Assembly (NCBI RefSeq): GCF_900155985.1
Contig: NZ_FTMA01000001.1
Location: 1,488,001-1,552,000 of the forward strand
Origin: Maribacter ulvicola
Lineage (GTDB): Bacteria; Bacteroidota; Bacteroidia; Flavobacteriales; Flavobacteriaceae
DNA: 64,000 nt
Direction of reading: 5' to 3'
Position 1 is the stretch's first letter; each line of letters starts with the position of its first letter. The notes below the pieces were generated by a model. That model ran no database searches and had not been told where the DNA came from. It saw only the letters and a list, made by a program, of their open reading frames with translations. Of this stretch, positions 1-64,000 are shown piece by piece. Made by a program: the position numbers and the translations under genes.

Positions 1-299
1 CTGTGGTTACTTTTAGGGATAGTTACCCTGCCATGCAACCTACAGAAGGCAACAAGGCATTGCTGACAAAACTGAATAAGGTAAGTTTAGATTTAAGTCA
101 AGGTGAAGTTATAGCTTATGATCCTGGTAAAAGAGGTGCGGCAGATACTTCTTTTGTGGCGGAATATGTAGATTGTCTAGATGGTTTAGGTACTATGGGA
201 TCTAACGCTCACACACCTGAAGAAACGGTAAATCTAAATACCATAGAAGCATTGACGAAAAGAACGGCACTATTAATTTATAGATTGATAAATGAGTAA
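1..299 (+). CDS. M20-family metallopeptidase, C-terminal end (partial)
   Basis: The reading frame is open from the left edge of the window and stops at TAA 297-299, so only about the last 98 residues are present and the true start lies upstream. The tail carries the pattern GKRGAADTSF followed by DGLGTMGSNAHTPEETVN, which is typical of the C-terminal catalytic half of M20/M25/M40 zinc peptidases of the glutamate carboxypeptidase type; the late His in SNAHTPEE matches the conserved metal or substrate His of that family. The next gene overlaps its end by 8 bp, which suggests translational coupling. The exact substrate cannot be judged from this fragment. Confidence 0.8.
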   Translation, partial: VVTFRDSYPAMQPTEGNKALLTKLNKVSLDLSQGEVIAYDPGKRGAADTSFVAEYVDCLDGLGTMGSNAHTPEETVNLNTIEALTKRTALLIYRLINE

Positions 300-1077
300 T
301 ATAAAAACATTAAAAGCAGGAGACCATCAAGTTAAAATAGAAGCAGGCGAGCTAGTAGGGTACCAAGTTTCTGGTCATGAGTATATGCATAAAAAGGGGA
401 ACCCTGGCTGGCGTAACGTAGATACGGAAATGTTTCCGTTGATAGGGCCAACCAACGAAGCGGATTTTAAAGTGAACACCCCAAAAGGATTTGCAACGCA
501 AGATCAACATGGTCTTTTACGTGAAATGGATTATGTGTTGGCGGATAGCAGTAAAAGTAAAGCGGTTTTTTCTAAAAAATACCTTGCAAATACAGAAGTG
601 CTGAATTCCAAGTTTCCGGCCAAATCTACTGCTGAAAAATTAAGTTGGCCCTACGATTTCGAGTTTGTAAAAACTTTTGAATTGATAGATAACTCATTAG
701 AAATTACATTTTCCATTTCTGGTGAAGAAGGTATGCCGTTTATGTTAGGCTATCATCCTGCATTTATGCTACACACCAAAGATGCTGTGATATCAACAGG
801 CAATCAAGATATAACCATTCCTGAAGTAATGGCAGTAGGTAATAGAGCATTGCAAATACCAAAAACAGATAGTATTACGTTAAAGGATGAAAAATCAATT
901 CAAATAACCTCTGAAGGTTTTAGTCACTTTATGCTTTGGACAGAGGTGCCAAATATGGTCTGTATAGAACCAATCACTTTTTATCCGTATGCCGTAGCAC
1001 AAGAAAATTTGGCGGAAGGTTTTACGGTTTTAAAAGATGAACCTGCAATATTTAAGGTGGTGTTAAAGTCTTTGTAA
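292..1077 (+). CDS. aldose 1-epimerase family protein
   Basis: A 261-residue cytoplasmic protein without a signal peptide. Motifs of the galactose mutarotase-like superfamily are visible: QHGLLRE near residue 73 (substrate-binding His), GYHPAF near residue 158 (catalytic His region) and CIEP near residue 224 (catalytic Glu region). The family interconverts alpha and beta anomers of aldoses, or binds hexose-6-phosphates. The ATG at 292 overlaps the upstream peptidase stop, so the two genes are probably co-transcribed. The family assignment is firm, but the sugar specificity is unknown. Confidence 0.88.
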   Translation: MSNIKTLKAGDHQVKIEAGELVGYQVSGHEYMHKKGNPGWRNVDTEMFPLIGPTNEADFKVNTPKGFATQDQHGLLREMDYVLADSSKSKAVFSKKYLANTEVLNSKFPAKSTAEKLSWPYDFEFVKTFELIDNSLEITFSISGEEGMPFMLGYHPAFMLHTKDAVISTGNQDITIPEVMAVGNRALQIPKTDSITLKDEKSIQITSEGFSHFMLWTEVPNMVCIEPITFYPYAVAQENLAEGFTVLKDEPAIFKVVLKSL

Positions 1078-1104
1078 GTAAGGTTTATAGCCAAAATAGG
1101 GTGT

Positions 1105-1878
1105 ATGTGTTATGATGTAAAAACCAGCTTAGAGGCGCAGTTGAAAAGGGCAAAACGGAATCAAGATTTAAAAGCGATCGAAGAGATTGTTGAAAAATTG
1201 GGGCCGTTGACCAATTTACCGCTTCACCATGCGTCTGGGTTTTCGCATCCAGAAGTGTTGGTGTATACCAATGAAGACCCATTTTATCCTATTGTCGCCA
1301 CTTGGGGGTTGATTCCCTATTGGGTGAATACGGTTGAGCAACAAAAGAAAATTTGGAACAGTACCTTAAACGCACGGGTAGAAACTATTTTTGAGAAACC
1401 CGCTTTTAGAGCTGCCGCCAATGAGAGACGTTGCATTCTTTATGTGGACGGTTTTTACGAGCATCATCATTTTAATAAGAATACCTATCCATTTTTTATT
1501 CATCGAAAAGATAAACAACCTTTAGCGTTGGCTGCATTATGGTCTAAATGGATACACCCTGAACATGGCGGTACCATGAATTCTTTTTCAATTGTAACCA
1601 CTACAGGTAATGGTATGATGGCTAAAATTCATAACAATCCTAAATTGCAAGAACCGCGTATGCCATTAATGCTCTCTAAAGATATGGAAGAGCAGTGGTT
1701 ATCTCAAAACGTCGACTTTGAAAAGGAATTGCCTGCGCTGTTCAATACAGATAATAATGTAGAATTACAGGCACATACGGTGGGTAAACTACGCGGTAAA
1801 ACCTATGGGGGCAATATCGCTTCAATTTCAGATGAAGTAGTTTATACAGAATTGGAGTCAGAAGAACTTAATTTTTGA
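1105..1878 (+). CDS. SOS response-associated peptidase (SRAP/YedK/HMCES family)
   Basis: A 257-residue protein of the SRAP family, which crosslinks covalently to abasic sites in single-stranded DNA. The start at 1105 is fixed by catalysis, because the nucleophilic Cys must be residue 2 (the protein begins Met-Cys-Tyr). Other family landmarks are NARVET at residues 89-94 (conserved Asn), DGFYEH with Glu119, and His176 in AKIHNNP followed by RMPLML. Bacterial YedK is about 222 residues, so this copy is slightly longer. It is followed 3 bp later by a TfoX-N gene, probably in the same transcript. Confidence 0.93.
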   Translation: MCYDVKTSLEAQLKRAKRNQDLKAIEEIVEKLGPLTNLPLHHASGFSHPEVLVYTNEDPFYPIVATWGLIPYWVNTVEQQKKIWNSTLNARVETIFEKPAFRAAANERRCILYVDGFYEHHHFNKNTYPFFIHRKDKQPLALAALWSKWIHPEHGGTMNSFSIVTTTGNGMMAKIHNNPKLQEPRMPLMLSKDMEEQWLSQNVDFEKELPALFNTDNNVELQAHTVGKLRGKTYGGNIASISDEVVYTELESEELNF

Positions 1879-1881
1879 TCT

Positions 1882-2226
1882 ATGGCATATAGCGAGTATT
1901 TAGTAGATAGGGTAAGACTTCGCTTAAAAGGCAAAGGCGAATTGGAGGAGAAGAAAATGATGGGCGGACTCATTTTTATGGTCAATGGTAAAATGTGCAT
2001 TGGTATCATGTTCAATAAAAAAAGCAAAGAAGATAAATTGATGGTACGCGTCGGTCAACTCAACTATGAAGAACTGCTAAATAAGCCAGGTAGCAAACCA
2101 ATGGACTTTACGGGTAAACCTTTACGTGGTTTTTTGTTTGTTGGTCCTGACGGATTTGACACTGAAGATGATCTAGATTTTTGGGTAAACAAAGCTTTGG
2201 AATTCAACCAACTGATAAATGCATAA
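1882..2226 (+). CDS. TfoX N-terminal domain protein
   Basis: A 114-residue protein with the TfoX-N fold pattern: KKMMGGLIFMVNGKMCIGI at residues 25-43, then MVRVG and a GRPL-like turn (TGKPLRGFLFV). Full-length TfoX in gamma-proteobacteria regulates competence, but short stand-alone TfoX-N proteins like this one are widespread and mostly uncharacterised, so no competence role is inferred. The gene starts 3 bp after the SRAP gene and is likely co-transcribed with it. Confidence 0.85.
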   Translation: MAYSEYLVDRVRLRLKGKGELEEKKMMGGLIFMVNGKMCIGIMFNKKSKEDKLMVRVGQLNYEELLNKPGSKPMDFTGKPLRGFLFVGPDGFDTEDDLDFWVNKALEFNQLINA

Positions 2227-2281
2227 AGTAATGATTTTAAAATCTGCTTTCCATGCCCTTTAGAATGATTAAATTTACCAA

Positions 2282-4018
2282 GTGAAAAACATATTCCCTT
2301 TTTTGATATGGGTTTCAACCTATAAAAAAGCTTACTTCATAAAAGATTTGTTAGCTGGTCTTACCGTGGGTATAGTATTGGTGCCACAAGGCATGGCGTA
2401 TGCAATGATTGCGGGGCTTCCGCCGGTTCACGGACTTTACGCCTCATTATTACCTATACTTATATATGCCTTTTTAGGTACCTCAAGGATAATAGCTGTT
2501 GGTCCTGTTGCAATGGATTCGCTATTGGTAGCTGTTGGTTTAGGAACGTTGACAATTACAGGTGTAGAAAATTACATTGCAATGGTTGTTTTACTCACCT
2601 TAATGGTGGGTGTAATTCAGTTTATTCTAGGTGTGTTTCGCATGGGGTTTTTGGTCAATTTTCTTTCTAAACCGGTCATTAGTGGTTTTACCTCAGCGGC
2701 AGCGATAATTATTGTTCTAAGTCAGCTGAAGCATCTGTTAGGTGTTTCTGTAGCAGGAAGTAATAAAATCTACGAGACCGTATTTAACCTCTTTGCTAAA
2801 CTAGGCGAAATCAATGGGGTAGATTTTAGTATTGGTTTGGTTGGTATAGGTTTATTATTGGGTTTTAAAAAATGGAGCAGAAATATACCCGGAATTTTGA
2901 TAATAGTAGTGTTGGGAATATTGGCTGTATATTTATTTCAGCTAGATGTTTATGGCATTAAACTGGTAGGTGAGGTTTCTAGCGGATTTCCGTCTTTTAT
3001 AATGCCAACATTAGAAGTTCAAGACCTGAAGTTATTGGCGCCAATTGCCATTGCATTAGCATTGGTGGGGTATTTAGAAGCTATTTCTATTGGTAAGGCT
3101 ATTGAAGATAAAACGGGTGAAGATACTATAGATGCCAATCAAGAATTAATAGCTATCGGTTCTTCAAATATTGTAGGGTCTTTTTTTCAAGGCTATCCGG
3201 TAACGGCAAGTTTTTCTAGATCGGCAATTAGTTATGAAGCTGGTACCAAAACCAATTTATCGGCAATTTTCAGTGTTATTCTCGTTGTATTGACCTTATT
3301 GTTTTTAACCCCCTTATTTCAATATTTGCCCAATGCTATTTTAGCAAGCATCATTATGGTATCAGTGGTGAAACTTATAGATATAGCGTACTTTAAATAT
3401 CTATGGCTTAATCGAAAAGATGAGTTCGTTATTATGCTGATTACGTTTGTAATAACGCTGTTTGTAGGTATTACGTTAGGTATTCTAATAGGTGTTTTGT
3501 GTTCTTTATTGTTGATGGTGTATAGAACATCCAAACCACATTTTGTAGAGATAGGCAATATAGGGAACTCTGATTATTACAAAAATGTTATTCGTTTTGC
3601 AGATGAGGTGGTGGTGCGTAAGGATCTATTGATCGTTAGATTTGATTCGCAATTGTATTTTGGTAATTCTGCTTTTTTTAAAAAGCAGTTATTAAAGCAT
3701 ATTAGGTCAAAAGGACCTCAGTTAAAAGGTATTATTTTGAATGCGGAATCTATCAATTATATAGATGCTACTGCGGCAGATATGCTGACAAAATTAATAC
3801 ATGATATCCGTGAAAGAGGGCTTCAGTTCTACATTGCAGGAGCTATTGGTCCTACGCGAGATATCATTTTTAATACGGGAATCATTAAAGAATTGCAGCG
3901 AGAATTTTTGTTTGTAAAAACGAAAGAAGCCGTAGATTTTTTTGATGACCCTAATGAGGTATCATTACTAGCGGCAAAAGTAGCTTACGAAAATAGTAGA
4001 ATGGCAAAAATGAAATAA
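2282..4018 (+). CDS. SulP family inorganic anion transporter with STAS domain
   Basis: A 578-residue inner-membrane transporter. The N-terminal SulP signature (DLLAGLTVGIVLVPQGMAYA, residues 22-41) is followed by PPVHGLYASLLP and about 10-12 hydrophobic segments to about residue 420. A cytoplasmic STAS domain then covers about residues 430-555 (LYFGNSAFFKKQ, INYIDATAADML). SulP proteins move sulfate, bicarbonate or other anions. The GTG at 2282 is the chosen start; it lies just upstream of the amphipathic N-terminus typical of the family. The next gene processes persulfide to sulfite and thiosulfate, so a role in exporting or importing sulfur oxyanions is reasonable but inferred. Confidence 0.92.
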   Translation: MKNIFPFLIWVSTYKKAYFIKDLLAGLTVGIVLVPQGMAYAMIAGLPPVHGLYASLLPILIYAFLGTSRIIAVGPVAMDSLLVAVGLGTLTITGVENYIAMVVLLTLMVGVIQFILGVFRMGFLVNFLSKPVISGFTSAAAIIIVLSQLKHLLGVSVAGSNKIYETVFNLFAKLGEINGVDFSIGLVGIGLLLGFKKWSRNIPGILIIVVLGILAVYLFQLDVYGIKLVGEVSSGFPSFIMPTLEVQDLKLLAPIAIALALVGYLEAISIGKAIEDKTGEDTIDANQELIAIGSSNIVGSFFQGYPVTASFSRSAISYEAGTKTNLSAIFSVILVVLTLLFLTPLFQYLPNAILASIIMVSVVKLIDIAYFKYLWLNRKDEFVIMLITFVITLFVGITLGILIGVLCSLLLMVYRTSKPHFVEIGNIGNSDYYKNVIRFADEVVVRKDLLIVRFDSQLYFGNSAFFKKQLLKHIRSKGPQLKGIILNAESINYIDATAADMLTKLIHDIRERGLQFYIAGAIGPTRDIIFNTGIIKELQREFLFVKTKEAVDFFDDPNEVSLLAAKVAYENSRMAKMK

Positions 4019-4089
4019 AGCCAATAAGAAATAATTCTTGTATCTTAAAGGTACATAAGCAGATTAAAATAAGTATTAAATAGAGACGT

Positions 4090-5499
4090 ATGAACATAGA
4101 ACAGATATATACAGGTTGTTTGGCTCAAGGAGCATATTATATTGAGAGTGATGGTGAAGTGGCAATAATTGATCCGTTAAGAGAGGTGAGTCCGTATGTG
4201 AAAAGAGCTGAAAACGATAATGCCAAAATCAAGTATATATTTGAAACCCATTTTCATGCAGATTTTGTTAGTGGTCATGTAACCCTATCAAAAGAAACCG
4301 GAGCTCCTATTATCTACGGTCCAACAGCAAACCCAACTTTTGATGCTATTATAGCCCAGGACGGACAAGAATTTAAATTGGGTAAAATTACTTTTAAAGT
4401 GCTTCATACACCTGGGCATACTATGGAAAGTACAACTTATTTATTGCGTGATGAAAATGGTAAAGACCATGCAATTTTCTCTGGTGACACCTTGTTTTTA
4501 GGTGATGTAGGTAGACCGGATCTAGCACAGAAATCTGCAGATATGACCCAAGAGCAATTAGCAGGTACTTTGTTTGATAGTTTACGTACTAAAATAATGC
4601 CTCTGGCTGATGATATTACCGTATACCCAGCGCATGGTGCCGGTTCTGCATGTGGTAAGAATATGATGAAGGAAACAGTGGATACCTTAGGCAATCAGAA
4701 AAATATGAATTATGCTCTTAGGGCAGATATGACCAAAGAGGAGTTTGTAAAAGAGGTAACCGATGGTTTATTACCACCACCAAAATATTTTCCTTTAAAC
4801 GTAAAGATGAATAAGGAGGGGTATGAGGATATTGACGATGTGCTTAGTCGTGGTAATGTTGAATTATCTCCAGATGAATTTGAAAAAGCGGCAAATGATA
4901 CCGAAGCTTTGGTATTGGATGTAAGACACCAAGATGAATTTGTAAAAGGTCATATTCCGAGATCAATTTTTATAGGTCTTAATGGTGATTTTGCTCCTTG
5001 GGTGGGCGATTTAATTGCCGATACCAAACAACCATTATTATTGGTAATTCCAGAAGGTAAAGAGGAGGAAGCCGTTACCAGATTGTCTCGGGTAGGTTTT
5101 GATGCCGCCATAGGATATTTAAAAGGCGGAATTGATGCTTGGAAGGCGGCAGGCAAAGAGATAGATCAAATAGCTTCTATTACTTCATCTGAAGCCAAAG
5201 ACCTAATCGATAAAGGTAATGTTGGTATTTTTGATGTTCGTAAAGATGGAGAATACCAAAGTGAACATTTGGTAGGTGCCGTTCATACTCCTTTGAGCGA
5301 ACTGAATAAACATTTGTCTGAATTTCCTGATAAGGGAGAATTTTTAGTGCATTGTGCTGGCGGATATCGTTCTGTAATAGCATCGTCAATTTTGAAAAGT
5401 AGAGGAATTCACAATCTAATTGATGTAAAAGGCGGATATGGAGCACTTAAAAATGAAGATTTAGAGAAGACAGATTTCGTTTGTCCTACAACCTTATAA
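4090..5499 (+). CDS. persulfide dioxygenase-rhodanese fusion (CstB/ETHE1-like MBL fold protein)
   Basis: A 469-residue cytoplasmic protein. The metallo-beta-lactamase domain (about 1-240) has His54, His56, Asp58 and His63 in THFHADFVSGH, His110 in HTPGHT, Asp133 in SGDTLF and His182 in YPAHGAG, the ligand set of ETHE1-type mononuclear iron persulfide dioxygenases. Two rhodanese domains follow. The first (about 262-355) has no active-site Cys (LLLVIPEG replaces the loop). The second (about 365-465) has Cys422 in VHCAGGYRS and should be active. The layout matches CstB, which converts persulfides to thiosulfate during sulfide detoxification. The upstream SulP transporter may move the product. 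Confidence 0.92.
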   Translation: MNIEQIYTGCLAQGAYYIESDGEVAIIDPLREVSPYVKRAENDNAKIKYIFETHFHADFVSGHVTLSKETGAPIIYGPTANPTFDAIIAQDGQEFKLGKITFKVLHTPGHTMESTTYLLRDENGKDHAIFSGDTLFLGDVGRPDLAQKSADMTQEQLAGTLFDSLRTKIMPLADDITVYPAHGAGSACGKNMMKETVDTLGNQKNMNYALRADMTKEEFVKEVTDGLLPPPKYFPLNVKMNKEGYEDIDDVLSRGNVELSPDEFEKAANDTEALVLDVRHQDEFVKGHIPRSIFIGLNGDFAPWVGDLIADTKQPLLLVIPEGKEEEAVTRLSRVGFDAAIGYLKGGIDAWKAAGKEIDQIASITSSEAKDLIDKGNVGIFDVRKDGEYQSEHLVGAVHTPLSELNKHLSEFPDKGEFLVHCAGGYRSVIASSILKSRGIHNLIDVKGGYGALKNEDLEKTDFVCPTTL

Positions 5500-5508
5500 C
5501 CACTTCAA

Positions 5509-6873
5509 TTATAATGCAAATATAGCTGTAGGATTTTTTCTTATATAGCTTTCTACAATACGCTGGGTTTCCAGCGTATTTTTTTGTGGTGTAATGAACA
5601 TCTCTAAGTCCGCCATATCTTCAATGGCTACTTCGGTAGGAGCAAATCCGTAACCGGCATAATTATTCTCTCTAATAACCACAAATCCGTTTTCATCTAA
5701 AGTTCTTCCATTGGTTTTTATAACCATAGTAGCGGCAACGTCTTTTATACTTTGTAATGCTTCTTGAACCCGTTGGTTGTATGCTGCTACCATTTCTAGG
5801 TCAGAACAAATACCAATACATTGTTTTATTTTATAGTGAGAACAAACGGCCACATTTTCTTGTAGATGGCAATACTTGGGGCAAAGCTCAAAAGTGCTGC
5901 AAAGGGTTTCTAAATATTGTCGGGCTTCGGTAGGACTATAGCAAATAGCAACCGGATTAGGTGTAGCCTTTATTTTATTGAACGCAAGGTGTATAATGCC
6001 GTTGCGGTCTTCATAAGTGAAAATTCCGTATTGCTGAATAGATCGTTTTTGTGCACTATTGTATTTAGGGTAGTGGTGTTTAATTTCTGCGGATTCTTTT
6101 AGTAAGGCAATAAGCTCATTACCGGTTTCCTCAAAATCTAGAGATGCCGTTTCGGCACAAAGGGTGATTTCTTTTGTTTTTTTATCATAAAAATGACCTA
6201 GCACTCTTTTTTTAATGTTCTTGGCTTTTCCCACATAAATAATTTTCCCTTTCTGATCTTTAAAATAATAAACGCCTGCTGTGGTAGGGAGTTTTAGATA
6301 TTCCTCTTTTGGTAATCCAGGAGGTAAGGTAGCTTCTTGAGATTTTGAATTCAAGAACTGTTTAAAAACGGTATCGGCATTTTCAGCCCTCAATAATTTA
6401 TGAAATAATAGAACGGTAGCGTGGGCATCGCCTCTGGCACGGTGTCTGTCGGTTAAGGGTATACCTAATGCGGCGGTTAATTTTCCTAAACTGTAAGAAT
6501 TATAGCCAGGTAATAACTTTCTTGATAAACGTACGGTGCATAATTTCTTTCTAGAGAAATCATGGCCTAGTAGTTTAAACTCGTTTTTGATGACATTGTA
6601 GTCAAAATTAACACTGTGCGCTACAAATATGGTGTCTTTGGTAATCTCTATAATCTGCGGAATCAGTTCTTCTAGTAGTGGAGCATCCCGTACCATATCA
6701 TTGTCTATTCCTGTGAGACCGGTAATAAAAGCTGGTATTTCACATTCCGGATTTACTAAAGATGTAAACTCATCTATGACTTCATGACCGTTATATTTGA
6801 ATACGGAAATTTCAGTAATACGATTACCTTTTATGCCGTTTCCGGTAGTTTCTATGTCAATTATCGTGTACAA
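5509..6873 (-). CDS. DnaQ-like exonuclease-GIY-YIG nuclease fusion
   Basis: A 454-residue protein. The N-terminal DEDDh 3'-5' exonuclease domain (about 1-165) shows IDIETTG (Asp and Glu metal ligands), AHSVNFDYNVI and HRARGDAHAT. A GIY-YIG domain (about 200-285) follows, with GVYYFKDQKGKIIYVGKA and KKRVLGHF, the same fold as the N-terminal nuclease of UvrC/Cho. The C-terminal 150 residues contain several Cys (FELCPKYCHL) and no motif I can name. The fusion is a recognised architecture in Bacteroidota and Actinobacteria, thought to act in DNA repair. The gene converges on the MBL-rhodanese gene with only 9 bp between stops and no clear terminator. Confidence 0.9.
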   Translation of the reverse strand: MYTIIDIETTGNGIKGNRITEISVFKYNGHEVIDEFTSLVNPECEIPAFITGLTGIDNDMVRDAPLLEELIPQIIEITKDTIFVAHSVNFDYNVIKNEFKLLGHDFSRKKLCTVRLSRKLLPGYNSYSLGKLTAALGIPLTDRHRARGDAHATVLLFHKLLRAENADTVFKQFLNSKSQEATLPPGLPKEEYLKLPTTAGVYYFKDQKGKIIYVGKAKNIKKRVLGHFYDKKTKEITLCAETASLDFEETGNELIALLKESAEIKHHYPKYNSAQKRSIQQYGIFTYEDRNGIIHLAFNKIKATPNPVAICYSPTEARQYLETLCSTFELCPKYCHLQENVAVCSHYKIKQCIGICSDLEMVAAYNQRVQEALQSIKDVAATMVIKTNGRTLDENGFVVIRENNYAGYGFAPTEVAIEDMADLEMFITPQKNTLETQRIVESYIRKNPTAIFAL

Positions 6874-7157
6874 AAAGAGAAGAATATAATTAGAGCTGCA
6901 AAGTTAGTAGAAAATGCAATACTAAATGGGTGTCCTCTTTGGGTTTAGGTTTTAAGAAGAAAGAATTGTTATTGAAGAGTATGTTAATAAAAAAAAGAAG
7001 TTATTCTTAATAAAAAATGGTAATAAAAGAAGAGTGTTCTATTTCAATGTTGAAAGGAACTGATTATGGTTTCAAACGCTTAATTAATAATAAGCGAATG
7101 TATTGATGAATTGTTGAAAATAACAATCAGGTCTAGAAAAATTAGAGGAAAGATGTC

Positions 7158-7382
7158 TTATTTGTGTTCAGTGGGGTCGATATTGTTCTTGGTAGTTGTG
7201 TTAAAATTATTGTCAGGTAATGTATTGTTGTTTAGCATGTTGTGTGTTATTGTTTTTGATGTATTATTACGTACAACATAGTCTGAAACAAGATCACAGT
7301 CCTTCCCGCAAGAAGATAAACTAAATAAAAAAATAATTGCAGATGCAGAGGCGAAAAAGGCTTTGGTAAGGTGAATTTTCAT
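7158..7382 (-). CDS. small putative lipoprotein
   Basis: A 74-residue product. It begins with a positively charged start (MKIHLTK), a hydrophobic core and the lipobox-like LSSC at residues 22-25 followed by GKDCD, so the mature protein would be about 50 residues attached at Cys25. The mature part is rich in Asn and Thr and shows no known domain. It stands alone, with the GIY-YIG fusion gene about 285 bp away on the right-to-left strand. Short lipoproteins are often lineage-specific; the signal peptide is the only real evidence that it is a gene. Confidence 0.5.
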   Translation of the reverse strand: MKIHLTKAFFASASAIIFLFSLSSCGKDCDLVSDYVVRNNTSKTITHNMLNNNTLPDNNFNTTTKNNIDPTEHK

Positions 7383-7492
7383 GTAGAGGTCAATAAATAT
7401 TATCTGGCTGTTTTGTTAGCGCTTTTCGAAAATATTTAAACTTTATTCGTTAACGATGAAAAGTTTATTTTATTCGATGAAATGCATCAAAA

Positions 7493-7519
7493 TGTTATCA
7501 ACATGTAGTGTTGATAACA
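7493..7519. repeat. perfect 11-bp inverted repeat
   Basis: TGTTATCAACA (7493-7503) and its exact complement TGTTGATAACA (7509-7519) flank a 5-base centre, TGTAG. GCAT and ATGC lie further out at 7484-7487 and 7521-7524. No T-run follows, so it does not look like a terminator. It could be an operator or a cruciform-forming site. Confidence 0.7.
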
Positions 7520-7904
7520 AATGCAATTATGTTGATTAATATATGAACTTATGTAGTATATAATGATGTTTGAATTTATATAGAATAAAGAAAATTAAGC
7601 GCTTTATTTTCGTTGCTATTTTATTTTCGTTAATTCTAATTGAGAATTTCTATTATAAGATTGGTCAATGCATATAAGGTTTGGTCATTACCTAAATCTC
7701 TTTGACTTTGGTATGTATGATGAAATTTTTAATTGCCTAGCATCTAAACAATACCCGATTATGCTTGTTTGTTACTTGGTGAATGTGGGTGTGGTGTGCG
7801 ATACGTATTTACAAAAAAATAATTTTCGAAATATTACAATGAATTTAAAGTTACCTTGATGTTAGGGTAAACTTGAACTGCATAAAAGAATGCATCTTTG
7901 TAGC

Positions 7905-7968
7905 GAGTTTAGAGTAAGTTTGAGTTAGTTGAATAACCGATATATTGTTAAAATGTATCGGTTTTTTT
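7905..7968 (+). ncRNA. candidate short RNA
   Basis: TTG at 7873-7875, a 17-bp spacer and CATCTTTG at 7893-7900 resemble the Bacteroidota promoter (TTG, 17-20 bp, TAnnTTTG). A 12-bp hairpin ending in a T-run (7935-7968) lies only about 30 bp downstream of the predicted start. No open reading frame fits between them, so the likely product is an RNA of about 60 nucleotides. No known RNA family is recognised. Confidence 0.3.
7935..7968 (+). terminator. intrinsic terminator
   Basis: Stem AACCGATATATT (7935-7946) pairs with AATGTATCGGTT (7952-7963), with one G-T pair and a 5-base loop, followed by a run of T. No annotated plus-strand protein gene ends here, which is the main reason to suspect a small RNA. 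Confidence 0.75.
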
Positions 7969-8012
7969 AATCCAAGTATTTGGCAAAAAGTAGTTGTAGG
8001 TATGACGAAATT

Positions 8013-8243
8013 CTAAAGCGTTACTTTAATTTCGTTGATCTTAAAAACTTGAATCCTCAAAAGGTTTTGAAAAATACGAACTATTTTTTCTTGGTTGTTT
8101 TCAGGTATACGACCTCCTATAATCCAATTTTTCTTAGCGAACTTAGTGCTTTCCAAATTAAACTCAGACATTAATAGCTGTAATGCTTCTTCTCGAGTTT
8201 CGTCGTTCATTTTACTGAACATTTGTTTGATATTTTCGGTCAT
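8013..8243 (-). CDS. small conserved-looking protein of unknown function
   Basis: A 76-residue soluble protein beginning MTENIKQMFSKMNDETREEA and containing the polar-hydrophobic pattern EFNLES and NWIIGGRIP. The composition is that of a real helical protein rather than a chance frame, and the first 60 residues look well structured. No domain is recognised. Its neighbours do not indicate a role: the phosphatase fusion diverges from it 225 bp away, and an intrinsic terminator facing the other way lies just past its stop. Confidence 0.55.
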   Translation of the reverse strand: MTENIKQMFSKMNDETREEALQLLMSEFNLESTKFAKKNWIIGGRIPENNQEKIVRIFQNLLRIQVFKINEIKVTL

Positions 8244-8468
8244 TGGTGGTTATGGTAGATGATCAAAAATAAATAAAAAAGTGTTTCAATCAGATAAAAT
8301 TTGTAAATAGATATCAGTAAATTGACAACAACTTAATCTTTAATTCACTTTAATTTAAATTTAAATTGATTTTTAGATAGCATATTTGTGGTCCGTAGAA
8401 ACCTTTAATAGTAAAATAATACTTGAAGCTTTTTACACTTAATTTTCCATTTTTAAAATAATTAATTT

Positions 8469-10262
8469 ATGAGATTTTCAAAATTTACAATAGCTTGTTT
8501 GCTGGTTATTGGAGTCTATTCAGGTTTTTCGCAAGAGTATAAAGTACATTCTCATAATGATTACCAGCAAAATATTCCATTATGGAAAGCACTGGGTGCT
8601 GAGGTGAATTCTATTGAAGTAGATGTTTTTTACGAAAACGGAAAATTAATGGTAGCTCACGAATTAGATGAAATTCAAGAATATAGAACATTAGAACGTT
8701 TGTATTTGGATCCCTTGAAAGAAGTGTTGCAGTTAGATTTAATTGCTAATAGATCTTTGCAATTAATGATAGATGTAAAGACAAATGCCTATACAACAAT
8801 TGATGCTATCGTTGAGGTCTTGAAGAAATACCCTTTAATAACCAATAGTACTAATGTTAGAATTGTGGTCTCCGGTAATAGACCTAAGGTTGAAGAGTAT
8901 GTTAATTATCCTGATTATATATTTTTTGACTATCAAAGTTTGCAACCAGTTACCGATACTAAATCGTTGGACAAAATTGCAATGGTTAGCCTGAGTTTTA
9001 AAAAATATTCGCAGTGGAACGGAAAGGGAAGATTGACTGCCAAGGATTATAAAAATGTTGCTGAGGTTATAGAGAAGGCGCACGAACTTAATAAACCTTT
9101 TCGTTTTTGGGCAACCCCAGACTCTAAATCAGCTTGGAAAGCTTTTGCAAATATGGGTGTAGATTATATTAATACAGATATGCCCAATAAATGTGTAACT
9201 TATCTTTCTTCGTTAAAGGATAGGGTGGTAAGCAATACTGTTTTTTCAGAAGTATATACCCCAACTTTTAAATCTGATCAGACACAACGTACTCCAAAAA
9301 ACATAATTTTAATGATCGGTGATGGTAACGGTTTAACACAGATGTCATCGGCAATTTTGGCAAATAATGGAGCATTATCCTTGACCCAGCTTAAAAGTAT
9401 AGGGTTAATTAAAACGCAATCTGCCGACGACTTCACAACCGATTCGGCCGGTGCGGGAACGGCGATCGCTACGGGAGAAAAAACCAATAATAGGGCAATT
9501 GGTACAGATATAAACGGTGAAGCAATTCCAAATTTAACAGAAATACTTACTGAAAATGGTTTTAATACGGGGATCGTTACCACTGATGAAATCACTGGAG
9601 CTACACCTTCTTCTTTTTTTGCACACCAAACAGATAGAGGTATGGTAAAAGAGATTGCTTTAGATTTGCATGATGCTGCATTAAAACTATTTATCTCGCA
9701 ACCTACTCATACGGTCCATAGAATTGAAGATGCAGGTTTTGTTATGAAATCTGATATCAGTACTGTAGGTTCTAGCACAGATAAAAAAGTAGGAGCGTGG
9801 TTTCATAAATCTACAGAGAAGAAAGCGGAATTAAATGTTTCCAAATTGGCTATAGCTTCTAAAAACGCAATATCCTTTTTAGATAAAAAAGAAAAACCTT
9901 TTTTCTTGCTGTTAGAAGGGGCTAAAATTGACAGTTATGGTCATGCAAACGATATTAAAGGTGTTGTACAAGAAAGTATATCTTTTGACAAAGCAATTAC
10001 CGAAGTATTAAAATTCGCCGATGCTGATAAAAATACACTAGTCATAATTACAGCAGATCATGAAACAGGTGGGTTGACCATACCACAAGGTAATGTAGGA
10101 AATCACGAAATTGAGGCAGACTTTACTACCCATGACCACACCGGTGTCATGGTTCCTGTTTTTGCATATGGACCAATGTCACAAGAGTTTCAGGGGGTTT
10201 ATGAGAACAATGAAATATTCTTAAAATTACTGAACATAATGAAGATATCTACAAAAAAATAA
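8469..10262 (+). CDS. secreted GDPD-like phosphodiesterase-alkaline phosphatase fusion
   Basis: A 597-residue protein with a Sec signal peptide (about 1-21). Residues about 24-255 form a PLC-like phosphodiesterase domain with HSHNDY (27-32), Glu50 and Asp52 in SIEVDV and His64, the metal and catalytic set of the glycerophosphodiesterase/AIM6 group. Residues about 275-590 form a PhoA-type alkaline phosphatase with LMIGDGNG, the nucleophile Ser326 in TTDSAGAGTA, ADHETGG and HDHTG. The fusion could cut a phosphodiester and then remove the phosphate from the product, outside the cytoplasm. It precedes a sigma/FecR/SusCD cassette, which supports phosphorus scavenging. CATATTTG at 8381-8388 is a possible -7 element. 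Confidence 0.9.
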   Translation: MRFSKFTIACLLVIGVYSGFSQEYKVHSHNDYQQNIPLWKALGAEVNSIEVDVFYENGKLMVAHELDEIQEYRTLERLYLDPLKEVLQLDLIANRSLQLMIDVKTNAYTTIDAIVEVLKKYPLITNSTNVRIVVSGNRPKVEEYVNYPDYIFFDYQSLQPVTDTKSLDKIAMVSLSFKKYSQWNGKGRLTAKDYKNVAEVIEKAHELNKPFRFWATPDSKSAWKAFANMGVDYINTDMPNKCVTYLSSLKDRVVSNTVFSEVYTPTFKSDQTQRTPKNIILMIGDGNGLTQMSSAILANNGALSLTQLKSIGLIKTQSADDFTTDSAGAGTAIATGEKTNNRAIGTDINGEAIPNLTEILTENGFNTGIVTTDEITGATPSSFFAHQTDRGMVKEIALDLHDAALKLFISQPTHTVHRIEDAGFVMKSDISTVGSSTDKKVGAWFHKSTEKKAELNVSKLAIASKNAISFLDKKEKPFFLLLEGAKIDSYGHANDIKGVVQESISFDKAITEVLKFADADKNTLVIITADHETGGLTIPQGNVGNHEIEADFTTHDHTGVMVPVFAYGPMSQEFQGVYENNEIFLKLLNIMKISTKK

Positions 10263-10362
10263 AGACAAAACTATTAAATTGATAATTTTTTATAAGTATA
10301 TTTTGTCATATGTTTATAGAACTGTAAAACTTCTATAATTAATTTATATGTTTTTGTAGTAG

Positions 10363-10926
10363 ATGAATAAGAAAAATATAGACAATAGTGTTATTGGAGA
10401 TCTGGTTGTTCGTGTTAAGGAATCAGATCAGAAGGCTTTTAATACATTGTTTGAAATTTTGTGGGAGCCAATGTATTCATATGCATGTTCTATACTCATG
10501 AATAACAATCTTGCTAAAGATATAGTACAGGACATCTGGATTGATTTTTGGCAGCGAAGAAACCAACATGATATTAAATATCTGAAGTCCTATCTATTCA
10601 AGGCAGTTCGCTATCGCTGTTACAATCATTTAAGAGACAATAAATTCAATAAAATACAATTAGAAGTAGCTTATAAGGTATCAATTGCCTCGGCAATTGA
10701 TCAAAACAATGATGCTATTGAATTGTCTGGTAAGATTAATACAATTATTTCCAAGCTTCCCAGAAGGTGCCAAGTCATATTTAGGTTAAGTCGTATTAAT
10801 AATATAGATAATAAGGAGATAGCCAATAGACTTGACATATCTCAACGTTCCGTAGAAAACCAAATATCTGTTGCTTTACGAAAACTCCGTAAAGAATTGG
10901 CATTGGCTCGAACGCTCTTTTTTTAA
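10363..10926 (+). CDS. ECF RNA polymerase sigma factor (FecI-like)
   Basis: A 187-residue sigma-70 family protein with region 2 (FNTLFEILWEPMYSYACSIL and DIVQDIWIDFW, residues about 28-75) and region 4 (LPRRCQVIFRLSR, then NKEIANRLDISQRSVENQIS, about 128-170). It belongs to the Bacteroidota group of ECF factors that pair with FecR anti-sigma factors and switch on a neighbouring SusCD pair when the receptor is engaged. The FecR gene follows 101 bp later and SusC after that, so this should be a three-component trans-envelope signalling unit. TATGTTTA at 10309-10316 is a possible -7 box. Confidence 0.93.
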   Translation: MNKKNIDNSVIGDLVVRVKESDQKAFNTLFEILWEPMYSYACSILMNNNLAKDIVQDIWIDFWQRRNQHDIKYLKSYLFKAVRYRCYNHLRDNKFNKIQLEVAYKVSIASAIDQNNDAIELSGKINTIISKLPRRCQVIFRLSRINNIDNKEIANRLDISQRSVENQISVALRKLRKELALARTLFF

Positions 10927-10967
10927 AGTTAATACTAAGGGTATTTTTTGTTAAGAAATCATTAATA

Positions 10968-11005
10968 GCACATTTTTTATGTGCGTACCACATCATTTTT
11001 GGTAC
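10968..11005 (+). other. tandem hairpins between sigma and anti-sigma genes
   Basis: GCACAT/ATGTGC (10968-10973 and 10979-10984) is followed at once by GTACCA/TGGTAC (10985-10990 and 11000-11005). Neither hairpin is followed by a clean T-run. They may alter read-through or translation of the FecR gene relative to the sigma gene. Confidence 0.4.
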
Positions 11006-11027
11006 TTAAAATTGTAATGAAACTATA

Positions 11028-11993
11028 ATGACCGAAAAAGAAGTAAAAATACTAATGGCGAAGTACCTAAAAGGTACAATTACTGTCAAAGAGGAAAAAC
11101 TCTTAGAAAAGTTCGATGCTTCTTTAATTCTTGAAAACGAGAAAAGTGTATTTAAAGGCGATGCACATAAAAAACAATTGAGTCAAAAAATGTTGAGTCG
11201 AATTAAAAATCAACAACATAAGAAGTCTGTAAGACCTTGGCTTAGAATTGCAGCATCTGTAGCAATTGTTATAAATATAGGTGCATTGGTATATTACACG
11301 TTGGCTAGCGACGACAAAAATCCCCAAACCATGTCTTACATTGTAAAAAGTACGGATTGGGGAAAACGGATGGACTTTATCTTGGCAGATGGTACCGAGG
11401 TAAAATTAAATTCAGGTAGTACCATATCTTTCCCTGAATCATTTGAGGGTAATACTAGAGAGGTGAAACTTGTTGGGGAGGCTTTTTTCAATGTTGCTAA
11501 AAATACTAAGAAACCCTTTATAATCAAGTCTGGAAATTTAAGTACAACAGTGTTAGGTACTTCTTTTAATATAAACGCTTACCCTACTAGTGATAATATA
11601 TCGGTTACCGTTGCAACGGGTAAAGTACAGATAGGAGCAAAGAGTACCACCGTTTTACTACACCCAAATGAACAAGGTGTCTTTCATAAAAAATCTGACA
11701 GTATCTCAAAAAAAGAAGTCAACAGTGATGATTTAATTAACTGGAAAAAAGGTATTCTAAAGTTTGATGATATAGGAATAAAAGATGCGCTAACGGTGAT
11801 TGAGAAATGGTACGGAGTCACTTTTACTTTTAAAGATGATCAGCGTTTAGATTGTCATATTACCGCTTCTTTCGATAGTGCCACATTATCTAATGTTTTG
11901 GAAAGTATAAGCTATGTGAAAAAAGGATTGTCCTTTGAATATTTAGAGGATAACGACATCTTGATCAAAGGTAAATGTATAGATAAGAACTAA
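11028..11993 (+). CDS. FecR family anti-sigma factor
   Basis: A 321-residue protein. A short cytoplasmic N-terminal part (about 1-72) should bind the sigma factor. One membrane helix follows (WLRIAASVAIVINIGALVYY, about 71-90), then a periplasmic FecR domain (about 110-205, DWGKRMDFILADGTEVKLNSG and FIIKSG) and a C-terminal DUF4974-type domain (about 240-315, WKKGILKFDD, WYGVTFTF). The DUF4974-like part should meet the STN domain of the partner receptor, and the downstream SusC does have an STN domain, so sigma, FecR and SusC form a matching set. Confidence 0.92.
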   Translation: MTEKEVKILMAKYLKGTITVKEEKLLEKFDASLILENEKSVFKGDAHKKQLSQKMLSRIKNQQHKKSVRPWLRIAASVAIVINIGALVYYTLASDDKNPQTMSYIVKSTDWGKRMDFILADGTEVKLNSGSTISFPESFEGNTREVKLVGEAFFNVAKNTKKPFIIKSGNLSTTVLGTSFNINAYPTSDNISVTVATGKVQIGAKSTTVLLHPNEQGVFHKKSDSISKKEVNSDDLINWKKGILKFDDIGIKDALTVIEKWYGVTFTFKDDQRLDCHITASFDSATLSNVLESISYVKKGLSFEYLEDNDILIKGKCIDKN

Positions 11994-12035
11994 TTAAACT
12001 GAGATGAATAAATGATGTAAAAACTTAAAAAAAGA

Positions 12036-12074
12036 GACAGCCTGTAACACTTTGGCGAGCTAAAACAGACTGTC
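12036..12074 (+). promoter_or_regulatory. leader hairpin upstream of SusC
   Basis: GACAG-C-CTGT (12036-12045) can pair with ACAG-A-CTGTC (12065-12074) around a 19-base loop, giving 9 pairs with one mismatch. It lies in the 132-bp gap between FecR and SusC and is not followed by a T-run, so it is more likely an mRNA-stabilising or translational element than a terminator. Confidence 0.4.
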
Positions 12075-12125
12075 ATGTATTCAACAATTATTATTAATAA
12101 CAACCATTAAATATTATGTAAAATT

Positions 12126-15100
12126 ATGAATTTGCTAACTATTAAACAATTTATCAAGTTGACATTCAATACGTTTTGTCTCCTTTTAATCATGGCGATG
12201 CTGAACCCCATTCTTGCAGCTGACCTTAGGGGCCAAAAACTAGAAAATTATAAAGTGGATATTGCTGTTAAAGGCGCTTCTGTATTAGATATTTTAAGCG
12301 ATATCGAAAGCCAGACAGATTTTAAGTTCGTCTATGACCGTAAAGTAGGTAAGTTAAAGAATACCTATGATATTACCCATGAAGGTGTGTCTTTACGTTC
12401 GGTTTTAGAACTCATGGCCAAAGATGCCAACCTCTCATTTAAAAGGTTGAACAAAACAATTTCTATAACTGTGAAGCCCAAAGTGTATAAAAGGGTTGTA
12501 GAGGTTGAGTTTCTTACCATAACCGGTACGGTAACAGATGCTGCCGGTATTCCTTTGGTGGGCGCTACAGTCTTGGAGAAAGGAACGTTAAATGGGGTAA
12601 CTACGGATTTTGACGGTAATTTTACTTTAGAAGCCAAAAGCGATGCCATACTTGAGGTCTCTTATTTAGGGTTTACCACCAAGGAGGTTGCAGTACAAGG
12701 GCAAACATCGATTACCATACAACTGGTAGAAGATGCTACACAGTTAGATGATGTTGTGGTTGTTGGGTATGGTACACAAAAACGATCAGATGTTACGGGT
12801 TCTATAGCATCGGTTAAAAGTGAAAACTTTAATAAAGGGGTGGTTGCCAATCCTGGGCAATTGTTGCAAGGTAAAGTTGCCGGTGTTAATATTACTTCGG
12901 TAAGCGGTGAGCCTGGCGCTTCGCAAAATATCGTTATTCGTGGTATTGGTAGTTTTAGATCGGGTACATCACCTTTGTTCGTAATTGACGGCTTTGTTAT
13001 TGATAACACCTCTACTGGTGTGGCATCTAATCCATTAAACTTCATAAACCCGCAAGATATAGAATCGATGGATGTGTTAAAAGATGCTTCTGCTGCAGCT
13101 ATTTATGGGGCGCGTGCGGCAAACGGAGTAATCGTAATTACTACTAAGAAAGGAAAAACCGGAAAAACAGAAATGAATGTTTCGGTTTCAACCGCTTTTG
13201 TATCCTTGGCAAATAAAATAGATGTGTTTTCTGCAGATGAATTTAGAAGACAAGTTCCTGCTGTCGGTGGCACATTACTTGACGGTGGAGCAAATACGGA
13301 CTGGCAAGATGAGTTGACACAAACGGGGATTTCTAAAAATGTAAACTTTTCAATGAGCGGTGGTGCATCAGATAAATTCAACTACTATGCTTCTGTGGGG
13401 GTGGACGATCAAGAAGGTACCTTTGCCAATAGTTCTTTGAAAAGATACTCCGGTCGTTTAAACTTGAATCAAAAAGCTTTGGATGGCAAGTTAAATGTAG
13501 ATTTTAACTTATCGGCTACCAGAACATTGAATAACAGGCCTGATGCTGGTGCAACCGTTACAGATATGCTAGAGTTAAACCCTACCATACCACTTTATAC
13601 CAATGGCTCTCCAACCTTGTTGAACGATAATAGATTAAATCCTTTAGTTCGTAATCAACTTTATGGTGATGAGTCTAATAGTAACCGTATTCTAGCAAAT
13701 ATTGCACCCTCTGTAGAAATTATTGAAGGACTTACGTATAAACTGAATTTGGGCGTAGATTATTCTTCTACAAATAGAGATCAACAACGTGCGCCATATG
13801 CATTACTTGAAGATTTAAACCAAGGTTATTTGAACACTTGGATCACAACCAACCAAAATACCCAAGTAGATAATACATTGACCTATACTTTTGAAAAAAA
13901 TGATCATGAAGCAACGGTTTTAGTGGGGCATTCATACCAAGAGGTGTTTTTTCAGCAAAAGAAATTTGAATTGGAAAGCTTTGCAGATAATGGTATAGAT
14001 CCAAGATATCAAGATCAGATCAGTAGTCAGGAATATGCCACTAACTTGAACGCTACGGCAGAGAAGAATGAACTACAGTCTTTCTTTGGGAGGGTAAATT
14101 ACGGTTATCAAGACAAGTATTTGCTGACGGCTACAATGCGTGCCGATGGTTCTTCTAAATTTGGAGCCAACAATAAATACGGCTATTTTCCTTCTGTTGC
14201 TTTAGGTTGGAATATTAGTAAAGAAAACTTCTTGGCAGAAGATACCTTCGTTAACAACTTAAAACTTCGTGCAAGCTGGGGACAAACCGGTAGTCAAGAG
14301 GGTATAGATAACAAGGTGTCCTTGGCAAGTTATATAGACAGTAAAAGTGACAACGACACCTATCCTTTAAATGATAGCGCTACCACTTTAGACGGTTATC
14401 CTTTTGGTACAGTACCTGCACGTACGGCAAACCCCAATCTAAAATGGGAAGTTGCTACGCAAACCAATATCGGATTAGATTTCGGTTTCCTGAACAACAA
14501 GATTACGGGTACTCTTGATTATTTTAATAAAATAACAACAGACGTAGTTTTATTTGCAAATAGAGTGGATCCTATTCAGCCAACTGAAAAAATATGGACC
14601 AATTTAGAAGACTTGGAAATTCATAATTCTGGTGTAGAATTAGCATTGGATTATAGAACTATGATCGGTTCAGATTTCTCGTTCAACATTGGTGGTAATG
14701 CCACTTTTATAAGTAACGAGGTAACTGATTCTCCTTTTGCTATTATTACTACGGGTGCCGCACAAGGTGGAGGTCAAACCGGTGCAACGATCAATGGTTA
14801 TTTAAATAATGAAGCTATTGGTACTTTCTATATGAAAGAGTTTATAGGTATTGGTGAAGATGGATTAAACCAATATAGAGATGTAAACGGAGATGGCGAA
14901 ATTTTAGATGATGATCGTATTGCGGCTGGTAGTGCTTTGCCTGATTTTACCTATGCGTTCTACTTGAATTTCGATTATAAGAATTTTGATTTAGGATTTA
15001 ATTTTAATGGCGTATCTGGAAATAAAATTTATAACCATACGGCTATGTCGTCTTTCTCAAAAGGTCAATTGAGTAGAAATTTGAATACCACCAATTTTGC

Positions 15101-15419
15101 TGTTCAATTTCCAAATGAAGATGTCAGTAACTCTAACGAAGTGTCTACGCGTTACTTAGAAGATGGTGCATACCTTAAGTTGAACAATGCTACTTTGGGG
15201 TATAATCTTTTAGCTAGTAAAATTGGCTTGGACAATTATGTAAATGATATTCGTTTTACGTTGACCGGTCAAAATTTATTTACGATTACCGATTACACTG
15301 GATATAGTCCAGAGGTAAATACCGGTAGTGAAATAGATGGTGTTCAAACCTTCGGTATCGATAGGTATACTTACCCTAATTCCAGAACAATCTTGTTTGG
15401 CTTAAATGTATCCTTTTAA
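12126..15419 (+). CDS. SusC/RagA TonB-dependent receptor with STN signalling domain
   Basis: A 1097-residue outer-membrane transporter. After a signal peptide (about 1-31) comes an STN domain (about 48-118) used for signalling to FecR, then a carboxypeptidase-D-like beta-sandwich (about 135-205, ITGTVTDAAGIPLVGATV and GVTTDFDGNF), a plug with the SusC signature (DVVVVGYGTQKRSDVTGSIA, NPQDIESMDVLKDASAAAIYG, about 215-345) and a beta-barrel to the C-terminal Phe. The SusD lipoprotein follows after 17 bp. The STN domain ties it to the upstream sigma/FecR pair. The substrate is unknown; the phosphatase in front and the phosphonate genes behind favour a phosphorus-containing ligand. Confidence 0.95.
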   Translation: MNLLTIKQFIKLTFNTFCLLLIMAMLNPILAADLRGQKLENYKVDIAVKGASVLDILSDIESQTDFKFVYDRKVGKLKNTYDITHEGVSLRSVLELMAKDANLSFKRLNKTISITVKPKVYKRVVEVEFLTITGTVTDAAGIPLVGATVLEKGTLNGVTTDFDGNFTLEAKSDAILEVSYLGFTTKEVAVQGQTSITIQLVEDATQLDDVVVVGYGTQKRSDVTGSIASVKSENFNKGVVANPGQLLQGKVAGVNITSVSGEPGASQNIVIRGIGSFRSGTSPLFVIDGFVIDNTSTGVASNPLNFINPQDIESMDVLKDASAAAIYGARAANGVIVITTKKGKTGKTEMNVSVSTAFVSLANKIDVFSADEFRRQVPAVGGTLLDGGANTDWQDELTQTGISKNVNFSMSGGASDKFNYYASVGVDDQEGTFANSSLKRYSGRLNLNQKALDGKLNVDFNLSATRTLNNRPDAGATVTDMLELNPTIPLYTNGSPTLLNDNRLNPLVRNQLYGDESNSNRILANIAPSVEIIEGLTYKLNLGVDYSSTNRDQQRAPYALLEDLNQGYLNTWITTNQNTQVDNTLTYTFEKNDHEATVLVGHSYQEVFFQQKKFELESFADNGIDPRYQDQISSQEYATNLNATAEKNELQSFFGRVNYGYQDKYLLTATMRADGSSKFGANNKYGYFPSVALGWNISKENFLAEDTFVNNLKLRASWGQTGSQEGIDNKVSLASYIDSKSDNDTYPLNDSATTLDGYPFGTVPARTANPNLKWEVATQTNIGLDFGFLNNKITGTLDYFNKITTDVVLFANRVDPIQPTEKIWTNLEDLEIHNSGVELALDYRTMIGSDFSFNIGGNATFISNEVTDSPFAIITTGAAQGGGQTGATINGYLNNEAIGTFYMKEFIGIGEDGLNQYRDVNGDGEILDDDRIAAGSALPDFTYAFYLNFDYKNFDLGFNFNGVSGNKIYNHTAMSSFSKGQLSRNLNTTNFAVQFPNEDVSNSNEVSTRYLEDGAYLKLNNATLGYNLLASKIGLDNYVNDIRFTLTGQNLFTITDYTGYSPEVNTGSEIDGVQTFGIDRYTYPNSRTILFGLNVSF

Positions 15420-15436
15420 AAAAAAATAGTTTCAAA

Positions 15437-17194
15437 ATGAAAAATAAACTCATCATAACAACCTTGTTCCTAGCTGCTTTTTTAACATGGAGCTGTACGG
15501 ATCTAGAAGAAGAATTATTGGACGAATCATTAACCGGTGCCCAGGCAGAAGTTATTAGCGGGGCAATTGCACCTGCATATGGCTATATTTCTTGGACGTG
15601 GAGGCATACCAATTATTATGGTTTACAATTAATACCATCAGATGAAGCTACATTGCCTTATCGTGGTGGTACAGATTGGTTTGATGGCGGTAAGTTTTTG
15701 GCGGCACATAGTCATAATTTTACACCAACAAATGACTTGATTTCCAGTGGGTGGAACGAGCTTACCACTAATATTTCAAGAACATTGGCGGCAATTGAAG
15801 TATTGACACCTTTAGCGGATGAAGGAGATGCCCAAGCTGCGGGCGCTTTGTATGAAATGAAAGCCTTAAGAGCGTATTTGAATATGTTATTGTTAGATAG
15901 CTGGGGAATTGTACTAAAGAAAGAATCATCAGAAGAACTTTCTGAAGTATTAAGAACGCAAGAGGCTATTGATTACATTGAAGCCGAATTGTTATCTGTA
16001 GTAGATGTTATCAATGATGATAAAGGTCCGGGTAGAATTACACAGTCTGCCGTATATGGATTTCTTGCAAGACTGAACCTGAACGCTGCTGTGTATCGCG
16101 ATCCCTACGGAACTCCTAATTTTACACAGGCAGATATGGATCAGGTAATTTCATATACCAATAGCATTATTAATTCTGGAAACTTCTCATTATCACCTGA
16201 ATATTTTGAATTGTTCAATGATGAAAACAACTCAAATCCTGAATTGATTTTTGCTCTAGATCAACGTGGCGTATTAACAAGAGAGCATAGCCGTTGGGCA
16301 TATTGGTCTATTGCCGGATCTATGTTTCCAAGGCCAGAATGGCCAAGCGCCGATGGTACTGACGGGCCAGCGGTTACTTCAGATTTTTATCAAACATGGG
16401 TAGATGCCTACGGAGATGTGGATCCTGCAGAAGCAGATGCCCGTTTTTATCAAAGAAACACCCTTGTGCCAGCTGCTCAATTAAAAGATTTAGAAGGACG
16501 AGAGAAATTATTGGAAACCGAAACAGAAGATAGTTTTTACTGTGTTAAAGATGTTGATTTTGAAATGGATAGAGGTATCCTTCGTGGAATTCAATGGGGC
16601 CCTCGCAAAGGTGATGATGGTCAGTTTTTAACTTGTGATGATGGTACGGTCAAAATATTGCCGATAAAGCAAATAAAAGGGAACGGTCCTGCAAGAGATA
16701 TAGGTTATGTAGATCATACCTTAGAAGTTGATTTTTCCAATGAAGGTTCATTACATAATACAGGCTATAGAGCGTCTAAATATCAATTTAGCCATACCTC
16801 GCCAAACGGGAACGGTAACAGTAGTGTTGATCTGGTATTGATGAGATTAGCGGAAATCTACCTAATGAGGGCAGAAGCCAAATTAAGAAATGGTGATAAC
16901 GCAGGTGCTTTGGTAGATGTAAATACGGTAAGAACATCAAGAACGGCGCGCCCTGATCAAACTCCGGCTCCATTAACAGCTGTAGACGCTGATATTGTAT
17001 TTCGTGAACGTGGATTTGAATTGTATTGGGAAGGTTTTAGAAGAGGAGATCAAATCCGTTTTGGAAAGTATGAAGATACTTGGACAGACAAAACCGATAC
17101 GGATGTGGACCATAGATTATTTCCAATACCACAAAGTGCTGTTGATGGTGCTTCAGGTATAGATGGTTTCTTAGAACAGAACCAAGGGTACTAA
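15437..17194 (+). CDS. RagB/SusD family outer-membrane lipoprotein
   Basis: A 585-residue surface lipoprotein with lipobox TWSC (Cys20). It has the TPR-like SusD fold: LYEMKALRAYLNMLLLDSWG (about 140-160), a C-terminal LRLAEIYLMRAEAKLRNG (about 460-480) and VFRERGFELYWEGFRRGDQIRFG. SusD proteins lid the SusC barrel and bind the ligand. It pairs with the SusC gene 17 bp upstream, and a strong terminator follows the stop, so it ends the sigma/FecR/SusC/SusD transcription unit. Confidence 0.94.
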   Translation: MKNKLIITTLFLAAFLTWSCTDLEEELLDESLTGAQAEVISGAIAPAYGYISWTWRHTNYYGLQLIPSDEATLPYRGGTDWFDGGKFLAAHSHNFTPTNDLISSGWNELTTNISRTLAAIEVLTPLADEGDAQAAGALYEMKALRAYLNMLLLDSWGIVLKKESSEELSEVLRTQEAIDYIEAELLSVVDVINDDKGPGRITQSAVYGFLARLNLNAAVYRDPYGTPNFTQADMDQVISYTNSIINSGNFSLSPEYFELFNDENNSNPELIFALDQRGVLTREHSRWAYWSIAGSMFPRPEWPSADGTDGPAVTSDFYQTWVDAYGDVDPAEADARFYQRNTLVPAAQLKDLEGREKLLETETEDSFYCVKDVDFEMDRGILRGIQWGPRKGDDGQFLTCDDGTVKILPIKQIKGNGPARDIGYVDHTLEVDFSNEGSLHNTGYRASKYQFSHTSPNGNGNSSVDLVLMRLAEIYLMRAEAKLRNGDNAGALVDVNTVRTSRTARPDQTPAPLTAVDADIVFRERGFELYWEGFRRGDQIRFGKYEDTWTDKTDTDVDHRLFPIPQSAVDGASGIDGFLEQNQGY

Positions 17195-17216
17195 TCAAAT
17201 AATTTTAATAATTTAG

Positions 17217-17250
17217 AAACGGCAAGAAATTATATTCTTGCCGTTTTTTT
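17217..17250 (+). terminator. intrinsic terminator after first SusD
   Basis: AAACGGCAAGAA (17217-17228) and TTCTTGCCGTTT (17235-17246) form a perfect 12-bp stem with a 6-base loop, followed by T residues. Confidence 0.9.
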
Positions 17251-17721
17251 TATATAAAAGTAGTTGCTATAATGTAAGGGTATGATCTACATGGCATCTG
17301 TTTTCTGATTTTCTTTCTAAGTATATTTCTTGTTTTTTTAAATCAGTTTACCATTATCTCAGAAATGCAATTTATAGATATATAGTTTGAAAGAGAAGGT
17401 TTAAATAAATTTTTTCAGTGAAAATTATTTTGTTTTTTCAAATCGCCATAAACGATACTGAAAAAGAAGAATTACACTTAAAAGGCCTGGTAATAAGAAT
17501 AACGACTCAAGTATTCCGGTAGATAATGTTAAGGCTAAAGTCAGTGAATTTTAACGTAGATTTAAAGTAAGGGATATGAGTTTTGAAAATCGACTTATAA
17601 AACAAAGGGTTAACCTAATCTACGCTTTTTTATAACCATCTAATAACATCTAAAAAGTTACAAATAGTAAATAATTTTAGATTTTTGACCTAATAATTTA
17701 CTATTAGTAAACAAATATTAG
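17251..17721. other. long intergenic region before the phosphonate operon
   Basis: No gene with a start codon is visible. The minus strand from 17550 to the stop at 17425-17427 stays open for about 41 codons and reads as a hydrophobic, membrane-helix-like tail, possibly a gene remnant. CGTAGATT and AATCTACG (near 17555 and 17620) are complementary, and the right one is followed by a T-run. The last 35 bases form a nested inverted repeat (separate entry). Confidence 0.5.
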
Positions 17722-17722
17722 G
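17689..17722 (+). promoter_or_regulatory. nested inverted repeat at the start of the DUF5690 gene
   Basis: Outer arms CCTAATA (17689-17695) and TATTAGG (17716-17722) enclose an inner perfect palindrome, TTTACTA-T-TAGTAAA (17697-17711). The right arm ends on the first base of the GTG start. It could be an operator, or an RNA hairpin that hides the start codon. Confidence 0.5.
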
Positions 17723-19014
17723 TGTTTAAAGTTTCTAAAATAAATATGTTGGTACTTCTAAATGGAGCTTTAGCTTCATTTGGTCTCTATTTTTGTATGT
17801 ATGCTTTTAGAAAACCTTTTTCCGTAGCCACTTTTGATGGTGAAATGGTATATGGTATAGACTATAAGATACTTCTTATTCTAGCTCAAGTTATTGGTTA
17901 TATGCTATCTAAATTTGGCGGTATTAGGATAGTTTCAGGTTTAAAAGCCCAGAATAGAGTTGCGTATTTAACCACTATGATCTTATTCGCAGAGTTGACG
18001 CTCATTTTATTTGGACTACTGCCTAAACCTTATAATTTCATCCTCTTTTTCTTTAATGGACTTTCTTTAGGAATGATTTGGGGAATTACATTCTCTTACC
18101 TGGAGGGTAGAAAAATGACCGAAATACTAGGTATCATCTTGTGTTCAAGCTTTATAGTATCTAGCGGAGCCGTAAAATCTGTTGGGTTATGGTTAATGAA
18201 AACGTATACCATTTCAGAATTTTGGATGCCCGCCGCAACAGGTGCTGTGTTTTTACTGCCATTTTTTATCTGTCTCTATTTTTTAAAAAAGCTACCAGCT
18301 CCTACAGCAGAAGATATACAACTTAGAAAAAAAAGAAAACCCATGTGCGCAGCGGACAGAAAGCAAGTCTTAAAACGATTTTCATTTCCTATGCTAATTT
18401 TGGTGGTGTTTTATACGGCACTAACTGCTTTACGGGATTTTAGGGATAATTTCTCCAGAGAGTTGTGGGATAGTGTGGGATTCTCGGGAGATGCTTCTAT
18501 TTATACCCTGTCAGAACTCCCTATTGCAATTTTAGTACTCTTAATATTAGGCTTGTTTGGTGTGGTAAAAGGTAATTTTAAAGCATTTATAGGTTTTCAT
18601 TACCTCTTAATTTTAGCAAGTATGCTCATAGGTGTTTCTACATTTTTGTTTCAACAAGGTGTCTTATCTCCTGTATATTGGATGATACTTATAGGTTTTG
18701 GTCTCTATGCCTGCTATGTACCTTTTAATTGCATATTTTTTGATAGAATGATAGCTGCTTTTAAGATTGAAGGTAATGCCGGTTATCTCATTTATATAGC
18801 AGATTCCTTTGGTTACCTTGGTAGTATGGCGGTATTGCTCTACAAGAATTTTGGACAATCAAATAGCTCTTGGCTCCAGTTTTTTATGGGCTCAATATAT
18901 TGCATTGCTTTTTTAGGGGTAGGTATTTCTATGATATCAATGGTATATTTTCAAAAGAAATATAAAACCCAGAATTCTAATATAGATTTTAAAATACCGA
19001 TAGTAAATGGCTGA
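17722..19014 (+). CDS. DUF5690 family MFS-like inner-membrane transporter
   Basis: A 430-residue protein with about 12 hydrophobic segments and a cytoplasmic central loop (about 190-220, rich in Lys and Arg). It matches the DUF5690 group related to major facilitator transporters. Helix 1 contains YAFRKPF (Arg30, Lys31) and helix 7 contains ALRDFRDNF (Arg238, Arg241). These positions recall Arg45 and Arg269 of the glycerol-3-phosphate antiporter GlpT, which bind the phosphate group. The next gene overlaps by 8 bp and belongs to phosphonate catabolism, so import of an aminoethylphosphonate is a fair inference. GTG 17722 is the chosen start; ATG 17746 is an alternative. Confidence 0.8.
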   Translation: MFKVSKINMLVLLNGALASFGLYFCMYAFRKPFSVATFDGEMVYGIDYKILLILAQVIGYMLSKFGGIRIVSGLKAQNRVAYLTTMILFAELTLILFGLLPKPYNFILFFFNGLSLGMIWGITFSYLEGRKMTEILGIILCSSFIVSSGAVKSVGLWLMKTYTISEFWMPAATGAVFLLPFFICLYFLKKLPAPTAEDIQLRKKRKPMCAADRKQVLKRFSFPMLILVVFYTALTALRDFRDNFSRELWDSVGFSGDASIYTLSELPIAILVLLILGLFGVVKGNFKAFIGFHYLLILASMLIGVSTFLFQQGVLSPVYWMILIGFGLYACYVPFNCIFFDRMIAAFKIEGNAGYLIYIADSFGYLGSMAVLLYKNFGQSNSSWLQFFMGSIYCIAFLGVGISMISMVYFQKKYKTQNSNIDFKIPIVNG

Positions 19015-20164
19015 TTTAGATTATGATGTAGTAGTAGTAGGTGGAGGTGTGTTGGGAACCTTTCATGCCTATCATGCTATGAAAAAAGGACTTAGAGTTG
19101 CACTGTTAGAACAGGATAACATGCCTAAGAGTGCAACTGTTCGCAATTTTGGACAAGTAGTGCCTTCAGGTATGAATACCAAATGGCAAGAGTACGGTCG
19201 TAAAAGCTTGAAAACATACAAGAAAATACACGCTAAATTTGATATTACGGTACGGCAAGAAGGTTCTATTTATTTAGCAAGTGATGATGAAGAAGTTCAG
19301 TTAATTGAAGAGTTACGCGAAATCAATCGCGCCAATGATTATACTTCAATATTGTTTACAAAGTCAGAATGTCTTAGTAAATACCCAGGACTAAATGAGA
19401 AATATGTAAAAGCAGGTTTATTTTTTCCTGAAGAAATTACCGTTGAGCCACGAACTATGATCGGGCGCATGCATAAATACTTGAAGAAGAAAGGAGTTAG
19501 TATCTTTTACAGGGCAAAAGTTATTGAGTGTAATGCGCTAAGTAATCAAGTTAGTACGCAGTTAGCTAATGGTAGAATGTTATTATCATCAAAAGTGATC
19601 ATCTGTAACGGTAATGATTTTAAAACATTATATCCGCAATTGTTTGCAATGAGTGATCTAGAGATTTCTAAGCTGCAAATGATGAAAACAAAACCACAGG
19701 GTAATTATAAGATTAGTGGGTCAATTTTAACAGGGCTCTCCATTAGGCGTTATGAAGCATTTGCCGAGTGTCCGTCCTACTTAAAAATAAAATCCAGAGA
19801 ACCGCTGGATAGCCTTGAAAAGAAATGGGGTGTGCATATTTTATTTAAGCAGGCTATGGATGGTGGTGTAATACTGGGCGACTCTCATGAATATGCAGCT
19901 GCCGAAAATATAGATGACTTAGGTTTTGATCTCAATATGGAGATTGATAACCTGATGATCGACAAAGCAAAAGAGATATTTCAATTACCAACTTATGAGA
20001 TCGATCAACGCTGGTTTGGTATGTACTCCCAATGTAAAAATTCAGATATTTTTGAAAAAACTATAGATGAGAATATTCATATTGTCACTGGTATTGGTGG
20101 TAAAGGTATGACAGGTAGTGCAGGTTTTGCAAAACATAATATAAATCAACTTTTTAACATTTAA
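19007..20164 (+). CDS. phosphonate-associated FAD-dependent oxidoreductase (TIGR03364-like)
   Basis: A 385-residue DadA-like flavoprotein. The N-terminal dinucleotide fold is clear (DVVVVGGGVLGTFHAYHAMK, about 6-25) and the C-terminal FAD contact is HIVTGIGGKGMTGS (about 362-375). The length, NFGQVVPSGM near residue 46 and the neighbours fit the group of FAD oxidoreductases found beside phosphonatase genes; members of this group are reported to oxidise N-methylated 2-aminoethylphosphonate to phosphonoacetaldehyde. Start ATG 19007 overlaps the transporter gene, and the HAD hydrolase starts 2 bp after its stop, so the three proteins are made together. The substrate here is inferred from family and context. 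Confidence 0.82.
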   Translation: MADLDYDVVVVGGGVLGTFHAYHAMKKGLRVALLEQDNMPKSATVRNFGQVVPSGMNTKWQEYGRKSLKTYKKIHAKFDITVRQEGSIYLASDDEEVQLIEELREINRANDYTSILFTKSECLSKYPGLNEKYVKAGLFFPEEITVEPRTMIGRMHKYLKKKGVSIFYRAKVIECNALSNQVSTQLANGRMLLSSKVIICNGNDFKTLYPQLFAMSDLEISKLQMMKTKPQGNYKISGSILTGLSIRRYEAFAECPSYLKIKSREPLDSLEKKWGVHILFKQAMDGGVILGDSHEYAAAENIDDLGFDLNMEIDNLMIDKAKEIFQLPTYEIDQRWFGMYSQCKNSDIFEKTIDENIHIVTGIGGKGMTGSAGFAKHNINQLFNI

Positions 20165-20165
20165 C

Positions 20166-20849
20166 ATGCATACAATTAAATTAGCCGTATTTGATATGGC
20201 AGGTACGGTTGTCAACGAGGACAATGTCGTGTATAAAACACTCCAAAAAGCCATTAATGAACGTGGGTTTCAAGTAAGCCTAGATTTTGTTTTAGAACAT
20301 GGTGCCGGTAAAGAGAAACATCAAGCAATTAAGGATATCATAGCTGCCGATATTGGTACTGTAGATGCGGCTATGCCAGCTTCTATTTTCAAGGATTTTA
20401 AAAAACTATTGATTACAGCCTATAATGACCTAAAGGTTACTAGTTATGATGGAGTAGCGGAATTGCTGTATACTTTAAGGAATAAGGGGATTAAAGTAGC
20501 CCTCAATACCGGTTATGATACTAGCACCGCTCAATTGTTGCTTGATAAAATGAATTGGAATGTGGGAAAAGAATATGATGTGCTTGTTACGGCAGATGAT
20601 GTTGTTCTGGGTAGGCCCAATCCAGATATGATCGTGGAAGCTATGAGGAAATTAAATGTGCAACAACAGGAGTTTGTATTAAAAGCAGGGGATTCTATCA
20701 TTGATATTGAAGAGGGGAAAAATGCCAATTGCGGTGTAACTATAGGTGTTACAACAGGTGCGCATACCCGTGAACAATTGTTGAGCGCTCACCCTACATA
20801 TGTATTAGATAGTTTGACCGGTTTAATGGACTTAATTACCTATGGTTAA
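20166..20849 (+). CDS. phosphonatase-like HAD hydrolase (TIGR03351-like)
   Basis: A 227-residue HAD-superfamily enzyme. Motif I is FDMAGTVV with nucleophile Asp10. The cap contains HGAGKEKH (residues 45-52), which lines up with the G-x-x-K-x-x-H pattern around Lys53 of Bacillus cereus phosphonoacetaldehyde hydrolase PhnX, so Lys49 could form the Schiff base. Motif II is ALNTGYD, motif III includes GRPNPDM, and motif IV is KAGDSIIDIEEG. The expected reaction is phosphonoacetaldehyde to acetaldehyde and phosphate. It is shorter than PhnX (about 267 residues). The last gene of the transporter/FAD/HAD operon. Confidence 0.82.
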   Translation: MHTIKLAVFDMAGTVVNEDNVVYKTLQKAINERGFQVSLDFVLEHGAGKEKHQAIKDIIAADIGTVDAAMPASIFKDFKKLLITAYNDLKVTSYDGVAELLYTLRNKGIKVALNTGYDTSTAQLLLDKMNWNVGKEYDVLVTADDVVLGRPNPDMIVEAMRKLNVQQQEFVLKAGDSIIDIEEGKNANCGVTIGVTTGAHTREQLLSAHPTYVLDSLTGLMDLITYG

Positions 20850-20893
20850 TTGTATAAATAAAATTAGCTAAATATTTTTGAAATCATAAGCTA

Positions 20894-20931
20894 TTGAGAA
20901 CCATAGGTATTCCTAAGGTTCTCGATATTTT
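20894..20931. terminator. terminator between convergent genes
   Basis: GAGAACC (20896-20902) pairs with GGTTCTC (20917-20923) and TAGG (20904-20907) with CCTA (20912-20915) around a 4-base loop, with one A-A mismatch. T-rich sequence follows on the plus side. It lies between the stops of the HAD hydrolase and the XRE-cupin regulator. Confidence 0.7.
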
Positions 20932-20940
20932 ATTTAAGAA

Positions 20941-21507
20941 CTAAATAAAGAAGTACAATACCAGCATGGTAGCTGTGCTATTACTTCTATTTTCGGGTAC
21001 ATGGGCAATTCTGCCATCAAAGAAAATAGAATCTCCTTCCTTGATAAGAACTTCTTCTTCTCCTATAAGGTAGTAGCATTCTCCAGAAAGCATATATTTA
21101 AATTCATAAGCATCCGTTATTACTTTCTCTCTTTTAGAGTTTGGGTGCACGTGAAGTAAAACTGCTTCAAAACCAATACTGTTCAGTTGCTTTCCGAAAA
21201 TATAGGAATATGAAAACCCAACGGCATCATCTTCTTTTTCAATCAATGTATTGTCCTCTTTTCGCGAAACTATAAAGTTAACTCCGTTAGATTGTGGTAG
21301 TCCGCCAAAGAAATCCGTTACCTCCACATCCAAAGAACTTATAATTTTTAAAAGAACGGGCAAGGAAGGTATTGTTCTTCCGTTTTCTATTCTAGAGATA
21401 AGCCCAGATGTTACTCCGGCTCGCATGGCAATTTCACTAATTGTCAATTTTCCGTTTTTACGAATCTCTTTAATCCGTTTTCCTATTCCAATAAGGTAAT
21501 CATCCAT
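20941..21507 (-). CDS. XRE family regulator with C-terminal cupin sensor
   Basis: A 188-residue regulator. An N-terminal helix-turn-helix (about 8-62, IGKRIKEIRKNG, then ISEIAMRAGVTSGLISRIENG) is joined to a cupin domain (about 110-185, LHVHPNSKRE, FKYMLSGECYYLIGEEEVLIKEGDSIFFDG). Such proteins sense small ligands and repress or activate adjacent catabolic operons. It sits between the two halves of the phosphonate locus and is transcribed away from the second SusCD operon. The 258-bp divergent region holds a tandem palindrome that is a good candidate operator. TATGTTTG (minus strand, 21532-21525) fits a -7 box. Confidence 0.9.
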   Translation of the reverse strand: MDDYLIGIGKRIKEIRKNGKLTISEIAMRAGVTSGLISRIENGRTIPSLPVLLKIISSLDVEVTDFFGGLPQSNGVNFIVSRKEDNTLIEKEDDAVGFSYSYIFGKQLNSIGFEAVLLHVHPNSKREKVITDAYEFKYMLSGECYYLIGEEEVLIKEGDSIFFDGRIAHVPENRSNSTATMLVLYFFI

Positions 21508-21619
21508 TCATACGTGTTCTCCTACAAACATAATGAAAAATAAAATTTATTGGATTATAGTTTATTGAGCTGCGCTGAACATTGATTTTCACGGGACTTA
21601 ACATAAAACTTACGTTTTG

Positions 21620-21627
21620 CATATTTG
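21620..21627 (+). promoter_or_regulatory. possible -7 element of the second SusC operon
   Basis: CATATTTG resembles TAnnTTTG; the same octamer lies upstream of the phosphatase fusion at 8381-8388. No clear -33 TTG is found at the usual distance, so this is a tentative call. GATATTTG at 21721-21728 is an alternative nearer the gene. Confidence 0.35.
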
Positions 21628-21636
21628 TAAATAATA

Positions 21637-21658
21637 TTTAGCTAACTTTTAGCTAACT
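21637..21658. promoter_or_regulatory. tandem 11-bp repeat, candidate operator
   Basis: TTTAGCTAACT occurs twice without a gap (21637-21647 and 21648-21658). Each copy contains the perfect palindrome TTAGCTAA (21638-21645 and 21649-21656), with centres 11 bp apart, about one helical turn. It lies in the divergent region between the XRE-cupin regulator and SusC, just downstream of a -7-like sequence, where a bound repressor would block transcription. Confidence 0.6.
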
Positions 21659-21765
21659 TTTCACTTATAATGGTTGCAATTGCTTAATATTTATAAGTAG
21701 ATTCATTCAGTTTTCATTTAGATATTTGCCAAACTAACAAACAAAAGTTTACAAATACGAATAAA

Positions 21766-24700
21766 ATGAAAAGAACATTACTTATTACAATGGTTGCTGT
21801 TTTGGCAAGTTTTGTAGCACATTCCCAATCTGTTTTTACAGGGGTCGTGTTAGATGAAAACCAAGTTCCACTGCCCGGCGCAACCGTAGTAGTGAAAGGA
21901 ACAACGAACGGAGTTGCCACAGATTTTGATGGTAATTTTAAAATTGAATTAAAAAATTCAAACGAGATTTTAGTGATATCTTATATAGGATACATTAAAC
22001 AAGAATTTGAAACAGCCAATAAGCGTACCGGGAGTTTTTCTTTACAACCAGATTCACAGCAATTAGATGAGGTTGTGGTAACGGCATTAGGTATTGAAAG
22101 GGAAAAGAAGTCTTTAGGGTATGCTTCTCAAGAGTTGGATAACGATGAGGTTGTTCAGGCGAGAGAACCAAACCTTTTGAACAGTATGTCAGGTAAAGTT
22201 GCCGGTTTGCAAATTACCAACAGCCCTACAGGGTTGGGTGGTTCTGCCCGAATTTCTATACGTGGCGATGCTTCTTTGAACATTAATGGTAACTCGCCAT
22301 TGTTTATTGTAGATGGTACACCTATTAGTAATGAAATTGTTGGCTCTAGCGGATCGGGTACGCAAAGTGTAGATTATGGTAATGGTGCTGCAGAAATAAA
22401 TCCGCAGGATATTGAATCTATTAACGTATTAAAAGGTCCGGCTGCTGCCGCACTGTACGGGTCAAGAGCTGCGAACGGTGCCATAATTATTACTACCAAG
22501 AAAGGAACATCTCAGAGTAGTAAATTGGGAGTGTCCTTCAATACTGGTATTACTATTGAAAATGTATTGATGTTGCCAGATTGGCAAAATGAATACGGTC
22601 AAGGGAACAACCAACAGTTCTCTTTTGTAGATGGAAGTGGGTCTGGTATTGCCGATGGTGTTGATGAAAGTTGGGGACCAAGATTGGATACGGGGCTTAT
22701 GATTGCGCAATTTGATTCTCCAAGAACAGACGGTACTCGTGGTGGTGATACTTTTGTAAGTGATGCCGATATAATTCCAACCCCTTGGGTATCTCAACCT
22801 GATAATACAAAAGATTTCTTTGAAACCGGTATTACCAAGACCAACAGCATCGCTATTTCTAAAAGTGGCGAAATGGGCAACATGCGTTTGTCTTTTCAGA
22901 ATTTAGATCAAGAAGGGACGTTGCCCAATACAGATCTAAGAAGAAATACTTTAAGCTTTTCTGGTACCATGAACGTATCGGATAAAGTGAAGGTAAATGC
23001 CAATATGAATTATGTAAAAACCGATAGTGATAACAGGCCTGCGGTTGGCTATGGTACTGAAAGTATTATGTATCTATTTATTTGGTATGGCCGTCAATTG
23101 AATACCAACAACCTTAGAGATTACTGGCAACCAGATTTAGAGAGTACACAGCAGTTCAACTACAACTACAATTACCATGACAACCCTTACTTTACCATGT
23201 ATGAAAATACAAATGCGCAAGATAAGGACCGTATGTTCGGTAATGTGAGCCTTACCTATGACATCAGCGAAAACTGGAAGTTATTACTACGTAGCGGGCG
23301 CGATTTCTATAGGGATTTTAGAGTTCGTAAAAGAGCTTTTAGTACACAGCGTTTTCCATTTGGAACCTACCAAGAGGATAATATTTTCTTTGAAGAAAGT
23401 AACTCTGATTTCTTATTAAGTTATGATAAGGACTTTGGTGAAAAGTTCAATTTAAATGTCTCTGCTGGTGGAAACCAATTACGTCAAAAGCAAGATTTTA
23501 CTAAAAGTGTTGCACCACAATTAATTAATCCTGGGGTGTACTCTTTTAACAATAGTAGACAGGCGGTACAGGTAAGTTCTAACAATAGCGAAAAGCGCAT
23601 CAACAGTTTATATGGGTATGCACGATTTAGTTATGACAATGTATTGTTTATGGATGTTACCGGTAGAAATGACTGGTCTAGTACATTGCCAGAAGGGAAC
23701 AACTCTTATTTCTATCCGTCGGTAACACTAAGTGGTATCGCAAGTGATATGTTCCATATGCCAGACTGGGTAACTTTTGCGAAAGTAAGGGCTGCTTATG
23801 CTGAAGTAGGTAATGATACCGATGCATATAGATTACGTAGCTTTTACCAAAATGAGACTCCGTTCGATGGTTCTACGCCAATTTTAACGGAATCTTCTTT
23901 GATACCGAATGCTGATTTGAAACCGGAGATTACGGGTTCTTATGAATTTGGTTTAGACCTGCGATTTTTACAAAGCAGAATCAATTTAGACCTTACGTAT
24001 TACGATAGTTCTACAAAAAATCAAATTATCAATATTAGTACTGATATCGCTAGTGGTTATAGCAGTCAGCTGATCAATGCCGGTGAAGTACGTAACTACG
24101 GTTTTGAGGCTATTGCGAACTTTGTTCCTGTACTTACAGATAATTTTAAATGGAGCTCTACTTTCAATTTTGCTAGTAATAAAAGTGAAGTGACCGATTT
24201 AGGCGATGATATTCAGTTTACTTTGACCGAAGCGAACGGGGCATATATTCAAGCGCGTGAAGGTGGGTCTATCAGTGCTATCTACGGTAGAGGTTTTCAA
24301 AGGGTAGAAGATGAGAACAGTGAATATTTTGGTCAAATGATCATTAACAACCAAGGTATTCCTGAGCGTACCGATGATTTGGTATACCAAGGTGATTATG
24401 CGCCAGATTTCACTCTGGGAATGCAGAATACGTTCAAGTATAAGAATATCGATTTAGGTTTCTTGATCGATACCAGACAAGGTGGTATCGTAGTTTCTAG
24501 AACAAAAACCATTGGTAGTACTTCTGGTCAACTACAGGAAACAGTAGAAGGAAGGGAAACAGGAATCGTAGCGGAAGGTGTTGTAAACACCGGTACTTCA
24601 GAGAGTCCCAATTATGTGCCAAATACCTTAAATGTAGATGCTAGGACATATAACAACAGATACTACGAAAGAGATAATGTTGAAGCGGCAAAGTATGATG

Positions 24701-24945
24701 CCTCTTACACTAAACTTCGTGAGGTTTCTTTAGGGTATTCTTTCCCACAGAAAATGATCAACCAACTTCCTATTACCAATGCAAGAATTTCTGTAACGGG
24801 TAGAAATTTGATTTTATGGACAGATAATCCGCATTTTGACCCTGAAACTGTTGGGGTATCTGGTGGCACGCTTCAACCGGGTATTGAGAATATGTCTTAC
24901 CCTAGTTCACGTTCGTTTACCTTAAATATACAGGTTAATTTCTAA
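21766..24945 (+). CDS. SusC/RagA TonB-linked outer-membrane transporter
   Basis: A 1059-residue TonB-dependent receptor. It has a signal peptide (about 1-20), a carboxypeptidase-D-like domain (about 22-95, FTGVVLDENQVPLPGATV and GVATDFDGNF), a plug (about 105-240, DEVVVTALGIEREKKSLGYA, NPQDIESINVLKGPAAAALYG) and a barrel ending in NIQVNF. Unlike the first SusC it has no STN domain, so it is not expected to signal through FecR; the adjacent XRE-cupin protein is the likely regulator. It heads an operon with SusD, phosphoesterases and PbfA, which points to uptake of a phosphonate- or phosphate-bearing ligand. Confidence 0.95.
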   Translation: MKRTLLITMVAVLASFVAHSQSVFTGVVLDENQVPLPGATVVVKGTTNGVATDFDGNFKIELKNSNEILVISYIGYIKQEFETANKRTGSFSLQPDSQQLDEVVVTALGIEREKKSLGYASQELDNDEVVQAREPNLLNSMSGKVAGLQITNSPTGLGGSARISIRGDASLNINGNSPLFIVDGTPISNEIVGSSGSGTQSVDYGNGAAEINPQDIESINVLKGPAAAALYGSRAANGAIIITTKKGTSQSSKLGVSFNTGITIENVLMLPDWQNEYGQGNNQQFSFVDGSGSGIADGVDESWGPRLDTGLMIAQFDSPRTDGTRGGDTFVSDADIIPTPWVSQPDNTKDFFETGITKTNSIAISKSGEMGNMRLSFQNLDQEGTLPNTDLRRNTLSFSGTMNVSDKVKVNANMNYVKTDSDNRPAVGYGTESIMYLFIWYGRQLNTNNLRDYWQPDLESTQQFNYNYNYHDNPYFTMYENTNAQDKDRMFGNVSLTYDISENWKLLLRSGRDFYRDFRVRKRAFSTQRFPFGTYQEDNIFFEESNSDFLLSYDKDFGEKFNLNVSAGGNQLRQKQDFTKSVAPQLINPGVYSFNNSRQAVQVSSNNSEKRINSLYGYARFSYDNVLFMDVTGRNDWSSTLPEGNNSYFYPSVTLSGIASDMFHMPDWVTFAKVRAAYAEVGNDTDAYRLRSFYQNETPFDGSTPILTESSLIPNADLKPEITGSYEFGLDLRFLQSRINLDLTYYDSSTKNQIINISTDIASGYSSQLINAGEVRNYGFEAIANFVPVLTDNFKWSSTFNFASNKSEVTDLGDDIQFTLTEANGAYIQAREGGSISAIYGRGFQRVEDENSEYFGQMIINNQGIPERTDDLVYQGDYAPDFTLGMQNTFKYKNIDLGFLIDTRQGGIVVSRTKTIGSTSGQLQETVEGRETGIVAEGVVNTGTSESPNYVPNTLNVDARTYNNRYYERDNVEAAKYDASYTKLREVSLGYSFPQKMINQLPITNARISVTGRNLILWTDNPHFDPETVGVSGGTLQPGIENMSYPSSRSFTLNIQVNF

Positions 24946-24975
24946 GAGTAGAAGAAACTATAAAATAAAGAAATC

Positions 24976-26529
24976 ATGAAAAAAATACTATTATTTATAT
25001 GTTCCTTGGTACTGGCAATTAGCTGTACCGAAGATTTTGAAACCATCAATGTCAACCCAAATTACCCTGCTTCTGCAGCTCCAGGCTTATTATTACCGGG
25101 TGTACAAAGAGAAATGGCCTACAATTGGGGCGGTCAAGGTTGGGAAGAAGGTTTTACCGTGGTGCAATATGGGGCAAGACTTCAATTTACCAGTGGAGAT
25201 ACTTATAACTGGTCTCCTTCTGGTGATCCTTATAATGACGCATATGCATCCTTACGTGATGTAGAAAATATTATTAAGGATACGGAGGCTAACGAAAATG
25301 CACAGAATTATTACGGCGTTGCCTTGGTAATGAAATCTTGGATCTATTCTTATGTTACTGATGCTTACGGAGATGTACCTTATTCTGAGGCTACCATGGG
25401 TATTGAAAATGGTAATGTAACCCCTGCTTTTGATGCACAAAGTGCTATTTATGCAGGTATTTTGGAAGATTTGGAAACTGCAAATACGGTTTTGACCAAT
25501 GCCGATAATATCTCTGGTGATATCTTTTACGATGGCGATATTGCAAAATGGAGAAAGTTTGCAAACTCGTTAAGACTTCGTCTGCTAATGAGAATCAGTG
25601 ATGTGGATAATGCAACTGCCGTTGCAGGAATGACCCAAATTACAAGTAATCCAACTGCGTATCCAATTTTTGAGAGCAATGAGGATATGGCTTTCGTGGA
25701 ATGGAATTCTGATAACCCACAACCAAAATATGAAACCCGTAGTGGTAGTTTTGATGAGGTTCGATTAAGCCAAACTTTAGAAACTCGTTTAAAAGATTTG
25801 AACGATAATAGGTTGTATGTTTTTGCACAGCCTACTACAGCTTCTGAAAAGGGAATTTTCTCTGAAGATTTTGATGATTACGTTGGTATGCCTAACGGAT
25901 TGGATGATGAGGCTGCATTAGGCTACAGTCCGTCTGGAAACCCAGATGAGTCTGGATCTAACTTCATTTCTAGGTTGGGCATATTGCTAGGTTGTAGAGC
26001 ATGTAATCCAGAAGAAGCTTCTGCTACAGCTTCGCATACCATAATCATGAGTTATTCTGAATTACAGTTTATTTTGGCGGAAGCGGCAGAAAGAGGATTT
26101 ATCTCTTCTGGTGATGCGGCAATGTATTATGAAAACGGAATTAGAGCTTCTTTTACATATTACACTGAAAGAGTTGCTGCTGGCGGATGGTCAGATATTG
26201 CGAATGCCATGCAGGCTACAGATTTAGATGGGTATGTTGCTCAGGCGGATGTTGCACTTACTGGTGCAACGGATGATAACTTGGCTAAAATTGCCCTTCA
26301 AAAATGGATCTCTCTTTTCTACACAGGTTTTGAAGGATGGTCAGATTGGAGAAGAACGGGTATGCCAGAGGTTGTTCCTGGTCCTGATGCTGTAAACGAT
26401 GGTAGGGTGCCGGTACGTTTTCAATATCCTAATGCTGTGAAATCTACGAACAACGAAAACTATAATGCCGCTGTTCAAAGTATGGGTGCAGATGATATTA
26501 ATACCAAACTTTGGTGGGATGTTGATTAA
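24976..26529 (+). CDS. SusD-like outer-membrane lipoprotein (SusD-like_2 type)
   Basis: A 517-residue surface lipoprotein with lipobox AISC (Cys17). It begins TEDFETINVNPNYPASAAPG and contains YSYVTDAYGDVPYSEA (about 119-135), KWRKFANSLRLRLLMRIS (about 192-210), SYSELQFILAEAAERG (about 356-372) and FEGWSDWRRTGMP near the C-terminus. These are marks of the second SusD family, which pairs with SusC proteins lacking an STN domain. It follows its SusC by 30 bp. The next gene starts 11 bp before its stop. Tryptophans around residues 51 and 75 could serve ligand binding. Confidence 0.93.
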   Translation: MKKILLFICSLVLAISCTEDFETINVNPNYPASAAPGLLLPGVQREMAYNWGGQGWEEGFTVVQYGARLQFTSGDTYNWSPSGDPYNDAYASLRDVENIIKDTEANENAQNYYGVALVMKSWIYSYVTDAYGDVPYSEATMGIENGNVTPAFDAQSAIYAGILEDLETANTVLTNADNISGDIFYDGDIAKWRKFANSLRLRLLMRISDVDNATAVAGMTQITSNPTAYPIFESNEDMAFVEWNSDNPQPKYETRSGSFDEVRLSQTLETRLKDLNDNRLYVFAQPTTASEKGIFSEDFDDYVGMPNGLDDEAALGYSPSGNPDESGSNFISRLGILLGCRACNPEEASATASHTIIMSYSELQFILAEAAERGFISSGDAAMYYENGIRASFTYYTERVAAGGWSDIANAMQATDLDGYVAQADVALTGATDDNLAKIALQKWISLFYTGFEGWSDWRRTGMPEVVPGPDAVNDGRVPVRFQYPNAVKSTNNENYNAAVQSMGADDINTKLWWDVD

Positions 26530-28186
26530 GCAAAAGGTTAAAAAATACACCTTAATTATTGTACTGACCATAGGGATGATCTCCCTATGGTCTTGTAATT
26601 ATGAGAGGCAAGATAAAATGGGTGCTGCAGACACCCATGTGGTAGTCATCGGTTTTGATGGTTTAAGCCCGGACGGACTCCAAAATGCACATACGCCTAC
26701 TTTTGACAAATTGATCAGCGAAGGAGCTTCAACAATGCATGCCAGGGCAGTTTTGCCTACAAGTTCCAGTACTAATTGGGCATCCATGATTATGGGGGCG
26801 GGTCCTGAACAGCATGGCATTACTTCCAATTCTTGGGAGAAAGATAATTTAGTTTTACCGGCAGTGACGCAGAGCGAACCGTTTTTATTTCCTAGTATTT
26901 TTCATTTGATACGTGAACAACGAAAATCGGAGAAAATCGGAGCCATTTATCATTGGGGCGGTTTTGGTCGGTTATTTGAAAAAAGTGCCGTTGATTTTAA
27001 CGAAAATTCGGCTACGGAAGAAGAGACTGCAGTGAGTGCTAGTAGTTATATTAAAGTGAAAAATCCGCTTTTTACCTTCATTCATTTTGATCATATAGAT
27101 CATGCAGGTCATGAATTTGGGCACGGAACAAAAGAATACTATGCCTCAGTGGAAAAAGGAGATTCGCTATTGGCGAAAGTAATGAAAGCCATTGCCGAGT
27201 CAGATTTGGCGGGTAATACCATGGTAGTTGTCAGTTCTGATCATGGCGGTACAGGTAAAGGTCATGGTGGTGAATCTTTAGATGAGGTTGAAATTCCTTT
27301 TATTCTTTGGGGTAAGGGCATTAAAAAGAACTATCAAATTAAATACCCGGTGTATCAATATGATAATGCCGCTACCGTTGCACATGCCTTAAATATTAAG
27401 ACGCCACGTGCTTGGATCGGCAAACCGGTTTTAGAAGCTTTTGAAGGGGAGAAGGTAGCAGATGATTATCCCGTTCTGGTACCATTGAAAAAACCAGAAT
27501 TACAAAATCCTGCAAAAGGTTATGCTGCTGATGGCGGATTGTATACTGATTTCGCAGAACTAATTTTAAAGAACCCGAATACAAAGGGTGAAATAAAGTA
27601 CACATTAGATGGTAGTATGCCAAAATCTGATGCTGATACCTTTAGGGCAACAAAGCTACTTAAAGAAAATACAGTGGTAAAAAGCGCTGTTTTTGTAGAT
27701 GGAAAATTAAGTAGTGCGGTTAGTGAAGCGTATTTCAGAATAAAACCAAATACACATCAAGCACCTATTTCTTATGAAGTCTTTCATTTGGATAACCTGT
27801 CGTTTATTCCATCTATCGGTAATAGAAAACCAGATGCTACAGGTGCCGTATTCGAGTTTTCATCGGAAGAAGTGCGTCAACATATTCAATCGAATACACT
27901 GTTCCGGTTTAAAAGTATACTTGAAATATCTACGGATGACAACTATAATTTTGCCACAAGATCAGATGATGGCAGTCAGTTGTTTATTGATGGTGATTTG
28001 GTGGTAGATAACGATGGTGACCACGGCGTAAGAACAAAAAATGGAAGCATTGCACTTGAAAAAGGAAATCATACCGTTGAAGTCCTTTGGTTTAATGGTG
28101 GTGGTGACGGCTGGTTAGATGTGTATGTGAAAAGTGATGAAATACCCAATCAGATTTTATCGACCAATCTTTTAAGAAAGAACTAG
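26519..28186 (+). CDS. lipoprotein alkaline-phosphatase-superfamily phosphodiesterase with PA14-like domain
   Basis: A 555-residue lipoprotein (lipobox LWSC, Cys26). I chose ATG 26519, which overlaps the SusD stop, because the signal peptide begins there. The catalytic domain (about 38-325) is of the nucleotide pyrophosphatase/phosphodiesterase type: Asp47 in GFDGLSPD, nucleophile Thr85 in SSSTNWASM, then HFDHIDHAGHEFG and SSDHGGTGKGHGG as metal ligands. A chitobiase C-terminal-like segment follows (about 355-420, IKYTLDGSMP), then a PA14-like domain (about 430-545, TRSDDGSQLFIDGDLVVDN) that may bind a sugar. It could hydrolyse a phosphodiester or a phosphonate monoester in a glycolipid. Confidence 0.85.
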   Translation: MLIKQKVKKYTLIIVLTIGMISLWSCNYERQDKMGAADTHVVVIGFDGLSPDGLQNAHTPTFDKLISEGASTMHARAVLPTSSSTNWASMIMGAGPEQHGITSNSWEKDNLVLPAVTQSEPFLFPSIFHLIREQRKSEKIGAIYHWGGFGRLFEKSAVDFNENSATEEETAVSASSYIKVKNPLFTFIHFDHIDHAGHEFGHGTKEYYASVEKGDSLLAKVMKAIAESDLAGNTMVVVSSDHGGTGKGHGGESLDEVEIPFILWGKGIKKNYQIKYPVYQYDNAATVAHALNIKTPRAWIGKPVLEAFEGEKVADDYPVLVPLKKPELQNPAKGYAADGGLYTDFAELILKNPNTKGEIKYTLDGSMPKSDADTFRATKLLKENTVVKSAVFVDGKLSSAVSEAYFRIKPNTHQAPISYEVFHLDNLSFIPSIGNRKPDATGAVFEFSSEEVRQHIQSNTLFRFKSILEISTDDNYNFATRSDDGSQLFIDGDLVVDNDGDHGVRTKNGSIALEKGNHTVEVLWFNGGGDGWLDVYVKSDEIPNQILSTNLLRKN

Positions 28187-28199
28187 AAGCATACAACAT

Positions 28200-29567
28200 A
28201 TGACCCTAATGAAGCAGGAACAAGATAGATTACAGAACAAGCGTACCGAAGGCGATATTAATCTGACGGCAGCGAGGAAAGAATGGCATGAAAGCATTAC
28301 CGATCTTAAAACTTTAAAGCTTTTGGAAAAAGATGCGCGCTACTTTTTTCACCAAGCACTATCTACACCTTGTTTAGATGTGCTTGGTAGTTGTAAAGGA
28401 GCGCATATTGAGAATATATCAGGTACAAAGTACCTAGATTTTCATGGTAACAATGTGCATCAATTGGGCTTTTCGCATCCAAAATTGGTGCAGGGCTTAA
28501 TGGAGCAATTACAAGGGTTATCTTTTTCTACACGACGATATACCAATGAACCTGCTATAAAATTTGCAGAGAAACTTACCTCTTTACTTCCTTCAGATTT
28601 AAATAGGGTTTTAATGACCCCAAATGGTAGTTCTGCAATTGGTATAGCGTTGAAATTGGCACGTGCCATTACCGGAAAATTCAAAGTAGTTTCTTTTTGG
28701 GATTCTTTTCATGGTGCTTCTTTAGATGCTATTAGCGTTGGTGGTGAAGCCGTTTTTCGTGAATATATGGGGCCTATGATGCCGGGTGTAGAACGTATTC
28801 CGCCACCGGTAACCTATCGTGGAATTTTTGAGGGCAATGAAGCCAAATGTTTAGAACATTTAGAATATGTATTTGCCAAAGAAGGCGATATTGGAGCCTT
28901 TATTGCAGAAACCGTACGAAATACCGATGTGCAATTACCTTCGATGGAATTTTGGCAAGAGGCACGTGCCTTATGCGATAAATATGGTGTGGTTCTTATT
29001 TTAGACGAAATTCCTATTGCCCTGGGTAGAACAGGGAAAATGTTCGCTTTTGAGCATTACGGTATTGAGCCTGATATTCTTTGCTTGGGCAAAGGATTGG
29101 GAGGTGGTATCTTTCCGCAAGCGGCTATTGTTACCCGCGACCGCTATAATAAATTTCCTGACATATCCTTAGGACACTATACCCATGAAAAGAGTCCGCT
29201 TGGCGCTATGGCGGCATTGACCACCTTAGAAATTCTGGAGCAGGAGAAAATCCTTCACAAAGTGGCGGGAGATTCGTTGATCATGTGCACGGCCATGACC
29301 ATTTTAAAAGAGAAGTATGAACTGGTTGGTGATGTTCGTGGTCGTGGACTATTATGGGGTATTGAATTGGTGACCGATAGGGATACAAAAGAAAAAGCAG
29401 TGCAGCAAGCCGAGAAAGTGATGTACGACTGTCTTAAAAACGGATTAAGCTTTAAGGTATCTGCCGGTAATGTACTTCAATTGGCACCTGCACTGACTAT
29501 TTCTAGAAAAGAATTAAAAGAAGCTTTACTAATTTTAGAAAATGCGCTAGATAGCGTGAATGATTAG
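28200..29567 (+). CDS. pbfA: (R)-1-hydroxy-2-aminoethylphosphonate ammonia-lyase (PbfA-like, class III PLP enzyme)
   Basis: A 455-residue fold-type I PLP enzyme of the class III aminotransferase family. Lys298 in CLGKGLGGG is the PLP lysine, Asp269-Glu270 lie in LILDEIPIALGRTGK, and FWDSFHGASLDA (166-177) stacks on the cofactor. DEIP replaces the DEVQ of ordinary class III aminotransferases. The N-terminal ESITDLKTLKLLEKDARYFF and the overall sequence resemble PbfA, which eliminates ammonia from (R)-1-hydroxy-2-aminoethylphosphonate to give phosphonoacetaldehyde. The HAD phosphonatase-like gene in the same island would take that product. No PhnW-like transaminase is visible here. The name rests on recalled similarity plus context. 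Confidence 0.8.
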   Translation: MTLMKQEQDRLQNKRTEGDINLTAARKEWHESITDLKTLKLLEKDARYFFHQALSTPCLDVLGSCKGAHIENISGTKYLDFHGNNVHQLGFSHPKLVQGLMEQLQGLSFSTRRYTNEPAIKFAEKLTSLLPSDLNRVLMTPNGSSAIGIALKLARAITGKFKVVSFWDSFHGASLDAISVGGEAVFREYMGPMMPGVERIPPPVTYRGIFEGNEAKCLEHLEYVFAKEGDIGAFIAETVRNTDVQLPSMEFWQEARALCDKYGVVLILDEIPIALGRTGKMFAFEHYGIEPDILCLGKGLGGGIFPQAAIVTRDRYNKFPDISLGHYTHEKSPLGAMAALTTLEILEQEKILHKVAGDSLIMCTAMTILKEKYELVGDVRGRGLLWGIELVTDRDTKEKAVQQAEKVMYDCLKNGLSFKVSAGNVLQLAPALTISRKELKEALLILENALDSVND

Positions 29568-29573
29568 ACACTT

Positions 29574-31160
29574 ATGAAAACAATTAAATTAAATGTGATG
29601 GTTGCCCTTTTGTGGGGAGTTGTTATGCATGCCCAAGAAAAGGCAACTTTTTTAGTTCAGCCTTATTTGCAAGATGCCAACCCTACTGAAATGACCATTA
29701 TGTGGGAGACTTCTTTGGGAGAGGAAAGTATGGTAGAATATGGTACTTCACCAAAATTAGGAAAAAGAGCAAGAGGAATTGCCTATGATATCAACTTCAA
29801 TGAATCTCGTGTTCATGAAGTGAAAATTACCGGACTGAAACGATTTACCGAGTATTACTATAAGGTGAAAACCGGTAAGTTAGTATCCAATATTTATCAA
29901 TTTAAGACACCACCGTTTGCCAGTGATAACGAGTCATTCCATCTTTTGGCGATGAGCGATATGCAAAAGGACCATCAGAATCCAGATAAATTCAGTGAAA
30001 TAGTTAATAAAGGTGTACTTCCTTTTTTAAAGTCGGAATATGGAAATGAAGTTCCTGATGATTTGGCAATGGTTTTGATTCCAGGAGATTTGGTAGAGAA
30101 CGGAGCAAAATATGAACAGTGGCAAAATGATTTCTTTGATCCAGCACAACGTCTTTTTTCTGAAGTTCCCGTGTATCCTGTATTGGGAAATCATGAGCGA
30201 AATTCTAGCTATTATTTCAAGTATTTTAGCCTGCCAAAGAATGGTACACCTGCTTATGCTGAACATTGGTGGTATAAGGATTATGGCAACACGAGAATCA
30301 TTGGGCTAAATTCTAATGAGGGTTATCGTGATAGCAGAGAACAATTTACATGGTTAAATTCGTTACTTGAAGAAACGGCAACGAATGAGGAAATCGATTT
30401 TGTATTTGCACAGCTACATCATCCGCATAAATCAGAATTATGGATTCCCGGTGAAGAGGAGACCTCTGGTAAAGTGGTGAAAATGTTAGAAGCGTTCACG
30501 ACCAAAACCGGTAAACCCAGTTTACACTTTTTTGGTCATACGCATGGGTATTCTAGAGGTCAATCTAAAGATCATAAACACTTATGGATCAATGTAGCCA
30601 CTGCCGGTGGCGCTATTGATAATTGGGGAGAATTTGAAGGCAGGGATTATGATGAATTTAGTGTAACCCAAGATGAATATGGCTTTGTAATGGTTGAGGT
30701 AGACGGTAATAAGAACAACCCAAAATTCACCATCAAAAGAATTAGCCGTGGTAATGAGCATGTGTTCAGGGAAAATGAAAAGACCGATGAAATTACTATT
30801 TATGCCAACGCGCATAAACCAGAAACTCCGCTAGTGGTTTCACCCAAAGATGAAATTGCTTTTACGGGTGGTCTTTTAATGGCACAAGCGTTCAATAGTT
30901 CATTTGATAATGCCTATCATGCAGCATCTCATTGGCAAATATCCAAAACAAAAGATTTTGGTATATTGGTGTTAGATAGCTGGAAACAGTCGGAAAACTG
31001 GTACTATTTAGAAAATCGTCAAAAAGAAGATGACTTAACTGATGAGCCTACTGGAAGATTACAACCAAATACCGATTATTTTTGGCGAGTACGTTATCGT
31101 GACCAACATTTAAATTGGAGCGATTGGTCGCAAATACAAACCTTTAAAACTAAAAACTAA
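29574..31160 (+). CDS. secreted metallophosphoesterase with N-terminal FN3-like domain
   Basis: A 528-residue protein with a signal peptide (about 1-21). Residues about 25-112 form a purple-acid-phosphatase-type fibronectin III domain (FLVQPYLQDANPTEMTIMWE). The catalytic domain (about 122-380) has Asp129 in MSDMQKD, Asp172 in GDLVENG, Asn206-His207 in GNHE, LHHPH (281-285) and His322/His324 in FGHTHG. The first motif is D-x-Q rather than D-x-H, and the GDxxY tyrosine of true purple acid phosphatases is absent. A further FN3-like stretch ends the protein (about 430-527). It should remove phosphate from an extracytoplasmic substrate. Confidence 0.87.
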   Translation: MKTIKLNVMVALLWGVVMHAQEKATFLVQPYLQDANPTEMTIMWETSLGEESMVEYGTSPKLGKRARGIAYDINFNESRVHEVKITGLKRFTEYYYKVKTGKLVSNIYQFKTPPFASDNESFHLLAMSDMQKDHQNPDKFSEIVNKGVLPFLKSEYGNEVPDDLAMVLIPGDLVENGAKYEQWQNDFFDPAQRLFSEVPVYPVLGNHERNSSYYFKYFSLPKNGTPAYAEHWWYKDYGNTRIIGLNSNEGYRDSREQFTWLNSLLEETATNEEIDFVFAQLHHPHKSELWIPGEEETSGKVVKMLEAFTTKTGKPSLHFFGHTHGYSRGQSKDHKHLWINVATAGGAIDNWGEFEGRDYDEFSVTQDEYGFVMVEVDGNKNNPKFTIKRISRGNEHVFRENEKTDEITIYANAHKPETPLVVSPKDEIAFTGGLLMAQAFNSSFDNAYHAASHWQISKTKDFGILVLDSWKQSENWYYLENRQKEDDLTDEPTGRLQPNTDYFWRVRYRDQHLNWSDWSQIQTFKTKN

Positions 31161-31167
31161 ACCACTT

Positions 31168-32253
31168 ATGAAACTACTTTTAAGAACCTTATTGTTACTA
31201 TTACTTCTAGCTTCAACCCAAGTTATAGCTCAAGAAGCTAAAAATTCAAATGTATTTTTAATTACTTTGGATGGCGTGCGTTGGCAAGACGTTTTTACGG
31301 GCGTTGATATGAATTTGTTAAATAGCGACTATACCCATAATAAAGATGAGCTAACTAAAAAGTTTGTTGGAAAATCTAAGAATGAAAATAGAAAAATGTT
31401 AATGCCTTTTTTTTGGAACACCATAGCTGAAGAAGGGCAACTGTACGGTAATAGAAATAAAGGAAGTAAAGTTAATCTCACTAATACGATGTTGTTTTCA
31501 TACCCTGGATACAATGAAATATTATCGGGTAAGGCAGACGATGCCAACATAGATAGTAACGATAAAAATTATAATGAGAATGTTACCGTTCTAGAAGTGG
31601 CAAATAAATCGGAAACTTTTAAGGATAGGGTAGCCGCATTTGCTAGCTGGGACGTATTCCCTTTCATAATTAATGATAAAAGAAGCGGTGTGCCGGTTAA
31701 TGCCGGTTATATGGATGCTGTTGGAGTTTTGAATGAAAAAGAAAAGTTTTTGAATGAGATTCAACGTCAGGCACCCATTGTTTGGGAAAGTGTTCGTTTA
31801 GATGTTTTTACACATCACTTTGCGAAAGAGTACATAAAGAAAAATCATCCGAAACTAGTGTATGTTTCTTATGGTGAAACCGATGATTTTGCACATGATG
31901 GACAATTTGATTTCTACATGAAGTCTTTGCTAAATACAGATGCATTCATTGCTGATTTATGGAACTATGTACAGAATGATGATTTTTATAAAGACAATAC
32001 TTATTTTATTATTACCACAGATCACGGTAGGGGAGAAGGTGTGCAAGAAGATTCAAAATGGACCGGTCACGGTAGCAACGTAAAAGGAGCTGAACATACT
32101 TGGATAGCAATTTTAGGGCCAAATATAGAGGCAAGTGGAGAAGCAAGCGAAGGACAATTATTTACAGATCAGATTGCACCAACAGTAGCTAAGATTTTAA
32201 ATTTGAAAATAGATAGTAGAAATATGCCTGCAAAACCCATTAGCCTCAAATAA
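31168..32253 (+). CDS. secreted alkaline-phosphatase-superfamily hydrolase
   Basis: A 361-residue protein with a signal peptide (about 1-22). Superfamily motifs are Asp35 in ITLDGVRW, a probable nucleophile Ser111 in FSYPGYNEIL, YGETDDFAHDG (about 232-242), TTDHGRGE (about 285-292) and the final His in WTGHG. It resembles sulfatase/phosphodiesterase-type members with no extra domains. It is the last gene of the second SusCD operon and starts 7 bp after the metallophosphoesterase. Whether it acts on phosphate monoesters, diesters or phosphonate esters cannot be read from the sequence. A strong terminator follows at 32331. Confidence 0.87.
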   Translation: MKLLLRTLLLLLLLASTQVIAQEAKNSNVFLITLDGVRWQDVFTGVDMNLLNSDYTHNKDELTKKFVGKSKNENRKMLMPFFWNTIAEEGQLYGNRNKGSKVNLTNTMLFSYPGYNEILSGKADDANIDSNDKNYNENVTVLEVANKSETFKDRVAAFASWDVFPFIINDKRSGVPVNAGYMDAVGVLNEKEKFLNEIQRQAPIVWESVRLDVFTHHFAKEYIKKNHPKLVYVSYGETDDFAHDGQFDFYMKSLLNTDAFIADLWNYVQNDDFYKDNTYFIITTDHGRGEGVQEDSKWTGHGSNVKGAEHTWIAILGPNIEASGEASEGQLFTDQIAPTVAKILNLKIDSRNMPAKPISLK

Positions 32254-32330
32254 TTTTTGACTTGAAATAAAGTCAAAAGGAAATTATAAATTGATTTTAG
32301 CTTTGGCTATAGTGTCAGTTAACCATAGTA

Positions 32331-32370
32331 AAAACCGATACCTTGATTTTTAAGGTGTCGGTTTTTTATT
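32331..32370 (+). terminator. terminator of the phosphonate SusCD operon
   Basis: AAAACCGATACCTT (32331-32344) pairs with AAGGTGTCGGTTTT (32352-32365), a 14-bp stem with one G-T pair and a 7-base loop, followed by T residues. Confidence 0.88.
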
Positions 32371-32390
32371 GAGGTAAATTTGTTGAAATA

Positions 32391-32421
32391 AAAAGGCTGA
32401 TTATTTAATAATCAGCCTTTA
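32391..32421 (-). terminator. terminator of the SIMPL gene
   Basis: AAAGGCTGATTA and TAATCAGCCTTT form a near-perfect palindrome just past the SIMPL stop. On the minus strand it is followed by TTTTTATTT. Confidence 0.8.
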
Positions 32422-32441
32422 AAATTTGTAGAATATTGTTC

Positions 32442-33053
32442 TTAATTCATCTTGTAAACTACGTTTATGCTAAAAAGTTCAGTGTAATCAATATAATAGC
32501 TTACCCAATCTTCATTTTGGTTTGGACTACTGCTAATAGATATAATGTTACCAACCTCTGTACCTATAGCTTTACATAAAGTTGTGGCATGTGCTTTTGC
32601 ATTTTTTAATGCAGCGTCTAGAGCAATTTTACTGTTTTTTGAAGATATAGACTGTTTTACTTGAAATTGTAATTGAACGCCTAGTAGATTCGTTTTCATT
32701 AATTTCATAGCAACATCTTTAGATTCTGTTACATAATATAGGATTGTACCGTCACGTTGGTATCCTGAAGAAAAATATTCCATTTCTTTTTCTTCAAATT
32801 TAGAAGTGTTAATACCCAATTCTTTTAATTCCGCAAAGTACTGTTTTCTTAATTGAGCTAAGTTTTCAATTCGAGTATCGGCATAGTACACCTGATCCAT
32901 ACTCAATGTGGCTTTAATTCTATATTTTTCAATTGATTTTTCTATTGGTGCAGAACCGGTTACGGTCACTGTTCTTTCCTTTTGATTGGTTTGCGCTTGA
33001 GCGGAAGTAAATCCAATAAGGATAAATAGTAAAATTAGGGAGCATTTTTTCAT
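32442..33053 (-). CDS. SIMPL domain protein (DUF541)
   Basis: A 203-residue secreted or periplasmic protein with a signal peptide (about 1-20, ending AQA). The SIMPL pattern runs from RTVTVTGSAPIEKSIEKYRI (28-47) through LRKQYFAELKELGI, GYQRDGTILYYV and ALKNAKAHATTLCKAIGTEVGNIISIS to VSYYIDYTELFSINVVYKMN at the C-terminus. Members of the family (E. coli YggE, Brucella BP26) form periplasmic rings and are linked to oxidative-stress tolerance, but the biochemical role is unsettled. It is a single gene, convergent with the phosphonate operon. TAAATTTG (minus strand, 33084-33077) is a good -7 box. Confidence 0.88.
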   Translation of the reverse strand: MKKCSLILLFILIGFTSAQAQTNQKERTVTVTGSAPIEKSIEKYRIKATLSMDQVYYADTRIENLAQLRKQYFAELKELGINTSKFEEKEMEYFSSGYQRDGTILYYVTESKDVAMKLMKTNLLGVQLQFQVKQSISSKNSKIALDAALKNAKAHATTLCKAIGTEVGNIISISSSPNQNEDWVSYYIDYTELFSINVVYKMN

Positions 33054-33494
33054 TCGTAATTCTGTTTAAAGTTTATCAAATTTATGGTATTTAGGTTGTA
33101 AAATAGGTGTGATTTAAAGGTTAAAAATGAAACTTTTAAGGCTTTTATTAATAGGCTTCAGTCTTAAATTTTATAAGATACTTTGGTGCTGTAGTTTATA
33201 TTGTTGTTACCTAATTCTGTATTTTTTATTTCTAAGGGCTACTGTCTTTAAAACGGTAATATTTGTTTTTTTCGTCATTTAAGTAGAGTTCTTTCTAGAA
33301 GAGATGTGTAATGAAACATCCATTTACAATCTTATGTACGTTAGTATTTGTTGATTTTTTATAACTATCTAGTTTATGGTGTTTTAAGTAGAAATGATTA
33401 GTATTTGTAGAAATTTTTTTGTAAGTTTTACCTTGTTAATAAAAAATTAAAAATGTTATAATAGATAGAGTGAGTTAACGAAAATTAAATTGAT
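33054..33494. other. divergent intergenic region
   Basis: A 441-bp A+T-rich region between the SIMPL gene and the response regulator. Apart from the -7-like sequence for SIMPL near 33080, I see no gene, strong hairpin or repeat. Confidence 0.6.
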
Positions 33495-33899
33495 ATGAAA
33501 TTAGACACAGTTTGCATTATAGATGACGACCCCATTTGTGTTTATGGCACTAAAATTCTTTTAAATCACAATAATTTTGTGAGTGCTAATATTCTCGTGT
33601 ATGAAGATGGTGACGAAGCCTTATCAAATTTAACCTCTCAATTGAATAAAGGTCAACGAATGCCCGATATTATTTTGTTAGATTTAAATATGCCCGTTAT
33701 GGACGGTTGGGGGTTTTTAGAGAAATTCTCGAAACTACCTATTGTAAATAAACCTCAAATTTATATCGTTAGTTCTCATTTTGGCGCCAATGAAATTGAA
33801 AAAGCAAAAAAGTATGAATTGGTGCAAGATTTTATAGTTAAGCCCTTAATTGCTAAAAATCTTAATGATATAATAGCTATGGCTAAAATTGCAGTGTAA
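33495..33899 (+). CDS. single-domain response regulator
   Basis: A 134-residue receiver domain without an output domain. The acidic pocket is IIDDDP (Asp10-Asp12), the phosphoacceptor is Asp63 in LLDLNMPVMDGW, the switch Ser is in IVSSH (about 93-97) and the conserved Lys is in FIVKPL (about 116-121). Such CheY-like proteins in Bacteroidota (Rcp1/RpfG-like) often serve phytochrome or hybrid kinases. No kinase is adjacent, so the partner is unknown. Confidence 0.9.
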   Translation: MKLDTVCIIDDDPICVYGTKILLNHNNFVSANILVYEDGDEALSNLTSQLNKGQRMPDIILLDLNMPVMDGWGFLEKFSKLPIVNKPQIYIVSSHFGANEIEKAKKYELVQDFIVKPLIAKNLNDIIAMAKIAV

Positions 33900-33961
33900 A
33901 GAAGCGTGTTAGTCCACACTATGGGTAGTGTTTTTTAAATAGGTCGATTAATTAATAAGTA

Positions 33962-34354
33962 TCAGCCTTTTTTTACTTCCTCTAATTCATCCATGATAAA
34001 TTCAATATTGATAACATTGGCTTTATGGTAACTGACCAGCCTATTAAAAGACATCATGTAACCCAAACCGTTTAATGCTTCATTATTCTTTTTTTGTTGG
34101 GTAATCTCATTAAGGTTCTCCGTAATTTCATTTATAATGGAATCAATGGTATTCCCTGGGTTTATGTGTAATGAACGTAGCATTTCTGCAACGCTTTCTT
34201 CATTTTTTGCACTAAAATTGATATAATCTTTAATAGCTTGCTGTCTGCGCTCGCTTAAAAAACTAACATCACTATTTTCAAAATATTGATGAACCTGTTT
34301 GTTAATTGCATACAAGTTGCTCAATTCTTTTCCCAATAACACTTCTTTGTCCAT
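33962..34354 (-). CDS. small helical protein, possibly ferritin-like (DUF892-like)
   Basis: A 130-residue all-helical protein. LGKELSNLYAINKQVHQYFEN near the N-terminus, a middle helix rich in Glu (FSAKNEESVAEML) and SFNRLVSYHKANVINIEFI near the C-terminus recall the spacing of acidic and His residues in DUF892/YciF ferritin-like proteins. The likeness is weak and I do not claim iron binding. It stands alone between the response regulator and the first LRR gene. DUF892 proteins are usually stress-induced, which would suit a position at the island border. Confidence 0.65.
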   Translation of the reverse strand: MDKEVLLGKELSNLYAINKQVHQYFENSDVSFLSERRQQAIKDYINFSAKNEESVAEMLRSLHINPGNTIDSIINEITENLNEITQQKKNNEALNGLGYMMSFNRLVSYHKANVINIEFIMDELEEVKKG

Positions 34355-34471
34355 GTCTATTCATTTTAAAATTCATCATAATATAATTTTAAAATAGATT
34401 GAGTATTGATGCAAATGCGAGTTATTATGTCTCAAAAATTAAATAATTCGCGCTATTTAGCATTGAACAAA

Positions 34472-36985
34472 TCACAACTGAAACGGGGCAAGTTTATCCT
34501 TATCATCAAAATAACGTTGTGGAGCTAACTTATTCTGTAGCGGTTCGTATATCTCAAACTTCATATTGCTGCCAGAAAATTTAGAGGTCCAGTAGATGAA
34601 CTTATCCAGGTTGAGATTTCTAAATTTATCTGATACACGCTCTTCAAAATTACATCCTGTGATACTTAGAACTTTCAATTGTTTTAGAGCCGCTAATTCT
34701 GTTGGCAACGTATGTTGCGTAAAGCCTTCAACACCTAATACACGGAGGGAGTTCATTTTGCCAATCCATTTTGGAATTTCTCTTTTGCTGTATTTACCGC
34801 TGATGAGAAGGGTGTATAAGTTTAAGGTTGCTAGAGCTTCTGGGTAGCGTTTCATTTCTTTGGAGATATGTTCTAACCAAAGATATTTTAAGGTCTTCCA
34901 TCGCGTAACAGCTTCAACGGCATTATAGTCAAAATCATCACAGAAATTTACTTTAAAGGCTTCTATTTTTTGACCCTCTAAGGCAGATATGTTTTGAACA
35001 TCACAGCTGTAGAATTCTAGAATTTTTAGCTTATCTAAACTAACTTTTGGAAAGTCACTAATTCCCGTGCAATCTCTGAGTTCTAGATGTTCAAGATTTG
35101 GGGTTTGCTCCAATACCGATTGTAATGCAGCGCTATCTCCCTTGTAATTATTGAGTTGCAGTGATTTTAATGTTGAGTTTTTATATCCAGAAAGTCCCTC
35201 GCAGAATTCTGGTTTGTCTTCTGGAAACTCAACAAACAGCTGTTCTAGATTAGGACATGTTTTTAGCAGTTCAGCAATATTTGTAGCGGGACCGGTATAT
35301 TCATATTTCTTAATGTTTTTCGGATTTTTAAGAAACCCAAAACCTAATTCATCTGTTATATACGAGTTGTTTTTACCCAAGTCCATCTGTTTGGCATCCA
35401 TAATATCATAAAATGCTTTTAAGTCATTTATGGAAGTATTTTCCACATATACATGACTTGCTGAGCGCTTTGTTTTTCCAGGGTTAATACCCTTTAAACC
35501 TTTTATCGTCAGCTGTTCTGTATGTTTTGGTAGCGCATCTGTGTTTAATTCCAAATGATTCTCAAACTGAACAGCGAATTGTTTTAGCTTTCCAATTTTA
35601 GAAAGTGCGGCAGGTATAATAGCCGAACTAGGCTCTTCGTCCACGCGTGTAGCATACGAAGTGTTTTTGTAAATAGTAATGGTTTCTAAAGTGTCCAATT
35701 CATTTATCCCATCAAAAATCCAATCTAAATTGGGCTCTAATTTATAGGTGATGTTGGCTAAATTTTTAAAAGCTGCCAAGGTCTTTGTATGGGTTGTTTC
35801 TGGAGCGTCACAGTCAATAGAAATAGTTGTCAATTCAGGAAAAAAATCGGCATTTTCTAAGACATAAGTAAGCAATTTGGGTGTGTCTAAAACCAACTCT
35901 TTTCGTGTTGATTTCGTGGTCATTGGTGCAATGTCTACATTACGATTGCCGATTTTTGTCACCAAATCTGGTTTCGACTCAAATCCAAAAAAGAAATCGG
36001 AAGAAATAGTTGCAATTTTGGGTGCTATAAGTTCAAACAACTGTAACTCGGGCATTGTTTCAAACCCTGTGGGCAAGGTTTCTAAACTGTCTGAAACTAC
36101 CTTGAATTTTTCTAGTTTAGGTAGGCTTGTCATTTCCTTTGGTAATACAGTAAGCTCATCCAAACCGAACAAATCTATCTTTTTCAATGTGGATGGAAAT
36201 ACAACTTCAGATAAATCTTCTACTCCTGTATTTTGCAGGCTTAGCACTTTTAAACTTGTGAGGTCTGAGAACCAATTGAAATCTTTTAAATGGGTATTGC
36301 CATCATTGCCTCCAAAAGAGTAATCGCCTTTAAAGGTAAACTCTTCTAAAACTTTCAATTTAGATATTGAAGCAGGTACATGCTTTAAAAATGGCATGGT
36401 AAGCTTCATTTTCTTCAAGTTTTTTAGGATGCCTAATTCATCGGGCAATTGCTCAAAGTCCGCCTTAATTTCCAATTCTTCTAAACTCGTCAATTCCGGT
36501 AAATTCTCTAGAATTGGGTTATATGCATTCCCTTCATTTTGTAGAGAGATTTCTAGTTTTTGAATTCCGTTGAATCTGCCTAAAATTATTGGGTGTTCAA
36601 CCAAACGATCTAAAAAGCCTTTGGTGAAATTAAATAGTCCTAATTCAGATTCTTTAAATAATAACGAGTGTAGTTTAAATAGGTCTAATTCATCAGAAAG
36701 TAGTCCGTATTCCAATAGAGCAATCAATCTGGAATCTACAGATTTCACACCTCCTTTTTGACTTATTTTTTTTCGGCTCTTAAATGCCGCCTGTAAATAC
36801 GTTGGTGCTTGTTTTTTTATAATGTTGGTACACTCCATTCTAATGACTTTGTCTGCCGTAGTTTTTGCAATGACAAAAATTTCATAATAAAAATCTTCAG
36901 GATAGTTTTTACATCCTTTAATAGCTTCAAAAGAGGCATCAATTTCAAAAAAATCAAATAGGGGATTGTCTGTAGTATTCGGCAT
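34472..36985 (-). CDS. leucine-rich repeat protein (first of two paralogues)
   Basis: An 837-residue protein without a signal peptide. A helical N-terminal region (about 1-140) carries YEIFVIAKTTADKVIRMECT. From about residue 150 the chain is made of degenerate leucine-rich repeats (LEELEIKADFEQLPDELGIL, NLKKMKLTMPFLKHVPASI, LKVLSLQNTGVEDLSE and so on) to about residue 810, with an ending that contains FSGSNMKFEIYEPL. The protein at 43298-45688 shares both ends and the repeat style. LRRs usually bind protein partners. It diverges from the DUF4132 gene, and both promoters carry the island's shared element. The cytoplasmic role is unknown. Confidence 0.85.
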   Translation of the reverse strand: MPNTTDNPLFDFFEIDASFEAIKGCKNYPEDFYYEIFVIAKTTADKVIRMECTNIIKKQAPTYLQAAFKSRKKISQKGGVKSVDSRLIALLEYGLLSDELDLFKLHSLLFKESELGLFNFTKGFLDRLVEHPIILGRFNGIQKLEISLQNEGNAYNPILENLPELTSLEELEIKADFEQLPDELGILKNLKKMKLTMPFLKHVPASISKLKVLEEFTFKGDYSFGGNDGNTHLKDFNWFSDLTSLKVLSLQNTGVEDLSEVVFPSTLKKIDLFGLDELTVLPKEMTSLPKLEKFKVVSDSLETLPTGFETMPELQLFELIAPKIATISSDFFFGFESKPDLVTKIGNRNVDIAPMTTKSTRKELVLDTPKLLTYVLENADFFPELTTISIDCDAPETTHTKTLAAFKNLANITYKLEPNLDWIFDGINELDTLETITIYKNTSYATRVDEEPSSAIIPAALSKIGKLKQFAVQFENHLELNTDALPKHTEQLTIKGLKGINPGKTKRSASHVYVENTSINDLKAFYDIMDAKQMDLGKNNSYITDELGFGFLKNPKNIKKYEYTGPATNIAELLKTCPNLEQLFVEFPEDKPEFCEGLSGYKNSTLKSLQLNNYKGDSAALQSVLEQTPNLEHLELRDCTGISDFPKVSLDKLKILEFYSCDVQNISALEGQKIEAFKVNFCDDFDYNAVEAVTRWKTLKYLWLEHISKEMKRYPEALATLNLYTLLISGKYSKREIPKWIGKMNSLRVLGVEGFTQHTLPTELAALKQLKVLSITGCNFEERVSDKFRNLNLDKFIYWTSKFSGSNMKFEIYEPLQNKLAPQRYFDDKDKLAPFQL

Positions 36986-37009
36986 AACAACAAATGAAAT
37001 TTAGAAGTA

Positions 37010-37055
37010 CAAAGTTTACTAAAAACTGCCGCATTTTTGTCACTACATTCCGTGA
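37010..37055 (-). promoter_or_regulatory. island regulon promoter (LRR gene 1)
   Basis: Minus strand: TCACGGAA and TGTAGTGA (37055-37040) followed by 22 bp and AAACTTTG (37017-37010). From the T of TCAC to the first base of the -7 box is 38 bp, as in eight other promoters in this window. Confidence 0.7.
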
Positions 37056-37090
37056 TATTAAAAATCAAAAGAATCACGTAGATAAAAATA

Positions 37091-37136
37091 TCACCAAATT
37101 CCGTTAGAAAGAAAAGTTGAAATCCGGCTACCTTGC
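37091..37136 (+). promoter_or_regulatory. island regulon promoter (DUF4132)
   Basis: TCACCAAA and TTCCGTTA (37091-37106), 22 bp, then TACCTTGC (37129-37136). The -7 box is the weakest of the set (4 of 6 bases). The predicted leader to ATG 37244 is about 100 nucleotides. Confidence 0.6.
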
Positions 37137-37243
37137 CATAAATTATCTGAAACTATAAAATAACATTGGACAGCATAAGTTTATATGGTATTACATGTTT
37201 CAAATCAATTTTTCAGAACAAAAAGCATAAAGAATAGCATCAT

Positions 37244-40200
37244 ATGATTCCAGTAGAAGAAGCTCATAAATATATAGGTAAACATCAAAAACCCGCAGTA
37301 GACCGTTTTGAATTCCGTCCATTTTCTCAACCGTATAGAAGGCTGGGACAAATTCTTGGAAGAATAAAAAAGGAGGAGTATACATACTATGATATAAATG
37401 ACTTCATTAGCGAGTTTAAGGATCCTCTAATCATAAACCCATGGGCAACGGAAGAAGGTATGCGTTTGGGTATGCAATTATTTGGTTTGGTACAGGCACC
37501 GTATTTAGCGGCCATGTGGGATTTTATTAATACCATGCCCTACCAAAGAAGTTATGGTCGTAAAGCATTTAGGTCTAAACCCAGTGAAGATATTTTACAG
37601 AATAAGCTTACTATATTCAGTAATTTTTTAAGCGCTAGCCGTTCTGGTTTTTGCGGACTCACCTTACAAGAACATTTTCAATACAGCACATATTACCCAC
37701 ATTCTAACAGTGTTTTTTTAGCTATTGTTTTGCAGAATAGTGGTGATATGTTCAATGAATTATTGGATGATATTATTCAAGGCGAAGATGAAATTGGTGG
37801 TGTAAGTCAAGATATAATCAAAGCTTTATTACTGTCGGAAGATGAAAGGCATTGGGAGATGGTCGGTAAATTATTATTGGCGGCACAGCGTCAAGAAGGC
37901 TTACGACAGTCCATTCTGGAATCAATGGATGAAGCCGGTCTCCAGTCTTTAAAATACATGATTAATGTGGTGCTGGAGAACGACCTTACGCGTTTCAGTA
38001 GTGTGGTGCGTGCGGTAAATACCTGGTTTGGGTTAAATTGGGATGCGCCTAAGAAATCAGTCATTAATCGTATTTTAGAATTGGCACATTCGCTTATTCT
38101 AAACTTAAAGGAAGTGGATACGCTTTTGAAGAGCAAAGATAATATTGAGGTGCTGGTAGCATTATGGTCCATTGGTATTTTAGATGTGGATAAAGCCAAT
38201 GCCAAAGCCTTGGATATCGTGTATTCTTCAGCTGATAGAAATAAGAAAATTCTAGCGCTTTACTTTATGAGTAAAACGGATCGTACCAACGATTCTTTGG
38301 TAGATTATTTCATGAAAGAATTAGGTAAAGATTATGCGCTAGACCATTGGATGGGGGTAAACTTGCCGGAAATGCAATTAGAGAATGATACTTTTATAAA
38401 ACTGTTCGAGGTTGCAAAAACAGTTGGTGATAAAGGAAAAACATATGAAAGCAAGATTTTCTCTTGGTGGAGTTTTACCCCTAGTTCCCAATATTTTTAT
38501 CATATCTTGTTGCATGGAGCTACGGAACAGCAACTGGAACTTATAGCGAATGATTTAGATGTGTTGCCATCAGAATTTAGGGAGAACTATATTCGTAAAG
38601 TTTTTCCGGTACACTACAGTTATGCGTTTCAACACTATAAAACCGATGAGAAAAAGGTAAAGCTAGACTATGATAAATACTCATGGCGTAGGGCGTTGGC
38701 AAGAAAGGCGGTGTACAATAGAAATGAGTGTGTTATGGCAACTGGACTCAACATTTTCCGTAAGATGTATTTGTATGATACAGATTTGGAGATTGCCGAA
38801 GATTTGCTGAAACGCAAGGGTAAAAGTATGCGTACCGCAGTAATTCAACTACTGGTCAGTTTGCCTAATGATGATGTAAAAACAAGTGCCACCAATCTGG
38901 TAACGGCAAAGAGCGTGGACCAACGCTTGGCAGGTTTGGAGATACTGACCATTTTAGATGCCGATAATAGATATCCAGATTTTGTTGAAGCACAAGTGGC
39001 ATCTTATAATGAGCGACCTAAAATCACTAAAAACGAACAGATTCTTTTAAATAAGTTCATTAAAAATAAAGAGGAGTACAATTTCAGCAATGGCTTTGGG
39101 GCTATCGATTATGACAATCTAAGTGCCCTGTACCAACCACAACCACGCTTTGAAAGTACATCTAGTTTCCTGGATAAACTGGGTATTAAAAGCTCAATAT
39201 CTTCAGACTTTAAGTTTAAAGATATCATAGATATCGATAAGATTATAACTACCTTAAATGCCTTAATCGATTTAGTTGCCGAAAATGGTAATTATGAATA
39301 CCAGATGGAGGGTTATCAAGGGGAAAACAATACCACCTTCATTAACAGAGGGCTTCATGATATCAAAAGGTTAGATGAGCATGCAACGGCACAAGACCAT
39401 TTGCACAATCTGCCTTTGTCAAATATTTGGGTGGCATGGTACGAGATAAGCAAACTGAACGATTTTGAAATGAGTGCCGCAATTCGCTTTTTAAAATATA
39501 AAAGTTATCCCTTTGGGCAGTATGAAGAATTGGTGCCTTTTATGAAGCAGTTTTTCCCAGATTTAACCGGTCTAAATGTCAATAGCGAAGAAAATTATTA
39601 TACCAAAATAAGAACTTACAGGACTATTTTAAAACGTCTTTTTAAAGTATATGCGGATAGAAGTACTATTGTCTCCTATAAATTAGATGTCTTTGAAGAT
39701 ATGGTCGCTACCTTCCCAGAAAGGTTAAGGTATACTAAGTTTCAATTAAGCGGATATCATTATTCCATTACCGCTAACTGGGCGCATATTATAACGTCAT
39801 TTTCAGGTGAATTAAGTGTAAGCGAAATTGCATTACTTAGCAATGAGGACTTAAAAAGGTATTGGGACCTTCATATGTTTTTAGTGGCGCAAGACCTTGG
39901 TCACCCAGATCCGGTTACAGATGTAAAGGAAATGACCAAAGAAAGAAGAAAGACGGGAAATCTTAATTTTCCCGATATTGATATCACTTTGAGATTGTAT
40001 AAAGAAGGATTGATAAATGATGATGACCTTCTTTTCCAAGCCTTGTATTCTAACGAGCTCATGACCATCATTGATGGTGGTTCTAACTATAGATTCCGTA
40101 GGAGTACTATTGCAGAAAATCCAGTACCTAAACATGTGTTTTTGCCTTTAAAAACAAACCTGTTAGAAACCGAATTGGAACGTGGTGATTTGGTAACACC

Positions 40201-42238
40201 GGCAACAAATTTTATTTTTCCTATACATACCGTAGAAGGCGTAGACTATGTATTTAAGGTCTTACAACGTTTAGGTAAAGATACTTTTGAGCGTGGTTAC
40301 AGCTATTACGGCAATAGTAAAAAATCGTTGTTCAGTTCTATTTTAAAGAAAACTGCATTTAAGGAAACTGAAAGTTATGCAGATTTTGTAGCACTTGCAG
40401 ACGAGCATAAAATATCTAAAAAACGTCTGATAGAAGTTGCCTGCTATGCCACGCAATGGGCGGGCGTTATAGGTGAGTATTTAGGATTGGAAAAACTGGA
40501 AGATGCCGTTTGGTGGTTCCAAGCCCACGCCTCTGATTATATGAGTAGCGAGAAAGAAACCATTATTTCTAGGTATTCCAACATTCCAAAGTCCGACTTT
40601 TCATTGGGTGCCATAGATATCGATTGGTTCAATAAAGTGTATGGCAGTTTAGGCAAAGCCAACTGGAAAATATTGCATGATGCCGCTAAATATATTACCG
40701 ATGGTAATGGGCACAGATTGGTGAAATTATACTCTAGCGTAATGTTAGGCGAGGTGAAAATTACCGAGACCTTAAAGAAGATAAAAGATAAACGAGACAA
40801 AGATTATGTACGTGCCTTAGGGTTGATTCCGTTAAGTAAAACCGTACCGGAAAAAGATTTGTTGAAGCGTTATAACCTGCTGCAAGATTTCTTAAAAGAA
40901 AGCAAGCAGTTTGGGGCGCAACGCCAAGAAAGTGAAAAGGCAGCGGTAGAAATTGCATTAGATAACTTGTCTAGAAATGCGGGCTACCAAGACCGCGTGC
41001 GTTTCAGTTGGGCAATGGAGGCGAAAGCTACACAAGCCATTATGGAAAATGCGGTATTGACTATTGATGATACAGAAATTGCTTTGGTCATCAACGATCT
41101 AGGCAAAACGGAAATCAAAATCACCAAAGGTGAAAAAGCCTTAAAATCTATTCCTGCAAAACTGAGAAAAGACAAGCAGGTCATCGCACTTAAAGAGAAC
41201 AAAACCTATTTGTCTAGGCAGTATAGCAGAACCCGTTTATCGTTAGAAAATGCAATGGTGAACGAAGATATGTTTACCGCTTTTGAGATTCATAACATGA
41301 TGCTGCATCCTATCGTAAAAGTGATGTTGAGCAAGTTGGTGCTGTTCGCTCCAGAAAAGGAAATCTCAGGTTTTTATACCGATGGTAGCCTTAGTGATGT
41401 ATCTGGCAAAATCCATAAACTGCAAGAAGAAGACGAGTTGGTCATTGCCCATGCATCACATTTATACACAGCGGTGGAGTGGGATGTGTACCAAAAACAC
41501 CTTTTCGCCGAGCGTTTGGTACAGCCTTTCAAGCAAGTGTTCAGAGAGTTATATTTGCTCACCGAAGATGAGCGTGAGCACAGCAATAGGTCAGAACGTT
41601 ACCAAGGGCACCAAATTCAACCCAAGCAAACCGTGGCATTGTTAAGAGGTCGCGGTTGGACGGTAAGTAGGGACGAAGGCTTACAAAAAGTGTATCACAA
41701 ACGCGGCTTCATCGCCACCATGTATGCCATGGCAGACTGGTATTCGCCGTCAGAGGTAGAGGCGCCAACGCTAGAGGAAGTGTGTTTTCATTCTATAGAA
41801 ACACACGAGCGTATTCCGCTGACCGAGGTTCCGTCCGTAGTGTTTAGTGAAATCATGCGAGATATGGACCTTGTGGTGAGTGTTGCCCATGTAGGTGGCG
41901 TAGATCCGGAGGCAAGCCATAGCACCATGCAAATGCGCGCTGCCTTAGCCGAAGAATCCGCAAAATTGTTCAAACTCAATAATATTACGGTCAAAGAGCG
42001 CCACATATTTATACAGGGCACGCTGGGCGAGTACAGTATACATTTGGGTAGTGGTCAGGTGAGTAAAAAAGGCTTGTCATTGTCCATCATTCCCGTACAC
42101 AGTCAGCACAGAGGGCGCATGTTTTTACCCTTCGTTGACGACGACCCAAAATCTGCGGAAATCATTTCAAAAATGAAGTTGCTATCAGAAGATAATAAAA
42201 TACAAGATCCAACAATTTTGGCACAGATAAACAGCTAG
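37244..42238 (+). CDS. giant DUF4132 (MolR/YehI-like) protein
   Basis: A 1664-residue cytoplasmic protein. Most of it is helical and repeat-like (HEAT-style segments about 180-620). The C-terminal region is the DUF4132 signature: WTVSRDEGLQKVYHKRGFIA (about 1473-1492), IPLTEVPSVVFSEIMRDMDL (about 1526-1545), VAHVGGVDPEASH, then IQGTLGEYSIHLGSGQV (about 1590-1606) and SIIPVHSQHRGRMFLPFVDD. E. coli YehI/MolR belongs here; in other genomes DUF4132 genes lie with MoxR ATPases, VWA proteins and SWIM proteins in predicted NTP-dependent conflict or stress systems. A VWA gene is present in this island, but no MoxR was seen. Confidence 0.88.
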   Translation: MIPVEEAHKYIGKHQKPAVDRFEFRPFSQPYRRLGQILGRIKKEEYTYYDINDFISEFKDPLIINPWATEEGMRLGMQLFGLVQAPYLAAMWDFINTMPYQRSYGRKAFRSKPSEDILQNKLTIFSNFLSASRSGFCGLTLQEHFQYSTYYPHSNSVFLAIVLQNSGDMFNELLDDIIQGEDEIGGVSQDIIKALLLSEDERHWEMVGKLLLAAQRQEGLRQSILESMDEAGLQSLKYMINVVLENDLTRFSSVVRAVNTWFGLNWDAPKKSVINRILELAHSLILNLKEVDTLLKSKDNIEVLVALWSIGILDVDKANAKALDIVYSSADRNKKILALYFMSKTDRTNDSLVDYFMKELGKDYALDHWMGVNLPEMQLENDTFIKLFEVAKTVGDKGKTYESKIFSWWSFTPSSQYFYHILLHGATEQQLELIANDLDVLPSEFRENYIRKVFPVHYSYAFQHYKTDEKKVKLDYDKYSWRRALARKAVYNRNECVMATGLNIFRKMYLYDTDLEIAEDLLKRKGKSMRTAVIQLLVSLPNDDVKTSATNLVTAKSVDQRLAGLEILTILDADNRYPDFVEAQVASYNERPKITKNEQILLNKFIKNKEEYNFSNGFGAIDYDNLSALYQPQPRFESTSSFLDKLGIKSSISSDFKFKDIIDIDKIITTLNALIDLVAENGNYEYQMEGYQGENNTTFINRGLHDIKRLDEHATAQDHLHNLPLSNIWVAWYEISKLNDFEMSAAIRFLKYKSYPFGQYEELVPFMKQFFPDLTGLNVNSEENYYTKIRTYRTILKRLFKVYADRSTIVSYKLDVFEDMVATFPERLRYTKFQLSGYHYSITANWAHIITSFSGELSVSEIALLSNEDLKRYWDLHMFLVAQDLGHPDPVTDVKEMTKERRKTGNLNFPDIDITLRLYKEGLINDDDLLFQALYSNELMTIIDGGSNYRFRRSTIAENPVPKHVFLPLKTNLLETELERGDLVTPATNFIFPIHTVEGVDYVFKVLQRLGKDTFERGYSYYGNSKKSLFSSILKKTAFKETESYADFVALADEHKISKKRLIEVACYATQWAGVIGEYLGLEKLEDAVWWFQAHASDYMSSEKETIISRYSNIPKSDFSLGAIDIDWFNKVYGSLGKANWKILHDAAKYITDGNGHRLVKLYSSVMLGEVKITETLKKIKDKRDKDYVRALGLIPLSKTVPEKDLLKRYNLLQDFLKESKQFGAQRQESEKAAVEIALDNLSRNAGYQDRVRFSWAMEAKATQAIMENAVLTIDDTEIALVINDLGKTEIKITKGEKALKSIPAKLRKDKQVIALKENKTYLSRQYSRTRLSLENAMVNEDMFTAFEIHNMMLHPIVKVMLSKLVLFAPEKEISGFYTDGSLSDVSGKIHKLQEEDELVIAHASHLYTAVEWDVYQKHLFAERLVQPFKQVFRELYLLTEDEREHSNRSERYQGHQIQPKQTVALLRGRGWTVSRDEGLQKVYHKRGFIATMYAMADWYSPSEVEAPTLEEVCFHSIETHERIPLTEVPSVVFSEIMRDMDLVVSVAHVGGVDPEASHSTMQMRAALAEESAKLFKLNNITVKERHIFIQGTLGEYSIHLGSGQVSKKGLSLSIIPVHSQHRGRMFLPFVDDDPKSAEIISKMKLLSEDNKIQDPTILAQINS

Positions 42239-42250
42239 TAGTACATTATA

Positions 42251-42340
42251 TGGGCGTTACCCCACTTAGGTGGGGTCGGGCTTTTGTTGCAAGTCCGCGT
42301 GCTATCGCACTGTGGGCTTTCCACGACAATCCCTAACGCA
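42251..42340. repeat. multi-hairpin intergenic element (REP- or attC-like)
   Basis: Terminal inverted hexamers GCGTTA (42254-42259) and TAACGC (42334-42339) enclose two hairpins: ACCCCAC/GTGGGGT with loop TTAG (42259-42276), and AAGTCC...GTGC-TATC-GCAC...GGGCTT (42291-42319). Much higher G+C than its surroundings. It lies in the gap after DUF4132 and has the look of a dispersed folded repeat; it is not a plain terminator. Confidence 0.7.
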
Positions 42341-42358
42341 AAAACAAGACAAAAACCA

Positions 42359-42772
42359 ATGGAAATCACATTACAGCTAAAAAGACTGGGCAAAAAAAAG
42401 GTAAAACAAGTGCCTTTTACCTTAGAAGAAACTCCACAAAATCTAGAAGAACTTTTAATCGGTTGCGTAAAAAATCAGGTAGCGGCTTTCAACAAAAAAA
42501 GAACGGAAGTCAATGTGGTCGGTTTTTTAAGTCCCGCAGAAATTCAAGACCAAGCACAAAGCGGAAAAGTAGATTTTGGCGATTTGGCAAATAAAGACCT
42601 AGCCGATGAACAAAAAGCAATTGGCAATGTATTGCTCGCCTTTAAAGATGGACTCTTCGTTGTATTCATAGATGATGATGAGGTAACCGATTTAAAAGCA
42701 CCCATAGAACTCAACTCAGAAAGTGTTATCGCCTTTATCCGCATGACATTTTTAGTAGGTACGTACTGGTAA
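42359..42772 (+). CDS. small protein of unknown function downstream of DUF4132
   Basis: A 137-residue soluble protein starting at ATG 42359; codons further upstream in the same frame run into the hairpin element and are unlikely to be translated. It begins MEITLQLKRLGKKKVKQVPF and is mixed alpha/beta, with VVGFLSPAEI, ALLAF-like strands and acidic FVVFIDDDEVTDL, ending FIRMTFLVGTYW. I recognise no domain. It is in the same direction as DUF4132, 120 bp behind it, and may work with it. No regulon element precedes it. Confidence 0.7.
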   Translation: MEITLQLKRLGKKKVKQVPFTLEETPQNLEELLIGCVKNQVAAFNKKRTEVNVVGFLSPAEIQDQAQSGKVDFGDLANKDLADEQKAIGNVLLAFKDGLFVVFIDDDEVTDLKAPIELNSESVIAFIRMTFLVGTYW

Positions 42773-42781
42773 AATGCGGAA

Positions 42782-43204
42782 ATGCCTGCAAGGCATAATC
42801 TACCTACAGCACACAAACAAATAACTAAAACACATACAATTTTGACATATTTAGACCCAAGTATCAATAGTGAGGTACAGAATTTAATGATAGACGTTTT
42901 TGAAGCTATCAAAACATCACAAGAAACAACGCTTAGCGTTACCGAACTATTGGCTACGCAAAGCATCCTAGAGAACATTTTTGAAATGGTAAAAACCACC
43001 GGTTTTTACAATGAAGATGAAAACTTTAAACTGGTAAAAGCCATGAATATGGATATCGATGGTGAAAATGCCGAAGAAGCTCTGTTCAACAGTTGGGGCA
43101 GTATGGTGAAGACCATAAACACGGCTGCATCGCAAGAAGAATTCAATGCTAAATTTGCTTTGTTCGTGCCCATTATTTTAAAAAGAATGACGGCTATAAA
43201 TTAA
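42782..43204 (+). CDS. small protein of unknown function
   Basis: A protein of up to 140 residues. The first 20 codons from ATG 42782 look like untranslated leader, and the TTG at 42842 (start of LTYLDPS) may be the true start, giving 120 residues. The remainder is helical and acidic (SEVQNLMIDVFEAIKTSQ, ATQSILENIFEMVKTTG, FALFVPIILKRMTAIN). No domain is recognised. It follows the preceding small gene by 9 bp and is probably co-transcribed with it and with the second LRR gene. Confidence 0.65.
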   Translation: MPARHNLPTAHKQITKTHTILTYLDPSINSEVQNLMIDVFEAIKTSQETTLSVTELLATQSILENIFEMVKTTGFYNEDENFKLVKAMNMDIDGENAEEALFNSWGSMVKTINTAASQEEFNAKFALFVPIILKRMTAIN

Positions 43205-43297
43205 GGAGCGGAATAGTCATTCAATTAAATAGCACCATTTTTTTTACTTATATCGGAAGAGATTTAATAGCTGCCTTCTTACTTTTTTACGCATATT

Positions 43298-45688
43298 ATG
43301 GAATTCAATAAAAATTACCTTTCCACCTATTATAAGCATATACAAACGGATGATAATTTCCCTGAAGCTTTTCTCTATGAGCTTTTTCTAGTGGGCAAAA
43401 TGACCAGGGACAAGGAAACCGTTAATGAAATTGCTGAATACATAGAAAAATACGGTACGGTAGAAATTAATGCTGCTTTTAAGACTAGAAGTAAGTTACC
43501 GGAAAAGGGAGATGACAGTGAAAAAATACTAAACTCATTTATCAGTTTCACTTTAAAAGACCCGCTATTTCCATTAGGTAAATTATATGCCAAGCTAGGC
43601 TTTTTACAGGTTTTTGTGAATGAAACCCTTGCAGAGAAGTTAGAAGAGCAACCTGAAGTAATTCAAAGATTTGAGGGAATAGAAAAACTCATAATTGAAA
43701 TCGATTTGCAAGACAACATTTTAGAGCAATTTTGCAATATTAAAACAATCAAAAGCCTAGAAATAGAAGGTAGTTACCAAATATTGCCCGAAACTATTGG
43801 GGGTTTGGAAAACTTGGAGGAACTAGAATTGGATCTGGAACATTTACAGCAGCTTCCCATTAGCTTCTTCAATTTAAAATCCCTAAAAGAATTTTCGTTG
43901 ACGCTAAGTATAAAGGAAGGTGAGCAGCCTTTTGCATTACCTAATAGGTTTCATAAGCTTACGAAATTGGTTGAATTAAATTTTTATGACGCGGCTCTTG
44001 AAGATATTTCAGAACTTTTGTTTCCTGAAAACATAAAGGAAATAGGGTTTTATCGCCTAAAAAACATCAAAAAAATACCGAAATCCATTGTTTCGCTCAA
44101 TAAATTGGAAAAATTATCGATTTTCGATTGTGCAGATGTAGTAGAATTACCATCCGCAGAATTAATGTTGCATAATCTATGGATGTTGCGGTTGCAAAAA
44201 CTTCCGCAGATTCATTGTGTTGAAGATAAGTATCTGTTTTTACCAAATATTAGGTCTGTGCGGTTAGATGAAAATGTTCAGATTAGTAATGGAAATACTG
44301 TTTTTGAAAATACAGAATTATCAATTTCAAACATTTCTTTACTGGAATATGTATTGAACCATCCTGAAAATTTTCCAAAGTTAAAAAAATTGAAGGTTAC
44401 TGAGTTATATGATTTTTCAAGCATAACCGTGGGCTTGGAACAATTAAAATCATTGGAAAGTATTGAAGTGTTTCAGTTGAAAAACAGCGAAATCCTATGG
44501 CGACATTTGGGTAAATGTTCTCAATTATCACATATAAAAATTGTACATGCAGATGTAGAAACACTACCAGAAGATTTAAGAAATATAGAGAGCTTAGCAG
44601 TTTTGGAAATAAGTGATTGTTCTAATTTGGTACTGTATACGAACAGCCTGCCTGCTAGAATTAATGACTTTAAAATTATGGGAATTAAGGAACTTGTTTC
44701 GGGTAACCGGCTTATTAGGACAGAGCGGACGTATTTAGATAGCGTACCGATACAAGATTTAAAGAACTTTTTTGGTCATTTTGTTGTTTCAAAATTACTA
44801 TGGTCTATAACTGGTGGTGAACAGTTTTCTGAAGAAGACTTAACACAGTATTTGCCAGAACCTGAAAAGCTTAAAGAGCTAAAATCTTATGGCACAACAG
44901 CTCACTTTCAAGATGTTTTAAAGTACTGTGCCAAATTGGAGAGCTTGTGTTTAGCGAACAATAATCAGAGTAATTTGCCAATAAATAGCTATCCTGCCAA
45001 ACAATTAAAGGAGTTAAAATTAAAGTTATATAACGCAGGAAACTTGGAAGTTATTTTGGGTAATACACCTAATTTAAAAACCATATTTCTAGAACATTAT
45101 AGGGTTGCCAATTCTTTTCCTGAGGTGAGATTGAACCAATTAGAAAATTTACATGTTTCTAGAAGTTCTTTGGCAACTTTTGAACCGTTAGAAGCCCCTG
45201 CGCTTAAAAACTTTAGTCTTTCATTGTGCTATGATTTTAATATGGAAGGGTATGAAAAGTTAGCCAAGTTTACTAGGTTAAAAAAAATACACTTTAATGG
45301 TATACATGATGATGTAGACAATGTTCCCGAGAATATAACATCCCTTGACCTTACGGAATTAAACCTTGGTTATCATATGAAGGCAGTTCCAGAATACCTA
45401 AAAAAGCTACAAAATCTAGAGACGTTGTATGTAGATAATATAGATTTTGATCACCTGCCAACTTGGATTGCGGATTTACCTAAGCTTACGCGTTTAAGTA
45501 TTGACGGGTGTTCATTTAAGCATAGTGTTCCTGAATATTTTCAGAAATTAAAATTGAAAGAGCTCAAGTATTACATTTCAAAATTTAAAGGTAGCAATAT
45601 GTCTCCTGAGAAATATAAATTTTTAATTACACCTGGTTATACTATCTTGAAAAAGGAGTTTAGTAATCATGTGAATACATACTTCTAA
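43298..45688 (+). CDS. leucine-rich repeat protein (second paralogue)
   Basis: A 796-residue cytoplasmic LRR protein. The N-terminal YELFLVGKMTRDKETVNEIA (about 29-48) matches YEIFVIAKTTADKVIRMECT of the first LRR protein, and the C-terminal FKGSNMSPEKYKFL matches FSGSNMKFEIYEPL. Between them about 25 irregular LRRs run from residue 140 to 770 (LEELELDLEHLQQLPISFF, LKEFSLTLSI, LEKLSIFDCADVVELPS). The two genes lie on either side of DUF4132 on opposite strands, which suggests duplication. I could not find the island promoter element directly in front of it, so it may be read from upstream. Confidence 0.85.
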   Translation: MEFNKNYLSTYYKHIQTDDNFPEAFLYELFLVGKMTRDKETVNEIAEYIEKYGTVEINAAFKTRSKLPEKGDDSEKILNSFISFTLKDPLFPLGKLYAKLGFLQVFVNETLAEKLEEQPEVIQRFEGIEKLIIEIDLQDNILEQFCNIKTIKSLEIEGSYQILPETIGGLENLEELELDLEHLQQLPISFFNLKSLKEFSLTLSIKEGEQPFALPNRFHKLTKLVELNFYDAALEDISELLFPENIKEIGFYRLKNIKKIPKSIVSLNKLEKLSIFDCADVVELPSAELMLHNLWMLRLQKLPQIHCVEDKYLFLPNIRSVRLDENVQISNGNTVFENTELSISNISLLEYVLNHPENFPKLKKLKVTELYDFSSITVGLEQLKSLESIEVFQLKNSEILWRHLGKCSQLSHIKIVHADVETLPEDLRNIESLAVLEISDCSNLVLYTNSLPARINDFKIMGIKELVSGNRLIRTERTYLDSVPIQDLKNFFGHFVVSKLLWSITGGEQFSEEDLTQYLPEPEKLKELKSYGTTAHFQDVLKYCAKLESLCLANNNQSNLPINSYPAKQLKELKLKLYNAGNLEVILGNTPNLKTIFLEHYRVANSFPEVRLNQLENLHVSRSSLATFEPLEAPALKNFSLSLCYDFNMEGYEKLAKFTRLKKIHFNGIHDDVDNVPENITSLDLTELNLGYHMKAVPEYLKKLQNLETLYVDNIDFDHLPTWIADLPKLTRLSIDGCSFKHSVPEYFQKLKLKELKYYISKFKGSNMSPEKYKFLITPGYTILKKEFSNHVNTYF

Positions 45689-45706
45689 TGGAGTAAGTAT
45701 ATAATA

Positions 45707-45752
45707 TCACTGAAAACGGGTAGTAATTTTAGCGCTATACGATCCATCTTTG
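45707..45752 (+). promoter_or_regulatory. island regulon promoter (gene at 45776)
   Basis: TCACTGAA and AACGGGTA (45707-45722), 22 bp, CATCTTTG (45745-45752). The flanks also match the promoter at 59821: AATA precedes TCAC in both, and TAGTAA covers the end of the second half in both. Confidence 0.75.
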
Positions 45753-45775
45753 CTGTTTTAAATTAAAACAGAATT

Positions 45776-46465
45776 ATGGATTTTAAGACAATGCTGCAGC
45801 TACCTGTACTAGAAATTTCTCAGGTGCTCAAAACCCTTCAAGGAATAGCGAACGAAGAACGAAATAAGGAAAAACCCCAAATGCCTAACGTGTCAATCAG
45901 CACCAGTACGGGTCATGTATCTGGATATTTTATTAATTATGACACGGAAAAAAATATCGTATTACTTGGTAATTGGTACGACCACAAAGCAGATTTGCAA
46001 TATGTAGAATTGCATTCCATTGCTTCTATTTCGCTAGGGAATATAAATAATTACCTATACCAATTTTCAGATGGTGCTATACCATTCGTACCAAATGAAG
46101 ATGAAGTGCCGACCCTACTTCAATTAAAAAAGGAAATCCGAGATCTGGAGCAATCAGCGGAAAAGATGTTGGGAAAAGCAGTAGCGATTAATTATGCGTA
46201 CGAGGAAAAGCCAGAAGATTTAGAAAAGTACTATGCCACTAAAATAATCTCAATTTTAAAGGGTACATTGATGTCGATAGCCGCTGATCCCCTTGCTAAA
46301 GAAGCATTTATCAATGCGATAAACGAGCTTTCATTTAGACAGTGTGAGGAAAATAAAGTAAGCCTTGAAAATGGTAATCTTTCTATATCCTTAGACCTTT
46401 CTAAAGGTTTAAAAACTGTTGCGTCAATAAACAAACTACAAGATCTTATAGAGAAATGCTTGTAG
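45776..46465 (+). CDS. 229-residue protein of unknown function
   Basis: A soluble protein with a beta-rich first half (VSISTSTGHVSGYFINYD, IVLLGNWYDHKADLQYVELHSIASISLG) and a helical second half. The C-terminal segment DPLAKEAFINAINELSF resembles DDLGKEAIAESINSIEV in the protein encoded at 46537-46932, so the two may share a domain. No known family is recognised. It has its own regulon promoter 24 bp upstream and converges with the 46537 gene on a shared terminator. Confidence 0.8.
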   Translation: MDFKTMLQLPVLEISQVLKTLQGIANEERNKEKPQMPNVSISTSTGHVSGYFINYDTEKNIVLLGNWYDHKADLQYVELHSIASISLGNINNYLYQFSDGAIPFVPNEDEVPTLLQLKKEIRDLEQSAEKMLGKAVAINYAYEEKPEDLEKYYATKIISILKGTLMSIAADPLAKEAFINAINELSFRQCEENKVSLENGNLSISLDLSKGLKTVASINKLQDLIEKCL

Positions 46466-46489
46466 ATAAAATACAAGATTTAAATAAAT

Positions 46490-46522
46490 AAAAAAGGAAA
46501 GCCATAACGGCTTTCCTTTTTT
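46490..46522. terminator. bidirectional terminator
   Basis: AAAAAGGAAAGCC (46491-46503) and GGCTTTCCTTTTT (46509-46521) form a perfect 13-bp stem with loop ATAAC. A/T runs on both sides serve the two convergent genes. Confidence 0.9.
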
Positions 46523-46536
46523 GTAACAACATATTC

Positions 46537-46932
46537 TTAAAGATTGTTCTCTAAGAATTCTCTAATAACCAAATCAGAGAAATATCCGCTGTGGTGACCT
46601 CCCCAGCATGCTGTTAGTGAGAATACGCCATCTGCTATTTTTAGTTCTTTTTTGTCTTCTGCACCTTCATTGGCAATGCAGTATACCTCAATGCTATTAA
46701 TGCTTTCTGCGATAGCTTCTTTTCCTAAATCGTCAGAACATACTTCTTTAAAAGCATCTGTAACACGCTGTAAACATACGCTTGGTACAAATTTTATGTA
46801 ATCCATTTCAAAGGTGTCCCAGTTAATGTTTACAGGTAATTCTTTACCTACTATTTCATTAATTTCTTTTTGGTAATCCCCTACATATTGTTCTTCAATT
46901 GCCTTAGCAGCTCTTTTTTCTTGTAATCCCAT
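46537..46932 (-). CDS. 131-residue protein of unknown function
   Basis: I place the start at ATG 46932 (MGLQEKRAAKAIEEQYVGDY) rather than 12 codons upstream, because the -7 box TACCTTTG (46973-46966) leaves room for only a short leader. The protein is acidic and contains NINWDTFEMDYIKFVPSVC, a conserved-looking block DDLGKEAIAESINSIEVYC and a C-terminal LTACWGGHHSGYFSDLVI. The Trp-Gly-Gly-His-His turn is unusual and could bind metal, but that is speculation. No family is recognised. It shares part of its sequence pattern with the 45776 product. Confidence 0.75.
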   Translation of the reverse strand: MGLQEKRAAKAIEEQYVGDYQKEINEIVGKELPVNINWDTFEMDYIKFVPSVCLQRVTDAFKEVCSDDLGKEAIAESINSIEVYCIANEGAEDKKELKIADGVFSLTACWGGHHSGYFSDLVIREFLENNL

Positions 46933-46965
46933 TATGAATGTTTTTAGATGTAATTTTGAATACTT

Positions 46966-47011
46966 CAAAGGTATTTTAAGGCATTAGTTTTGAAGCACCC
47001 CTTTTAAGTGA
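46966..47011 (-). promoter_or_regulatory. island regulon promoter (gene at 46932)
   Basis: Minus strand: TCACTTAA and AAGGGGTG (47011-46996), 22 bp, TACCTTTG (46973-46966), a perfect TAnnTTTG. The second half-site is poor, the first half and the spacing are right. Confidence 0.55.
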
Positions 47012-47021
47012 AAAGTAAAAC

Positions 47022-47067
47022 TCACGGAATTCCGTGAGGTGTAGGGCAGCCAATCGTGCTAACTTTA
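47022..47067 (+). promoter_or_regulatory. island regulon promoter with full palindrome (gene at 47086)
   Basis: The clearest site of the set. CTCACGGAATTCCGTGAG (47021-47038) is a perfect 18-bp palindrome, followed at the common distance by TAACTTTA (47060-47067). It lies in the divergent region between the 46932 and 47086 genes. Confidence 0.8.
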
Positions 47068-47085
47068 CTTTATAAAATTTCAGGT

Positions 47086-48078
47086 ATGAAAACATTGATT
47101 ATAATAGGAGTTTTGCTTGTGCTATTTGTCATTTTTGTAAACAATTTTTCGCGTTTTATGGGCGGATTATCAACGAATAAGGCTGCTGAGAATTTGGAGC
47201 AATACTTAGAAAAAGAGCACAATGGCGAGCTTGGTTTTAGAGAACTGAATCGGTTTTTTAATGCAGCTACCATGAATCCTAATATGTTTACCGTAGTTAT
47301 CTTTCATAAAGAAATACCTGAAATTGAGTTCTACTGCCATGTCAACCCAAAGGAAATATTGGAGAACGATACCTTATCGTATTATGGAACGGAAAACTTG
47401 AAAATTGCGGACCTCTACAAAAGAGAACGCAAACGCTATGAAACGCGACAAAAAGTGAAAATCGATTTTATAAATGAAATTCCTGAAATCAATTTTGAGA
47501 ACGATAGGTTTGAAATTTTTGTTCCTGGGGAAATAGTAACAGCTGCTTTACATGATTTAATAGATAGGTTTGTAGCAAGGTTGAACAGCTCTTATGAGGA
47601 GTTGGATATTCCCTACACCATGTCTTTGTTCATCAGGACCGAAGCTCACCCCGAAGGATATATTGATATTCCGTTAGAGAGTATGGAAGGTCAATGGTAT
47701 CCACAAATGTTTATGCTTTCGCCAAAAATGAGCTATTTTGATACTATAGAAAATAAGATAAAAGAGCGTGTACAGACCGATTTGGATACCTCATATCCTA
47801 ATTATGAAATAGACGATAATTATCGGAAAATCATTTTGGATAAAACCAGTTTGTCAAAAATTGCTTGGGTACAATACCTGAACGATACAACGATAGATAA
47901 TGATGAAAACGAGACGTGGCAAAATCCTTTAACCGGACTCTATGTTACCTATTACGATATAGATACGGGGCATTTGTATTTTGGCGAAATGATATCTCAG
48001 GAAAACGATAAAATTTCCTATGATGAGACTTTAGAACTTATTAAATTACGTGTAGAGGCAGAAGGGATTCAAATGTAA
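47086..48078 (+). CDS. membrane-anchored protein of unknown function
   Basis: A 330-residue protein. ATG 47086 is the likely start because it leads straight into a signal-anchor helix (TLIIIGVLLVLFVIFVNNF, about 3-21). The rest is predicted soluble, mixed alpha/beta, with FTVVIFHKEIPEIEFYCHV, a Tyr/Asp-rich middle and LTGLYVTYYDIDTGHLYFGE near the C-terminus. I recognise no domain. The gene has the strongest regulon site of the island 19 bp before its start and converges with the LuxR-type regulator. Confidence 0.78.
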   Translation: MKTLIIIGVLLVLFVIFVNNFSRFMGGLSTNKAAENLEQYLEKEHNGELGFRELNRFFNAATMNPNMFTVVIFHKEIPEIEFYCHVNPKEILENDTLSYYGTENLKIADLYKRERKRYETRQKVKIDFINEIPEINFENDRFEIFVPGEIVTAALHDLIDRFVARLNSSYEELDIPYTMSLFIRTEAHPEGYIDIPLESMEGQWYPQMFMLSPKMSYFDTIENKIKERVQTDLDTSYPNYEIDDNYRKIILDKTSLSKIAWVQYLNDTTIDNDENETWQNPLTGLYVTYYDIDTGHLYFGEMISQENDKISYDETLELIKLRVEAEGIQM

Positions 48079-48090
48079 AAGTGGTTGGGT

Positions 48091-48726
48091 TTAGTCGAAC
48101 AATCCAGATTCTATAGCATATTTTACTGCTCCAGTAGTCGTTTTTGAAGCTGTTTTTAAAAGAATGTTCTTTCTGTGCGTTTCAACCGTATTGACAGATA
48201 TAAATAGTTTTTCTGATATTTCTTTAGAAGTCAGTTCGTCTGCCAATAGTGAGAGTACTTCTTTTTCCCTTGGGGAAAGCTCAATATTCTTATACTTTTT
48301 ACGCTCAAAAATACTTTCCATATAACGCTGTTTAATCACTTCGGAAAAGTATTGTTCTCCATCTAAAACGGTGCGCACTGCCTTTTGTAATTCTTCTTTA
48401 CTGGTGAATTTTGGCACAAAACCGTCAGCACCTTTTTGAATGACCTTGTGCACCGTTCTGTGATTATCCAACATGCTTAGCATGATAATTTTTACCGTGC
48501 TATGCTTCTTTTTTATCTCGGTCAGCAATTCAATGCCGTCCATTTTTGGCATATTGATATCACTGATAATCAATCCAATTTTAAACTGCTTTAGTAGCCG
48601 CACTACCTGTTTTCCTTCTGTAGCAAGGTGCACTTCTCCAATCTCGGGCATATCGCCTAAAATGGTATTAATACCCTCTAAAAACATTAAATGGTCGTCT
48701 GCTATAATGATGTTCGTTTTCTTCAC
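48091..48726 (-). CDS. NarL/LuxR-type response regulator
   Basis: A 211-residue two-component regulator. The receiver domain (about 1-125) has Asp10-Asp11 in IIADDHLM, phosphoacceptor Asp56 in LIISDINMPKMDG, and Lys in GFVPKFTSKEE. The LuxR-type helix-turn-helix (about 148-205) reads LSPREKEVLSLLADELTSKE, then ISEKLFISVNTVETHRKNIL. It starts 5 bp after the stop of the TPR histidine kinase, its obvious partner. NarL-type regulators bind short inverted repeats, so it is the best candidate for the TCACnnnn element found in the island's promoters. Confidence 0.95.
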   Translation of the reverse strand: MKKTNIIIADDHLMFLEGINTILGDMPEIGEVHLATEGKQVVRLLKQFKIGLIISDINMPKMDGIELLTEIKKKHSTVKIIMLSMLDNHRTVHKVIQKGADGFVPKFTSKEELQKAVRTVLDGEQYFSEVIKQRYMESIFERKKYKNIELSPREKEVLSLLADELTSKEISEKLFISVNTVETHRKNILLKTASKTTTGAVKYAIESGLFD

Positions 48727-48731
48727 AATGT

Positions 48732-50699
48732 CTATTTTAAAGGAATGTCTATGGTCATAGAAGTTCCGCTACTGGCACTACTGTCAATGTCTAAAGAACC
48801 TTTCATTTTCTGTAAACGCTCTTTAATATTTCGCAGTCCTATGCCTTGTTTTTTATGTTCTTGGAAGCCTTTTCCGTTATCGTTGACCACAATATTCAAA
48901 TGGTCCTCGTGCTTGGTAAGTTGCACATCTGCATTGGTGGCTTCTGCATGTTTTAGAATATTATTGACCAATTCTTGTACCACGCGATAGACATCTGCAA
49001 GAAGTGCATCGGGCAATTGATTAATGGCTTCCTCTGGATAGAAAAATGTTTGAATATCTATAGTGGCACTCTCAGATATCTGGTCAATAAAATCGCCCAA
49101 AAAATTAGTGAACCCCAATGAAGCAAAAGCTGGCGGGTGTAATTGATGGGAGAGTCCGCGAACATCTGTACACGCATTATTGATTGCCGTTAATATTCTT
49201 TTGGTCTGCGGTTTTTCTTGTAGGTCTTCCACATAATGCTCAAATGCAATTTTAATACCTGCCAAATCGCTACCGATACCATCGTGAATTTCACGCGCTA
49301 ATCGTGCACGCTCCTCATCCTGACCTTGCTGATATTTTTCTACCGCAGACAATCTATAATCTTTGATCATCTGGTTTATTTTCTGGTCGGCATTTTCTTC
49401 TCGCTGCATGCTCAGTTCTTGCTGTACTTTTAAACGCTTAAAATATTGGTAGCGTAGAATAAGCAGTGAAATCAGGACCAATACAAACCCAGCTATAAAA
49501 GCATTTCTAATAATGAGTTGCCTTTTTACGGTTAGTTCTGCCTTTTGCAGTTCGGCTTCGCCCAGTTTTTGCTCCTTTTCAAGTAAATCTATCCGGGTCT
49601 CCTTTAACTGAGTTTCATAGCGCTCTTGCAATTCGGCAACGTATTTTTCTTTGTCCAAAGAGTTTTGGGAGGATAGGGTATTAACTCCTTTTTCGTAAAA
49701 TTTTAAAGCGCGCTTGTAATCGCCTTCATCTTGGTATAGTTGGGAAAGGTTTTTGTAAATGTCAGATTTGTATTGTCTGATGGACTGTTCTTCGCCCATC
49801 TCCAAAGCTTGTTCAAAATAGGAAATGGCTTGTTTGGTATGCCCTAGCTTACTTTCGCATAAACCAAGGTCATTTAAAATAATGACCATATCTGATTTAA
49901 AATCGACTTCTTTTAAAAGGGACAAGGTTTTTTTTAGTGAAACAACCGCTTCTTTATACTTGTTTTCTTTCACCAACATCTGTGAAAAATTCATGTTGAT
50001 ATAGGCAATGACCGCTTTGTTTCCTTCTTTTTCACGATACGCTAATACCGTATTAAAATGTTCGCGAGCGGCATCATATTTACCTTGTTCTTTTAGAATA
50101 CTCGCGTAATTGAATAGGGTAACAAGAACGCCATCATCATCACCCAACTCTCGGTATAGGTCTGCGGCACGATCTAAATTTTCGGTTGCTTTTTTATACT
50201 CCTTTTGTAAAACGTATAACGTAGCTATATTTTGGTACGCATTGGCTTCTTGCTGGGTATCGTCCATTTTTTCGGCATACCGTAAACACTCCAAAAAGCT
50301 TTCCATAGCCTTCGGGTAATTGCCAAGGTTCTTATAGCCCAACGCCAAAATATTATAGCTTGCCGCCAAACCGTTTTCCATTTCAAGCTCTTTGAGCAAT
50401 GTTATGGTTTTTTGAGTTTCACTGACCGCAGTTTTATAATCGCCCGAAATATTACCCAAGTTCGCTAGTGCATAATGCGCTCTAATGGTATGAATTTTTA
50501 GCCCTAATTTTTTACTTTCTACAAGCCATTTTTGCGCAGCTTCCTTTGCTAATATGGGTTGCGAATACACGTTTTTTTGATAAACGTATGAAAGCGAATC
50601 AATTAGCGGGTTTTCATCTTTGTTTTGAGACCAACAATTCGTGTGAAACCCTAAAAACAGGAAGACGATGAGAATTTTATGTAGTGTAATTACCTTCAT
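48732..50699 (-). CDS. TPR-containing sensor histidine kinase (NarX/DesK type)
   Basis: A 655-residue kinase. It has a signal peptide (about 1-24), six or seven tetratricopeptide repeats outside the cytoplasm (about 60-345), a coiled coil (about 350-395), one transmembrane helix (FIAGFVLVLISLLILRYQYF, 401-420), a HisKA_3 domain with His472 in ARLAREIHDGIG and a HATPase domain (ELVNNILKHAEATNADV, then NDNGKGFQEHKKQGIGLRNI). This type is common in Flavobacteria and signals to a LuxR-type regulator encoded next door. The signal sensed by the TPRs is unknown. Confidence 0.94.
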   Translation of the reverse strand: MKVITLHKILIVFLFLGFHTNCWSQNKDENPLIDSLSYVYQKNVYSQPILAKEAAQKWLVESKKLGLKIHTIRAHYALANLGNISGDYKTAVSETQKTITLLKELEMENGLAASYNILALGYKNLGNYPKAMESFLECLRYAEKMDDTQQEANAYQNIATLYVLQKEYKKATENLDRAADLYRELGDDDGVLVTLFNYASILKEQGKYDAAREHFNTVLAYREKEGNKAVIAYINMNFSQMLVKENKYKEAVVSLKKTLSLLKEVDFKSDMVIILNDLGLCESKLGHTKQAISYFEQALEMGEEQSIRQYKSDIYKNLSQLYQDEGDYKRALKFYEKGVNTLSSQNSLDKEKYVAELQERYETQLKETRIDLLEKEQKLGEAELQKAELTVKRQLIIRNAFIAGFVLVLISLLILRYQYFKRLKVQQELSMQREENADQKINQMIKDYRLSAVEKYQQGQDEERARLAREIHDGIGSDLAGIKIAFEHYVEDLQEKPQTKRILTAINNACTDVRGLSHQLHPPAFASLGFTNFLGDFIDQISESATIDIQTFFYPEEAINQLPDALLADVYRVVQELVNNILKHAEATNADVQLTKHEDHLNIVVNDNGKGFQEHKKQGIGLRNIKERLQKMKGSLDIDSSASSGTSMTIDIPLK

Positions 50700-50724
50700 T
50701 TAAGAATGGGCAAAATTACCACCT

Positions 50725-52983
50725 TTAAGCGAAATGGGCAGCCTTAATACGCATTTTCATTTCCTTTAATTCTTCTTGTTCTTCCGGGTATAGTTCAAAA
50801 TTTAATCGTGCTAGGTTTTCCATGAGGTTGTGCTGTAAGAAAAGATTTTCTTCGCTTTGCGATTTTGCCAAATCTTGCTGCTCCCTCAGTTGATTTTCAA
50901 TAGGATTGTCCCTACTTAAAAGCATGGAAACATATTTATTATACCCACTCATGTCTTCCAATGCTTTGGCGTTGTTTTTTAAAGTGTGCAACAGGTAATT
51001 GAAATCTTTCGGGAATTCGATAAACGCACGTTCCGGATAGCTTTTTAATACATTTAAAAGGGCTGCGTAGGCTTCTAGGTGTCGTTGTTCATCATTCAGT
51101 ATATTGGCGTATATATAATCCGTTTTAAACTCTCGCGCTTCTGGAACTTCTTTTCTTATGGTTTCGCAAATGGTGAGGCTCAGTGAATTTTTAAAGCCTT
51201 CTTGTGCACATGTTAACGCTAGTTTAAGATAGATAGCTTTATTAACTGATTTTGATGCCGCTACCATTAATGATTCTGCTGCTGCCGTATGGTTGTCTAA
51301 CATCCAATAGATTAAACCGTTGTTTCTGAAATCTTCAAAAGTTTCCGGTTGTTGATTTATGTTTGCTTCCGTTACATCTTGTAAATCTTCTGGTTTTTCA
51401 AGTAAAAAATCATAAAAACAAATCCATTGAAAAATAGGATAAAGTTCCTCTACCAGTTTCCCCTGTTCGTGATTATAAATGGCGTATTTGTAGCATTCCT
51501 CATATTCGCCTTGTTCAAAAATAGTTTCAACGGCAAGGTTGGTAGTGTTAAAATAGTCGTCGTCACCATCAACGTAGTAATTGATTTCTGCTTGCTGGTC
51601 TATGAAATACTGGGTATAGTTTCGTTTTCTTTTATTGATGACCATACGGTAGTGGTGCATCCACGGAGCGTAGGAGCGGGAGTGTAGTGGAAAATCTTGA
51701 AGCGCTTCGTTCAGTACTACCAATGCTTCATCATCTCGGTGGAATTTAAACAAAGCCCTTGCCTTGAAAAACAAGGATTTTAATGTGGGCGTATGTCTTA
51801 TGTGAAATTGCTTTACAGTATCTAAAACGCCCTGGTAACTTTCAATTCTGTTGTTCAGTTCAATTAAATACAGCAAATAATTATCCATGGTGAGTCCGTT
51901 TCTAAACGCCTCATGGTAGATAGCCCCAGCTTCTTGATTTTTATCTTCGCTCTTCAGGGTCATTGCCTTTAGGTTTAACAACAACGGATTTTTCTCGTTG
52001 AGTGCTAGGCCGCGTTTCAGACAAATTGCTATAGCATTTTTATTATTGGAATAAAAATAGGCAGCATTCCCCAACAATAAATAATGGTGCTGTGCCAGTT
52101 GCCAACCCGAATTTGTAAGTGCCTGCATATAGGCTTTATATTCGGAAAAGTTGGTAAAATCGGTTTGCGGGAATTCCGGTTGCTGCGGTGCTTTTAATAT
52201 TTGCGGTACCAATTCGTATATCATAAATGCCTTGGCATAATCTGCCAGAACATTACGGGTAAGGTCCGTTAATTCAACGGATTTCCATTCGCTGTTCCAT
52301 TGCTCAATAATTTCAACCGATCGGTTTTCCCAAATAGCAACCTGAATATACGTGAGGTGTTTACTTTTTTTATCTAAACGTGTGTCTAACTGAAGTCCTT
52401 TTAAAACATCAAGATTATGGGTTGCAGAGGCTAAATCCAGTAATTCATAACAGTCCGCTTCTTCGCTTGATGTTACTAAATCATCTAGTTGTGCCGATTC
52501 AATTTCCCAAAGTAAAAATCGGGCTTCGGTAGTGGCAGGGTAGCACTCCAACACATATTTTAACACGGCAATGGCTTCGGTATATCGCTTTTCTACTTGT
52601 AATTTTAAGGCGTAGTGTATATGCAAGGTTTCATTATACGGATATGCTTGCAACGCCTTTTCATAAACCGATTCCGGACACGTGTTGTGATAGCTGCAGA
52701 TGTATTCATAGTCAGAAGCCAATACTTGACCAACCTGCTCAAGCGCTTCTACATAGGAATGCATCACCTCTATATTCACCTGTTCAAAGGCACCCATATA
52801 CAACATGAAAAATCGGTAATACCGTGCATTATCCTTAGGATATTTATACCCCAGTACATCAAGATTATCTTGTATAGCCGTAATAATCGGATTTAATTCG
52901 GCATATTTTTTAGCTATTAAAAGCGCATGGGCTTCTTCTATATGTTGTAAAACTTCTTGTCTTGTTAAGCTCATATGTTCCAT
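50725..52983 (-). CDS. TPR-like repeat protein of unknown function
   Basis: A 752-residue soluble protein built of helical hairpins. TPR-like motifs are visible (LHIHYALKLQVEKRYTEAIA, ARALFKFHRDDEALVVLNEA, LKSYPERAFIEF). There is no signal peptide or enzymatic motif. Its start overlaps the end of the DUF1266 gene by 13 bp and the histidine kinase begins 25 bp after its stop, so it bridges the unknown genes and the two-component genes in one transcript. It could be a scaffold. Confidence 0.82.
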   Translation of the reverse strand: MEHMSLTRQEVLQHIEEAHALLIAKKYAELNPIITAIQDNLDVLGYKYPKDNARYYRFFMLYMGAFEQVNIEVMHSYVEALEQVGQVLASDYEYICSYHNTCPESVYEKALQAYPYNETLHIHYALKLQVEKRYTEAIAVLKYVLECYPATTEARFLLWEIESAQLDDLVTSSEEADCYELLDLASATHNLDVLKGLQLDTRLDKKSKHLTYIQVAIWENRSVEIIEQWNSEWKSVELTDLTRNVLADYAKAFMIYELVPQILKAPQQPEFPQTDFTNFSEYKAYMQALTNSGWQLAQHHYLLLGNAAYFYSNNKNAIAICLKRGLALNEKNPLLLNLKAMTLKSEDKNQEAGAIYHEAFRNGLTMDNYLLYLIELNNRIESYQGVLDTVKQFHIRHTPTLKSLFFKARALFKFHRDDEALVVLNEALQDFPLHSRSYAPWMHHYRMVINKRKRNYTQYFIDQQAEINYYVDGDDDYFNTTNLAVETIFEQGEYEECYKYAIYNHEQGKLVEELYPIFQWICFYDFLLEKPEDLQDVTEANINQQPETFEDFRNNGLIYWMLDNHTAAAESLMVAASKSVNKAIYLKLALTCAQEGFKNSLSLTICETIRKEVPEAREFKTDYIYANILNDEQRHLEAYAALLNVLKSYPERAFIEFPKDFNYLLHTLKNNAKALEDMSGYNKYVSMLLSRDNPIENQLREQQDLAKSQSEENLFLQHNLMENLARLNFELYPEEQEELKEMKMRIKAAHFA

Positions 52984-53630
52984 TCTTTAAAGCTATCGGC
53001 ATGGTGAATATTCAATCGTTGGTAGCATTCCCAAAGGGTTTCGGTACCTGGAAATTTACTGATGTCCGGTTCGGCGGCACCTCTCATAAATTCATTGCCA
53101 ATACACACATTACGGTGAAATTCGTCCCAACTCGAAAAAGTTTTTTTCAATCTTGTATTAACGTCTTCCAAGCGCATTGCTATTTCTTCGGATTTTATAT
53201 AACCTAAGGCACCGCCTATGCGCATTAGAAAAATGTAATAGGCAAATTCATAGCCGTACAGCTTTTCATTTTTGAGACTAAAACGGTACCTCCACACCAA
53301 TTTATAGGCGTTTTTCGTTGACGGATTTTGTAAGGCATTATACTTGGTTTCAAAAGTGTTTGTGGTTTCGCTACGTAGCTCCATTGCCAGTTTCTCAAAA
53401 GCATTGGAAGCCATTTCACCGGTTTCGTAGCGGTGTAAACTGTTACGAAGGTGTACGCCAGAATGTATGCCGTGCAACTTGGCAATACGCTCTACATTTT
53501 TCAATTGCAAGTGGTCTTCAATATCAAATCCGTACCAACTGTTTAAATCCGCTTTTTTATAATTGTTCATCAAAACCAAGGCAGATAGGTTGAGCCAGTC
53601 TTGGATTTTAGGTGTGATTTCTACTGTCAT
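52971..53630 (-). CDS. DUF1266 domain protein
   Basis: A 219-residue protein. The second half resembles DUF1266: YGYEFAYYIFLMRIGGALGY (about 125-144), IKSEEIAMRLEDVNTRLKKT, FSSWDEFHRNVCIGNEFMRG (about 165-184) and a Trp near the C-terminus (ETLWECYQRL). DUF1266 proteins often lie near polymorphic toxin or SUKH genes but have no known function. The gene starts 3 bp after the 824-residue protein's stop and overlaps the TPR gene, so translation is probably coupled. Confidence 0.72.
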   Translation of the reverse strand: MTVEITPKIQDWLNLSALVLMNNYKKADLNSWYGFDIEDHLQLKNVERIAKLHGIHSGVHLRNSLHRYETGEMASNAFEKLAMELRSETTNTFETKYNALQNPSTKNAYKLVWRYRFSLKNEKLYGYEFAYYIFLMRIGGALGYIKSEEIAMRLEDVNTRLKKTFSSWDEFHRNVCIGNEFMRGAAEPDISKFPGTETLWECYQRLNIHHADSFKEWNI

Positions 53631-53633
53631 TCT

Positions 53634-56108
53634 TTATGCTTTTAAGTCGTTAACCACCTGCAATAAAGCAGTTGTTAAGTTTTCTGGATAGGCTCCAGAA
53701 TTTGCCATCGCCTTTAATCCCATTTCGTATGAACTTGCCATTTTGCTGCCTTTTGCCAATTTCACGAATAGACTTCGGCACAAGTTGCCGTAAGTTTCTA
53801 AAGGGGTTTCAGGTGCTAAATCTTTATCGAGCAAGGTCATGTAAAGAGCTTGTATAAACTTTGCTTCAGTGGCAGATGTTTCCGCTAACCAAGTTTTAAA
53901 TTCGGATATGTTGGTGTCTAAAACTTCAAGTAGTTTACTATCGCATGCTCCTTCGGTTTTATAATTTTCTAGGTTGTGTAAGACCGCATCGGCATACTTA
54001 GGATCGAACGCCACTGCTGAAAAATCAAATTCCGATGTCTGTAGCTGTTCAATAAGTACCGCTTTCTCAGATTTTGGTTCTACTTCTTTATGGTGGTCAT
54101 GGAATTTATGAACTGCATCTTGTAATGTTTTACGATGCGCAAAGTGTGCTTTACTATAGATGTACATATTGTTTGCTGTTTCTTTTGCAAGGTTGTATTC
54201 CATTAATTCTATTAGGAAGTCCTCTAGGTAGTTTTCAATATCCGTTTGGATGGATTGAAATAATGTGTTGGAATCAGCTTTCTGCTTGCTCTTTTTATGA
54301 AAATCAAAAAGATGCAATAAAGCCTTGTTCACAAAAGATGTGACATTTTCATCCAGTTCATTAAGGTAAGCGGCACTGCGTCTACCTTGTGTGTTCAGCA
54401 TATGCGGTACCCAAACCGATTCGCTGCCCAAGCTATAGTAGTAGTCGCTTAAGAAATTATACCAGCTTTGCAGGAGACCCAAAAACAAAGGGCGGCTTTC
54501 GTTAACATACTGTAATTGCGCATAATCATTACACAAGGTCAATACACTGTTGTCAATATTTTTTAATGCCCAAATTTTATTGACACGAGTAAAATTATTG
54601 GTTTCTGCGAATAGTTCCGCTAAAGTTTTAACGAGTAGGGGAAGGCTATCTTTTCTGATTTCTTGGGTTGCTTGTTTGGCGGAATATGCCATTTTTTCTA
54701 GATAAGCGAATATAACCTCTTGATTTTCAGAATTGAAAAGCGTTGGTAAAGATTCTCGTGCATCGTAAAAAGTTAGAATCAAAAACTGATTTAGAGGGTC
54801 AGATATGTTTGATGACTCAAGATCTGAAATCCATTTAGTCCGGTTATTACTGATTTGAAATATTTCTGTTATAAGATATTCACCTGTTAGCTGAACGTCT
54901 TCATTTCCTATCCGAACCACCGGAAGTTTTCCGTCTGAATTCATTTTTAGAAATCTTGAAAATAAGCCGTTGTATAGTTCAATCTGGTCTGGAATTCCTG
55001 TTCTGTGATTACATTTCTCAAACCAAAACGCAATAAATTCTACGGGAAGAACTGCAGCACTTTCTTCCTCTAGAATATGCTTACCAAACTTTTGAAAGGC
55101 TTCCGTATAAGAATTACTACCTCTATCGGCTTTTAACCAATCTAAAAATCTGTGGTAGCATTGGTCAATCTGTATTTGCGGAATGTTTTTGTCTCTATGG
55201 TTGAAAAGAAGCACATCGCCGGCATCCCATTCTTTCTTGCCTAATGCGGTGATTAAAGGAAATATTCCTTCTACGGTCTGTAGGTTTAAAAAGGCAAAAC
55301 CTTCTTCTTCCATAAAGATAAACCGTTCGCTCAACGCCTTGTGAGCTGCATATACAAGTTCAATATTGCCATTGTAAAAAGTAGCCAGTTCTTCACTGAG
55401 CCAAGGTAGCATTACATGATAAGCTCCGGGTAAGCGTACGCGCCCAACGGGTAGTACTTTATGAATGGCGGTTATCAATTGATGCCAATCTCCTTCAAAG
55501 AAATGCTGAACAAAATCGTTATTTATCTTAAAGGGATATGTTGAAAATTTCCCCTCTGAATTTTGAACGGAATAGGTGCCATTGAGAATCTCATGAGTAA
55601 TACAGTTCTGAATGATAAAATCTGTACCCACATAATCTTGAATATCAAAAACACGCTGAATCAAAAAGCTGGTTATGATAAATGAAGCGGAAGATTCGCT
55701 ATGTACCAATGCGTCTAAAACATTAAAAACTTGGGTTCTCTCTTTCTCAGAAATTGCTTCACCTTGCAGGTAACTAAGACTGAAGTATAGAAATTGAGTC
55801 AGTTTTTCACAGCTTTTTTTATCGGGATAAAATCCGTTTTCTAAAAGTGGTAACCATGAGATTACGAATGCTACTCCTTCTTTTTCATCAGCGTAAACTG
55901 CTGGATGGTAAAAGATTTGTTGCGCCAGTTCTTCGGTGAAAACAGCTTCATTGTTTTCATGGTCAATGCTGTTTTTTACATCTTTAAATACTTCGGTATT
56001 TTGGCATTCTTGTAATTCTAAAATCTGTAACAAAGCCTTAGCTGTAGGAGCTTCTAGCTGCTTGGTTTCTAATTTAGGAATTATTGTGTTTTTGAAAATT
56101 TCGGACAT
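53634..56108 (-). CDS. 824-residue protein of unknown function
   Basis: A large, soluble, mostly helical protein with no signal peptide, no transmembrane helix and no motif I can name. Features worth noting are LYNGLFSRFLKMNSDGKLPV in the middle, a Tyr-rich stretch (LQSWYNFLSDYYYSLGSESV) near residue 545, and a His/Lys-rich helix (HKFHDHHKEVEPKSEKAV) near residue 690. It lies between a SUKH protein and a DUF1266 protein on the same strand, 68 bp behind the former and 3 bp ahead of the latter. The length and helical make-up would suit a scaffold or HEAT-like solenoid. Confidence 0.78.
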   Translation of the reverse strand: MSEIFKNTIIPKLETKQLEAPTAKALLQILELQECQNTEVFKDVKNSIDHENNEAVFTEELAQQIFYHPAVYADEKEGVAFVISWLPLLENGFYPDKKSCEKLTQFLYFSLSYLQGEAISEKERTQVFNVLDALVHSESSASFIITSFLIQRVFDIQDYVGTDFIIQNCITHEILNGTYSVQNSEGKFSTYPFKINNDFVQHFFEGDWHQLITAIHKVLPVGRVRLPGAYHVMLPWLSEELATFYNGNIELVYAAHKALSERFIFMEEEGFAFLNLQTVEGIFPLITALGKKEWDAGDVLLFNHRDKNIPQIQIDQCYHRFLDWLKADRGSNSYTEAFQKFGKHILEEESAAVLPVEFIAFWFEKCNHRTGIPDQIELYNGLFSRFLKMNSDGKLPVVRIGNEDVQLTGEYLITEIFQISNNRTKWISDLESSNISDPLNQFLILTFYDARESLPTLFNSENQEVIFAYLEKMAYSAKQATQEIRKDSLPLLVKTLAELFAETNNFTRVNKIWALKNIDNSVLTLCNDYAQLQYVNESRPLFLGLLQSWYNFLSDYYYSLGSESVWVPHMLNTQGRRSAAYLNELDENVTSFVNKALLHLFDFHKKSKQKADSNTLFQSIQTDIENYLEDFLIELMEYNLAKETANNMYIYSKAHFAHRKTLQDAVHKFHDHHKEVEPKSEKAVLIEQLQTSEFDFSAVAFDPKYADAVLHNLENYKTEGACDSKLLEVLDTNISEFKTWLAETSATEAKFIQALYMTLLDKDLAPETPLETYGNLCRSLFVKLAKGSKMASSYEMGLKAMANSGAYPENLTTALLQVVNDLKA

Positions 56109-56176
56109 GTACTTTAATGTTCTGATAATTTGTAAATTGATTTAGGCTGCAGTTTGATGTTCTGTTCATGTACGAA

Positions 56177-57238
56177 TTATTCACTTCTGAACCATTCATA
56201 ATCTTCAATATCACCTTCATCATCCATCAACTGTTCTAAAAATAGTTCTAGACTATCAGCTTGTATGTAGCCAATTTCTTGGTCAGCCCCAAAGCGGATG
56301 ATTTGTCCTGCGGTACCCTTGGTATTTGGAGCAAAATCGAATGCCAAAAAATTACCGTTCTGCATATCGAAAAACGGAATCCAATACGGCGTAGTGTACA
56401 TCAATAGCGTTTTGCCTTCGTTGGTACTGTAGGTATCGAGCAATTCCTTTTGCGTCCAATCGTTATATACCCATTGCCAATCTTTCCATTCTTGAAAAAT
56501 TTTCTCGGCACCCATAATCGCTGAGTTCTGAACGCCGTTATGTAAGGTTAAAAATTCTTTTATGATAGTAGGGAATGGATATCCGGCTGCTGCCTCAAAC
56601 TCCGCATAAATAGCATCATTGTTTTTTGGCGGAATAATGGTGAGTTCTTTCGAGTGTATCAATTGTACAAATTGTTGCACTACCTTTTCAAAATTACTTT
56701 TAGCCTCTAACTGAATGAACGGAGCAATGAAATCTGCTTTTTCTTTTGCCAGTTTTTCAGCGATGAATGCATTGGGGATATGATCAGAAATAAATGCACC
56801 GGTGTTTTTGAAAACCTGGTCGTTTTTAAAGTTGGAGATAGGCTGACTGCTAAAAGAATTGGCTCCAAAAAAATATACTTTTGAGGTGATGGTTTCTTTT
56901 CTATTCGTTCTTTCATCAACAACCGTGAACCATTCTTTGAATAGCGATGTGTTTTCTATTTCAGCCGTAAAAACTTCTTTGCCTTCCAAAAAAGCAATGC
57001 CGTAGAATTTAGAACTGGATATGTCTTCGGGAGTTAGAAAAAGTAGCTTTATTACTTCCTTGTCAGAAGCTTCTTTAAATGCATCTAACAACGCATCGCA
57101 AAACGTAAAACTATTGTCAATATCTTCTGGGTCTTCTAACGGTGGTAGGGTGTTGACTGGTATCACATTAAAATGAAAATCATCCCATTTCATCTGTTCC
57201 ACATTATCTGAAAACGCAATTCTATTTCTCATCCTCAC
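56177..57238 (-). CDS. SUKH (SMI1/KNR4) domain protein
   Basis: A 353-residue protein. The C-terminal part (about 195-345) is a SUKH domain: AEFEAAAGYPFPTIIKEFLT, LHNGVQ, WIPFFDMQNGNFLAFDF and ELFLEQLMDD. SUKH proteins include toxin-immunity proteins and scaffolds. The first 190 residues are alpha/beta and not recognised. No toxin gene lies next to it, so a plain immunity role is doubtful. It has its own regulon promoter and heads the 824-aa/DUF1266/TPR/kinase run. ATG 57232 is a possible alternative start. Confidence 0.8.
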   Translation of the reverse strand: MRMRNRIAFSDNVEQMKWDDFHFNVIPVNTLPPLEDPEDIDNSFTFCDALLDAFKEASDKEVIKLLFLTPEDISSSKFYGIAFLEGKEVFTAEIENTSLFKEWFTVVDERTNRKETITSKVYFFGANSFSSQPISNFKNDQVFKNTGAFISDHIPNAFIAEKLAKEKADFIAPFIQLEAKSNFEKVVQQFVQLIHSKELTIIPPKNNDAIYAEFEAAAGYPFPTIIKEFLTLHNGVQNSAIMGAEKIFQEWKDWQWVYNDWTQKELLDTYSTNEGKTLLMYTTPYWIPFFDMQNGNFLAFDFAPNTKGTAGQIIRFGADQEIGYIQADSLELFLEQLMDDEGDIEDYEWFRSE

Positions 57239-57254
57239 TTATTTATTGATGCTG

Positions 57255-57300
57255 CTAAGGTACCTGAGAATAATGGAGAGGTTATCCCCGAAAAGGGTGA
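57255..57300 (-). promoter_or_regulatory. island regulon promoter (SUKH gene)
   Basis: Minus strand: TCACCCTT and TTCGGGGA (57300-57285), 22 bp, TACCTTAG (57262-57255). The flanks AAAA before TCAC and TA after the second half also match the promoter at 59708. Confidence 0.7.
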
Positions 57301-57346
57301 TTTTAAATTTTAGAACAGGAATTTAAGTGATGTCGTAGTTGAAATT

Positions 57347-58480
57347 TTATATAGTTAATTGCGTAATAAACTTGCGCATAGGTCCGTAACTACCGTGCAC
57401 CGATGAAAAATTGGGAGTTAACTTTTGAATTAAATTAGCAGGTGAAAAATCTGGCAGTTGATCTAAGCAGGTAATCATCAAATTCTTTTCTATGAGTAGA
57501 TTTTGATGGTGAATAGCATCACATTGTAACGCATAATTCAGTAATTCTGCATCTAAAGCCTTGGTTCTAAATTCACCTTGAAATTCGTTGGTTTCATTCG
57601 CCTCGTTATCGTTGTTTTTAAGCGTAACCGATTGAGTTTCGGACATGGGTCCGTTGCCGTGCCGGGTTTGATAACATCGGGTTACATAGAAAATACGCAC
57701 ACCCACATTATTATCAAAATGGTCTGTAATTAGCTGAATGGCATTTTTAGAGGTCGTGTAGCTCCAGGTGGTATGCGGGTGAAAACCATGTTGTGTATCT
57801 AAAAGAATACCTTGGCTACCCTCAAAAATAAAATGTTCAAATTTTGTAACTATTTTTTGAAAAGGTGCTAATTGATAGTATGGTTTAATAGCTGAACACG
57901 TTTTTATAAAATAGTCTTCGTCATAAGCGTTGAGTTCGTTGAAATAATAATCTTGAACGCTTTTGGGTTGGTGTGACAGCTTGGTTTCGTAGTACGATCG
58001 TATACTTTTTAATCGCTGCTTTATGACCCAACTGAACTGTAAATCGGTAGCATAGAAGTAAACTTCTTCTTTGTTTCTAGCGATCGTAGTGCCAAAACCC
58101 AGACCACAAGAACCGTGATTTTGCTGTTTTTCCAATGCCCTGTTATAGGCAATGTCATACATGGTGGTTATCATTGCCAATGGATGAAAAAACAATTGCG
58201 GCTTGTAGTCTTTTAGAAAGTTACCTTCTTGTAAAATGGCAGGTGGAAATACCGTAGTATGTTCCGTGTAAAAGGTAGGAACGCCTACAAGGGTACCCGA
58301 ACCAAAATTACTAAAGGTATGTGTAAGCGCATCTGTAGTAACGGTGTGCCCAATTTGGTGACCGCCAGAAAACCGCACAATGATACTTTTTTCAGGCTGT
58401 TGCGATGCTAGAAAATCGGTCGTTAGTCCTTTTCCCGCATCGCCAAAACCTAAATCTATAACTATACTACATTGCTGCAT
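57347..58480 (-). CDS. divergent adenylosuccinate synthetase paralogue
   Basis: A 377-residue protein related to PurA (about 430 residues). Kept features: P-loop GFGDAGKG with Asp14, SGGHQIGHT with His45 (equivalent to catalytic His41), FEGSQGILLD (219-228) and TRHGNGP (272-278). Changed features: the aspartate/IMP loop TTGRRRR-G-W of PurA is reduced to EFQGEFRTKALD, and the guanine-specifying TKLD has become TCLD (337-340). It should therefore still bind and turn over a nucleotide but probably on another substrate. Unlike phage PurZ it keeps the catalytic Asp. It abuts the VWA gene with no spacer, so it is unlikely to be the housekeeping enzyme. Confidence 0.85.
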   Translation of the reverse strand: MQQCSIVIDLGFGDAGKGLTTDFLASQQPEKSIIVRFSGGHQIGHTVTTDALTHTFSNFGSGTLVGVPTFYTEHTTVFPPAILQEGNFLKDYKPQLFFHPLAMITTMYDIAYNRALEKQQNHGSCGLGFGTTIARNKEEVYFYATDLQFSWVIKQRLKSIRSYYETKLSHQPKSVQDYYFNELNAYDEDYFIKTCSAIKPYYQLAPFQKIVTKFEHFIFEGSQGILLDTQHGFHPHTTWSYTTSKNAIQLITDHFDNNVGVRIFYVTRCYQTRHGNGPMSETQSVTLKNNDNEANETNEFQGEFRTKALDAELLNYALQCDAIHHQNLLIEKNLMITCLDQLPDFSPANLIQKLTPNFSSVHGSYGPMRKFITQLTI

Positions 58481-59338
58481 TTATAACATATCTTCTACTT
58501 CGGTATCGGCAATGCCGGAAGTATTGTTAGCCGTAGTTGGTTTATGATGTTGAATCACTATTTCCGCTATACGTTTGGCTACTTTTTTATAGTCGGGCAT
58601 CACAATAAAATGCTCACCAAGCAATTCTTTCCAGTTACCTTTTCTACTTGGAGATTTGGACCATTCACTATGCTCTAGATGCATATGAAAAACATTATAT
58701 TTTTCTTGAGCTTCATTGATTATTGCCTCTGTGGTAATGGTCTCGGCTTCCTCTGCGGCTGTGTATTTTTTTATGATTTCTGCGGGAATTGTAGGGAAAA
58801 CCGGTTCATCGCCAATGGTAAATAAAAAGCCTTTCTGCTTTCTTTTTTCCCAACAATCTATAGAAGTATGGCGTGCCGCAAATAAATGCGCCAAGTTATA
58901 ACCTTCTTGATTGTTGCCGCCACCGCCGCCTTCTAGGTATACACGGGTTAACCAACGGTCTAGCAATTCTGCAGAAGATTCAAACTGCCCTACTTGCAAC
59001 GGTGCATGGTCATAAACGAAATCTCCTATACCAAGAAAAAGCACTTGTGGATGTTCTATACCGGCTTCCATTAAAGAACCGATTAAATCTGGTAAAGCCT
59101 CTTTTACAATGTGTTCTGGTACAAAGCCCATACTGCCCGTTACATCAAGACCTACAATGATGGAAACGGTTTCTGGATGTTCTTTTGAATCTCTAGACTC
59201 CCTAACGATTACCTTGGTTGGGTCCATTTCCGGGTCTATTTGTGAAGCCGTAAATATCTCCTCTCGTGATTTGTTGCTGTAATCTTTTGATGTTCTAAGT
59301 TTTGAATACGCTTCGTGACTAAATCTTCCTCCTCCCAT
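58481..59338 (-). CDS. VWA domain protein
   Basis: A 285-residue protein with a von Willebrand A domain and intact MIDAS: Asp65-x-Thr67-x-Ser69 in GLDVTGSMG, a Gly/Asn-rich loop (YLEGGGGGNNQEGYN, about 135-149) and FTIGDEPVFP (about 168-177). The N-terminal MGGGRFSHEAYSKLRTSKDY is a conserved-looking head. VWA proteins usually act with a MoxR ATPase or a large partner protein. Here it is fused transcriptionally to a PurA paralogue (0 bp) and a coiled-coil protein (2 bp), and a DUF4132 gene lies in the same regulon; no MoxR gene is seen. Confidence 0.88.
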   Translation of the reverse strand: MGGGRFSHEAYSKLRTSKDYSNKSREEIFTASQIDPEMDPTKVIVRESRDSKEHPETVSIIVGLDVTGSMGFVPEHIVKEALPDLIGSLMEAGIEHPQVLFLGIGDFVYDHAPLQVGQFESSAELLDRWLTRVYLEGGGGGNNQEGYNLAHLFAARHTSIDCWEKRKQKGFLFTIGDEPVFPTIPAEIIKKYTAAEEAETITTEAIINEAQEKYNVFHMHLEHSEWSKSPSRKGNWKELLGEHFIVMPDYKKVAKRIAEIVIQHHKPTTANNTSGIADTEVEDML

Positions 59339-59340
59339 AA

Positions 59341-59691
59341 TTACAGTTCATTTATTTGTCCGCCGAACAAATACGCATAGCGCTTCTTTGCCAGTTCTAA
59401 TTTAATTTCCAGATTTCTAATTTTTATCGACATCTCTAAATCTTTGGCAACATAGTCCTTTGCGTCAAAATCTGAAGCCAATACCAAACTGTTTGCATCT
59501 GTGGGGCTCATATCTAACATATTTTCCTGCTCGCGTTTTAATCGTTTTAAAGACAGCGCCAAGTCTTCGGTTTCGCGCTTGTACATTAACTGTGCATCTT
59601 CGGCAATGGCACTGGCACGGTCGTCTCTAATTTTTTCGTTGTTACGCTTTAACGATTCTAAAAAAGCGGCATTCGTAATTTTGTCTTCCAT
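59341..59691 (-). CDS. small coiled-coil protein heading the VWA operon
   Basis: A 116-residue charged protein, mostly one or two long helices (AFLESLKRNNEKIRDDRASA, LALSLKRLKREQENMLD, MSIKIRNLEIKLELAKKRYA). No domain is recognised. It is the first gene after the regulon promoter at 59708 and is separated from the VWA gene by 2 bp, so it is likely a structural partner of VWA or of the PurA paralogue. Confidence 0.75.
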   Translation of the reverse strand: MEDKITNAAFLESLKRNNEKIRDDRASAIAEDAQLMYKRETEDLALSLKRLKREQENMLDMSPTDANSLVLASDFDAKDYVAKDLEMSIKIRNLEIKLELAKKRYAYLFGGQINEL

Positions 59692-59707
59692 GAAAATTTC
59701 TTTGGGA

Positions 59708-59753
59708 CAAAGCTATGTTGAACACTGATTTTCTATATCCCTGAAAAGGGTGA
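59708..59753 (-). promoter_or_regulatory. island regulon promoter (VWA/PurA-like operon)
   Basis: Minus strand: TCACCCTT and TTCAGGGA (59753-59738), 22 bp, TAGCTTTG (59715-59708), a perfect TAnnTTTG. The start codon is 17 bp downstream. Confidence 0.8.
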
Positions 59754-59820
59754 TTTTAAGTTTTGGCGCAGCAAATTTATTTTGGTTGCTAGCTGTTGTA
59801 GAAAAGAGTTAATTACAATA

Positions 59821-59866
59821 TCACGGAAAACGGTTAGTAAAACTTTAAGCCTTACACGCATCTTTG
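59821..59866 (+). promoter_or_regulatory. island regulon promoter (SUKH-like gene at 59908)
   Basis: TCACGGAA and AACGGTTA (59821-59836), 22 bp, CATCTTTG (59859-59866). It is divergent from the VWA operon promoter, 68 bp away. Confidence 0.75.
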
Positions 59867-59907
59867 TAGTTTACTTTTACATCCTATCAAAACAATTAAG
59901 CATTATT

Positions 59908-60351
59908 ATGAAATTGGAAATGAGCGCAACTTTTCAGCAAGAATTACCAATTAAATACCTTAAATTTTTAGAGGAGAATTCTAACGGTGTACGATTAAAA
60001 AATAACAGTCGTTGGGATAAACGTATATGGCATCTAATGGGTAAGGAAGCTCTTTTGAAAAAAAGGAAAATGAGTGGCGTTGGTGAAGCTGCCAATTATG
60101 AATGTTTAAAATTATACACCACGGTTCAACAAGAAGTAGGGATGGAGTTCACTGCGCCCTCTACTCATTTTCGCTCTGTAAAGTTAGAGCGTGTAGCCAA
60201 AGGTTTTGTAATTGGTCATGAAAATGGCGATTACCTATATTTAGACCCGGAATGTAAGTTTACGGTTTGGGCATATTACCATGATGGGGGCGAGGTGGCC
60301 TTAATTTCAAAATCCTTTACCCAACTTTTAAGAACGCAGAAACCTTTATAA
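59908..60351 (+). CDS. SUKH-like small protein
   Basis: A 147-residue protein. ATG 59908 is the start that fits the promoter; the frame upstream would run through the promoter itself. ELPIKYLKFLEENSNG near the N-terminus and GFVIGHENGDYLYLDPECKF, then VWAYYHDGGEVALISKSFTQ near the C-terminus resemble the SMI1/KNR4 fold. It is followed after 20 bp by the DUF6892-like gene and is probably co-transcribed with it. A role as immunity or adaptor protein is possible; no cognate toxin is seen. Confidence 0.72.
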   Translation: MKLEMSATFQQELPIKYLKFLEENSNGVRLKNNSRWDKRIWHLMGKEALLKKRKMSGVGEAANYECLKLYTTVQQEVGMEFTAPSTHFRSVKLERVAKGFVIGHENGDYLYLDPECKFTVWAYYHDGGEVALISKSFTQLLRTQKPL

Positions 60352-60371
60352 TATAATAATTACAAATACTT

Positions 60372-61277
60372 ATGGTTCACATAGAATTTTCTTCGGATAG
60401 TTTTCAAATCAATTCCGTTGCAGTGCAGTTTCCTGTTTCAATAGGAGCATTAAAGGAGATTATCTCCCCGGAATGTAGAGAACATAAAGGAAAGAATAAC
60501 ACACTTTTTGTTTGGGATGATTTAGGGATTATCGCGTATACTTCTAATGGAGAACTAGTAAATTCCCTAGGGTTTGAATTAGAAATTTCAACCTATGATT
60601 TTAGTCCTAAAGCAGTCTTTAGCGGTACATTCAATTTCAGTGGTGAAGATATTATTGAGTACTATAAAACGCATGAAAATGAACGGGTGATAACATTTAA
60701 AGGTGATGATTCTGGCGCCTTGGTGCAAAACGGATTAAGTGCTTGGTTTAGCGTGAGGAAGGATGTTATTCAAGCTATTGAAGTAAGTCTTTACAAACCT
60801 TATGTGCGTGGTGAAGGCATTGCAGCAGATAAGTACACGATTAAGCCGATAGATGAAGAAGAGATTGAGTTTGTGGATTTCGGATTCAAGCTTTCCATCA
60901 TTGAAGAGTTGATGTACATGAAAGGACTGTTGAAACCGAAATTCGATTTGTACGAGTTTGCAGATTGGTATAAAGGTCGTGAAATAGATATTGATGAAGA
61001 GGGTTATGAGCCCATAGCCGAAGTGACCCAATATTTTAAAGATTTACCTATCCCTAAACGGTTGGCTCCGGAGATTACTGAAATCTATCAAGATGGGGGC
61101 AATGATATTTATATGAATCTATCACCTTTTTCCGGCGGTGCAGTAGAATATTGGGATATTGAATGCAGCGATGATATTAAACATTTTCCCAATTTAAAGA
61201 AAGCCACCTTGTGTTATGCACAAGAACCTATTTGTGACGAACTCATTATTCTTGGTGTTGATGCCGAGTGGATATAA
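60372..61277 (+). CDS. DUF7738/DUF6892-like protein
   Basis: A 301-residue soluble protein in two parts. The first (about 1-75) has FQINSVAVQFPVSIGALKEI and LFVWDDLGIIAYTSNGELVN, a pattern I associate with DUF7738. The second (about 170-300) has FDLYEFADWYKGREIDIDEE, then KRLAPEITEIYQDGGNDIYM and LCYAQEPICDELIILGVDAE, recalling DUF6892. Domain names are from memory and tentative. It is second in a two-gene unit behind the SUKH-like gene. No function is known. Confidence 0.7.
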   Translation: MVHIEFSSDSFQINSVAVQFPVSIGALKEIISPECREHKGKNNTLFVWDDLGIIAYTSNGELVNSLGFELEISTYDFSPKAVFSGTFNFSGEDIIEYYKTHENERVITFKGDDSGALVQNGLSAWFSVRKDVIQAIEVSLYKPYVRGEGIAADKYTIKPIDEEEIEFVDFGFKLSIIEELMYMKGLLKPKFDLYEFADWYKGREIDIDEEGYEPIAEVTQYFKDLPIPKRLAPEITEIYQDGGNDIYMNLSPFSGGAVEYWDIECSDDIKHFPNLKKATLCYAQEPICDELIILGVDAEWI

Positions 61278-61614
61278 TCGGTCGTGTAACTACCAAAAAC
61301 AAAGCATTTTTTTGTTTTTAGCGATCAATATATGGTGAGAATAGTGTATTAAGAAACGTCTTAAATGAAGTTAATACTAAAGATCAAGGTAGTTTTCTGA
61401 TTTTTTTTAAAAGAATAGAGGTCAACTTGCTGTTAATTACATTTAGATTGAAAAATAGCATTGCGTTTTCACTTTATCAAAGAATCTGTTCATAGCACTA
61501 TTTGGCTACTACTCATCGCAAAAGTATCAATTGACAACAATTAAGAAACTAGTAATTGGTTTAACTGTACATTTGGTTGAAAACACACCAATTACATATT
61601 CATAATTTAGATTA
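61278..61614. other. intergenic region before the TSP3 protein
   Basis: A 337-bp A+T-rich region. AAAAACAAA/TTTGTTTTT (61295-61303 and 61311-61319) may end the upstream unit. TACATTTG at 61568-61575 is a perfect -7 box for the next gene, but no regulon half-site lies at the right distance. Nothing else stands out. Confidence 0.6.
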
Positions 61615-63495
61615 ATGAGGTTGATATCATCTTTTAAAATACTGGTAATAACTCCAATTTTATTTTTAATGCTTCTATCAGAAGCTACAATTAACAAGGA
61701 AAGGGTTTCTTATACTGACAAACCGGAATCAGAAATTAGTGCCAACTTTTATCAATCAAATGTAGATACTGATGGGGATGGAATAAGTGATGATATAGAT
61801 GAAGATGATGATAATGATGGTATTCCAGATTTATATGAGGATGGGTGTGAAATAAATACAGCCTTTGGATCCCCTACTTCTAGTCTAGCGACAACCAACT
61901 ATGTTACTTCAATATATACGAACTACGGTGGTTTTTGGAATTCATCTTCCTCTTCTATTAATCCAACACCTTTTGATAATGTCTCTGAACTTTTGGCTTT
62001 TCAAGTGGGCAGTAGAACTTATGCCACGGGCATTGGAGGATCTTACATGATAGATACTAATGGCAACGGGCTTTATGATGTAATGGATACAGATGGTAAT
62101 GGTATTGGCGATGTATCGGTAGAAGAAACCTCATGGACAGCTTTAAGACCAGTAACAAAAATAAAGTCTGGTATTCGTTTAGAAGGTAGGGCGTTAGATG
62201 GCAGTACTTCAAATGCATTAGGTCCACAGCTAACTACAGATGGTATTCCATTTAATCCATATCTATATGAAGGCGAAAGAGGGCTTGATATGGGCTATGC
62301 TATAGCTAATATAGACAATGCTTGGTACTTTCGTTTGGGAGGGGCAAGTTCAGCTGCTTATGGAGATGGGGAAATGGATATCTTATTAACTCAAGGTGCA
62401 CAATTGGGAAATGGCTCTAACTATAATAGATTGCACTTGCTTGATGAGGACGGAAACTATTTAGGTAACGGTGTCGAAATTAATTGGAACAATACCCCTG
62501 TTGTCGGTAATTCTTTGGTGGATCAGTACAATGCTGACGATACTGTTAGTGGAAAAAACGCGAAAAAGAACATACGTCTGGCAGCAGTGGAATTAGCTGA
62601 ATTTGGTTTGACCACAGCAGAAAGGTCTAGAGCGGTAATATTTCGTTTAGAAATTTCAGCGAACGCAGATCCTATATTTTTTGTAGTGAACGATAAAAGT
62701 TTTATTACTAGCTGTGCACAAATGGATACAGATGGTGATGGAGTAATCAATAGTTTAGATCTTGATAGTGATAATGATGGAATTTATGATGGGGTTGAGG
62801 CAGGCCACGGTCTTGCACTGTCCGCAGGGAAATTGACCGGAGCTGTAGGTACTGATGGTATTGTAAATGCTTTACAAGCCGTAGGGCAATTTGATAATGG
62901 TACTGTTAATTACGAAATAGCAGATTCGGATAATGATAATATACTAGATTTTTTATCGTCAGATAGTGACGCGGATGGATGTAATGATGTTCAAGAAGCA
63001 GGATTCTTAGATGGTGATTTTGATGGTTATTTAGGTGTTTCTCCACTTACAACTGATTCATGGGGGGTAGTAACTGGACAAAGTGGTTATACACCGCCAA
63101 GAGATGAAGATAATAATAGTGTAGCAGATTATATGCAAAAGGGATCAGCACCCCAAATTATGGTAGGTCCTCAAAATACTATAGCTTTTGATGGAAGTGT
63201 AGGTGAGATTAGTGTATCAGCATCAGATACAACAGAATATCAATGGCAAGTAAGTACAGATAATGGAATGAATTTTTCAAATATCATTGCATCTGAAATC
63301 TATTCGGGAGTTCAAACCAATACATTGGTTATCAATAAACCTGACCTGGAGTACGACGGTCTCTTATATCGAGTAGAATTATCAAATAAAACATTTACCT
63401 GCTCTACCGTTACTTCTGAATCGGCACTGTTGAATATAAGAGTTAAAACGGTTATAACAAATAAGAAGATAACCTACAGGGCAATAAAAGAATAG
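61615..63495 (+). CDS. secreted thrombospondin type 3 repeat protein with Ig-like domain
   Basis: A 626-residue exported protein (signal peptide about 1-26). Calcium-binding TSP3 repeats are visible as DTDGDGISDDIDEDDDNDGI (51-70), DTDGDGVINSLDLDSDNDGI (about 375-394) and DSDNDNILDFLSSDSDADGC. The central part (about 85-365) is a beta-rich jelly-roll-like segment, and an Ig-like domain (about 515-610) reads TEYQWQVSTDNG, then YDGLLYRVELSN. There is no standard type IX secretion C-terminal domain. The tail VKTVITNKKITYRAIKE looks like a short tail common in Flavobacteriaceae surface proteins. A role in adhesion or gliding is possible. Confidence 0.83.
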   Translation: MRLISSFKILVITPILFLMLLSEATINKERVSYTDKPESEISANFYQSNVDTDGDGISDDIDEDDDNDGIPDLYEDGCEINTAFGSPTSSLATTNYVTSIYTNYGGFWNSSSSSINPTPFDNVSELLAFQVGSRTYATGIGGSYMIDTNGNGLYDVMDTDGNGIGDVSVEETSWTALRPVTKIKSGIRLEGRALDGSTSNALGPQLTTDGIPFNPYLYEGERGLDMGYAIANIDNAWYFRLGGASSAAYGDGEMDILLTQGAQLGNGSNYNRLHLLDEDGNYLGNGVEINWNNTPVVGNSLVDQYNADDTVSGKNAKKNIRLAAVELAEFGLTTAERSRAVIFRLEISANADPIFFVVNDKSFITSCAQMDTDGDGVINSLDLDSDNDGIYDGVEAGHGLALSAGKLTGAVGTDGIVNALQAVGQFDNGTVNYEIADSDNDNILDFLSSDSDADGCNDVQEAGFLDGDFDGYLGVSPLTTDSWGVVTGQSGYTPPRDEDNNSVADYMQKGSAPQIMVGPQNTIAFDGSVGEISVSASDTTEYQWQVSTDNGMNFSNIIASEIYSGVQTNTLVINKPDLEYDGLLYRVELSNKTFTCSTVTSESALLNIRVKTVITNKKITYRAIKE

Positions 63496-63676
63496 TCTGT
63501 GGCTATAGTAAATAAATGCATGTAAGGTATGGTCAACCGTATATATTAAACCTCTTTTAGTTTAGCTGAGTGTGTAAAGAGAGAGAAATATGAGGGATTT
63601 ATGAAGAATTTTAAACAGTAATTTAATTTTGAAATAATCATTTTATAGGTAGTCATAGGTTACAGCTGCAAAAAGT

Positions 63677-63709
63677 AAAAAAGTACGTTATAATCAACGT
63701 ACTTTTTTT
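63677..63709 (+). terminator. intrinsic terminator
   Basis: AAAAAAGTACGTT (63677-63689) pairs with AACGTACTTTTTT (63696-63708) around ATAATC. It lies about 180 bp after the TSP3 gene. Confidence 0.85.
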
Positions 63710-63760
63710 GTTTAAGATGTGTAGAGAAAAGTAATGATAGGAATCTAGTATACTAAGAAT

Positions 63761-63806
63761 TCATTGGTTTCAGGGATATATGAAAACCATGTTATGTATA
63801 CATTTG
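63761..63806 (+). promoter_or_regulatory. regulon-type promoter (gene at 63831)
   Basis: TCATTGGT and TTCAGGGA (63761-63776), 22 bp, TACATTTG (63799-63806). The second half is identical to that of the VWA operon promoter; the first half has TCAT in place of TCAC. Confidence 0.6.
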
Positions 63807-63830
63807 ATACCTATTATAACAGAAAAAATT

Positions 63831-64000
63831 ATGGGTTTAGAAATTACAAGCGGAATGTTGGCAGAGTTTAAAGGCAGTGAGCCTGAAGCCTATGAAACTT
63901 ATAAAAAAATCTTTCAGAATATCAATGTTGTTCTTGCTGCAAATAATTTAGAACCGCATAATGAACCTGAGGAGATGGAAAATGAAGCCTTGCAATTTGG
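63831..64000 (+). CDS. start of a protein of unknown function (partial)
   Basis: The first 56 codons are present, running off the right edge. The product starts MGLEITSGMLAEFKGSEPEA and continues with a helix and NNLEPHNEPEEMENEA. No domain can be assigned. The acidic, helical start and the regulon-type promoter 24 bp upstream suggest that it belongs with the accessory island although it lies beyond the TSP3 gene. Confidence 0.7.
   Translation, partial: MGLEITSGMLAEFKGSEPEAYETYKKIFQNINVVLAANNLEPHNEPEEMENEALQF

Follow-up and report, generated by a model that had tools for sequence, protein, structure and literature searches.

Positions 17722-32253 of the window, a stretch of 64,000 nucleotides from the Maribacter ulvicola genome (completeness 99.96%), encode a SusC/SusD pair together with enzymes of aminophosphonate breakdown, secreted phosphoesterases, a DUF5690 membrane protein and an XRE-cupin regulator (Table 1). 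Aminophosphonates are phosphorus-carbon compounds that occur in certain membrane lipids and cell-surface sugars, and SusCD is an import pair of the outer membrane, familiar mostly from sugar uptake. Every gene named here by the sequence-only reading is an intact open reading frame in its expected place and matches its family by profile search, so the gene set is real. The coordinates given for it leave out an adjoining upstream SusCD module of the phosphorus type (8469-17194).

Table 1. Features of the aminophosphonate locus and the adjoining upstream module (window coordinates)
Feature	Position	Strand	Evidence
GDPD_2-alkaline phosphatase fusion, upstream module	8469-10262	+	PF13653 + PF00245
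Sigma factor, upstream module	10363-10926	+	
Anti-sigma, upstream module	11028-11993	+	
SusC, upstream module	12126-15419	+	
SusD_RagB, upstream module	15437-17194	+	
DUF5690 major-facilitator-fold protein, GTG start	17722-19014	+	PF18943, 539 bits
PbfD-type FAD aminophosphonate oxidase (TIGR03364/HpnW)	19007-20164	+	407 bits, cut-off 285
PhnX-like C-P hydrolase (TIGR03351)	20166-20849	+	231 bits, cut-off 219
XRE-cupin regulator, divergent from SusC	20941-21507	-	HTH_3 + Cupin_2
Candidate operator GTAAATAATATTTAG, palindrome GTAAATAATATTTAC	21627-21641	n/a	XRE-SusC intergenic conservation
Conserved AAGTTTACAAATAC, just 5' of SusC	21745-21758	+	Intergenic conservation
SusC-type TonB-dependent transporter	21766-24945	+	Plug, CarbopepD_reg_2, barrel; TIGR04056, 675 bits
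SusD-like surface lipoprotein	24976-26529	+	PF12771 (SusD-like_2), 326 bits; lipobox LAISC
NPP/AP-superfamily phosphodiesterase (PDE) lipoprotein	26519-28186	+	Phosphodiest PF01663, CHB_HEX_C_1 PF13290, PA14 PF07691
PbfA	28200-29567	+	NF049939, 712 bits, cut-off 525
Secreted purple-acid-phosphatase-N (PAP-N) + metallophosphoesterase	29574-31160	+	PF16656, PF00149
Secreted AP-superfamily enzyme, PafA-like fold	31168-32253	+	PF01676 (Metalloenzyme)

PbfA passes its equivalog cut-off, is 55% identical to PbfA of one V. splendidus strain and carries K298 within LGKGLGGG, a residue that is invariant across our PbfA alignment and is presumably the PLP lysine of a class-III aminotransferase. The PhnX-like protein passes the TIGR03351 cut-off and, aligned to B. 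cereus PhnX and proteins of other loci, has the phosphonatase signature DMAGT and the Schiff-base Lys; all PhnX-like sequences in the alignment retain the Lys53 equivalent and the DxAGT motif of the Asp nucleophile, whose +2 residue is Ala, or Ser in two of them. We do not file it as PhnX because it scores 107 bits against the canonical TIGR01422 cut-off of 220, which no protein in the genome passes. Our literature search found no published assay of the TIGR03351 family. The PbfD-type protein is over the family cut-off of TIGR03364, the annotation that PbfD1 carries in PMC10590968; TIGR03364 enzymes fall within the PbfD group. The sequence-only reading saw no PhnW, and a genome-wide search agrees, with no TIGR02326 score above 32 bits (cut-off 401); PhnJ likewise had no match in the genome, with the E. 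coli positive control detected. From the lack of PhnW, that reading had inferred that the locus appears tuned to hydroxylated and N-methylated AEP. This inference is not supported, since PbfD2 of Mariniblastus fucicola also oxidises plain AEP, albeit ~4-fold less efficiently than N-methyl-AEP, and replaces PhnW (PMC10590968). By analogy with PbfD2, plain AEP is likely a substrate here as well.

Surveying 395 Bacteroidota genomes with a neighbourhood radius of 12 kb, we found TIGR03364 in 33, DUF5690 in 42 and both in 30 (Fisher p = 6e-32), with the two genes no more than 12 kb apart in 25/33. The locus is near-collinear in Maribacter, Cellulophaga, Mangrovimonas, Zobellia, Saonia and Flagellimonas/Allomuricauda, and rearranged elsewhere in the phylum, in Leeuwenhoekiella, Dyadobacter and Prolixibacteraceae. 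Linkage in relatives had been named beforehand as the point on which the idea of a SusCD-based aminophosphonate locus could fail; it is kept, and the idea is thereby supported. Gammaproteobacterial PbfA loci are without SusCD and DUF5690, and no partner genes lie near eight PbfA homologues of Chitinophagaceae and Mucilaginibacter.

Linkage also suggests roles for two of the secreted or lipid-anchored hydrolases. The open reading frame of the PDE was called from 26465, but the ATG at 26519, which a lipobox follows, is the more probable start; the protein is ENPP4-like, and its invariant Asp/His motifs are of the kind that usually ligate metal. It tracks PbfA exactly, being present in 7/7 loci with PbfA versus 0/26 without, and therefore probably releases hydroxy-AEP from esters, a coupling to PbfA that is new here. 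The model of the AP-superfamily enzyme (pLDDT 75) matches PafA with Z 24 and 3.3 A over 296 residues, and enzymes of this type occur in 13/17 loci with SusC versus 1/16 without; we predict a phosphonate/phosphate ester hydrolase, and its coupling to SusCD is likewise new. The metallophosphoesterase has a signal peptide as read from its sequence.

The structure model of DUF5690 (pLDDT 88) has a major-facilitator fold, and its best structural match in the PDB is G6PT/SLC37A4 (Z 33, 3.2 A over 363 residues). GlpT, also of the organophosphate:phosphate antiporters (OPA), is among the matches (Z 29, 4.2 A over 396 residues), and other MFS families reach similar Z. A profile search of the PDB returned no match, and the sequence resemblance to GlpT is weak (hhalign probability 64%), too weak to keep DUF5690 as a plain GlpT homologue. 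In this weak alignment, invariant R30 of DUF5690 aligns with GlpT R45 in a common RK.F motif and invariant R238 lies four residues off GlpT R269, R45 and R269 being the phosphate-binding arginines of GlpT. DUF5690 adjoins PhnW, PhnX or PbfA in four loci without TIGR03364; at six other DUF5690 loci no recognised phosphonate gene was seen. We found no papers on DUF5690 in a literature search. Both the fold closest to G6PT and the siting beside aminophosphonate enzymes are new here, and together they make DUF5690 a likely inner-membrane aminophosphonate importer.

SusC lies within 12 kb of TIGR03364 in 17/33 loci. With 30 SusC above cut-off in the 4.5 Mb of the Maribacter ulvicola genome, chance alone would place a SusC nearby in ~15-20% of cases; SusC is enriched over this expectation (binomial p = 1e-6 to 5e-5, for genomes that are not independent). 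Since no SusC lies this close in the other half of the TIGR03364 loci, aminophosphonate use does not require SusCD. The seven best matches of the locus SusC in the 395 genomes (48-100% identity) are all in TIGR03364 loci, and its clade in a quick tree holds phosphonate loci only. A single "phosphonate SusC" clade was nevertheless rejected, as the tree requires 5 label changes, of which at least 3 are forced by starred branches; because the SusCs of such loci do not form one clade, the sequence does not tell what a given SusCD pair is specific for.

Pairing of SusCD with organic-phosphorus enzymes has a precedent. In Flavobacterium, PusCD (PUS) loci are induced by Pi starvation and co-localised with phosphoesterases and phosphonate-degrading enzymes, and PhoA1 of PUSII carries pf13653, as far as the accessible text of PMC8115612 goes. 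The locus described here resembles them in combining a SusCD pair with secreted phosphoesterases, and the phosphatase fusion of the upstream module shares pf13653 with the PUSII PhoA. Homologues of this module lie near five other HpnW/PbfA loci. The suggestion of the sequence-only reading that such a layout would be new is therefore only partly right, as SusCD loci that handle organic phosphorus, in some cases alongside phosphonate enzymes, were already on record. In the same accessible text, PbfA, PbfD, the PhnX-like enzyme, DUF5690 and XRE-cupin are unnamed, and no complete PhnW-less aminophosphonate pathway is defined, though one of its PUS loci may overlap with the present one.

Other known systems share parts of the chemistry. 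As in PhnWX/PhnWYA (PMC8154272), PbfA supplies phosphonoacetaldehyde to a C-P hydrolase, but here PhnW is missing, canonical PhnX is below cut-off, and SusCD and DUF5690 replace the transport genes drawn there. The PbfD2-PhnX system of Mariniblastus fucicola (PMC10590968) also belongs to a PhnW-less genome and has a FAD oxidase converting AEP/N-methyl-AEP to phosphonoacetaldehyde; the Maribacter locus differs in having TIGR03351 in place of PhnX, plus PbfA, SusCD and esterases. The FAD enzymes of that study are described there as predominantly proteobacterial, with some from PVC members. AepP, the GlpT-like 2-AEP permease of Pseudomonas putida (PMC8316502), is a major-facilitator transporter of the same general fold as DUF5690, but it is 28% identical to GlpT, whereas DUF5690 is a separate, weakly GlpT-like Pfam family.

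We consider it likely that the locus serves aminophosphonate utilisation in Bacteroidota and couples SusCD import and ester cleavage to DUF5690 uptake and breakdown by PbfD, PbfA and the PhnX-like enzyme. SusD would bind esters of aminophosphonates (head groups of lipids, or units of phosphonoglycans) or fragments of such esters, which SusC would carry across the outer membrane, and the PDE, AP-superfamily enzyme and metallophosphoesterase would cleave them to AEP, N-methyl-AEP and (R)-hydroxy-AEP. Head groups of phosphonolipids or phosphonoglycans are a plausible source. DUF5690, judged by its modelled G6PT/GlpT-like fold, may then be the carrier that brings the released aminophosphonate into the cytoplasm, perhaps swapping it for phosphate. 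As members of their families, PbfD would convert AEP or N-methyl-AEP to phosphonoacetaldehyde, and PbfA would eliminate ammonia from (R)-hydroxy-AEP to give the same product, which the PhnX-like enzyme, given its conserved residues, may split into acetaldehyde and phosphate via a lysine Schiff base. A bolder version, which we hold only tentatively, is selfish uptake of intact phosphonolipid/phosphonoglycan fragments, with SusCD importing conjugates of hydroxy-AEP/AEP, the PbfA-coupled PDE dedicated to hydrolysing hydroxy-AEP esters, and DUF5690 as a new family of aminophosphonate importers; this would give Bacteroidota a separate branch of their own in the phosphonate cycle.

Alternatively, SusCD could import phosphate-containing polymers or phosphodiesters, as proposed for PUSI/PUSII, with the aminophosphonate genes forming a separate, co-regulated cassette for free small aminophosphonates only. 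PUS loci pair SusCD with phosphatases and phosphodiesterases (accessible text of PMC8115612), a PUSII-like module adjoins upstream, SusC is missing near about half of the TIGR03364 loci, and SusC lineages vary between otherwise similar loci. Against this, SusCD sits inside the cassette, between PbfD/PhnX-like and PDE/PbfA, near-collinear in many genera, and the PDE tracks PbfA, not SusCD, which leaves this explanation doubtful. It is also unlikely that the system serves mainly nitrogen acquisition by amine release, induced by substrate outside the phosphate-starvation response: three secreted phosphoesterases and the adjoining GDPD-phosphatase SusCD module indicate phosphorus, even though the PbfA and PbfD reactions yield ammonia or methylamine, AEP as a nitrogen source sustains growth of other bacteria independently of phosphate (PMC8316502), and the XRE-cupin protein distantly resembles amine-responsive PuuR (44 bits versus a cut-off of 211). 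Action of the PbfA-like and PhnX-like proteins on phosphoethanolamine-type or other amines/phosphates instead of phosphonates is very improbable. The class-III aminotransferase and HAD folds are indeed common to many enzymes and many phosphatases, respectively, but the PbfA equivalog score (712 versus 525 bits), DxAGT and Lys53 as a phosphonatase rather than phosphatase signature, and the co-occurrence of three phosphonate-associated families all argue against it.

Aminophosphonate carriers named in the accessible literature are inner-membrane ABC or GlpT-like proteins, mostly described from Proteobacteria. For Bacteroidota, major marine polymer degraders, the same literature defines no system, apart from a general remark on PUS loci and a single species with a homologue of AepP. 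The locus encodes a complete putative pathway, the only recognised aminophosphonate one in its genome, and it offers predicted roles for DUF5690, for TIGR03351 as a C-P hydrolase and for a hydroxy-AEP ester hydrolase. If the utilisation system is as proposed, the substrates of SusCD would extend to phosphonate conjugates.

Control of the locus probably lies with the XRE-cupin protein, responding to substrate. No Rfam elements were found in 8-33 kb at gathering thresholds, and an operator common to the DUF5690 upstream region was rejected, the XRE-SusC palindrome occurring in 0/58. Between XRE and SusC, the palindrome is a candidate operator, matched with up to 2 mismatches in 11/19 such intergenic regions of related loci (shuffled mean 0.13). 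The conserved element just 5' of SusC, a single site in the window, recurs at the same tolerance in 14/19 of these regions (shuffled mean 0.63).

The locus at 17722-32253 is real, conserved and coherent: every gene named in the sequence-only reading is an intact open reading frame with the identity given there, and the linkage of SusCD with PbfA that it proposed to survey is conserved across several genera of Flavobacteriaceae. Its chemistry is largely known already; what is new, or only hinted at in work on the phosphate utilisation systems (PUS) of Flavobacterium, is the transport and the ester cleavage. In the home genome (Flavobacteriaceae, 4.51 Mb, 99.96% complete), the locus proteins share from 91-92% (PbfA) to 97% (SusC) identity with their counterparts in Maribacter caenipelagi and M. 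litoralis.

Features of the locus and its surroundings (window positions; PDE, phosphodiesterase; AP, alkaline phosphatase)
Feature	Position	Strand	Placement
GDPD_2-alkaline phosphatase fusion, sigma/anti-sigma pair, second SusCD	8469-17194		directly upstream of locus
DUF5690, PbfD (TIGR03364), PhnX-like (TIGR03351)		+	first three genes, in this order
XRE-cupin		-	fourth gene, between PhnX-like and SusC
Palindrome GTAAATAATATTTAC, candidate site	21627-21641		XRE-SusC intergenic
14-mer AAGTTTACAAATAC, candidate site	21745-21758		XRE-SusC intergenic
SusC, SusD, PDE, PbfA, metallophosphoesterase, AP-superfamily enzyme		+	rest of locus, in this order
PDE	26519 (more plausible start)-28186	+	
PbfA	start 28200	+	
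Cluster with LRR and large proteins	34472-59338		

A survey of 395 Bacteroidota genomes found TIGR03364 in 33, DUF5690 in 42 and both in 30 (Fisher p = 6e-32). Within 12 kb of TIGR03364, DUF5690 and the PhnX-like gene are each found in 25/33 loci and SusC and SusD each in 17/33, with some contigs ending early. For SusC, chance would give 15-20%, as estimated from the 30 SusC above cut-off in the home genome (p = 1e-6 to 5e-5, ignoring kinship of species). With two candidates scored per genome, the best seven matches of the window SusC in the 395 genomes (48-100% identity) all lie in TIGR03364 loci, and further matches (46% or less) mostly outside them. The operon is near-collinear in Maribacter, Cellulophaga, Mangrovimonas, Zobellia, Saonia, Flagellimonas/Allomuricauda and Confluentibacter, all Flavobacteriaceae, and rearranged in Leeuwenhoekiella; Dyadobacter has the order XRE, PhnX-like, PbfD, (SusCD in one), PDE, PbfA, DUF5690. 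Prolixibacteraceae and unclassified Bacteroidota carry SusCD with PbfA, usually plus DUF5690 and PhnX-type proteins; canonical PhnX was confirmed in two neighbourhoods (L117, L112) and PhnW in one (L143). We compared 80 named PbfA loci: all 25 gammaproteobacterial ones encode PbfA and a PhnX-type protein, and none of the 25 has SusCD, DUF5690 or the PDE. In many of the PbfA loci, DUF5690 is missing just because the retrieved flank stops inside PbfD. PbfA homologues of 58-64% identity also stand without any partner gene in Chitinophagaceae/Sphingobacteriales/Mucilaginibacter MAGs (L098, L099, L105, L107, L113, L142, L147, L152).

The earlier suggestion that the locus is tuned to hydroxylated and N-methylated aminoethylphosphonate (AEP), no PhnW being visible, is right about PhnW throughout the genome (best score 32 bits, cut-off 401). 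Whole-genome searches likewise found no PhnJ and no HAD protein above the PhnX model cut-off. The proposed tuning is too narrow, since PbfD enzymes oxidise both N-methyl-AEP and AEP to phosphonoacetaldehyde, and PbfD2 favours the former just ~4-fold and substitutes for PhnW in its host (PMC10590968). PbfD1 is annotated as TIGR03364 (PMC10590968). Plain AEP is also an expected substrate. PbfA produces phosphonoacetaldehyde from (R)-hydroxy-AEP (PMC8154272). The window PbfA is 55% identical to that of a strain of V. splendidus, from which species the characterised enzyme comes. The weak link of the pathway is the PhnX-like protein, which scores below the PhnX cut-off. In PhnX, the roles of the Asp nucleophile, the Ala and the Schiff-base Lys are established. 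Alignment with B. cereus PhnX places the Asp of DxAGT and a lysine matching Lys53 in all locus PhnX-like proteins, with Ala (Ser in two sequences) at the position of the second Asp of phosphatases; thus, C-P hydrolysis is likely.

The PDE occurs in 7/7 TIGR03364 loci with PbfA versus 0/26 without (33 loci; p = 2e-7, ignoring kinship), and the last AP-superfamily enzyme in 13/17 with SusC versus 1/16 without (p = 6e-5, ignoring kinship). The simplest reading of these couplings is that the PDE would release hydroxy-AEP as the PbfA substrate and that the AP-superfamily enzyme would process material imported by SusCD. Hydroxy-AEP has been described both in an Acanthamoeba phosphonoglycan and in a sphingophosphonolipid of Bdellovibrio (PMC8154272). 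The PDE is similar to ENPP4-type phosphodiesterases, with invariant Asp/His motifs, and more plausibly starts at 26519, which would yield a lipoprotein (lipobox LWSC). The AP-superfamily enzyme has the fold of that superfamily, with PafA as top structural match (Z 24; model pLDDT 75). As read from sequence, SusD is a lipoprotein, and the metallophosphoesterase and the AP-superfamily enzyme carry Sec-type signals. Relatives have an additional ~425-aa gene between PDE and PbfA (L078:8740-10014 and equivalents), absent from the window; its product contains THYHDDH and LNHHGNRDS, motifs resembling those of metallo-beta-lactamases, and matched neither Pfam nor NCBIfam models at the thresholds applied.

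On the transport side, a quick tree splits the SusCs of these loci into several clades, even where gene order is identical, pointing to exchange or strong divergence of the SusCD pair, so that specificity requires measurement. The closest SusC paralogue in the home genome (46% identity; G000:C5:553000-572900, L158) lies outside the window; its neighbours are SusD, a 445-aa protein with no Pfam match, a fusion of Metallophos_2 with CMD, and an ArsS-like radical-SAM/DUF3641 protein, possibly linking this SusCD to arsenic or arsenosugar metabolism; L160 and L164 have a similar arrangement.

DUF5690, a family for which a literature search found no paper, is probably an aminophosphonate importer. 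Its model has a major-facilitator fold (pLDDT 88), G6PT/SLC37A4 structures come first in both rankings, and GlpT, to which the AEP carrier AepP of P. putida is related (PMC8316502), is also among the matches. A conserved RK.F motif aligns to the GlpT Arg45 region (GlpT sequence verified against 1pw4), the counterpart of the second GlpT arginine being uncertain in the alignment. Where TIGR03364 is missing, PhnW, PhnX or PbfA adjoins DUF5690 in 4/10 loci (L071, L072, L073, L076). The family may have more than one substrate type, because the examined neighbours in the other six (L068, L069, L070, L074, L075, L077) include no recognised phosphonate gene.

Two phosphorus-type SusCD systems are adjacent in the window. 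PUSII of Flavobacterium johnsoniae, which is induced upon phosphate depletion, resembles the upstream module, its PhoA1 sharing the extra pf13653 domain with the fusion phosphatase (PMC8115612). Fusion homologues also lie near TIGR03364 or PbfA loci (L040, L056, L083, L115, L135). Together, this likeness and recurrence support assigning the entire block a phosphorus role. Between XRE and SusC, the palindrome recurs in 11/19 loci at up to 2 mismatches (shuffled mean 0.13) and the 14-mer is conserved in 14/19; because these loci are related, both are only candidate regulatory sites. Further downstream lies a cluster that may be of conflict or defence type; it encodes LRR proteins, a giant DUF5724/DUF4132/DUF7737 protein, an adenylosuccinate-synthetase-like protein and several large proteins without annotation.
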